Below, in pieces: positions 1-27,873 of a stretch of 27,873 nucleotides of DNA. Source of the stretch: a virus; IMG/VR virus record IMGVR_UViG_3300017964_000057, positions 1 through 27,873 of that record; one strand, written 5' to 3'. The stretch's first letter is position 1; each line of letters begins with the position of its first letter. Under the pieces are notes generated by a model that did not search any database, had not been told where the DNA came from, and saw nothing but the letters and a program-made list of their open reading frames with translations. Position numbers and translations under genes: made by a program.

Positions 1-240
1 CATTTTGCGAACTTCAATTACTTCGTCTGGCAATGTATATACGTTTTGATCTGTAACCAAAGTTAAAAAACTATAACTTTCTTCTACTGCATGATCTGAA
101 CGCTGTCTATATCTAGTTAGAGCTTTTTCTAGTGCAATTTCATAATGCCTTGGATCAAGTTCAACATCAACCATGCCTCCGCCAAGCATAGCGTCTACAT
201 AGTCAAATATTTTACTTTTTTCTTCGGTTAAGTTTGCCAT
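1..240 (-). CDS. Virion structural protein, gp13-like neck family (partial, 3' end off the left edge)
   Basis: Eighty codons are open from an ATG at 240 to the window edge, translating as MANLTEEKSKIFDYVDAMLG and onwards. A Shine-Dalgarno-like AAGGA lies upstream, overlapping the stop of the preceding gene. The stretch around residues 20-45 (LGGGMVDVELDP, then ALTRYRQRSDHAVEESYSF) resembles the N-terminus of T4 neck protein gp13, which has a similar LG..I.NVELTP...AL..Y pattern. Marine T4-like phages also carry a structural protein of this type besides a true gp13, so it may be a gp13 paralogue. It would act in the connector between head and tail. It is the last visible gene of the leftward fibre unit. 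Only the N-terminal part is visible, so the assignment rests on about 40 informative residues. Confidence 0.6.
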   Translation of the reverse strand, partial: MANLTEEKSKIFDYVDAMLGGGMVDVELDPRHYEIALEKALTRYRQRSDHAVEESYSFLTLVTDQNVYTLPDEVIEVRKM

Positions 241-250
241 AAATCAATCC

Positions 251-1789
251 TTACGCTGCAAATGTAGCATTAGTTATTTGCACACAGAATGTTGCTAATA
301 AGTTTGCTCTGTTTGTAGTCACTCCGTTTTCAATAATTGGAATTGCTTTTAGATGTCTTTGATCAATACCATTAAGTGTTGAAATTCCATTTGGTGTTAC
401 ATCGCTGTGAGCTGAATATAGTTCGTCAACAACAATCAAATATTTACTTGACGGAGAAATATGTGGGTGTATAGTGTAGTTTGCATTAGTTGCATAACCT
501 GCACCAGTTTCAATATAGCCAACTACAAGTGCCCAGTGACCAACACTGTCTTCAAAGTCATCTGCTCCACCTACATAATAGTTTTCGTTGTTAGGTCCTG
601 ATGTTGTAAGTGTACCCCAATCGTAAAATTTAATAGGTAAGCTCTTACATAGGCTTGCTCCGCCTACTGTTTCAGGAGCAAGTTTATTTGCAGGAGTAGT
701 TTTTTCTGTAATGTTCCAATGTCTAAAACATGCAAAGAAAGGACGATTGTTTGCAATTTCATCTCTAACAGTTTGGAAGTTAGTGTCAAAGTTTTCCATC
801 AATGTTGATGCATACCCTTCGTTTGCAAGTGGATCTGGAAATATATCTTGTGTGTTATAACTAATTGAAGCATCTGTTGCTTGCAATGCACCTTCGCCAA
901 TATGGTTTAACCAAGCACGGAAACCTAGTACAAAATTCCCAATACTTGTACCATAAGTTACTGCGGCATTTAATGCAGCACAATCAGCTGCACCAGTACC
1001 ATTAGTACCAATATACCAACCAAAGTCTGTAACATTGCTCGATGCTTGTGTTGCGTGTGTTACAGTGTTTGCAGGTCTTGCAGCATCATAGCAATGATCT
1101 AACCACTGTGCATCACCTTGTACATATGTGCCTGTGCTTGGATAGTCTGCACCATCACCAAATGTACTAAATGGACCGTAACGGTTTTCTATAAATCCTA
1201 AGTAGTTTGAACATGCTGTTGGACCACTCCAACCATACACTGCTTCTTGTGCTACGTTAACTGTATCATAGTTGTATGGATTATCCCACATTGCTGGTTG
1301 ATAATCGCAAGTTACTAATTGTACGTTGTTAGCAGCCATTTCTGTTTCACTAGGACGTAGTCTACGGTAATTTAAGTTAGTACCTGCACTAGAAGTATTA
1401 GTGTCCCAACGAGAATTTGTGCCATCATACACAAATAATGTTTCTAAATTTTTATCATCTAATACTAACGTTTTGTTATCGCCTAAGAATGTGTTAACAT
1501 ATGTACCATCTGGAACTACACCAGTAGTTCTAAAGTCAATAGGATGACTTGCTCTTACACTCACTGCGTTAGTAAGATGTCCGTAGCCTTTTACTATAAT
1601 TCTTACTGTATCTCCATCTGCTGGTGTTGCAGCTAGTGTTACAGCAAATCCTGGTAAGTAATCATTTAGTGTATCATTGCCTGCTCTTACAGCAGAGTCA
1701 ACAATAATAGTATCACCATTACCTGCTGCGTAAGAGTCTTCAACTGTTTTTGTTTTACTTGCTGCGTTTCTTATTTCTGCTAAAAACAT
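251..1789 (-). CDS. Fibre-like virion protein with a possible papain/C39-like cysteine peptidase domain
   Basis: This 512-residue protein has two parts. Residues 1-135 look like the beta-rich module found at the ends of marine phage fibres (TPADGDTVRIIVKGYG, then KTLVLDDKNLETLFVYDGT). Residues 180-460 resemble a papain-like fold of the C39/C70 type: Cys193 in GPTACSNYLGF, His418 in VGHWALVVGYIE, and Asp455 in KYLIVVDEL, in the Cys-His-Asp order expected for that fold. An oxyanion Gln at the usual spacing before Cys193 is not obvious; the nearest is Gln181. It has ten cysteines in all. It lies 4 bp downstream of the large fibre gene and 10 bp upstream of the gp13-like gene, with a GGAG ribosome site overlapping the fibre stop. 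It may be a tail-associated peptidase acting on host surface or virion proteins. The peptidase call is inferred from motif order only. Confidence 0.55.
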   Translation of the reverse strand: MFLAEIRNAASKTKTVEDSYAAGNGDTIIVDSAVRAGNDTLNDYLPGFAVTLAATPADGDTVRIIVKGYGHLTNAVSVRASHPIDFRTTGVVPDGTYVNTFLGDNKTLVLDDKNLETLFVYDGTNSRWDTNTSSAGTNLNYRRLRPSETEMAANNVQLVTCDYQPAMWDNPYNYDTVNVAQEAVYGWSGPTACSNYLGFIENRYGPFSTFGDGADYPSTGTYVQGDAQWLDHCYDAARPANTVTHATQASSNVTDFGWYIGTNGTGAADCAALNAAVTYGTSIGNFVLGFRAWLNHIGEGALQATDASISYNTQDIFPDPLANEGYASTLMENFDTNFQTVRDEIANNRPFFACFRHWNITEKTTPANKLAPETVGGASLCKSLPIKFYDWGTLTTSGPNNENYYVGGADDFEDSVGHWALVVGYIETGAGYATNANYTIHPHISPSSKYLIVVDELYSAHSDVTPNGISTLNGIDQRHLKAIPIIENGVTTNRANLLATFCVQITNATFAA

Positions 1790-1793
1790 TATA

Positions 1794-4700
1794 TTAATTC
1801 TCCGTTAGTATCCAACCCTGTTCTGCGTTATAGTAAACAAGTCCAAAAGCAGCACGATCTGTTTGAATAACTAGGTTATCGGCTCTGCCTTGTATATTGT
1901 GCCCATTTCTTGCTATGGTAATATTAAATAGACTTGCTGTTCCAAATCCATCTATTACTCTTATTTCGTCACCTAGTTCTGCTACAGCAGGAAGGGTGAT
2001 TGTTACACCTCCTGTAACACTAGTATCAACAATATAAGCACTACCTGCTTCAGCTGTAACATTAGTTATCAGTTCTGTCCAGCCTCTAGATAGTTTTCCT
2101 GTTTTAACAACATTTGTAGTAACGTTTGCGTTAACAACATCACCAACAACAGTACCATCAATATCATTAATAATTTGTGTACTGTCTTGTGCAAATACTG
2201 AACCAGTTATGTCACCTCTAATATTGTTAGAAACAATATCGCCAACATATAGATTAGCATATCTAAATGTAGCACTACCGATGTCGCCGTCTAGATCAAA
2301 CTCTGGAATAAAGTTTACACCAGTTCTAGTATTAACAGTGTCAAATATATCTACTGTACCTGCAAGTGATGTATTACCGTCAACGTAGAATTGCTCAGTA
2401 GCACCTATAGTAAATCTAAATCCGTCACTTAGTGTAGCTGGAGTAAAGAATACTGCACTACCTTGTTTTTGTATTGTAACATCATCGTTAGCAATACGAC
2501 CTTTGATTTCACCAGTTAGACCATCAACCATTACGCTTGAATCGTCTGCAAATACAGAACCTTTCAAGTCGCCTGCTAGTGTAGCAAATGTACTTCCGTT
2601 AGTCCATTCCGTGCCGTTCCATTGCAGTACATCGCCTACTGCTGGTGCACCTAGTGTGACTCCACTTAGATCATCGATAGTTTTAAGTCCAAACTCAGTA
2701 TTAAACCTTGCGTTTGTGAAATAGTAGTTAGCAATACCTTCTGCTAGATCGTCTGTTGTTTTTAAACTTAAACTGTTGTCAAATCTAGTTTCAGTCCAAT
2801 ACAAGTTACTTGTACCTTCAGCAATATCACTTGATAGTAAGTTGCTTAATCTATAATCAAAGTCTTGGTTAAAGTAAGTTGTTTGATAGTATCTGTTTGA
2901 ATTACCTTCTGCTAAGTTATCTGTTGATATTGCTAGTAAATTAGAAGTAAAGTTGGCATCGCCTCTTGCTTCAGTCCAATAAAGGTTATTGTTTCCTTCT
3001 GCTACTCCGTCAGTTGTTAGGCCGCCGCCAATTCTAATTAATTGCTGCCAAGAACCACCAACTGCAACATATGCTTCGCCATCTGCTTGTACTACTGCAA
3101 ACATACCTGCATAAGTTGTTGCACTTGGTAGGTCTGCTGTTGTTGCATAATAACTTCTAATTTTGTTAGTTGAACTTGTTAATTCAATTGTTGCACTTGG
3201 ACTTGTAATACTACCGTTTAAGTTACCTTCAAATGTTGATGCAACTACAGTGTCAGAACCAAATGACCATTTGTCAACTGCTTCATCCCATACAAATTGT
3301 TTAACACCGTCGTCTCCTCTGCGTACTTCAATACCAGAATTTAATGATGGTGTGCCAGTTGTAACATTTGAGTTAAGTGTAATAATGTTATCTTCAACTA
3401 ATAACTGTTGTGTGTCAATAGTTGTAGTTGTACCTTGTACAGTTAAGTTTCCGCTAACAGTTAAGTTAAGGAATGTTGGACTTGCATTTGTTGCAACATC
3501 TTGTCCAACAGCAATTACACCAGTTGTACTGTTATAAATTACACCTGTACCTGCACTCAACGAAGCTCTTGCTCTTGCTGCTGTATGGTACAAATTAGTT
3601 GCACCTTGTGCTTCTGAAATTTCGTCAGTTACAGTTGGTACTGTTGGTGTGTTTGTAAAGTTTGTATAATCTAAGAAGTAACTTGGTGATTGACCATTTA
3701 GATTTTGTACTTCGCCAAACTCGTTAATAATAACATCGCCATATTCATTTTCAACATGATAAGCATTTAGTCCACCTAAAATATAGTTACCTGTCAGTGT
3801 TGATTCGATAGTGCCACTTGATGTAAAGTTACCGCTAACTGATAGATTGTTAAATGATGAAGTGTTTGTACTTGTAACATCACCACTCAATGTACCGTTA
3901 ACGCTACCGTTCAAACTACCAGTAAAGAAACCTTCAAAGCTCAAGTTTTGACTTGGACTTGTAGGATCTGCTCTAACAAGCATTGGTAGTGAACTATAGA
4001 ATTGGAGGCTTGTTCCTTCAATTCTTGTTGCACCAAGTGTTGCTAGTGGACCACCTCTTATTGATCCACCTGCTCCAAATAGTAATTGTGTATTGTTGTT
4101 AACATTAATAGTTGTGCCACTTGACGATCCAATTGTATCGGTAAGTGTTTCACTGTTGGAAACATCGCCTAAAATTTTGTTTGATATTGCATCAACAAGT
4201 ATTGTTGAGTCATCGCCAAATACAGAACCTTTAACATCACTACCCCAAATTGCAGTTGAAATATCTGCAAATTCTACAGCATCGCCTGTTGCGTTTACAG
4301 CAAGGAATTTGTTGCTGAACCCTGCAAATGAGCTTGGTGTATCTGTTAGTCCTAAGAATGTTGTAGAACCTCCTGTACCACCACCTGTTGCTTCAATTGT
4401 TAGTGTGTTTGCTACATCATCATATGTAAGGTTAATACCTGTACCTGCATTTACAAGTGTGCTAACACGATCGTCTACACGCTCGTCTGTATACCATTTG
4501 TTAATAAGTCCTTCTGACAAATCGTCAGTAGTCTTAGTACTAAACATTATGTTCCAGTCAGCTTGTGTAAACTTGTCTAGAATATAAATGGTGCCAGTCA
4601 TTCCTGGATAGAATTGACTTATGTAATATAGTGTATCTGGTGCATCTTGTGGAACAGTAAATGTAATAGTTCCGCTGTCAGTTCCATTACCAGTTACACC

Positions 4701-6464
4701 GTCAGTGTATGCATTGGTAGTTCCTGTGGTTGCTGATGTCTTAATATAGAACGGACTACCTGTTGTGCTTATGCTAAAGGTATAAGTCTGTCCTCTAGTT
4801 AGATATAGTGTTGGATCAGTTAAGTTAGTTGTTCCGCCACCGTTGAATACATAGTTATTTGTACCGTCTGCTGTTACAGTAAAGTTAATAACACCGTCTA
4901 CACTTGCAACGTCACCTGGTACAAAATTTGTGCCATCCCAAACTAGTGCTTGACCATTTGTTGGAGCAGTACTTGTTGTATCTACGTCTTGTAATGCATC
5001 AATGCTTGTTGTTCCTAGAGATGGTGCTACTGCACCTGGCACCCAGTTAGATCCATTCCATACTAGTGCTTCGCCATTGCTTGGTGCTGCTGAAGTTGTG
5101 TCAACATCTGATAATGCATCAATGCTTGTAGCACTAATATCTGCTGCAACACTGCCTGGAACAAAGTCATTGCCGTTCCATACAAGTGCTTGTCCATTTG
5201 TTGGGGCAACACTAGTAATGTCAACATCATTTAATGCACCAACACTGAATGAGCCAATGCCTGTGATGTATCCTGAACTATTGTTAAAACTAATAACACC
5301 AGTAACTTGGTTAAAGTCAATGTCACCTGTGCCGCTAATATCTGTTAGTGCAATACCTACGCCACCTGTTGAAGTTGCGTCAGCAGCTGGTGCCCATGTA
5401 GCACCGTCCCATTTTAGTACTTGACCTGTACTTGGAGCAGTTGCACTTACATCTGCAAGATCTGCTAGGTTAGTAGGAATAGTTGGTGTGCCGGTTAGGT
5501 CACTGTATAATCCGCTAGTTGCTACTGTTGCTAGTGTAGGAGTACCTGTTAAGTCTGCATATGCACCGCTTGTTGCTACTGTTGCTAAACTTGCAGTTGT
5601 AGCATAACTTGATAAGTCTGGAGGAGTTAAAGTAAACAGACCTAGTGTATTATTATATGTTAATGTACCAGTACCGCTTGGTGCTACAGTGTTAGCTGAC
5701 AAGTCAGTTAGTGCAATGCCGCCGCTGCCACTGTCATCTGTTCCAACTTCCCAAGCACTGCTTGTTGCATTGTATTTTAATACGCTTCCTGTAACAGCAC
5801 CAGTTACATCAACATCTGTTAATGTTGCCATTGATCCGCCACTGCTTGCTACAGTACCTGGAACAAAGTTTGTGCCATCCCAAACTAGAGCCTGGCCGTT
5901 AGTAGGTGCTGCTGTTGCTGTATCTACATCGCTTAGTGCATTGATGCTTGTAGCACTAATATCTGCTGCTACTGCACCAGGAACCCATGCACTGCCATTC
6001 CAAACTAGTGCTTGGCCGTTGCTAGGTGTGGCTGCACTTACGTTTGTTAAATCATCTAATGCTTGTGCTACTGCGGTTGGTGTGGTTGCTGTCCATACAG
6101 CACCATCATAGGAAAGGACTTGACCGCTTGTTGCTCCTGCTACACTTGTATCGTTTAATGCTGCTAGGCTTGTTATGATAGTTGGTGTGTTAGCAAAATT
6201 ATTATAGTCTAAATAGTAAGCCGGTGATTGACCTGCTAGTGTTGCGGCATCTGTACTTGATGAAGTTGCACTTCCCCATCCAATGCTTCCGTCAACGCCA
6301 ACGATTAAAACTTGGCCTTGTAAACCAAGCTCCCATTCGGGAAAACCGCCTACTTTACTGTAAAGTTCGGTAAAATTATTATTTGTTTTCGTAAGTGCGG
6401 AACGTAGTGTATCGCCGTCACCTGCGTCAGGGCTACTACCTGTGTTGATTATTTCTTGAGCCAT
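1794..6464 (-). CDS. Long repeat-built tail fibre protein
   Basis: This 1556-residue protein shows the modular make-up of marine T4-like tail fibres. The N-terminal third carries eight degenerate copies of a ~30-60 residue unit (LxDV...PTNGQALVWDGTNFVPG). The middle has repeated EG.xNLYWTEARF / TTDDLAEG units. Three copies of a GSVFxDDSxxxVDxxxxxxxGDV unit fall at about residues 745, 1300 and 1420. The last ~100 residues form a capping module (VTITLPAVAELGDEIRVID, ending QGWILTEN), similar in style to residues 45-125 of the next protein. There is no signal peptide or membrane segment. The start at 6464 has AGGA sites 4 and 10 bases upstream. A late-type promoter lies at 6498-6505. It probably trimerises as a fibre that contacts the host surface. 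Which T4 fibre it corresponds to cannot be said. Confidence 0.85.
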   Translation of the reverse strand: MAQEIINTGSSPDAGDGDTLRSALTKTNNNFTELYSKVGGFPEWELGLQGQVLIVGVDGSIGWGSATSSSTDAATLAGQSPAYYLDYNNFANTPTIITSLAALNDTSVAGATSGQVLSYDGAVWTATTPTAVAQALDDLTNVSAATPSNGQALVWNGSAWVPGAVAADISATSINALSDVDTATAAPTNGQALVWDGTNFVPGTVASSGGSMATLTDVDVTGAVTGSVLKYNATSSAWEVGTDDSGSGGIALTDLSANTVAPSGTGTLTYNNTLGLFTLTPPDLSSYATTASLATVATSGAYADLTGTPTLATVATSGLYSDLTGTPTIPTNLADLADVSATAPSTGQVLKWDGATWAPAADATSTGGVGIALTDISGTGDIDFNQVTGVISFNNSSGYITGIGSFSVGALNDVDITSVAPTNGQALVWNGNDFVPGSVAADISATSIDALSDVDTTSAAPSNGEALVWNGSNWVPGAVAPSLGTTSIDALQDVDTTSTAPTNGQALVWDGTNFVPGDVASVDGVINFTVTADGTNNYVFNGGGTTNLTDPTLYLTRGQTYTFSISTTGSPFYIKTSATTGTTNAYTDGVTGNGTDSGTITFTVPQDAPDTLYYISQFYPGMTGTIYILDKFTQADWNIMFSTKTTDDLSEGLINKWYTDERVDDRVSTLVNAGTGINLTYDDVANTLTIEATGGGTGGSTTFLGLTDTPSSFAGFSNKFLAVNATGDAVEFADISTAIWGSDVKGSVFGDDSTILVDAISNKILGDVSNSETLTDTIGSSSGTTINVNNNTQLLFGAGGSIRGGPLATLGATRIEGTSLQFYSSLPMLVRADPTSPSQNLSFEGFFTGSLNGSVNGTLSGDVTSTNTSSFNNLSVSGNFTSSGTIESTLTGNYILGGLNAYHVENEYGDVIINEFGEVQNLNGQSPSYFLDYTNFTNTPTVPTVTDEISEAQGATNLYHTAARARASLSAGTGVIYNSTTGVIAVGQDVATNASPTFLNLTVSGNLTVQGTTTTIDTQQLLVEDNIITLNSNVTTGTPSLNSGIEVRRGDDGVKQFVWDEAVDKWSFGSDTVVASTFEGNLNGSITSPSATIELTSSTNKIRSYYATTADLPSATTYAGMFAVVQADGEAYVAVGGSWQQLIRIGGGLTTDGVAEGNNNLYWTEARGDANFTSNLLAISTDNLAEGNSNRYYQTTYFNQDFDYRLSNLLSSDIAEGTSNLYWTETRFDNSLSLKTTDDLAEGIANYYFTNARFNTEFGLKTIDDLSGVTLGAPAVGDVLQWNGTEWTNGSTFATLAGDLKGSVFADDSSVMVDGLTGEIKGRIANDDVTIQKQGSAVFFTPATLSDGFRFTIGATEQFYVDGNTSLAGTVDIFDTVNTRTGVNFIPEFDLDGDIGSATFRYANLYVGDIVSNNIRGDITGSVFAQDSTQIINDIDGTVVGDVVNANVTTNVVKTGKLSRGWTELITNVTAEAGSAYIVDTSVTGGVTITLPAVAELGDEIRVIDGFGTASLFNITIARNGHNIQGRADNLVIQTDRAAFGLVYYNAEQGWILTEN
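4910..6165 (-). repeat. Eight degenerate in-frame repeats in the fibre gene
   Basis: Eight degenerate copies of a unit encoding [IL]xxLxDVxxxxPxNGQALVWxGxxWVPG begin at about 4915, 5035, 5155, 5390, 5747, 5860, 5978 and 6091 (plus-strand positions of the coding-strand units). Copies at 4915 and 5860, and at 5035 and 5978, are especially close at the DNA level. The spacing is uneven because some copies are separated by unrelated fibre sequence. This is protein-coding modular repetition and could support recombination between fibres. Confidence 0.8.
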
Positions 6465-6497
6465 AGTGTCCTATTCCTAGCATACATTTATTTAAAG

Positions 6498-6505
6498 TAT
6501 TTATC
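6498..6505 (-). promoter_or_regulatory. Late-type phage promoter (GATAAATA) for the leftward fibre unit
   Basis: On the minus strand this reads GATAAATA, matching the NATAAATA late-promoter element of T4-like cyanophages (T4 itself uses TATAAATA). It is 34 bases upstream of the fibre start at 6464. That would give a leader of roughly 28 bases containing AGGA ribosome sites. It lies in the only real intergenic gap of the window, between divergent genes, which supports it beyond chance in AT-rich DNA. Confidence 0.6.
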
Positions 6506-6521
6506 TTATCAGTTCAATTCT

Positions 6522-6529
6522 AATAAATA
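6522..6529 (+). promoter_or_regulatory. Late-type phage promoter (AATAAATA) for the rightward structural/rSAM unit
   Basis: AATAAATA fits the NATAAATA late element and lies 9 bases before the ATG at 6538. A start site about six bases downstream would leave an almost leaderless transcript, and no Shine-Dalgarno sequence is visible here. Together with the element at 6498-6505 it forms a back-to-back pair in a 73-bp gap. Confidence 0.5.
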
Positions 6530-6537
6530 CTTGTACT

Positions 6538-7908
6538 ATGCCAAGACTAAGTTTATACAAACCAGAAAAAGGTCGTGACTACAAGTTTTTAGACCGTCAA
6601 ATATACGAAATGTTTCAAATTGGTGGGACAGATGTAAACATTCACAAATACATCGGCACCGATGACGGTACCACTGTGAAAGATGAAAGACAAATACAAG
6701 ATCTACTGTTTTTAGAGAACAGAGATCGTAAGTATGACGAAGATATTTACACTATTAGAGGTATCTATAATGTACAAGATATTGACTTTGACCTAAGTCA
6801 ATTTGGACTGTTTTTACAAAATGACACAGTGTTTATGACCATACATATTAATAGTAGCGTAGATGCACTTGGTCGTAAAATAATGCCTGGTGATGTATTG
6901 GAATTACCTCATTTAAAGGATGAATTTGCAGCAAACGATTACGAAGTTGCACTTAAACGCTTTTATGTTGTAGAAGATGTTAACCGTGCTGCTGAAGGTT
7001 TTTCACCAACTTGGTATCCGCACTTATATAGAATTAAATTAAAACAGATAGTAGACAGTCAAGAATTTAAAGATATTTTAGATTTACCAATGAATGAAGA
7101 TGCTCCTGAGCAGGGCAGTTTACGCGATTTGTTGTCTACATACGAAGCAGAAATGCAAATTAATAATGCAAATCTTGCAGAAGCAGAAAAGGATGCTGCA
7201 AAGTCAGGATATGACATTACAAATCTTTATACACTTGCTGTTAACGAAGACGGCAGCACTGCACTAGAAACTGTTGATGATAGTACACTGAATGCAGACT
7301 CATTAAATACTGTTGATGCATTGCGTAACACTCCGAGAAAAGATGGTTATAGTGGTTACTTATTAGGCTCTACTGAAGCTCCAGACGGTGCTCCATTTGG
7401 TAGCGGTATTGCGTTTCCAACTACTCAAGCAGAAGGAGATTATTTTTTACGTATAGACTTTTTACCTAATAGATTATTCCGTTATGACGGAACACGTTGG
7501 GTTAAAATGAGAGATAATCTAAGAATGGATATGACAAATACTAGTGCAAGACAAACACAACGCTTGTCGTTTGTTAACAATCTTGAATTTACATATATTG
7601 ATAAACTTGCCGCAGACATGGCATCATTGGCAAAGGGCGACACTGTTATTCAAACAGACGTACAGTTAATTACACCAACTCCTGCATATGTTCTTATTAA
7701 ACTTAATAACTTTAAACTTGAATTGTCAGTTGCTGAAAATCCTGGCTTAATAACCACATATGCAAAAGGCAGTTTTACAGATTTAATGCAAATAAATTTA
7801 CCAACAGAAATTATCGAAACAGGTTTGTGGGAAGTTATATTCTACAATGATAGAGTTAAACAGCGTCAAAGCCTAAGTGAAGCATTGCGTCCAAGGAGTG
7901 ACAATTAA
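6538..7908 (+). CDS. gp14: Neck protein, gp14-like
   Basis: This 456-residue protein begins MPRLSLYKPEKGRDYKFLDR. Residues 82-172 (QFGLFLQNDTVFMTIHIN, then PGDVLELPHL, RFYVVEDVN and WYPHLYRIKLK) follow the order of T4 gp14 motifs (FSNFGMQVQDEVTLSIN, GDLIYFPM, FEINWVE, YQLGQNAIRKI). T4 gp14 is about 256 residues, so this copy carries a long C-terminal extension, including an RLFRYDGTRWVK beta motif near residue 315 that is frequent in marine phage structural proteins. gp14 sits in the connector ring that closes the head and receives the tail. The next gene is gp15-like, as in T4, and overlaps by one base (TAATG). No ribosome site is visible before the ATG. The homology call rests on remembered motif order, not an alignment. 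Confidence 0.7.
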   Translation: MPRLSLYKPEKGRDYKFLDRQIYEMFQIGGTDVNIHKYIGTDDGTTVKDERQIQDLLFLENRDRKYDEDIYTIRGIYNVQDIDFDLSQFGLFLQNDTVFMTIHINSSVDALGRKIMPGDVLELPHLKDEFAANDYEVALKRFYVVEDVNRAAEGFSPTWYPHLYRIKLKQIVDSQEFKDILDLPMNEDAPEQGSLRDLLSTYEAEMQINNANLAEAEKDAAKSGYDITNLYTLAVNEDGSTALETVDDSTLNADSLNTVDALRNTPRKDGYSGYLLGSTEAPDGAPFGSGIAFPTTQAEGDYFLRIDFLPNRLFRYDGTRWVKMRDNLRMDMTNTSARQTQRLSFVNNLEFTYIDKLAADMASLAKGDTVIQTDVQLITPTPAYVLIKLNNFKLELSVAENPGLITTYAKGSFTDLMQINLPTEIIETGLWEVIFYNDRVKQRQSLSEALRPRSDN

Positions 7909-9338
7909 TGGAACATTTTTATGACGGTCAAGTAAGACGCTATCTAAATCAGATGCTTCGTTTGCTGAGTCATTTTACTTACAAAGACGGAAGTGGAAAA
8001 ATAACACAAGTTCCTGTAATGTATGGAGACATTACACGACAAGTTGCAAGTATTATTAGAGATAACTCAGAAAATAAAATACCAAGTGCTCCACGAATAG
8101 GTATGTATGTAACTGGTCTTGAACAAGATCGTTCTCGTACTGCTGATGCAAGTTATGTTAACAAAGTTCATATTAGAGAAAGAGAGTATGACGAAGTTAA
8201 TAAAAAATATCTTCCTACTCAAGGTAATTCATATACAGTTGAAAGGCTAATGCCTAGCCCTTATACACTTACTGTTAATGCGGACATATGGTCAACAAAC
8301 TCAGATCAAAAGCTACAACTTGTAGAACAGATACTAATGCTGTTTAATCCAAGTTTAGAAATTCAAACAACAGACAACTTTGTTGATTGGACTAGTTTAA
8401 GTGTTGTTAACTTAGAAGGTGTAACTTGGAGTAGTAGAAGTATTCCGCAAGGAACTGAAAGCGAAATTGATGTGGCAACACTACAATTTAGTACACCCAT
8501 CTATATTAGTCCTCCAGTAAAAGTAAAACAACTAGGTGTAGTAACTCAAATTACTATGAGTATAGGTGATGAAGAACGCGGCACTATTGAAACAGGTATT
8601 AATATTCCTGGTGACTCGATACTATTCCCAGGATGGGATCAAGAAGCACCACAAGGATTTAAGGCTAATATAGGATTAAATCCAGATGATTGGCATTTAC
8701 TTGTAATAGGAACATATTCAGAGCTTGTTAATCCTATGGGTCTACAAGCACAGTCAGAACTAGATGTACCAACACCTAATGGAACAAAAGGTTCATGGCA
8801 AGGAATACTTGATGCAATGCCTGGGCAATATCGTGCAGGACTTTCTAAAATATTCTTAAAACGTTCAGATACAAACGCACCTATTGTTGGATACATTACA
8901 CTGAATCCGTTAGATGATAGAAAACTTGTAGTAAATTGGGATGAAGATACTCAACCAACTAATACACTACTTACAGGTCCTACACGTACAGATGGAAATA
9001 TAAATGCTGTTGTTGATCCTCAAAGAGCAATACCAAATGTTGGTCCAGGTGTTAGATTCTTAATTACAGGAAATATAGGTGATATTTCCAATGTTGACGG
9101 TCCTGATGCATGGAAAAATTTAGATGGTAGTGACTTTATAGCTGAAGAAAATGACATTATAGAATGGGACGGTCTCAAGTGGCATATTATATTTGATGCA
9201 AGCGAGTATGCCGGTGATCCTATTTATGTTAGAAATATTAATCCTAATAGTGGTCTACAATTTAAATGGGACGGAGATCAGTGGATTAAAGCCTGGGAAG
9301 GCATTTACGAGCCAGGAAACTGGCAAATCATCCTCTAA
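7908..9338 (+). CDS. gp15: Tail sheath stabiliser / tail completion protein, gp15-like
   Basis: This is a 476-residue protein. Its first ~210 residues match T4 gp15 in layout: MEHFYDGQVRRYLNQMLRLL at the N-terminus, VPVMYGD, PRIGMYVTGLEQDRSR, SPYTLTVNADIWS, QLVEQILMLFNPSLEI, and FSTPIYISPPVKVK. gp15 forms the hexameric tail terminator that caps the sheath and tube and docks to the neck, which fits its place directly after the gp14-like gene. T4 gp15 is about 272 residues. The extra ~260 residues here end in two copies of a WDGxxWhhhh beta motif (IIEWDGLKWHIIF and FKWDGDQWIKAWE), as in other marine phage structural proteins. The start overlaps the gp14 stop by one base. Confidence 0.75.
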   Translation: MEHFYDGQVRRYLNQMLRLLSHFTYKDGSGKITQVPVMYGDITRQVASIIRDNSENKIPSAPRIGMYVTGLEQDRSRTADASYVNKVHIREREYDEVNKKYLPTQGNSYTVERLMPSPYTLTVNADIWSTNSDQKLQLVEQILMLFNPSLEIQTTDNFVDWTSLSVVNLEGVTWSSRSIPQGTESEIDVATLQFSTPIYISPPVKVKQLGVVTQITMSIGDEERGTIETGINIPGDSILFPGWDQEAPQGFKANIGLNPDDWHLLVIGTYSELVNPMGLQAQSELDVPTPNGTKGSWQGILDAMPGQYRAGLSKIFLKRSDTNAPIVGYITLNPLDDRKLVVNWDEDTQPTNTLLTGPTRTDGNINAVVDPQRAIPNVGPGVRFLITGNIGDISNVDGPDAWKNLDGSDFIAEENDIIEWDGLKWHIIFDASEYAGDPIYVRNINPNSGLQFKWDGDQWIKAWEGIYEPGNWQIIL

Positions 9339-9355
9339 ATCAAATAACTACTTAT

Positions 9356-9808
9356 ATGAGTAATAAAATCATTTGCAGTGGTGCTATCGTCTGTTCACTA
9401 AAAACTAAGCGATTCCTGCTGCTACAAAGGACACATCAAAAGCAAATAGGCCAATGGGGATTAGTAGGAGGAACTAATGACTCAAATGAGTCTCCATGGG
9501 AAGGTCTAACGCGAGAGATTATAGAAGAAATAGGTTCTTTACCTAACTTTGTTAAAGTTATTCCATTAGAGCTTTTTGTTAGTAATGATGAAAAATTTAA
9601 TTTTCATACATATCTTTGTTTTGTAGATGAAGAGTTTATACCTGTTTTAAATGAAGAACACTCGGGATATTGTTGGGTTGATTTTGGTGTGTGGCCTAAA
9701 CCCTTACATCAGGGGTTGCGAAATACTTTAAATAATGCTACAATAAAAACTAAAGTATTAACCGCAGTCGATGTATTACAATATATCGAGGATCAGAATG
9801 ATAATTAA
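9356..9808 (+). CDS. Nudix hydrolase
   Basis: This 150-residue protein carries a complete Nudix box at residues 39-60: G39 x5 E45 x7 R53-E54-I-I-E57-E58-I-G60. It is preceded by the usual beta strand and W-x-L-V-G-G-T entry (QWGLVGGT). Nudix enzymes hydrolyse nucleoside diphosphates linked to another group, and the paired glutamates bind the divalent metal. The substrate cannot be read from the sequence. Many large marine phages carry one. It follows gp15 after 17 bases and overlaps the next gene by 11 bases. No strong ribosome site is visible. It may be housekeeping for the phage and unrelated to the radical SAM genes that follow. Confidence 0.88.
   Translation: MSNKIICSGAIVCSLKTKRFLLLQRTHQKQIGQWGLVGGTNDSNESPWEGLTREIIEEIGSLPNFVKVIPLELFVSNDEKFNFHTYLCFVDEEFIPVLNEEHSGYCWVDFGVWPKPLHQGLRNTLNNATIKTKVLTAVDVLQYIEDQNDN
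9788..9791 (+). promoter_or_regulatory. Ribosome binding site that fixes the start of the 2OG oxygenase gene
   Basis: GAGG lies six bases before the ATG at 9798. The longer open frame from the ATG at 9771 has no comparable site and would overlap the Nudix gene more deeply, so 9798 is the preferred start. Confidence 0.6.
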
Positions 9809-10328
9809 AGATTTATGGCCTACAAAATTAATACAGTTCAAATGGGATAATCAAGAACTATTAGGTAATGTTGTTAACGACATTATTCTAAAATTTCCCG
9901 ATGGTATTAGTGATAGTGAACGTCCCGATATAGAAGAATATCCTGAAATTAAACCAGCATATGATTATGTTAATGACTGCGTTGAAAAATTTTTAGAGGT
10001 TGAATTTCCTAAACAAGGAACTTATTCTTTTAGCTGGTGGGTACATGTTTATAGACAAGGTGCTACACATCATATACATAATCACTTAGGCAGTCAGTTT
10101 ACTGGTATACTTTATCTTGCAACACCTCCTGTAGGCGGAGAACTAGTATTACACGATCCAAGAGGTAATGCTAACAGAGGTTATAATAATAATTTAAAAC
10201 ATATGTTTGATCCTATTATATTAAAACCCGAAGCAGGTGATTTGTTTATATTTCCTAGTTTTGTTTGGCACAATGTTGAAACTGTAAAAGACATGCGTAT
10301 ATGCATGCCATTCGATGTGTGGTGTTAA
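9798..10328 (+). CDS. 2-oxoglutarate/Fe(II)-dependent oxygenase (2OG-FeII_Oxy_5-like)
   Basis: The protein is 176 residues from the chosen start. The motif order matches the phage-borne 2OG-Fe(II) oxygenase family: a His cluster H91-H92-x-H94-N-H96, then GILYLATPPVGGELVLHDPR at 103-122, then PEAGDLFIFPSFVWHNV with the distal metal His158, and Arg167 in DMRICMPF as the probable 2-oxoglutarate ligand. Such enzymes couple 2OG decarboxylation to hydroxylation of a substrate, usually a protein side chain or small molecule. The substrate is unknown. It sits between the Nudix and cupin genes, overlapping the Nudix stop by 11 bases and ending one base before the preferred cupin start. A role together with the radical SAM enzymes is possible but inferred only from position. 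Confidence 0.8.
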   Translation: MIIKDLWPTKLIQFKWDNQELLGNVVNDIILKFPDGISDSERPDIEEYPEIKPAYDYVNDCVEKFLEVEFPKQGTYSFSWWVHVYRQGATHHIHNHLGSQFTGILYLATPPVGGELVLHDPRGNANRGYNNNLKHMFDPIILKPEAGDLFIFPSFVWHNVETVKDMRICMPFDVWC

Positions 10329-10329
10329 T

Positions 10330-10791
10330 ATGCTACTACCTAGTGTTAGTCTATCGTACGATGAATTTGTATCTTTAATTAGAAGCGAGCATGCTTTTAA
10401 TGAAGACATGGTTAGTTATATTGATCGAAAAGGCTTGCAACACTATTTAAAATTTGACGATTATATTTCATATCTAGGTAAAATAGATAACTTATTGTTA
10501 GACAAGGATATAACAATTAAAGTAGAAAAATATGAAACTATGTGTAACTTTAATAAAGGCACTGTTCATATATTTTATGCTAAAGAAGGAAGTCCTAGTT
10601 TTGACGAGCATTGTGATCCTGTAGACTTAATGTTGCAAGTAACACATGGTGTAAAAACAATAGAAATGAATCAAAGAGATTATACGTTGCATAAGGGAGA
10701 ACGTTTATACATTCCTGCAAGTACATTACATCGTGCAACAAACAAATATGAAAGCATTATGCTATCTTGGGGTATAAATGACTGTACATAA
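10330..10791 (+). CDS. Cupin / JmjC-like Fe(II) oxygenase-type protein
   Basis: The protein has 153 residues from the ATG at 10330; an in-frame ATG at 10315, overlapping the previous gene, is possible. Residues 91-136 follow the JmjC/cupin_4 pattern H-x-D-x-x-D...Q-x-x-G-x-K...L..GE.LYIP...H: H94-C-D96-P-V-D in the first half and His134 (PASTLHRAT) as the third metal ligand, with GVKTIEM between. It has the metal-binding core but is shorter than most JmjC hydroxylases, so it may be a minimal cupin. The function could be protein hydroxylation, but no substrate is evident. It overlaps the first radical SAM gene by 14 bases, which suggests coupled translation. Confidence 0.65.
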   Translation: MLLPSVSLSYDEFVSLIRSEHAFNEDMVSYIDRKGLQHYLKFDDYISYLGKIDNLLLDKDITIKVEKYETMCNFNKGTVHIFYAKEGSPSFDEHCDPVDLMLQVTHGVKTIEMNQRDYTLHKGERLYIPASTLHRATNKYESIMLSWGINDCT

Positions 10792-11803
10792 TGCTACACA
10801 ATATATGTCCTATATTAAAACAACCGAGACTTGTAATTTAAACTGTTCTCATTGTTTTACTAACGGTACAAGTGGACGTAAGATTTATTTTAACCCTGTT
10901 GCTACAGCAGACTTTTTTAATAGGCTGTATGCCAAAATGCCCAACAGTGGAATAGCGTTTGAGTTTCACGGTGGTGAGCCTATGCTTGCACCTGTAGAAG
11001 ATATGAAACTGTTTCACAAACTGACTTACGATGTTTGGGGTGACAGAGCATACTATGGCATGACTACTAACCTAACTTATAAACTAACAGACGATAAACT
11101 TGATTTAATATACGGAATATTGCACAAGCGTTTGGGTACAAGTTACGATCCGTTTATACGTTGGGCAAATGAAAAACAACAAAAATTATGGGAAGATAAT
11201 GTACGTCAACTAACAGCAGACGGTGTTGAAATCAAATGCTTTGTAAGTCTAAGCAAGGACATGATACAAGAAAACCCAGCAGATGTTATTGAATATCTTA
11301 TTAGTTTAGGAATACAAGAAGTTGACTTTGAACGTTTAACTTCAGACGGTAATGCAGTACGCAATCCTAAAATATTTCCTACAAATATAGAAATACAAGA
11401 TTGGTATATGCTGCTTCATAAAGAAACACAAGCAAGAGGTTTGCGTGATAAAATATACAATCAAACACTTGAAAGTGTGTATATGAAGTTTGAAGAAGGC
11501 ATTACTCGTGCAAGTACATTTTGTAGAGACTGTGAGCAAAAACTGTTTACTGTAAATGCAGATGGAACTATTGCAGGATGTCCGAACTCAGCACCTACAG
11601 CACACTATGCACACATAAGTGATGACATTGACACTGTGTTATATCATCCAGAACGTATGTGTAACATTGCTAATGAATTAAATAGAAATCCCAAGTGCTA
11701 TGAATGCCCTGTGCAGTTTTATTGTGGTGGCGACTGTTATAAACTTGCGTGGGAAGGCAATGTATGTCCTGCACCTAAAAAACTTATGTTGGAGTTGGCA
11801 TAA
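10778..11803 (+). CDS. Radical SAM/SPASM protein A
   Basis: This 341-residue protein has the radical SAM cluster motif C19-x3-C23-x2-C26 (CNLNCSHC) and a SAM-contact motif HGGEPML at 64-70. It carries a full SPASM-type C-terminal cysteine set: C252 and G-x4-C268 (GTIAGC), then C307-x2-C310-x5-C316-x3-C320 and C330. SPASM domains hold extra 4Fe-4S clusters and are typical of enzymes that modify peptides or proteins, such as anaerobic sulfatase-maturing enzymes and sactipeptide or quinohemoprotein maturases. The substrate is not known. The ATG at 10778 follows a GGGG run; an ATG at 10805 is an alternative. It is the first of three rSAM genes in the rightward unit and shares a one-base overlap (TAATG) with the next. 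Confidence 0.88.
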   Translation: MTVHNATQYMSYIKTTETCNLNCSHCFTNGTSGRKIYFNPVATADFFNRLYAKMPNSGIAFEFHGGEPMLAPVEDMKLFHKLTYDVWGDRAYYGMTTNLTYKLTDDKLDLIYGILHKRLGTSYDPFIRWANEKQQKLWEDNVRQLTADGVEIKCFVSLSKDMIQENPADVIEYLISLGIQEVDFERLTSDGNAVRNPKIFPTNIEIQDWYMLLHKETQARGLRDKIYNQTLESVYMKFEEGITRASTFCRDCEQKLFTVNADGTIAGCPNSAPTAHYAHISDDIDTVLYHPERMCNIANELNRNPKCYECPVQFYCGGDCYKLAWEGNVCPAPKKLMLELA

Positions 11804-12837
11804 TGGATTTAATTATTAAACCAACAGAAGCGTGTAACTTTAAATGTACATTCTGCTCGTCAACTAAGATTGACCCTAACAATGCAGGACTACTTGATCA
11901 CGATTACATTTTTAGATTTTTAAAACGCTATCCTGATACAAACACTATTATTGTAAATGGTGGCGATCCACTAATGGTCGAGCCAGACTATTACTGGAAG
12001 ATTATCAAGTTTTTAGATGAACATAATATGCCTGCAACTATTAGTTTTACTAGTAACTTGTGGCCATTCTATGTTAAGCCGGACAAGTGGGTTGAACTGT
12101 TTAATCATCCACGCATGGGTATTGCTACTAGCTTCCAATACGGTAGTGGCAGACTTAAAGGCGATATGAGTGTGTTCACTGAAGAAGATTTTTGGAAAGT
12201 ATCAGACAAGATGTTAGAGCTTGTAGGATACCGTCCTGAGTTTATTGCTGTTATTGATGATATGAATGATTGGAGTATTATTAAAACAGTTGAACTTGCT
12301 AAACAAATGGACGTAGTATGCAAAGTAAACTATGCTATGGCCAGTGGCGAACAAGGTTACACTTATCGCCTAAGCAAAATATATAAAGCGTATTTAGACA
12401 TACACGAAGCAGGTCTTACTCCTTGGGAATATAACACACAACAAATGATACGCAGACTGCAAACTGACACAACTACGTGTCCGCAGAACAGACACTGTGA
12501 CGAAGGTATTAGAGCATTTAATCCAGGTGGTGACTATTACAGTTGTGGCAGCTTAGGTGATGACAAAGATTATCCTATTGACTTTGAATATGAAATGTCA
12601 GGCGGATTTAGCACACCATTGCAAGATGCACCTGAACTTATATCAATGAAGCAGGCTTGTTTGACTTGTCCTATGTTCCGTATATGTAACGGCTGTCGTA
12701 AAACCGTGCGAGATCATAAACGTGAAGGTGTTGTAGAAGATCATTGTTTTCAAATGAAACAACTTGCACCTAAGATACTAGAACTTAATGGTCAAGATCC
12801 TAACGAAGTTACACCTTATGTGAGAGAATATGACTGA
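11803..12837 (+). CDS. Radical SAM/SPASM protein B
   Basis: This 344-residue protein has C11-x3-C15-x2-C18 (CNFKCTFC) and the SAM motif NGGDPLM at 52-58, where Asp replaces the usual Glu of GGE. The C-terminal half carries a SPASM-like set: C226, C232, G243-x4-C248, then C286-x2-C289-x5-C295-x2-C298 and C315. It is therefore probably a multi-cluster enzyme of the peptide-modifying type. The start overlaps the stop of protein A by one base, with GGAG upstream, and its end overlaps the next rSAM gene by eight bases. It is clearly different in sequence from protein A, so these are not recent duplicates. The substrate is unknown. Confidence 0.87.
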   Translation: MDLIIKPTEACNFKCTFCSSTKIDPNNAGLLDHDYIFRFLKRYPDTNTIIVNGGDPLMVEPDYYWKIIKFLDEHNMPATISFTSNLWPFYVKPDKWVELFNHPRMGIATSFQYGSGRLKGDMSVFTEEDFWKVSDKMLELVGYRPEFIAVIDDMNDWSIIKTVELAKQMDVVCKVNYAMASGEQGYTYRLSKIYKAYLDIHEAGLTPWEYNTQQMIRRLQTDTTTCPQNRHCDEGIRAFNPGGDYYSCGSLGDDKDYPIDFEYEMSGGFSTPLQDAPELISMKQACLTCPMFRICNGCRKTVRDHKREGVVEDHCFQMKQLAPKILELNGQDPNEVTPYVREYD

Positions 12838-13747
12838 GTTTACTGTTAGCATAAACCCTACATACTTTTGTAACTTTCGTTGCGACTTTTGTTATCTTAC
12901 ACCAGAGCAACTAGCAAACAAACATCGTATTAGCCCACAAGAACTTGATCAAAGATTAAGCGAAATAACTGTGCCTATTACACACGTTGACTTATATGGC
13001 GGTGAAATAGGATTACTTGACAAAGATTACTTTTACAGCATTAAAAGTGTAATAAAAAAACACTTTGCTGGTACTATAAATATTAATACTAACTTTAGTG
13101 CAAGACCGGATTTCTTTTTAGACGACGATGTGCATGTTAGTGTGAGCTATGATTTTGAAGCACGTGAGCTAAGTGACACTGTGTTAAGAAACATATTATT
13201 GTTTCCTAAAGATGTAAGTGTACTTGTTTTAGCAAGCCCAAAAGTATTAGCAACAGACGTAGACTTTATGATTAACACATTTAATATGGTTCAGAATATT
13301 AAGTGTGTTGAGATAAAACCTTACAGCACTAACCAAGCAAATGCACACCCTGTTACACACAAAGACTTTGAAGAACACGTTAAAAAATGGATAGAGTCAC
13401 CAATACAAAAGCAATTTGATTTTGTAAATGTTGACGAGTTAGAAGATGTATTAGATGGAAAACGTAATGCATTTTCAAACGATCATGTTTATATTACTCC
13501 AGATGCTAAGTTTGGTGTGCTAGAGTTTGATGACAATGATAATGAATATTTTGAAAAATATAATAAATTTGAAGATTATCTATTTTGGGCCGATCAAGAG
13601 CCAACAAAAAATTTAAGTCCTATATGTCATAGTTGCGAATACTATGGAAAATGTTTAACAGAACATTATAGATTTGTACATGACTTAGATAATGGATGCA
13701 ATGGTTACAAAGGATTAATAGACTGGTATGCTAGACTGGAAGATTAG
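12830..13747 (+). CDS. Radical SAM protein C with a shortened C-terminal cluster region
   Basis: This 305-residue protein has C14-x3-C18-x2-C21 (CNFRCDFCYL) and a GGE motif in LYGGEIGLL near residue 56. The C-terminus has only four clustered cysteines, C266-x2-C269-x5-C275 and C290. That matches one cluster of a SPASM or twitch domain and is the same layout seen in the five minus-strand paralogues. It is shorter than proteins A and B. It overlaps protein B at its start and the next small gene by 20 bases at its end. Family membership is clear from the motifs. Substrate and product cannot be read from the sequence. Confidence 0.83.
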   Translation: MTEFTVSINPTYFCNFRCDFCYLTPEQLANKHRISPQELDQRLSEITVPITHVDLYGGEIGLLDKDYFYSIKSVIKKHFAGTININTNFSARPDFFLDDDVHVSVSYDFEARELSDTVLRNILLFPKDVSVLVLASPKVLATDVDFMINTFNMVQNIKCVEIKPYSTNQANAHPVTHKDFEEHVKKWIESPIQKQFDFVNVDELEDVLDGKRNAFSNDHVYITPDAKFGVLEFDDNDNEYFEKYNKFEDYLFWADQEPTKNLSPICHSCEYYGKCLTEHYRFVHDLDNGCNGYKGLIDWYARLED

Positions 13748-14147
13748 ACAACAACTTTTTAATTCTACTGCGGAAGAATTTACAGACGACTTAAATTTAG
13801 TTAATATTCGCACAGAAGAAGATAGTGTTACTTGGGCAGTAAAACACTTTAACGAACGTGTAGACGAATGGGTATATCCTGCTAAAAGTTATTTTGTAGC
13901 AATATGTTATGCTTATTGGATTAGTTTAGATTTTCGTTACGACTTTATTGAACTGCTAGACGACAAAGACTTGTTAGCAGGCAACGATCCATACTTTAAA
14001 ACTTATAGTGAAGATAAAGCAACTTACAATGCTATACTTGATCAGGTTGAACTACCTGATCCTTCATCTCAGATGGGAATGGTGCCCGACGTTCGATCGT
14101 ATTATGAGGAAGAGATGATGTTTGACGAGTATCCCCTACATAGTTAA
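13728..14147 (+). CDS. Small acidic protein of unknown function
   Basis: I do not recognise this 139-residue protein. It is acidic and rich in aromatic residues, with a central predicted helical stretch (SYFVAICYAYWISLDFRY) that is moderately hydrophobic but interrupted by charges, so it need not be a membrane segment. It has one cysteine and no catalytic motif I can name. It starts within the end of radical SAM gene C and is the last gene of the rightward unit. Its last 116 bases overlap the end of the opposite-strand radical SAM gene D. Its place suggests an accessory or partner protein for the rSAM enzymes, but that is inference. Confidence 0.6.
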   Translation: MLDWKIRQQLFNSTAEEFTDDLNLVNIRTEEDSVTWAVKHFNERVDEWVYPAKSYFVAICYAYWISLDFRYDFIELLDDKDLLAGNDPYFKTYSEDKATYNAILDQVELPDPSSQMGMVPDVRSYYEEEMMFDEYPLHS

Positions 14148-15243
14148 AAAATTCACGTATAGGACATACGCCCGGCGGTAAGTCTCTTGCACGGTTCTTC
14201 CAGTCCCATTGTGTATAACAACGAAAACCACAACGATCAAAATAAGGACAACTTAAACAACCTACTTCATCCATGTATGCTTGCATAAGGTTGGTGTTGT
14301 CTTTTCTAATATATGCATGATTAAAGTCATTGCGTGTATAACGATGCCAACGACAGTTTGCAGTTGTGTTGTCAGGGAATATTGTGAGCTTGTTTAAACT
14401 CATACAGTGCATTTGATTTTTATCTTGTGTTAATAATTCTCTATAAGGAAATACCATAGGATAGTTATCTGCAATATATTTCATAAACTTCAAATACAAA
14501 CTATCACTTGGTACTAGATGATCGTAACCTGGATCAGGAATAAAATCATCAAAGAACAAATCAAAATTTTTGTACAAGTAATCAAAATACTCATCGCCAG
14601 CAAACAGTGCGTTAATACTGTCTGTTGTTGCTACTAGGTTAATAGTAGACACATAGTCTTTGAAACGTTCGATATTTTTAGTGTATTGTCCGCCTGTAGG
14701 ACGACCGCTTAGATCATAACTAGCAATCAGTTTACTTGGGATGTCTACTGCATTTAATTTGTCTAACAGTGTACGTACATCTTCGTGATATTTGAATAAA
14801 AAGTTGCTGACCCAAACTACTTGTATTACATGTCCGTACTTGTCACAGATTTTTTTAATCTCAAGCATTAGATCATAATACATAGGATACAGTGTTTCTC
14901 TTGCACGGTCTTGAAACAGCTCTCCGCCTACCATATTAAACTGCATAGCATGTACTTTGCCTTGCATCTTTTTACAGTGTGCTTCTACTAGAGGAAGTTT
15001 AGCAAGCATTTCAGGATATGTCATGCCCACTGTACTGTCTTTGTCATGAAAGCAAAAGTCGCACACAATAGGACAGTTTTCAAATAGAGTGATTTCTATT
15101 TCGCCAATAAGAGGACGCTTACGCTCTAGTATCATATGCGTAACTGCATTTGCTGCTTGTTGTTCCGGAGTGTCTAATAAATGATCGTCGGTAACATTTT
15201 CAGGCATTAATGCTTTTAATATTTCTGTGCCACAACCGCCCAT
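14032..15243 (-). CDS. Radical SAM/SPASM protein D
   Basis: This 403-residue protein carries C57-x3-C61-x2-C64 (CPIVCDFC), a GGE motif at about 106-108 (MVGGELF), and a full SPASM-type set: C280, C297, C329-x2-C332-x5-C338-x3-C342 and C360. This resembles the peptide/protein-modifying SPASM enzymes more than its upstream neighbours do. An N-terminal extension of ~45 residues precedes the rSAM core. The last ~38 residues follow the final cysteine and are encoded in the part overlapping the opposite gene, so the tail is probably not part of the catalytic fold. The start shares a TAATG overlap with the preceding gene. A T4-consensus late promoter lies 41 bases upstream. It is the last gene of the leftward unit. 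Confidence 0.87.
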   Translation of the reverse strand: MGGCGTEILKALMPENVTDDHLLDTPEQQAANAVTHMILERKRPLIGEIEITLFENCPIVCDFCFHDKDSTVGMTYPEMLAKLPLVEAHCKKMQGKVHAMQFNMVGGELFQDRARETLYPMYYDLMLEIKKICDKYGHVIQVVWVSNFLFKYHEDVRTLLDKLNAVDIPSKLIASYDLSGRPTGGQYTKNIERFKDYVSTINLVATTDSINALFAGDEYFDYLYKNFDLFFDDFIPDPGYDHLVPSDSLYLKFMKYIADNYPMVFPYRELLTQDKNQMHCMSLNKLTIFPDNTTANCRWHRYTRNDFNHAYIRKDNTNLMQAYMDEVGCLSCPYFDRCGFRCYTQWDWKNRARDLPPGVCPIREFFNYVGDTRQTSSLPHNTIERRAPFPSEMKDQVVQPDQV

Positions 15244-16367
15244 TATCTATAACCTATATTATTGTAAAGTGCCATTACGTTTTTATTTATAAGGCACTCG
15301 TTTTGTTGTATTACATCTGACATGAGTGTTTGTATTAGCCTTGAGTTACAATTTTCAACATACTCACAGTTGTTGCACACAAGGTTAGGTATATTTTTAT
15401 ACTGTTGTATTTGCAAGTTGTGCTTTTTATTCATTATACTTGTTAGCACACTGCCTTCTATTGGTATCTCAAAGCTCTCATGATATATTGGAGAGTTTTC
15501 ATATAAGAAAGGAACAACATATAACTTGTCGTTATTAACAGTAACAATAACTTCGTTAAAGTTTTTATGACTATTATCACTTTGTTGCCAAATAAAGTTT
15601 TCTTTAAAACGTTTTTCGTCTTTGTCTACAACACTTTGTATACTGTTATTCCAGCCTTGTATTATGCCTAACATTTTGTCAGGCTTGTTTACCATTGCAC
15701 GTACTAGACTAGGTCCCCATTCTACAACAGTACCCCATTTTTTACGCACACTTTCTATTTTATCCAATACATCATCGTCAACTTTTTGTGTAATATTACA
15801 AAGCAGACTTACTTCATACTCAACACTACTTGCTTCCATCATTGCAAGGCGTTTTTCAATAAGACTGTGTACGTTTGAGTTATCCAACATATGCAAGTCA
15901 ACTGCTATTTGTACATCAAAAGGACGCTCACAAAGATAACTGTTTTCAACATGTTTAATTACTTGTTCAACACGTTCGTCTCCGATGAAAAAATCAACTG
16001 AACAGTTGTGTTGCAAGCCTCCTTCTTCAGGTAAAGCATCAACTATTTTACGAAAACGAGGATCTTCTAATACAGGTATAATATTGCCGCTTGAAAAGAA
16101 ATCGGTAGGTCCTACAATAATATCATCAAGCACATATTGTTCGGTTAGTTCATCAACTAATTGTGCTGCTAGGTCAAGTCCTAACCCTGTTCCGTAGTTT
16201 TTTCTGCGTTTAACAAAACAACCTGAACAGTTATATGCACACCCTTCAAGTATTTCAAGCATGAGTTGTATTTTTATTTTGTTTTGATCAGCAGGATTTA
16301 CAAAACCTTCATCATGATAATCTGTTTTATTTTTGTTTAAGTAGTCTTGCCAATCTTTACGTAGCAT
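15243..16367 (-). CDS. Radical SAM-like protein E, GPTD paralogue family
   Basis: The protein is 374 residues from the ATG at 16367, chosen because GGAGAG lies five bases upstream; an 11-residue longer frame from 16400 overlaps the previous gene further and lacks a site. It has C43-x3-C47-x2-C50 (CAYNCSGCFVKRR) and VGPTD at 85-89, where radical SAM proteins usually have GGE. It has a PFLYEN motif near residue 285 and a C-terminal four-cysteine set C331-x2-C334-x5-C340-x17-C358. These landmarks are shared with four upstream neighbours, so it belongs to a tandem paralogue array. It is the last and probably one of the more diverged members. It is likely a radical SAM enzyme with one auxiliary cluster; the substrate is unknown. 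Confidence 0.78.
   Translation of the reverse strand: MLRKDWQDYLNKNKTDYHDEGFVNPADQNKIKIQLMLEILEGCAYNCSGCFVKRRKNYGTGLGLDLAAQLVDELTEQYVLDDIIVGPTDFFSSGNIIPVLEDPRFRKIVDALPEEGGLQHNCSVDFFIGDERVEQVIKHVENSYLCERPFDVQIAVDLHMLDNSNVHSLIEKRLAMMEASSVEYEVSLLCNITQKVDDDVLDKIESVRKKWGTVVEWGPSLVRAMVNKPDKMLGIIQGWNNSIQSVVDKDEKRFKENFIWQQSDNSHKNFNEVIVTVNNDKLYVVPFLYENSPIYHESFEIPIEGSVLTSIMNKKHNLQIQQYKNIPNLVCNNCEYVENCNSRLIQTLMSDVIQQNECLINKNVMALYNNIGYR
15284..15291 (-). promoter_or_regulatory. Internal late-type promoter (TATAAATA) ahead of radical SAM gene D
   Basis: The minus strand reads TATAAATA, the exact T4 late-promoter element, 41 bases before the ATG of gene D and inside the 3' end of gene E. It could give gene D its own late transcript. 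Exact matches are expected several times by chance in DNA this AT-rich, so only the position supports it. Confidence 0.35.
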
Positions 16368-17436
16368 TATAGCTCTCCAATACACGTAAAGGATATACAC
16401 AGTCTTTAAATTTATAGTGTTCCATATACTTTAGTACATGTTTACTCATACATATTTCTCTACGACTACAATTTTCACAACTTGTAGTTTCTGATAGGTA
16501 ATCTAGCTGTTCTAAATATAATGTTGTTTTTAAATCAGTCCAACTTTTAATGTCTGTAGGATTTTGCACACGAAACTCATCAGTTTTTATTAGTGCTGCT
16601 TCATAAACAAACGGAGTTGAATAAAACTCTCCTTGACTGAATGTATAGTTAAGTTCAAACGGACCACCTTGGTCTTTGTCTGCAATAGTCATTGCAAGAT
16701 ATTCTTTATTTGTATCGTTAAAAGTATTTTCAATAGTCTTAACCCAGTCATTAATTAAACGTTCGTGTATTACACCTTTGCTGTAACGTTGATAGCTAGG
16801 TAGTGTTTCCAATATACTTTCGTATTCATCACGCACTATGCGACTTATTTCTGCTAGATTTTCAATATTGCTATCTATATTAAATGTAATGTAATAATCT
16901 ACAGGATCAGTAAACTTGTTTAGTACTTCATGTATACGTGCAATGTTATTTTTTCTATATGTAGGATCTAAAACTTGTTTAGGATCTATTACAACTTGGA
17001 AACCATATAGAAAATCATCACGCTTTGGTATACTGTTGAACTTCTCTATAACTTGGTCAATGTATTTGTCGTCTGCTTGCAGTGTACTTGGCATTTCAAT
17101 AGTAGTACAACGACTTACTAGCGTTCTAAAGTTTTCGTAATCTAGTAAATCTAATATATTCAAGTTACCAAACACATCTGTAGGACCAATGTTTACACTT
17201 GTAAAGCGTATATTGTTAGACATAAACAGTTCTTGTGCATCAAGTACCTTTTGAATGTCTTCGTTTGTAACTTGTTGACGTCTACGATTAACAAAGCACC
17301 CTGCACAGTTATGTATACAACCATCAAGAACGTCTAGAGTCATGTTTACTTTTATTTCGTGAGCATTTGCCACACCAATATTGTAATCTTCGTGTCCTCT
17401 AGTTGTTTCCCAATAGTTATTTTTTACGATTGGCAT
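16357..17436 (-). CDS. Radical SAM-like protein F, GPTD paralogue family
   Basis: This 359-residue protein has C40-x3-C44-x2-C47 (CIHNCAGCFVNRR), IGPTD at 83-87, a TPFVYEA motif, and the C-terminal set C320-x2-C323-x5-C329-x16-C346. It opens MPIVKNNYWE, very like gene G (MPVIKNNLYYE), and both have LDVLDGCIH before the cluster, so F and G are probably the closest pair in the array. It overlaps gene G by 20 bases at its start and gene E by 11 bases at its end. The conserved iron-sulfur motifs argue for an active radical SAM enzyme. The lack of a normal GGE motif means the SAM-binding mode may differ. Confidence 0.8.
   Translation of the reverse strand: MPIVKNNYWETTRGHEDYNIGVANAHEIKVNMTLDVLDGCIHNCAGCFVNRRRQQVTNEDIQKVLDAQELFMSNNIRFTSVNIGPTDVFGNLNILDLLDYENFRTLVSRCTTIEMPSTLQADDKYIDQVIEKFNSIPKRDDFLYGFQVVIDPKQVLDPTYRKNNIARIHEVLNKFTDPVDYYITFNIDSNIENLAEISRIVRDEYESILETLPSYQRYSKGVIHERLINDWVKTIENTFNDTNKEYLAMTIADKDQGGPFELNYTFSQGEFYSTPFVYEAALIKTDEFRVQNPTDIKSWTDLKTTLYLEQLDYLSETTSCENCSRREICMSKHVLKYMEHYKFKDCVYPLRVLESYNAT
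16373..16378 (-). promoter_or_regulatory. Ribosome binding site that fixes the start of radical SAM gene E
   Basis: The minus strand reads GGAGAG, five bases before the ATG at 16367. It overlaps the last codons of gene F and supports the shorter start over the in-frame ATG at 16400. Confidence 0.65.
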
Positions 17437-18598
17437 GGTATACTTTCTTTATTTCTTCTAGTCGTTCATCGCCGTCTTCAGTTACTAAGAACTTTTTGCG
17501 ATAACCTTGCTTGTCTGCTTCAACTGAATAGTCTGTCCAGTCATACATTTCTGCTGCACTTTTATTATAGTTATAAATGTTCTTCATCATATTTTCTTTA
17601 GGTGCAATACAAGTGTCTACACCTAAGTAATCACGTAGTAATATTACTTTTCTGTTATAACAACTAAAGAACAAGTCGCAATTTTCACACTCTGTACCTT
17701 TTGCACGTTCCATTTGTGTTAGTGTCTTGTAATATGCTTCGTCTAAGTCCTTAACTTCAAACTGTTCATCATACAATGCCATGTTTTCATACATAAATGG
17801 ACTCAAATACCACTTGCCCTTCTTAAAGTTAAGTACTGTGTAGTTGTGTCCAGCATGAGAATGGTCAACCATGATGTTGTTTAGATGAGTGTCTTCAGGT
17901 AGTGCTTCAAAAAATGCATTAAACTGGTTAAGTGTACGCAATATTATGTTAGGTTTATGGCTACGACTAACACTTGGTATAAAGTCAATGGTAGTATCAA
18001 ACTCTTTAACTACAAAATCATGTATTTGTTCATAGTCTAAGTCATATTGTCTAATGTTTACAATGAATGTGTATGTACATTCGTGTTTTAGGTTAGCATC
18101 AATGTACGCAATACAACGTTTGAGCTGTTGTATGTACAATATGTCCTTGTAACGCATTGGATCTGTTGCAATACCTACCTCTATTTCAGTATCAGTGTTA
18201 ACATTGGCGTGTAAGAAGTTAATCCAACGCTCTAAGTAGCTCATGTCTTGCTCTAAAAAGGTTGTAGTGAACGCAAGTATAGGAGAGTTTTCATTTATCA
18301 TAGACAACAAGTCGGGATCTTGCATTACTTGGTAAAAGTTTTCGCTAGACAGGCAGTCTGTTGGGCCTATTAGTACTTCATCTACTAAAATTCCCTTGTC
18401 AGTTATGCGTTTTACAAACTCACGGCACTGTTTTAAGTGATTTTCTTCAGGAGCATTGCCTCTACGGTGTACAAAACAGCCCGGACAAGCGTGTATACAC
18501 CCGTCTAACACATCTAATTGTATTTTTACGGCACTAACTGGTTTAGTTTGTGTTTCTGTTGTTAGCTCGTAGTACAAGTTGTTCTTAATGACTGGCAT
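17417..18598 (-). CDS. Radical SAM-like protein G, GPTD paralogue family
   Basis: This 393-residue protein has C34-x3-C38-x2-C41 (CIHACPGCFVHRR), IGPTD at 77-81, an SPFMYEN motif, and C304-x2-C307-x5-C313-x16-C330. Unlike its neighbours it carries a ~63-residue charged C-terminal extension after the last cysteine, ending in a lysine-rich HANRKK. The start has GGAG eight bases upstream and overlaps gene H by 14 bases. The sequence similarity to gene F extends through the N-terminal strand and cluster loop. It is presumably a sister enzyme with a distinct substrate position or partner; the extension could be a docking tail. Confidence 0.8.
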   Translation of the reverse strand: MPVIKNNLYYELTTETQTKPVSAVKIQLDVLDGCIHACPGCFVHRRGNAPEENHLKQCREFVKRITDKGILVDEVLIGPTDCLSSENFYQVMQDPDLLSMINENSPILAFTTTFLEQDMSYLERWINFLHANVNTDTEIEVGIATDPMRYKDILYIQQLKRCIAYIDANLKHECTYTFIVNIRQYDLDYEQIHDFVVKEFDTTIDFIPSVSRSHKPNIILRTLNQFNAFFEALPEDTHLNNIMVDHSHAGHNYTVLNFKKGKWYLSPFMYENMALYDEQFEVKDLDEAYYKTLTQMERAKGTECENCDLFFSCYNRKVILLRDYLGVDTCIAPKENMMKNIYNYNKSAAEMYDWTDYSVEADKQGYRKKFLVTEDGDERLEEIKKVYHANRKK

Positions 18599-19613
18599 TT
18601 AGGTACTCCTTGGGCAATACACACTCTGTTAAACCTCTATCTTGCATGTAAAACAGTACATTACGCTCTGCACAGCTCATTAAATGAGGACAACTTGCAC
18701 ATTCTTGAGTATTTTCAGCATATGCAAGGTTGCGAGACAAGAAATCATCACTGTTTATGTTTTGTACTTCAAAGTTTGGTGTACGTTGCAGTATAGCATC
18801 GTACAAAAACGGATTCATATACAGTTTACCATTGTAAAAACTGTAGTTAGAGCATCCATAGCCATTAAACTGTGCATCAAACATAGTATACAGGCTTTTG
18901 TACTTGGGGTCAATCTTTTGTTTGCTTAGTTCTTGTATAAACATTGGCAAATATTTACTTACTTTGCCTCTGCTGTTACGATCGTTAAGGAAACTTGGTA
19001 GTATAACTACAGGAGCATTGAAATCTTTCATGGTCATATCACATAAATGATTGTAATCAACACTATCAAATATGCCTGGATAGTAGTTTACTCTAAACTG
19101 CACACTGCCTTGTTTAAACAGTTCAAGTTTGCGACACATATCTTCAACATCGCCCTGCAAGTAACGTTCAATGTCGAGCACTATCTTAAAGTCTATGTCA
19201 GGTGTGCGATCTAGTCCTTCGTAAAGGCTCCAAATCTTAGTGTGTTTAGCAAGTATTGTGTTGTAGTCCTGTAGTAGCGTTGAGTTAAAACTTAATGCTG
19301 CAATGTTGTACAAGCGTTTCATACTAGGATGCTCCATCAACTCCCAAAAGTTTTCAGCATCAAATATATCAGTAGGTCCTATTACAACATCGTCAGGTGT
19401 ATATGCACTAGATTCTAGTATATCACAAAGAGTTGTTAAGTGATCAGCACTGGTTAAGTTTTTGCGTGGAATAAAACAGCCAGGACACTGTTGACTACAG
19501 CCGTGTAGTATGTCAGCATGAACTTCAACCCTAAGAAAGTTGTTATCCTTAGGGCTTACACCTTCAACGTAGTTATTAAATCCTGATGGAGTTGCGTTTA
19601 AGTTAACGAGCAT
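18585..19613 (-). CDS. Radical SAM-like protein H, GPTD paralogue family
   Basis: This 342-residue protein has C39-x3-C43-x2-C46 (CSQQCPGCFIPRK), IGPTD at 78-82, a NPFLYDA motif, and C305-x2-C308-x5-C314-x16-C331. It has the same layout as genes E, F, G and I but low overall identity, showing the array is old and diverged. It overlaps gene I by 11 bases at its start and gene G by 14 bases at its end, so translation is probably coupled. It has no extension after the final cysteine beyond a short tail. The substrate is unknown. Confidence 0.8.
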   Translation of the reverse strand: MLVNLNATPSGFNNYVEGVSPKDNNFLRVEVHADILHGCSQQCPGCFIPRKNLTSADHLTTLCDILESSAYTPDDVVIGPTDIFDAENFWELMEHPSMKRLYNIAALSFNSTLLQDYNTILAKHTKIWSLYEGLDRTPDIDFKIVLDIERYLQGDVEDMCRKLELFKQGSVQFRVNYYPGIFDSVDYNHLCDMTMKDFNAPVVILPSFLNDRNSRGKVSKYLPMFIQELSKQKIDPKYKSLYTMFDAQFNGYGCSNYSFYNGKLYMNPFLYDAILQRTPNFEVQNINSDDFLSRNLAYAENTQECASCPHLMSCAERNVLFYMQDRGLTECVLPKEYLNASH

Positions 19614-20784
19614 TGACGATTTTCAAGGCATCGTCATTCCATTGCTCTGTGCTGTCAATAAACGGATTGTACATTTCAAGTACTTCTAGCGGCATCAGGC
19701 ACTCATGCATATTCATAGCGTCTTGTGCTTGGAATATCAGTCTGTTTGCACATGCTACAGCATACTTACAATCAGCACAATCCTTAACAGTGGAAGACTT
19801 TGCCAAGCCTTTTGCTATTAGTTGATCCCTCTTTGCCAATATTTCTTCAAAACTTAAACCTGTTACTTCTAATTCTTTATGTTGTGTAAAGAACGCTTGT
19901 TCGTGTAGCATAACATTTAGGAATACACGAGGTGCATCAAAGCCAGGAATAATAGTTAGCCCTATGAAGTTCATTGAGTTACAGTACAAGTTAGCCATAC
20001 TCATTGTAACATCAGCATAGTTATCTTGATCTACTACTTCTTTTAAGAAGTTGTTCCATGCTACTAGATTCTTACGCTGGTGTAATACACTTGGTGCTCT
20101 AGAGAACGCAGGGTTCATTTCTAGAATAGTTTCGTAATCTTCAAGAATCTTGTATAGCAGTTTGTTGTAGTTTTCTTTAGTTAGATGTTTTTGCATTACA
20201 TTACTTGCTTGTAATGTCCAACTCCAGTCAATGTTTTTAGGAGTTTCATTTGCAAAGAACTCTAGTTTTGCTTTTATGTCTTTGAAATATTCTTCATCAT
20301 TAAGTATACGGTCAATATCACCTACTGGCATAATAAACTCAATGATCATTTCATCTCTGTATTTTGCAGGATCGTCAAGTATTGAAAATACTTCACGTAG
20401 TCTTTCCATGCTTACATCGTCTATTTTGCTAGGTGTAGCAATACGTGCTTTTGTATGTTCACGCATGATATCCTGTATAATAGGATTGTTAAGAATATTG
20501 TCTGTATTATTTGCTGAGAAAAGATCAGTTGGACCAATAACAAACTCACGTAAATTAAGTCCTGTGCGTGTTACGCCGTCTGCAAGTTCTTTTGCAGTAG
20601 TTAACATTGCATCCATTGTAGCAACGTCTTGATTTTTGTTAACAAAACAACCTAAACAACCATGGTTACAACCAGTGAGTCCTTCAAAGTTAATTAGTAC
20701 GTCAAACTTTTGTGCATGACTAGGAGGTAGACTCTCAGGTCCACTGTATCTCATCTGCTTGCAGTATGATTGTTGCATTGTCAT
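19603..20784 (-). CDS. Radical SAM-like protein I, GPTD paralogue family (first of the array)
   Basis: This 393-residue protein has C39-x3-C43-x2-C46 (CNHGCLGCFVNKN), IGPTD at 83-87, and C336-x2-C339-x5-C345-x16-C362, with a ~31-residue tail. The PFxYE motif of the other copies is weaker here. It is the promoter-proximal member of the five-gene array. Its start overlaps the stop of the upstream unknown gene by four bases (ATGA), with GAGGG nine bases before it; a second ATG follows two codons later. The gene directly follows two unknown proteins and the twin Cys/His-tailed proteins, which makes those the natural candidates for partner and substrate. Confidence 0.8.
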   Translation of the reverse strand: MTMQQSYCKQMRYSGPESLPPSHAQKFDVLINFEGLTGCNHGCLGCFVNKNQDVATMDAMLTTAKELADGVTRTGLNLREFVIGPTDLFSANNTDNILNNPIIQDIMREHTKARIATPSKIDDVSMERLREVFSILDDPAKYRDEMIIEFIMPVGDIDRILNDEEYFKDIKAKLEFFANETPKNIDWSWTLQASNVMQKHLTKENYNKLLYKILEDYETILEMNPAFSRAPSVLHQRKNLVAWNNFLKEVVDQDNYADVTMSMANLYCNSMNFIGLTIIPGFDAPRVFLNVMLHEQAFFTQHKELEVTGLSFEEILAKRDQLIAKGLAKSSTVKDCADCKYAVACANRLIFQAQDAMNMHECLMPLEVLEMYNPFIDSTEQWNDDALKIVNAR

Positions 20785-21491
20785 TCTGTTATTCCCTCAT
20801 CAAATAATTCTAGCATATTATTTGCAACACCATGTTTTATTAATGTGTTATATAAGTCAGCACCTTGATACTTACTTTCATTGTTAAAAACTCTAACATT
20901 TAAGTTACTAGTTGGCCACGGACCAAACTTATGTCCTAACAAATACAAAACATCAATAGCATATGTTGCTATATATACAATATTTAGCCCGATTTCTGTA
21001 TCACTATCAGTGTATTCTAACTCTTCTGGCACAAGTTCTTTATACTTGTCGTTATATTTGCTGGCTTGATCAATACAGAACAATGCAACGTGTTGCATTT
21101 TGTCTAACAAATCGTCAAATAATTTTCCATGTTCATTAATATACTCGTCGATCATATCATTTGACCACAGAGTATTCATTGCAGCATCAACATTGTTATA
21201 TTCTTGACCTAATTTTCTTTTTGCAATTAGTGCTATAATTCTAGCTAGTAAAGGTGCTTCAACTAGAAAATTAATTTTAATATATTCATTTAGTAGTTCT
21301 GCATCAACAGTGTCAAACTGTACTTTAAAGTTTGTGTTAGCAATATAGACTAAGATATGTTTTACAGATAATACTTTTTTACTTTCTTCATAATTTACAT
21401 GAAGAGTGTAATCATCACTATCTGCTTTGATCTTATAAATTTCTGCTAGATCTGTTGGTTTTAAAGGTAGTATATAACTTTGTGTTGACAT
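20781..21491 (-). CDS. Protein of unknown function, upstream of the rSAM array
   Basis: I do not recognise this 236-residue protein. It looks mainly helical, with hydrophobic stretches at about 74-92 (PLLARIIALIAKRKL) and 165-190 (IVYIATYAIDVLYLLGHKFG). These could be buried helices or weak membrane segments. There is one cysteine and no metal or nucleotide motif. The start has TAGGAG five bases upstream and lies eight bases past the preceding stop. It overlaps radical SAM gene I by four bases. Its place between the twin tail proteins and the rSAM array suggests a scaffold or partner protein, but nothing in the sequence proves it. Confidence 0.65.
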   Translation of the reverse strand: MSTQSYILPLKPTDLAEIYKIKADSDDYTLHVNYEESKKVLSVKHILVYIANTNFKVQFDTVDAELLNEYIKINFLVEAPLLARIIALIAKRKLGQEYNNVDAAMNTLWSNDMIDEYINEHGKLFDDLLDKMQHVALFCIDQASKYNDKYKELVPEELEYTDSDTEIGLNIVYIATYAIDVLYLLGHKFGPWPTSNLNVRVFNNESKYQGADLYNTLIKHGVANNMLELFDEGITE

Positions 21492-21499
21492 TGTGTCTC

Positions 21500-22552
21500 C
21501 TATACCAGTGGTTTTACTTTAAACAGCAAATACGGTATACGACTCTTACGCTTGTAGAAGAATTCTACTTCACTCCAAGCATTTCTAAGTGCTTCGTTAT
21601 TTGCAAAATTAAATCCGCCCTCTGCTATTTGTACTACAATAGGAATAGTTTTAGCAAATTCTTTGTATACTTCTTCATATTCCCAATCTTCGTGGTTGTT
21701 AATGAGTTCTAAGAGTTCAGCATTATTGCCAACATCGTTCCAAAAATCTCTTAACACATAAAGTGCTTGCATGCGATTTTTATTTTGGAATGTATCTTTA
21801 ACAAATTGTACTTTGTCCCATGATGAATTACCGTTTGCATGGAACCAATCAATAATACCGTTAATAACACTAATATAACCAATTTTATTTTGTAGCATAC
21901 CAATTACTTCATCAATCATTTTTTCACTGTGAACAGTGAATTTTTCACGCAAATGATTTTGTGTTACTAAGTTAATTTCTGCATACGTTTCATTTTCGTT
22001 ATACTTGTCATTAATAAAGAAAAGTATATCATAACCCCAATGTTTACTACTTGGAGTGCCCATGTTATGCCATTCATTTTTAGCGTAAACATCTTCAACA
22101 CAACCGTTAATATCATTTTCTGTAAATGTAGTGTATGTTGCGTATGTAATATCTCTTTGGAACACTAACTTTAAAAAGTCTTTTACTACATCTTTAACAT
22201 CTTTGTTAGTTGCTGTTTGTAGTAGAGATGCAATATACTTTGCATATACACGAATTAAATCTAATGCATCATCAAATAATAAAAACTCTTTGTCATTGTT
22301 TGACAAATATTCCCATGTGTTTATTTGATCAGTTGTAGTGAACGAAAGCATATCCGGATTTGCATTAGGATAATCTGTAAGTAGTGTATTAACATACGAG
22401 TCTCGTACTTGTGAGTGTCCTTCCGGTGCTACTAACACCATTTTTCTTGTTTGATCGCCTGCCCAAGGACTCTCTGCTAAAGCACTTACCATAGAGCTAG
22501 ACTTTCCTAAATATTTCTTATTGTTGATATAATAAAAACTTTCACCTATCAT
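21500..22552 (-). CDS. Protein of unknown function, downstream of the Cys/His-tailed twins
   Basis: This 350-residue protein is not one I recognise. It begins MIGESFYYINNKKYLGKSSS. The GKSSS run is not a P-loop, because the G-x4-G spacing is missing. The middle (residues ~95-300) is helical and charged, with many aromatic residues. It has one cysteine and no catalytic signature I can name. Its ATG overlaps the stop of the 127-residue Cys/His-tailed protein as TAATG, using that gene's purine-rich end as ribosome site, so the two are probably translated together. It may be a structural or adaptor protein belonging with the twins. Confidence 0.65.
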   Translation of the reverse strand: MIGESFYYINNKKYLGKSSSMVSALAESPWAGDQTRKMVLVAPEGHSQVRDSYVNTLLTDYPNANPDMLSFTTTDQINTWEYLSNNDKEFLLFDDALDLIRVYAKYIASLLQTATNKDVKDVVKDFLKLVFQRDITYATYTTFTENDINGCVEDVYAKNEWHNMGTPSSKHWGYDILFFINDKYNENETYAEINLVTQNHLREKFTVHSEKMIDEVIGMLQNKIGYISVINGIIDWFHANGNSSWDKVQFVKDTFQNKNRMQALYVLRDFWNDVGNNAELLELINNHEDWEYEEVYKEFAKTIPIVVQIAEGGFNFANNEALRNAWSEVEFFYKRKSRIPYLLFKVKPLV

Positions 22553-22935
22553 TATCTTCTTCCCCTTGAGCCGTGACAGCTATAATGGCAACTACTATGA
22601 CAGATTCTCCAATCAAAATATGTGTTAGTTAGTCTGCCTTCTATTTGGTTAACTGTGCGTGAAATACAGTTAGTTGCAAAATTTTGTACCTCACTTGCAT
22701 ATACTTTTAGATTATCTCCAATGTTATTTGGAAGATCTGCTGTACTATATGTTCCTTGTCCTGCGTTTACATACTCATAACGTCTGTTACCGTAAGCAGT
22801 TCCAGAACCCCAACCACTTACGTTTGCATAATAGCACGTAGCATTGAAGTTAATAGTCTTGTCAAAAGATCTAAGACGTAGATACGCATTGTTATAGTAT
22901 CTTGTTTCTAAAGAAGCGTGTGACTCGCCTGCCAT
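22552..22935 (-). CDS. Small Cys/His-tailed protein 1 (candidate rSAM substrate or metal-binding tip)
   Basis: This 127-residue protein ends in CHSSCHYSCHGSRGRR (residues 112-127): three CHxS units then RGRR. It is a paralogue of the next upstream gene. Shared blocks are SFDKTIN at 23-29, GTAYGNRRYEYVNA at 45-58, and a tail block beginning at IEGRLTN. The body is rich in Gly, Tyr and Asn, as in a small fibre or decoration protein. The repeated Cys-His-x-Ser tail recalls RiPP core peptides and the His-Xaa-Ser (HxsA) type of rSAM-associated protein, and the operon carries six radical SAM genes downstream. Alternatively it could bind metal like a fibre tip. No signal peptide or double-glycine leader site is evident. 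It is a real gene: overlapping starts and a conserved twin support it. Confidence 0.75.
   Translation of the reverse strand: MAGESHASLETRYYNNAYLRLRSFDKTINFNATCYYANVSGWGSGTAYGNRRYEYVNAGQGTYSTADLPNNIGDNLKVYASEVQNFATNCISRTVNQIEGRLTNTYFDWRICHSSCHYSCHGSRGRR
22555..22602 (-). other. CHxS x3 - RGRR tail of protein 1
   Basis: Codes for three consecutive Cys-His-x-Ser units followed by Arg-Gly-Arg-Arg and the stop. The purine-rich end (AGG GGA AGA AGA) also serves as the ribosome site for the next gene, whose ATG overlaps the stop. Confidence 0.7.
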
Positions 22936-23309
22936 TACCTTCTCCCTCTACTGCCGTGACAACTATAATGGCAACTTGTATGACAAATACGAAAATCAAA
23001 ATACTGATTAGTTATTCGACTTTCGATTAAATCACAAGTTCTTGTTATAGCATTTAGTGCCTGGTCTATCATATGTCCTGCATCTACTAGTGTAGTATTG
23101 GGATACACGTTTCCGTTGTAATCACTGTTAGGAGCATTTACATACTCATAACGTCTGTTACCATATGCAGTACCTGCGTTGTAACCGCCATAGTTTTGAT
23201 TAGTATAAACTGTGGCTGCTACGTTTACAGTTTTATCAAACCCTCGCAATTGAGCACCAGCATTGCCGGTAAAATAATCTCTTGCGGATGTTCGATTCAT
23301 GTTTCCCAT
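22935..23309 (-). CDS. Small Cys/His-tailed protein 2 (candidate rSAM substrate or metal-binding tip)
   Basis: This 124-residue protein ends in CHTSCHYSCHGSRGRR (residues 109-124), differing from its twin by one residue in 16. The N-terminal 60 residues share FDKTVN and GTAYGNRRYEYVNA with it, but the middle (60-95) is diverged, so selection has held the tail and the YGNRRYEY block. The start may be 23309 or the in-frame ATG at 23300. It lies three bases after the large fibre gene and overlaps its twin by one base (TAATG). Its place directly behind a tail fibre gene suggests a virion part. The Cys/His tail next to an rSAM array suggests modification. Both may be true. Confidence 0.75.
   Translation of the reverse strand: MGNMNRTSARDYFTGNAGAQLRGFDKTVNVAATVYTNQNYGGYNAGTAYGNRRYEYVNAPNSDYNGNVYPNTTLVDAGHMIDQALNAITRTCDLIESRITNQYFDFRICHTSCHYSCHGSRGRR
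22938..22985 (-). other. CHxS x3 - RGRR tail of protein 2
   Basis: Same tail as the twin gene, with Thr in place of Ser at the variable position of the first unit. The codons AGA GGG AGA AGG just before TAATG are a strong ribosome site for the twin. Confidence 0.7.
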
Positions 23310-23312
23310 GGA

Positions 23313-26300
23313 TTATACCTTAACTTCAACTACATCTGTACCGTCTTCAATAGCAACACCAATTAATAATGTGTATTCTGCTATAGTACTTAGTTCGTCT
23401 ATAGCACGGCCTGCACCGTCCTGATCAGCAATAATATACTGACCTTTCTTAGCAGAACCGTTAATCTTACATGGAACACGACCTTTTAGTGCAACGAACG
23501 GCCACATTGGATCATCTCTGTTATCGTCTGTTTGGTTCATCATCAAACCTGGCTGTGTTGATACAACGCCTGCTAGTTTCATGCCTTCTTTGTATAGTGT
23601 AACTTCTTTGTCGCCACCAATACCTAGTACTGTACCTGGAGCATACACTGCGTCTGCTTCGTATTTCTCTGCCAAGTCAGCCCAGTTAGCACTTGCTGCT
23701 GTACCTTGATAAACACCGCTGTTGTCAACGTATGAAACATCTGTACCGTCACGTCTAAACTGAACAATACGATCGGAGTTAGCACCAGCTGCCATGTAGA
23801 ATCTGTTAGCATGATATTCAATCTTACCAACGTCATTACCTGGGTTACCAGTCCATGTTTCGTTTGCGTTTTCCATAAAGCGGATGCCTGGTGAGTTACC
23901 ATCATTGTTGTATGAACGTAGTGCCCAGTTACCATCTTCGTTTAGGAAACCTTGTGATGCATCGTCTGCATATAGTCTACCATAGATAGTGTTTGAACTG
24001 TTGTTTAAACGTAGTTCACATGATCCAGTATTTGCAGAACGGAACGCCATTGCGTTTGTTTCATTTGGATAAATGTGCCAGCCTGCGTAGTTGCCACCTT
24101 GCCAGTAAATACCTGAGTTGCTTTCAATGCGTACCCAGTTATCAACATATAGCTCGCCTGCAATGTTTGCACCGTCGGAACGTGTTTGAACTTTCCAACT
24201 ACCATTGTGCATCATTTCAGTTTGGCCGCCGTGTACACCGTAGAACAACCACTGGTTATTTACATCGTTGTAGATACCAGTTGCTGTACCGCCATCATGC
24301 ATGAATACTGCACGACCATCAATGCTAAAGCCTTCCCAGTTACCATAACCACTACCGCTAATTTGGATTGAACCGTAGTCGCCTGTTGGTTCTCTTAAGT
24401 AACGTGTAGTTTGGTTACCAACTGCAATAAACTGTTTAACAACTAGTCGACCATCTGTTGTAAGTGCCATAGCACCAGCTGCTACGCCGTCACCATCATG
24501 TCTCCACTTCCAACCACGGTCTGTGTCGTTGTTCATTGTAAAGGTCATTGCATAGTCATTCAACCAACCCATTGTTTGACCACTAAACATACCAATTGAG
24601 TATGAGCTGTTGTTCCAAACACGTAGTTTGTCGTAACTATCGCTGCCTTCGCCGTCAATGTAACCAATGTTATAACGTGTGCCACTTGCAAACAAGTCTG
24701 GGAATGTACCAGCGTTTAGATTGCTTGCATTACGGAAGAATGCACTATCATTACCATCTAGTAAGTCTGCATCTAAGCCGCTGCCGCTACCATCGTTACC
24801 AGCATGCCATACTTTGTATGCATTAGCACCCATTGACCAACCGCCAACTGCTAGATCGTTTGTACTTCCGTCTAGACCAAAGTGTACAGCATAGTCGCCA
24901 CCAATATGGAATGTTAAGAATGCATCATATTGGTTAGCACCGTTACCTTGATATAGTTGTAATGTGTTAACTTCACCAGTGTTTTGAATTGTTGTTGCAG
25001 GAGCACTAATTGTAAACACACCGCCACTAAATGCAGCACCAGTATCAACACGTAGGAAGCTACTTGCATGCAATCCGTCTAGTAGGTCTGCGTTTAAGCC
25101 TGAACCTGCACCGTCGTTAGCGTCAGTCCAAATAGCACCGCCGTTAACATAACCAGTTGTAGCGTTAAAGCTACCATTAACATCTAGGTTATAAGTACCG
25201 CTTGGATCTTTGTTAATACCAACTTTACCATCACCGCGTACTGAGAATACAATGTTACCATTAGTTTGACTTACGTCATTGTTAACACGGAAGAATGTGC
25301 TTGCCGCAGCATTGTTTGAGTTAGTGTCAAGTCTTACGTTAACGTTGTTGTAAGAGTTAATGCTTAAACTATCGCCAGCACCCCAAGTATCGTTACGTGA
25401 ACTAATACCATGGTTTACATAGCCGCCAATTGCACCGTAGTTTCCATCCCAGTCAAAGCTAATGCCATGTACTTTTGCAAGTTCGCCTGTTGTGCCACCG
25501 CTTGAAATAAAGCGTCTATTAGTGTCAATAGTTTCAACGCCGCCTACATTATAACTGTTACCGTCAATAGCACCAGTTAGTGTAAGTTCAGCAGCAACTA
25601 AGTTACCACCAACGTACAAGTTCTTACCAAAGCTACCACCACCGTCTACACGTAAAGCACCTGTTGTAGTGCTTGTTGCTTGGTCAGCGGAGTTAACGTG
25701 CAAGTAACCACTTGATGCACCAATGTCAATAGCAGTTGCAGCACCACCAATGTTGAGTGTAGTAACTGTATCGTTTAATAGATCAAATGTTGCTTGGTTA
25801 GTACCCAAACTACTTGCTTGTGTAATAACGTTTTTGTTAAGTCTAATAGCATCGCCTGCGAAACTTGCTACAAGTTCGCTTGTTTGGATGCCGCTACCTG
25901 AACCAATACTTTCGGAACCATAAATGTTAACTATAGCACCAGTACCTGAACCAGTACCTGGGTTTGGTTTTAGATTTAGTTCAGAACCGTTAACGTTAAA
26001 CTGTCCAGTAATTGGACCTTTTACACCAATTGTACCTGATTGTTTAGAACCTTGTGAACCTCTACCAAACTCTAGTTTGTGAGTATGTGCATCAGTACCA
26101 CTTACTTCAACGCGATTAACTTGTGTTGTTGAAGTACTGCCTGAAGTTCCTGAATAGCCTGTGTCAATAAACACAGATCCTGCTACACCACTACCAGTGC
26201 TTGCACCGCCTTGTACTGTTAGATCTGCACCTTGCTTGTTAGTACCTAATGCATTTGGTGCTTTGATTACTGAATCAACTGGAGCAGTTTCTACTGCATC

Positions 26301-27873
26301 GCCACCTACAACCATTGTAGTATTTCTAACTGCTAGTGTACCAGATTTGTCAGCACCTAAAGTAATTAATGTTGCTGCTCTACCAATACTTAGTGATGTA
26401 ACTGTAGTATCGTATACAGTTGCACTTGTCTTAGTAGTTTTAATATCACCACCATCAACATTAAAGTCACCGTCAATTTGTAGGTTACCTAGTGAATCAA
26501 GAACCATGCGTTCTGCTAAGAAGCCTGCTGCCATCAAGTTAAACTTGAAGCTAAAGTCTTCAGAACCAAACGTTACATCTGATGCAACAGCGTCAATAGT
26601 ACCACCAACTTCTCTGTTGTTGTTTGCAGTTTCTACTTGGAACTGCATACCAACACCAATACCTACTGCTGGTGTGTTAGAAACATCGTGACGTATTTCA
26701 AGTGGTCTTGAAACACCAAAGTTGTTAGTATCTTCTACGAACGGAGCAACGTCATTTGACCATGCTGGGTTTCCTAATTCGTCAACAACCATAACAGCAC
26801 CTTGGCTACCAATTGGTAGTCTGTTTAGTGTTGTTGGTGATGTTGCATAAATCATATCACCTGCAATATACTGATCAAGTGCTGTACCACCTTTGTTAAC
26901 AGGCACAGGGTTTAACATGTTACCTGGATCTAAGAAGTATTGACTGTCTAGTCCGTCAAGTGTACCTGCATCAAGTACGCCTGCTTTTAGTTCAACTTCA
27001 CCTGAATTTACATTAAACTGTGCTTTGCTGTATGAAGCAACACCTTCGTTTGTAAAGCTCTGATTACCTAATGTATCATCTGCTCTGTCAATATCAAGTT
27101 GTGTATCTTTATAATAGAAGTTTTGTCCACCGCTAGTATAGAAGTTACCAGTAATGTTTAGTGGTGAGTTAAGTGCTGTTCTTGTAGTTCTTACTGCATA
27201 ATCCCAGCTGCTGTCACCTTTTAAGTATGTGTTACTGTTAGCAGAACCAATAGATGCAAGTCTTGATGTACTAATAACACCCGAAACAATGTTTGAAGCA
27301 TCAACGTTTGCACTACCAGTTAGTGCCCAGTTTGCAGAATTTTTACTTGAAGTATTAATTTCGCCGTAAACTGTGATATTCTGATGGATAAAGTCTGCAC
27401 TACCACTACCAGTTTGAACAAAGTTAATTGCACCTTGTACAACACCGTTTACACTGTTTAGAGCATCTTCTCTAAATTCGTGTACTGTGAAAGTGTTTTG
27501 ACTTACTGTACCTGCGTAGTAGTAAGATCCACTTGACATTCCTGTTGGAGGGTTAGTACCTACAAAGCGGAATGCTCTACCAGCTGTAAATCCGTGGTTT
27601 GGTGAGTAGATCTTATCTTTACGTGTGTCAACGTTGTTGATAATAAGTGCATGTGTACCAGTTGAACTTACAGTAAAGTTAACTTTTGTACTTGCATTTA
27701 AATCATACCTGTTGTATAATTCAATAGTGTTAGCATCAATTACTTTTACAAAGTAACTTTCACCCTGCAACATACCTCCAATTGGAGTGTTTGGTGAGCT
27801 TGCATAGTTAACAACGTCACCGTCATCAAATATATGACTTGTTATTTCAATCTGTGAATTTGCATAGTCAACA
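23313..27873 (-). CDS. Large tail fibre protein (partial, 5' end beyond the right edge)
   Basis: The frame is open to the window edge. The first ATG in the frame is at 27773, but upstream codons continue in frame (DDGDVVNYASSPNTPIGG), a block usual inside marine fibre proteins, so the true start lies outside. At least 1519 residues are present. Repeated units GSGLxADLLDG...FR (for example GNDGSGSGLDADLLDGNDS) mark phage fibre shafts. The C-terminal ~123 residues start WADLAEKYEADAVYAPGTVL and include VVSTQPGLMM and ALKGRVPCKINGSA, resembling the intramolecular-chaperone (Peptidase_G2-like) ends of other fibres. It is followed after three bases by the twin Cys/His-tailed genes, so these may join the same fibre or its tip. 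Confidence 0.85.
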   Translation of the reverse strand, partial: VDYANSQIEITSHIFDDGDVVNYASSPNTPIGGMLQGESYFVKVIDANTIELYNRYDLNASTKVNFTVSSTGTHALIINNVDTRKDKIYSPNHGFTAGRAFRFVGTNPPTGMSSGSYYYAGTVSQNTFTVHEFREDALNSVNGVVQGAINFVQTGSGSADFIHQNITVYGEINTSSKNSANWALTGSANVDASNIVSGVISTSRLASIGSANSNTYLKGDSSWDYAVRTTRTALNSPLNITGNFYTSGGQNFYYKDTQLDIDRADDTLGNQSFTNEGVASYSKAQFNVNSGEVELKAGVLDAGTLDGLDSQYFLDPGNMLNPVPVNKGGTALDQYIAGDMIYATSPTTLNRLPIGSQGAVMVVDELGNPAWSNDVAPFVEDTNNFGVSRPLEIRHDVSNTPAVGIGVGMQFQVETANNNREVGGTIDAVASDVTFGSEDFSFKFNLMAAGFLAERMVLDSLGNLQIDGDFNVDGGDIKTTKTSATVYDTTVTSLSIGRAATLITLGADKSGTLAVRNTTMVVGGDAVETAPVDSVIKAPNALGTNKQGADLTVQGGASTGSGVAGSVFIDTGYSGTSGSTSTTQVNRVEVSGTDAHTHKLEFGRGSQGSKQSGTIGVKGPITGQFNVNGSELNLKPNPGTGSGTGAIVNIYGSESIGSGSGIQTSELVASFAGDAIRLNKNVITQASSLGTNQATFDLLNDTVTTLNIGGAATAIDIGASSGYLHVNSADQATSTTTGALRVDGGGSFGKNLYVGGNLVAAELTLTGAIDGNSYNVGGVETIDTNRRFISSGGTTGELAKVHGISFDWDGNYGAIGGYVNHGISSRNDTWGAGDSLSINSYNNVNVRLDTNSNNAAASTFFRVNNDVSQTNGNIVFSVRGDGKVGINKDPSGTYNLDVNGSFNATTGYVNGGAIWTDANDGAGSGLNADLLDGLHASSFLRVDTGAAFSGGVFTISAPATTIQNTGEVNTLQLYQGNGANQYDAFLTFHIGGDYAVHFGLDGSTNDLAVGGWSMGANAYKVWHAGNDGSGSGLDADLLDGNDSAFFRNASNLNAGTFPDLFASGTRYNIGYIDGEGSDSYDKLRVWNNSSYSIGMFSGQTMGWLNDYAMTFTMNNDTDRGWKWRHDGDGVAAGAMALTTDGRLVVKQFIAVGNQTTRYLREPTGDYGSIQISGSGYGNWEGFSIDGRAVFMHDGGTATGIYNDVNNQWLFYGVHGGQTEMMHNGSWKVQTRSDGANIAGELYVDNWVRIESNSGIYWQGGNYAGWHIYPNETNAMAFRSANTGSCELRLNNSSNTIYGRLYADDASQGFLNEDGNWALRSYNNDGNSPGIRFMENANETWTGNPGNDVGKIEYHANRFYMAAGANSDRIVQFRRDGTDVSYVDNSGVYQGTAASANWADLAEKYEADAVYAPGTVLGIGGDKEVTLYKEGMKLAGVVSTQPGLMMNQTDDNRDDPMWPFVALKGRVPCKINGSAKKGQYIIADQDGAGRAIDELSTIAEYTLLIGVAIEDGTDVVEVKV

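Follow-up and report, generated by a model that had tools for sequence, protein, structure and literature searches.

What does a virus do with nine radical SAM (rSAM) genes, and on which substrate do their products act? To our knowledge, tailoring by rSAM enzymes has been described for small secreted peptides and for enzymes, and not for virus particles. The window, by which we mean the whole stretch of 27,873 nucleotides analysed here, was described in the initial annotation as encoding nine rSAM proteins, three on the plus strand and six on the minus strand, beside gp14/gp15-like genes. The nine proteins, their strands and their motifs were borne out. Among the flanking genes, the gp15-like assignment was confirmed (7908-9338, PF16724, 1.6e-24), and the gp14-like gene could be confirmed only as encoding a virion structural protein.

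Radical SAM enzymes of the window

The nine rSAM genes are as follows.
10778-11803, plus: R1, first-family rSAM/SPASM (TIGR04085), orthogroup "up1", as a rule immediately before the tail gene
11803-12837, plus: R2, first-family rSAM, orthogroup "dn2"
12830-13747, plus: R3, first-family rSAM, orthogroup "dn3"
14032-15243, minus: R4, first-family rSAM, orthogroup "dn1"
15243-16400, minus: R5, second-family rSAM
16357-17436, minus: R6, second-family rSAM
17417-18598, minus: R7, second-family rSAM
18585-19613, minus: R8, second-family rSAM, modelled with AlphaFold2
19603-20784, minus: R9, second-family rSAM (GPTD type)

All nine ORFs contain CX3CX2C within the first 65 residues together with a C-terminal CX2CX5C..C group, and the four C-terminal Cys (9/9) may serve SPASM/twitch-type auxiliary clusters. 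Both motifs together were found in 0 of 45,000 composition-preserving shuffles. The set splits into four clear rSAM enzymes, probably of the SPASM type (R1-R4, 10778-15243), and five enzymes of a second family (R5-R9, 15243-20784). R1-R4 matched phrog_1802 "radical SAM" at 1e-26 to 1e-56, and their family profile matched the solved rSAM/SPASM enzymes anSME (3e-18), ChlB, YydG and MoaA. Against the SPASM model TIGR04085, R1 scored above the cut-off (29.3 vs 27) and R2 and R4 below it. No NCBIfam metabolic equivalog was reached at its cut-off by the rSAM genes of the window; the closest NCBIfam models of R1 were DarE, a sulfatase maturase and PapB, with no equivalog cut-off approached. The four orthogroups represented by R1-R4 hold fixed positions in the cluster. 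R2 is the most conserved rSAM, with ~60% identity to jumbo phages of Burkholderia, Agrobacterium and Sinorhizobium.

R5-R9 group together as one family, which scored near noise against Pfam and NCBIfam and, in a profile search, at noise against PDB sequences. They have GPTD where the GGE motif is usual. The best PDB match of the R8 model (pLDDT 88) was CteB, a thioether-forming rSAM (probability 1.00, TM ~0.53); anSME and viperin likewise ranked among its top matches, and the profile comparison of the second family with the first gave 94.5%. R5-R9 thus belong to a family that has not been described before and for which an rSAM fold is predicted. The partial TIM barrel is assigned by profile for R1-R4, by AlphaFold2/Foldseek for R8 and by family membership only for R5-R7 and R9; on these grounds the rSAM fold held for all nine.

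Small proteins with a repeated C-terminal tail

Two adjacent minus-strand genes (22552-23309), which the initial annotation had passed over, encode small proteins ending in CHxSCHYSCHGSRGRR-stop. These CHxS-tail proteins are the likely substrate of the enzymes.
22935-23309, minus: tail protein 1, a candidate substrate of 124 aa, with a helix-hairpin-helix body and C-terminal CHTSCHYSCHGSRGRR
22935-22985, minus: 16-residue CHxS tail and stop codon of protein 1, conserved residues with free synonymous variation
22552-22935, minus: tail protein 2, paralogue in tandem with protein 1, 127 aa, ending in CHSSCHYSCHGSRGRR
22552-22602, minus: 16-residue CHxS tail and stop codon of protein 2

The tail is attached to unrelated bodies. 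It was found in some 117 contigs of IMG/VR, and six cultured jumbo phages have it as well; in one of the phages, SURPRISE13, the tail protein is gp72. It stood at the exact C-terminus in 147 of 147 translated cases from 119 loci, the window and the cultured phages included, and the enzymes are strictly linked to proteins with this invariant ending, CHxSCHxSCHxxRxRR. A total of 131 distinct DNA versions encode 51 peptides, and Ser and Arg of the tail were invariant, though the search pattern permitted other residues. The carriers are about 110-300 aa long and differ between phages; two body families (A4 and A5) compared after removal of the tail had no detectable homology (probability 9%). Since the body differs between phages and the tail alone is constant, recognition would have to reside in the tail or close to it. 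A fold search of the tail body against BFVD and PDB with a modest model (pLDDT 71) gave no significant match, and profile searches of the bodies against PDB sequences gave noise. A weak Pfam match of one tail protein to T4 gp30.8 (0.0044), seen in only 2 of 40 relatives, was set aside. Two viral matches to the tail pattern (L032 and L045) were discarded as chance repeats.

Occurrence in phages and predatory bacteria

Beside the tail gene there is a recurrent operon of a cupin, the four orthologous rSAMs, X236, X139 and 0-6 second-family rSAMs. The other genes in and around the cluster of the window are given below.
9771-10328, plus: 2OG-Fe(II) oxygenase (PF13759, 5.6e-18), frequent accessory, 38 loci
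10315-10791, plus: cupin/JmjC-like protein (PF08007, 5.7e-7), regular first cluster gene, 68 loci
13728-14147, plus: X139, small conserved protein 3′ of R3 (phrog_20737, 2.7e-35)
20781-21491, minus: X236, a conserved partner encoded close to the tail gene, 101 loci
21500-22552, minus: X350, conserved, between the tail genes and X236 in clusters of the window type, 22 loci
23313-27873, minus: fibre-like virion protein with a Peptidase_G2-like end, running off the window

X236 was unmatched in Pfam and PDB, a profile search against PDB sequences included; because it is without conserved Cys or His, it is probably a peptide-binding or scaffold protein. X350 was considered as the analogue of a 371-aa gene in other clusters; the two are collinear, yet their comparison was not significant, and the assignment was dropped. 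The family of the fibre-like protein adjoins the cluster in 72 loci.

Cluster genes were visible at 114 of the 117 IMG/VR tail loci, even in short stretches. Loci were also collected through R2 alone and then checked for the tail. It was present in 36 of 80, and in the other 44 the contig ended inside the cluster on the tail side; the tail pattern read backwards gave 0 matches. All six cultured phages having R2 also have the tail. The number of second-family enzymes tracks no obvious change in the tail, and therefore part of the enzyme set may have other targets, such as the body or the fibre.

Chromosomes of Bdellovibrionota, which are predatory bacteria, also carry the cluster, with members of each of the four rSAM orthogroups. 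It is adjoined there by prepilins fused to Peptidase_S74, a phage-fibre chaperone domain. A 195-aa bacterial partner compared with the phage fibre end gave E 0.016 and a probability of 3%, which is suggestive only. Some bacterial tails have one or two Cys, so three Cys-centred cross-links could not be universal. Seven of 19 matches to the tail pattern in genome contigs (L130, L131, L132, L135, L139, L143 and L144) were without a C-terminal tail ORF and were rejected. As the same enzyme set and tail recur across numerous phages and also in predators among the bacteria, the tail is very probably what the enzymes modify.

The Atu_ph07 paper (PMC6102473) gives a virion gene cluster, "CDS 170-215", defined by mass spectrometry. 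The tail protein of this phage is gp170, the first gene of that cluster, while X236 (gp169) and two rSAMs (gp165 and gp168) fall outside it. Its position at the boundary of that cluster suggests that gp170 is present in the virion. This one proteomics-defined cluster and the gene context together suggest a virion location of the tail protein and a possible role in contact or entry.

Proposed maturation of the tail and its alternatives

We propose, with a probability of roughly 0.7, that an adhesion or entry protein of the virion has its C-terminal tip matured by a dedicated set of rSAM enzymes, in a RiPP-like manner but on a structural protein. Each of the two small proteins would be synthesised with three C-H-x-S repeats followed by R-G-R-R at its C-terminus, and R1-R4 and the five GPTD-type enzymes, aided by the cupin, X236, X139 and X350, would rewrite side chains of this tail. 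The chemistry is most likely radical cross-linking or oxidation centred on the Cys, His and Ser of the tail. Recognition would be carried by the tail itself, with RGRR probably as a handle. Once finished, the protein would be incorporated into the virion close to the fibres, and its modified basic tip may there help the particle to bind or breach the host envelope. The earlier suggestion that the rSAM proteins have their role in the particle or in infection, with a peptide or a protein as what they modify, is supported by the CHxS linkage, the fibre-like neighbour and the Atu_ph07 virion cluster. If a widespread phage system devotes 5-10 kb to the modification of one 16-residue tail, selection on the tip must be strong. 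More tentatively, phage particles and pilus-like fibres of predators could share a hitherto undescribed class of rSAM-matured attack tips for contact with or entry into Gram-negative cells, with new CH-x-S/RGRR cross-link chemistry.

Metal-binding His residues are known in phage tips. The CHxS tail could accordingly be an unmodified tip whose Cys and His bind Zn or Fe, much like the HxH tips of fibres or spikes, with the rSAMs modifying something else, such as the fibre, a tRNA or a metabolite. The tail is dense in such ligands and its modification is so far inferred, but in phages as in bacteria the genes for the tail, X236 and the rSAMs are strictly linked in a fixed order, and the closest enzyme relatives are peptide and protein maturases, which makes this unlikely. 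A tail that acts as a RiPP core (a toxin, bacteriocin or signal), cut from its carrier and released to act outside the particle, would suit the RiPP-like architecture and the small precursor-like proteins in tandem. We regard it as improbable, given the length and variability of the carriers, their place among virion genes, the opening of the MS-defined Atu_ph07 virion cluster by gp170, and a conserved neighbourhood in which no peptidase and no transporter or exporter was recognised.

Genes of the same kind have been reported from marine and jumbo phages: 12 rSAM genes in a T4-like marine genome (Nishimura 2017, PMC5332604), cassettes of rSAM genes within the pelagimyophage host-recognition cluster (Zaragoza-Solas 2020), rSAM-type genes gp70-82 of phage FLC6, and rSAM genes in phages SURPRISE13 and phiRP31. 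The main texts of those reports hold no link to a substrate; the genes were read as auxiliary metabolic or listed singly. Nishimura et al. placed such genes with Fe-S metabolism, and a role in host Fe-S or cofactor metabolism would follow that reading. It is highly improbable here, since no metabolic equivalog of NCBIfam was reached at its cut-off, the rSAM genes and the tail gene belong to a single operon of the structural region, and the rSAM genes recur beside prepilins in predators. Capture of a bacterial chromosomal cluster in a chimeric contig, which the initial annotation had allowed for, has a vanishingly small probability. Genuine bacterial versions exist, so the cluster is not confined to phages; but independent viral contigs have near-identical clusters, and some of these contigs are 118-160 kb long (L151, L169 and L211); the chimera fails because the whole cluster recurs in complete genomes of cultured phages. 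If tail maturation is correct, many "radical SAM auxiliary genes" described in marine and jumbo phages would gain a function. There would also be an unfamiliar peptide chemistry to work out, and phages and predatory bacteria would have in common a device for attachment or entry that is testable in cultured phages.

Among known systems, the rSAM/SPASM RiPPs (CteB/SCIFF, PapB ranthipeptides, DarE darobactin and DynA dynobactin) likewise have an encoded peptide stretch beside dedicated SPASM-type rSAMs, and the tail gene beside the rSAMs corresponds to a precursor gene beside its modifying enzymes. The present cluster differs in being phage-borne with 4-10 rSAMs, in having as its probable target a C-terminal tail that does not vary while the structural bodies carrying it are of several unrelated kinds, and in that leader removal and export were not seen among its conserved neighbours; no RRE or leader was identified in the cluster. 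The H-x-S repeats resemble the His-Xaa-Ser (Hxs) system, but here they are interspersed with Cys and followed by RGRR. One divergent tail (L263, ..WCHSSHSSHSSHSSRGRR) matched HxsA2 weakly (6.4e-5, 23.9 bits vs a cut-off of 48); the phage tails did not match HxsA models, and R1 and R2 stayed below the HxsB/HxsC cut-offs (33 vs 370 bits and 23.3 vs 267.9 bits). The four-residue Cys period recalls the CXXX-repeat peptide systems (TIGR04115), from which the tails differ in that some bacterial ones have lost this period; R1 scored 23.9 bits against the maturase cut-off of 350. The anaerobic sulfatase-maturating enzyme, the best solved-structure relative of R1-R4, also modifies a protein residue; there one enzyme converts one Cys or Ser to formylglycine, whereas here a multi-enzyme battery stands beside a repeated tail.

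The nine radical SAM enzymes of the window

The window, a 27.9-kb IMG/VR virus record, covers a myovirus structural region and carries fibre-like proteins at each end. Nine radical SAM (rSAM) type ORFs had been claimed between these ends by the initial annotation, and all nine do carry CX3CX2C and a C-terminal four-Cys group. They split into two families, R1-R4 and R5-R9.

6538-7908: virion structural protein
7908-9338: gp15-like tail sheath stabiliser
10778-15243: R1-R4, first-family rSAM enzymes
15243-20784, minus strand: R5-R9, second-family rSAM enzymes
22552-23309, minus strand: two small tail proteins

With HMMs the claim stood for R1-R4, which were recognisable as rSAM/SPASM proteins, but R5-R9, with GPTD where GGE is usual, were almost invisible to public models. 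Structure prediction of R8, the one second-family member modelled, gave a confident rSAM fold (pLDDT 88), and the best structural match of this model was CteB. The genes of the 2OG oxygenase and the cupin are immediately preceded by that of a NUDIX hydrolase (9356-9808), which is not a regular cluster member at other loci. A minus-strand 512-aa protein (251-1789) adjoins a fibre; it had no family match, and its C-terminal half resembles a cysteine-protease-type domain.

The tail is conserved and linked to the enzymes

Past the minus-strand rSAM genes come those of two conserved proteins, X236 and X350, followed by a pair of small neighbouring genes. The products of this pair end in RICHSSCHYSCHGSRGRR and RICHTSCHYSCHGSRGRR, a 16-residue tail that is the candidate substrate. 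When one of these proteins was compared with phages by tblastn, its C-terminal part alone matched, in three Burkholderia jumbo phages, and the matches coincided exactly with homologous rSAM clusters. In SURPRISE13, Pseudomonas DT01, Agrobacterium Atu_ph07 and Sinorhizobium Phosso, translation of the cluster revealed proteins that share this tail and differ elsewhere.

A degenerate DNA pattern for CHxSCHxSCHxxRxRR, which did not require a stop, matched at least 119 viral contigs. Among the matches listed, 117 were genuine and two were chance repeats. A stop codon immediately followed the tail in all 147 translated cases (matches listed, window and cultured phages). Among the matches listed, 131 distinct DNA tails encoded 51 peptides, with codons varying freely and residues constant; both codons of Cys and of His were in near-equal use, although these two residues were fixed by the pattern and their invariance is no evidence on its own. 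At Ser sites the pattern would also have accepted Thr, Cys or Arg, and at Arg sites it would have accepted Ser; no such case occurred among the matches listed. The rest of the protein, the body, belongs to many families: between A4, the type in the window, and A5, the most frequent type, profile similarity was 99% with the tail included and was gone (9%) with the tail removed. Both types of tail system occur at two places in one 151-kb phage contig (IMGVR_UViG_3300025138_000014; L063, L077). The tail protein at L124:7817-8512 has several extra CHSSCH-type repeat blocks ahead of the final CHSSCHDSCHSARGRR.

The recurring gene order was cupin, up1, tail, X236, dn1, dn2, dn3 and X139 (another conserved small protein), with insertions of 2OG-Fe(II) oxygenases and 0-6 second-family rSAMs. 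The orthogroups up1 and dn1-dn3 in the tree of first-family enzymes agreed with gene positions. One of each is present in the window (R1, up1; R4, dn1; R2, dn2; R3, dn3), where the cluster is spread over two strands and the set is still complete. As an independent ASCERTAINMENT, viral contigs were searched with R2 alone, giving 80 loci. The tail was present in 36 (fetched stretch or whole record); in the remaining 44 the contig ended inside the cluster, on the expected tail side. None of the 80 was a complete cluster that lacked the tail, and the reversed control pattern gave 0 matches in 50 records. An optional member of 520-590 aa with CX3CX2C in mid-protein (L080:8004-9668, L057:1704-3266 and 12 further loci) resembles, by sequence, a cobalamin-dependent radical SAM enzyme.

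Bacterial versions

When one genome per species was scanned, the pattern had 19 matches, 12 of them with a C-terminal tail and mostly on MAG contigs with the same operon; three contigs examined were chromosomal with housekeeping neighbours. Bdellovibrionota are, as a group, largely predators of Gram-negative cells, and the Bdellovibrionota MAGs here may be predatory too. A clear X236 match was present in 17 of 369 Bdellovibrionota genomes, and one cluster lay on a single 4.15-Mb contig (L251). Pooled, these clusters hold all four rSAM orthogroups, a cupin and an X139-like protein. Tail variants include CHTNVPTPPPCHASRGRR, CHGNFPPPCHGSRGRR, CHSNHCSHSNHGSRGRR and CHSACHDNCHSSRGRR, among others; all those read retain the C-H start and the H-x-[SA]-R-G-R-R end, and the number of Cys varies. 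A prepilin (PF07963 N-terminus) and a conserved 195-aa protein adjoin most clusters, and some prepilin-like proteins are fused to a C-terminal Peptidase_S74, a phage-fibre chaperone.

L251-L255, L257, L258, L261, L264, L227, L230, L231: prepilin-like protein, highly conserved 195-aa protein and rSAM cluster

One 9.5-kb contig (L263), with a phage-type fibre, may be viral rather than bacterial; its tail has H-S-S repeats, as does HxsA of the Hxs system.

Probable virion location and proposed mechanism

In at least 72 loci the cluster has as its neighbour a member of a fibre-like family with a Peptidase_G2-like end, which in most cases immediately precedes the cupin or tail gene. In pelagimyophages, rSAM cassettes were independently placed in the host-recognition cluster (Zaragoza-Solas et al., PMC7029224). 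For Atu_ph07, Attai et al. (PMC6102473) give 131 virion proteins identified by MS and three gene clusters holding most of them, one being "CDS 170-215"; their gene numbers and those of the RefSeq record coincide at gp132, gp140, gp181, gp198, gp204 and gp215. Since this cluster starts at gp170, which is the tail protein (121118-122008), gp170 is probably among the proteins detected. X236 (gp169) and the rSAMs gp165 and gp168 fall outside it.

We propose that the tail is the substrate of the rSAM enzymes. RGRR would be the recognition handle, because it belongs to the part common to all tails, and modification would centre on His and Ser rather than Cys alone, because the Cys number differs among bacterial tails. 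For the bond, the most favoured guess is a thioether or another side-chain cross-link, by analogy with the nearest solved relative of R8, which forms such bonds. Because both phages and predators have the modified basic tip beside fibres or pilus-like proteins, it may act in contact with the envelope or in entry.

Curated cut-offs for Hxs, CXXX and named RiPP systems were not reached, and the main texts searched, of published open-access papers, mention phage rSAM genes though they give no substrate for them; for both reasons the system is regarded as separate from these. Judged from sequence, it would be an rSAM peptide maturation system acting on a probable virion protein, of which an earlier description is possible.

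Follow-up and report, generated by a model that had tools for sequence, protein, structure and literature searches.

At the tip of the T4 long tail fiber, gp37 carries HxH iron sites, and adhesins of the gp38 type are found; separately, radical SAM (rSAM) enzymes are known to build protein cofactors. Clusters of rSAM genes have also been noted in phages and, in the accessible parts of the reports concerned, are given no explanation or interpreted as genes for host fitness (PMC7029224, PMC11898562, PMC2853527); in pelagimyophages, rSAM gene cassettes were noted in the host recognition cluster (PMC7029224). Among peptide-modifying systems, the His-Xaa-Ser systems carry only a putative assignment in the sections available of PMC9062424. 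Our literature search found no description of the tail and enzyme cassette presented here, and no report of a modified tail peptide.

The window (i.e., the whole stretch of viral DNA that was analyzed, 27,873 nt) encodes two adjacent small proteins that share the C-terminal end CHxSCHYSCHGSRGRR (RICHTSCHYSCHGSRGRR in protein 1 and RICHSSCHYSCHGSRGRR in protein 2; Table 1). Both open reading frames were confirmed, and they overlap by one base. The initial annotation had described twin paralogues with strongly differing middles and a retained tail, and this is borne out: 15 of 16 tail residues agree, against 50 of 107 aligned residues in the bodies (47%), and by their sequences the two are clear paralogues. 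Four codon differences between the twin tails are synonymous (one Ser is TCA vs AGT), so the identity of the tail is kept at the protein level and does not reflect a recent DNA copy. The tail DNA pattern has two matches in the window and none in 100 dinucleotide-preserving shuffles. Across 54 twin-type proteins, 14 columns are invariant and 12 of these are tail columns, of which C, H, and R were partly pre-selected by the search patterns.

Table 1. Features of the tail locus and its enzyme cassette in the window.
Feature	Position	Strand	Basis or remark
2OG-Fe(II) oxygenase, possible cassette member	9771..10328	+	PF13759, E 5.6e-18
Cupin / JmjC-type Fe(II) oxygenase-like protein	10315..10791	+	PF08007, 29.6 bits vs cut-off 22
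rSAM1 (CNLNCSHC), SPASM-type C-terminus	10778..11803	+	TIGR04085, 29.3 bits vs cut-off 27
rSAM3 (CNFKCTFC)	11803..12837	+	PF04055, 36.3 bits vs cut-off 29.5
rSAM4 (CNFRCDFC)	12830..13747	+	phrog_1802, E 4.9e-34
Small conserved protein (~139 aa)	13728..14147	+	phrog_20737; 22/60 tail loci, 0/27 controls
rSAM2 (CPIVCDFC)	14032..15243	-	phrog_1802 radical SAM, E 2.9e-26; family in 50/60 tail loci
Radical-SAM-like, rSAM-A type (CAYNCSGC)	15243..16400	-	weak PF04055 match, motif, HMM family
Radical-SAM-like, rSAM-A type (CIHNCAGC)	16357..17436	-	motif, HMM family
Radical-SAM-like, rSAM-A type (CIHACPGC)	17417..18598	-	weak PF04055 match, motif, HMM family
Radical-SAM-like, rSAM-A type (CSQQCPGC)	18585..19613	-	motif, HMM family
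Radical-SAM-like, rSAM-A type (CNHGCLGC)	19603..20784	-	CX3CX2C motif, HMM family
Protein B (236 aa), conserved partner	20781..21491	-	family in 60/60 tail loci (at least 2.5 kb both sides), 0/27 controls
Protein C (350 aa), between twins and B	21500..22552	-	family in 12/60 tail loci, 0/27 controls
CHxS-tail protein 2 (127 aa), paralogue of protein 1	22552..22935	-	tail DNA ~22555-22602
CHxS-tail protein 1 (124 aa)	22935..23309	-	tail DNA ~22938-22985
Tail fiber gene, 3-bp gap upstream of twins	23313..27873, runs off window	-	PHROG tail fiber matches, C-terminal part

The strict C-terminal tail was found in 164 distinct proteins, with search patterns that for the most part fixed its C, H, and R positions, and these proteins come from unrelated phages and from predatory-type bacteria, namely marine T4-like contigs, six isolated jumbo phages, and Bacteriovoracia chromosomes. 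The requirement that the tail lie at the end of an open reading frame filtered out chance matches in repetitive DNA; among those dropped were, for example, L033, L038, L049, and L105, and most hits of two pattern searches. Of 38 fetched loci lacking the strict tail, two are true relatives, L007 (CHAS) and L031 (ending in SGGW), and a tblastn search of phage records with the long tail protein of L034 gave no match. Among the 164 unique strict tails, the x positions are free to vary and the fourth residue of the unit is Ser, sometimes Asn, so the rule read from them is [Cys-His-x-(Ser/Asn)]n-Arg-x-Arg-Arg and no fixed string; the strictly conserved CHxS-CHYS-CHGS-RGRR of the initial annotation holds for both twins but not across this wider set. 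The number of units is two (L476-L480), three (most tails), five (L031, L270), or about 14 (L256), as would be expected for a repetitive modified core. Loci selected by rSAM3 and viewed without any tail pattern have the same tail residues in phages and looser tails in bacteria, and the C-terminal end of the bacterial relative L483 is a C followed by four HxS triplets.

The tail and the cassette accompany each other whichever of the two is used for selection. In tail-selected records, rSAM3 is present in 47 of 50 at E<=1e-3 (46 of these at E<=1e-76), and the four records outside the stricter set have rSAM1 in the tail locus. In rSAM3-selected records, the tail is present in 30 of 36, against 0 of 36 for a reversed-pattern control, and the six tail-less records are contigs that end inside the cassette, before the tail site. 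When 50,697 phage records were searched, rSAM1 and rSAM3 each matched the same seven, all of them with the tail, and among the 40 T4-like controls rSAM3 and the tail occur in the same two records. All 60 tail loci that extend at least 2.5 kb to either side contain an rSAM gene (some contigs were retrieved repeatedly, and the number of loci is thus not the number of independent phages), and the specific cassette families are absent from 27 tail-less T4-like loci. A tail common in phages devoid of rSAM genes, which had been named beforehand as evidence against a link, was therefore not found: every one of the 60 loci has rSAM, and the other T4-like controls have neither. The locus is also consistent with rSAM-type RiPPs, given that an rSAM gene lies directly upstream on the same strand in 87 of the 92 non-twin tail genes (a relative of rSAM1 in 84), placing the putative precursor beside an rSAM/SPASM enzyme (TIGR04085), and that the C-terminal core has conserved, modifiable residues. 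Together with the variable unit number, this linkage supports the earlier proposal of a multi-site, RiPP-core-like rSAM substrate, in which the tail would be the modified part.

Nine radical-SAM-like genes are present in the window phage, and four of these are core rSAM enzymes; the HMM families of rSAM1-4 cross-hit and were split by best score. Three copies of rSAM1 exceed the TIGR04085 cut-off, and rSAM3 is 55-60% identical to its counterparts in the six isolated jumbo phages. The H-x-D...K...H residues of the cupin/JmjC-like family are kept in 160 of 160 members. The 2OG-Fe(II) oxygenase family is common both in tail loci (34/60) and in tail-less controls (22/27), and some cassettes additionally encode an rSAM of the cobalamin type that resembles TokK and CysS. 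Against every named peptide maturase profile the rSAM families score weakly or below threshold, and in the PADLOC defense library the rSAM core matches only viperin, and that weakly. Protein B has no Pfam or PDB match, and Pfam detected no RRE/PqqD-like element in protein B (23 members) or the window proteins, a search that a structural RRE could escape. No leader peptidase or exporter was recognized among those of the listed cassette open reading frames that could be identified, whereas many RiPP clusters have them. Protein C of the window may be related to the "MxHLF" protein found in other cassettes (39% in hhalign).

The AlphaFold model of protein 1 has a helix-strand-strand-helix body and a low-confidence tail; in the models of tail proteins, the body reaches pLDDT 88 and the tail beyond it is predicted to be disordered (pLDDT ∼50). 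For the larger tail-protein family, Foldseek against the PDB found nothing significant, VIA-align found nothing at Z >= 2, and BFVD returned the family's own relatives plus three long proteins of a metagenomic phage; for the twin, the best VIA-align Z was 3.6 and BFVD gave nothing significant. A Pfam match of one twin to Phage_30_8 fell below the cut-off (17.4 vs 25 bits) and was not relied on.

Fiber genes adjoin the tail genes, which upholds the fiber-associated part of the fiber-tip view raised in the initial annotation. In the close relative L001, the fiber gene next to the twins is a 3331-aa open reading frame, and the open reading frame directly upstream of other twin pairs has the same C-terminal domain as the window fiber. 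The non-twin cassettes follow fibers with the same PHROG domain, and the gene directly ahead of the tail gene is rSAM1, not the fiber, in most non-twin phages. In predatory-type bacteria (Bacteriovoracia), chimeras of prepilin and Peptidase_S74 adjoin the tail cassette. This neighborhood does not prove fiber binding. In phage Atu_ph07 the tail protein is gene 170, and the structural cluster defined by mass spectrometry, given as "CDS 170-215" in the part available of PMC6102473, begins exactly at this gene; from its position at the cluster boundary we infer that gp170 was detected in virions. The virion proteome of RP31 ties no gene to the tail (PMC5468394), and the tail gene of AP-J-162 is not named in the accessible text of PMC11242549.

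We consider it probable that this is a fiber-end protein whose C-terminal tail is modified in the manner of a RiPP by rSAM and Fe(II) enzymes dedicated to it, and we infer the modification as such, the bonds formed, and the location at the fiber tip. The twins would be small fiber-associated proteins, with a folded N-terminal body that may dock on the end of the neighboring fiber and a flexible tail of Cys-His-x-Ser/Asn units closed by Arg-x-Arg-Arg. This tail would serve as the common substrate of the cassette, i.e., several rSAM enzymes, of which rSAM1 with its SPASM-type C-terminus is the likely closest partner, the JmjC-like Fe(II) oxygenase, and protein B as a putative helper. The repeated Cys, His, and Ser/Asn, and perhaps Arg, might be covalently altered by these enzymes (thioether or carbon-carbon cross-links and hydroxylations are examples), and the product could be a tip, rigid or loaded with metal, in contact with the host surface. 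More tentatively, with somewhat less than an even chance of being right, the four core rSAM enzymes (among nine rSAM-like genes in this phage) and the JmjC-like oxygenase belong to a horizontally moving module common to viruses and predatory-type bacteria, which makes the fiber tail a contact tip, cross-linked or metal-bearing, with which the envelope of another cell is bound or breached.

An unlikely alternative is that the modified tail is cut from the body, which would be an unusually large leader, and set free during infection to act as an antibiotic, a signal, or an aid to lysis. A precursor gene beside a SPASM-type rSAM, a repetitive C-terminal core, and several tailoring enzymes, including the TokK/CysS-like rSAM of some cassettes, would suit such a cleaved natural product, but the body is modeled as a well-folded, conserved domain, a peptidase or exporter was not recognized in the listed cassettes, and the gene sits in the structural/fiber region, at the edge of the virion cluster in Atu_ph07. 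It is less probable still that Fe or Zn is bound by an unmodified tail, with three Cys-His units in each chain, and that the rSAM enzymes serve otherwise. The fixed Cys/His spacing, the fiber neighborhood, and the metal sites in the T4 gp37 tip point that way; the near-complete two-way linkage to the cassette argues against it, as do the conserved Ser/Asn and Arg-x-Arg-Arg, which have no obvious metal-binding role, and the range from two to about 14 units with a one-Cys, four-HxS variant, a poor fit to one fixed site. Metal binding is conceivable for a modified tail as well. Slightly lower again we place a protein-derived redox or metallo-cofactor, in which the rSAM enzymes would build a catalytic center in the tail of an enzyme acting on the host envelope: the presence of so many rSAM enzymes and Fe(II) oxygenases next to a single small peptide rich in Cys and His, and the precedent of rSAM-built cofactors, favor it, while the body could not be related to any enzyme of solved structure and the tail units are repeated rather than unique. 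Least probable is that the cassette modifies something else (e.g., a host surface sugar) with the tail protein as a passenger in the same hypervariable island, as the rSAM cluster of Campylobacter phage CP220, with sugar-transferase and amidinotransferase neighbors and no tail in the examined stretch, might suggest, since tail and cassette occur together in distantly related phages and Bacteriovoracia chromosomes and the cassette families are missing from the tail-less T4-like loci.

If the modified fiber-end reading is correct, RiPP-type chemistry builds part of a virus particle, in marine and cultured phages and with reuse by predatory-type bacteria. One class of phage rSAM clusters thereby gains a defined candidate substrate, together with a role at the virion's attachment end that can be put to the test.

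Compared with known systems, the locus shares phage kind and genome region with the pelagimyophage rSAM cassettes, for which the available text proposes no substrate or function (PMC7029224). The MAT fibers of Bdellovibrio are phage-like Peptidase_S74 fibers of a predatory bacterium, and S74 chimeras flank the Bacteriovoracia tail cassette, but the tail protein is not an S74 fiber, and radical SAM is not mentioned in the accessible part of that study (PMC10769870). With sactipeptides and ranthipeptides the tail system shares a SPASM-type rSAM beside a Cys-rich C-terminal core of regular Cys spacing; it differs in its folded body, several rSAM enzymes, Fe(II) oxygenases, and fiber context, and its rSAM enzymes reach at most 43.5 bits against the PapB maturase cut-off of 340 (NF047865). 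CXXX-repeat maturation also combines an rSAM with Cys at every fourth residue, and the cassette rSAM enzymes score 23.9 bits against its cut-off of 350 (TIGR04115). The T4 fiber tip resembles the twin clade in having a small protein directly behind the fiber gene and a Cys/His-rich end, but unlike gp37 the tail has no HxH, its His residues being four apart, and it is linked to an rSAM cassette. HxsABCD has His-x-Ser units and rSAM genes in common with the tail system, a likeness to which the initial annotation had pointed; membership in the HxsABCD family was not supported. Ten tail proteins matched no NCBIfam family at E<=1, HxsA (TIGR03979) was above cut-off in none of eight whole records, and ten rSAM enzymes fell far short of HxsB (TIGR03978; best 41.3 bits vs 370) and HxsC (TIGR03977; 23.3 vs 267.9). 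Membership in HxsA was rejected on the missing profile match and on repeat position, since real HxsA has an internal HxS run with another domain C-terminal to it, whereas the CHxS units form the C-terminal end. As to tandem His-Xaa-Ser triplets, the window units have a period of four and include Cys; because L483 ends in C and four HxS, a mechanistic kinship is possible. Given the putative status of the His-Xaa-Ser assignment (PMC9062424, as far as its available sections go), the tail system, if confirmed, would open a way to study how rSAM enzymes act at His and Ser.

The two adjacent tail genes of this T4-like phage (Cys-His-x-Ser tail genes, table below) encode paralogues with diverged bodies and kept tails, as the initial annotation had proposed: 15 of 16 tail residues are equal, vs 50 of 107 in the bodies. 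The tail pattern has 0 matches in 100 shuffles of the window. The twins are preceded, across a 3-base gap, by a tail fibre gene that extends past the window edge; in the near-identical contig L001 this gene forms an ORF of 3331 aa. Downstream on the same strand lie the genes for proteins C and B, five radical-SAM-like (rSAM-A) genes and the core radical SAM (rSAM) gene rSAM2, and the opposite strand carries a putatively JmjC-like cupin, rSAM1, rSAM3, rSAM4 and a small protein. Over both strands, the rSAM inventory thus amounts to nine proteins with a CX3CX2C motif. Of these, four clearly match radical-SAM families, and the assignment of the other five draws on the motif, weak Pfam matches and a common HMM family.

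Window features with coordinates
Feature	Position	Strand	Description
512-aa protein	251-1789	-	adjoins the second large fibre gene
Second large fibre gene	1794-6464		
Cupin	10315-10791	+	
Protein B	20781-21491	-	236 residues
Protein C	21500-22552	-	350 residues
Tail protein 2	22552-22935	-	127 residues, ends in 16-residue Cys-His-x-Ser tail
Tail protein 1	22935-23309	-	124 residues, ends in 16-residue Cys-His-x-Ser tail

An exact DNA pattern scan matched 103 stretches of viral contigs and 30 of bacterial or archaeal genomes; once the tail was required at the end of an ORF, the viral matches were mostly real and the genome matches mostly chance repeats. A second scan (two units plus RGRR) gave at least 119 stretches. 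The collected set comprises 168 unique, complete sequences that contain such a run, closed by R-x-R-R in 164. By blastp (E 1e-3) their bodies form one large group of 96 members, another of 59, and small ones; comparing profiles with the tail included links the two large groups (99.35% over 97 columns). Carriers among isolated phages are Burkholderia phages FLC6, FLC8 and SURPRISE13, Agrobacterium phage Atu_ph07, Sinorhizobium phage Phosso and Pseudomonas phage pPa_SNUABM_DT01. One 151-kb phage contig (G056; L042 and L302) combines the two arrangements, with a twin pair in one place and a tail gene of the single type in another. Three BFVD entries of 504-660 aa (A0A8S5USJ8, A0A8S5USJ7, A0A8S5USV2), all from one metagenomic phage, Myoviridae sp. 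ctijX18, have a body fold in common with the tail proteins.

The tail had been tied to rSAM genes at the outset, and its occurrence without them was checked as a possible refutation; an rSAM HMM match is present in all 60 loci with at least 2.5 kb on both sides, in 81 of 82 with at least 1.5 kb, and in 134 of 138 of any length (loci are partly redundant, not independent phages), and the contigs of the remaining four do carry rSAM3. On the scale of whole records, rSAM3 is found in 47 of 50 tail-bearing records of at least 40 kb, taken from the tail loci with a listed size. In the reverse direction, the tail occurs in 30 of 36 rSAM3-selected contigs (at least 25 kb, 36 of 80 kept, the window's own phage excluded) and a reversed-pattern control in 0 of 36; all six tail-less contigs break off within the cassette, short of where the tail gene would lie. 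Among 40 control records (of 80 kept) picked by the tail-sheath-stabiliser gene alone, rSAM3 and the tail are both confined to the same pair of records, one of them the window's own phage (Fisher p 0.0013). Across 50,697 phage records, rSAM1 and rSAM3 match the identical seven (E<=1e-8), all tail-bearing. Identity of 55-60% between the rSAM3 of the window's T4-like phage and those of these jumbo phages suggests that the module moves horizontally.

The common non-twin order is fibre, cupin, rSAM1, tail gene, protein B, 'MxHLF' protein, rSAM2, rSAM3, Fe(II) oxygenase, rSAM4 and small protein. Directly upstream of non-twin tails lies rSAM1 (84 of 92) or an rSAM-A gene (3 more). The 60 well-covered tail loci contain protein B (60), rSAM2 (50), rSAM1 (49), cupin (46), rSAM3 (38) and rSAM4 (33), families with 0 occurrences in 27 tail-less control loci; a 2OG oxygenase and a NUDIX protein are not tail-specific, since they occur in 22 and 27 of these 27 controls. 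All 160 cupin family members keep H-x-D, Lys and a distal His; because a phmmer search of one member returned general cupins as sole matches, its identity as a JmjC-like Fe(II)/2-oxoglutarate oxygenase is something we infer from sequence. The JmjC-like oxygenases RoxA, MINA53 and NO66 hydroxylate Arg and His, residue types that the tail contains. At least one cassette (L059:5668-7338, + strand) has an extra rSAM related to the cobalamin-dependent TokK and CysS; look-alikes occur in L087, L096 and L457, the kinship having been tested on the L059 copy.

In the twin clade, wherever enough sequence is available, the ORF 3-16 bases upstream of the first twin has an ending like that of the window's fibre. 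In the six non-twin loci tested, the gene that precedes the cupin ends in the same PHROG tail-fibre domain. In Atu_ph07, the tail protein is gene 170 and rSAM1 gene 171. The accessible part of the virion mass spectrometry study of this phage defines structural clusters, one being CDS 170-215 (PMC6102473), and the record's numbering agrees with it there (gp215 is the major head protein); as this cluster starts at CDS 170, gp170 appears to have been detected in virions. For both body types, the predicted structure combines a folded body with a tail of low confidence.

Three genome matches are chromosomal, flanked by ordinary genes (e.g., cbb3 oxidase, hydroxyacyl-CoA dehydrogenase), the L458 contig being short; all belong to one class (3 of 129 genomes), taken as Bacteriovoracia from the centre genome's family name. 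A tail-blind rSAM3 search of Bacteriovoracia matched 13 of 125 genomes, and in eight of ten further genomes among these a tail gene lies within the cassette, with tails looser than phage ones (CHSACHDNCHSSRGRR; CHGNFPPPCHGSRGRR, in four genomes; CHTNVPTPPPCHASRGRR; CHSNHCSHSNHGSRGRR; CHSSHSSHSSHSSRGRR). In five loci tested, a neighbour with a pilin-like start bears Peptidase_S74, a fibre chaperone, and Peptidase_S74 neighbours also occur in L456 and L457. Given these neighbours and the prey recognition by S74 fibres described for Bdellovibrio in the accessible text of PMC10769870, the tail accompanies attachment fibres in cells just as it does in phages. Chimeras of a type IV prepilin-like start and Peptidase_S74 flank the cassette in L474, L476, L477, L480, L482 and L456 (Bacteriovoracia chromosomes).

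The findings are most simply explained by a fibre-end protein with a tail that a dedicated line of rSAM and Fe(II)-oxygenase enzymes would remodel. Linkage and residue conservation make the tail very probably an enzyme substrate, and the mature protein is predicted, with fair confidence, to be located on the virion fibre. Three units are usual; L031 (504-kb contig) and L270 (355 kb) have five, and a 250-kb phage contig has a ∼69-residue tail of ∼14 units with 'NVPV' inserts (L256:7959-8660, - strand); rSAM-type genes lie near each of these, six of them in the L256 contig. In L233:1645-2895 (- strand), six CHx(S/N) units stand mid-protein rather than C-terminally; a linker rich in Pro and Thr comes next, and then another domain, Hint-like by eye, which might cleave and so expose the tail. 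A short unit whose copy number varies is the pattern expected of a core that is modified repeatedly, and it fits poorly with a single fixed metal site, as in the rival reading of a metal-binding fibre tip.

Searches of the open-licence literature turned up no account of the tail or of what this cassette acts on. Within the accessible portions of the sources, rSAM cassettes are noted in the pelagimyophage host recognition cluster (PMC7029224), and cassette enzymes of Burkholderia jumbo phages are listed as accessory genes (PMC11898562, PMC8066314). Campylobacter phage CP220 (L494), with several rSAM genes beside sugar-transferase and amidinotransferase genes and no CHxS tail in the stretch examined, represents a separate kind of phage rSAM cluster. 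The tail, for its part, would behave like a RiPP core, yet one that probably stays uncleaved.
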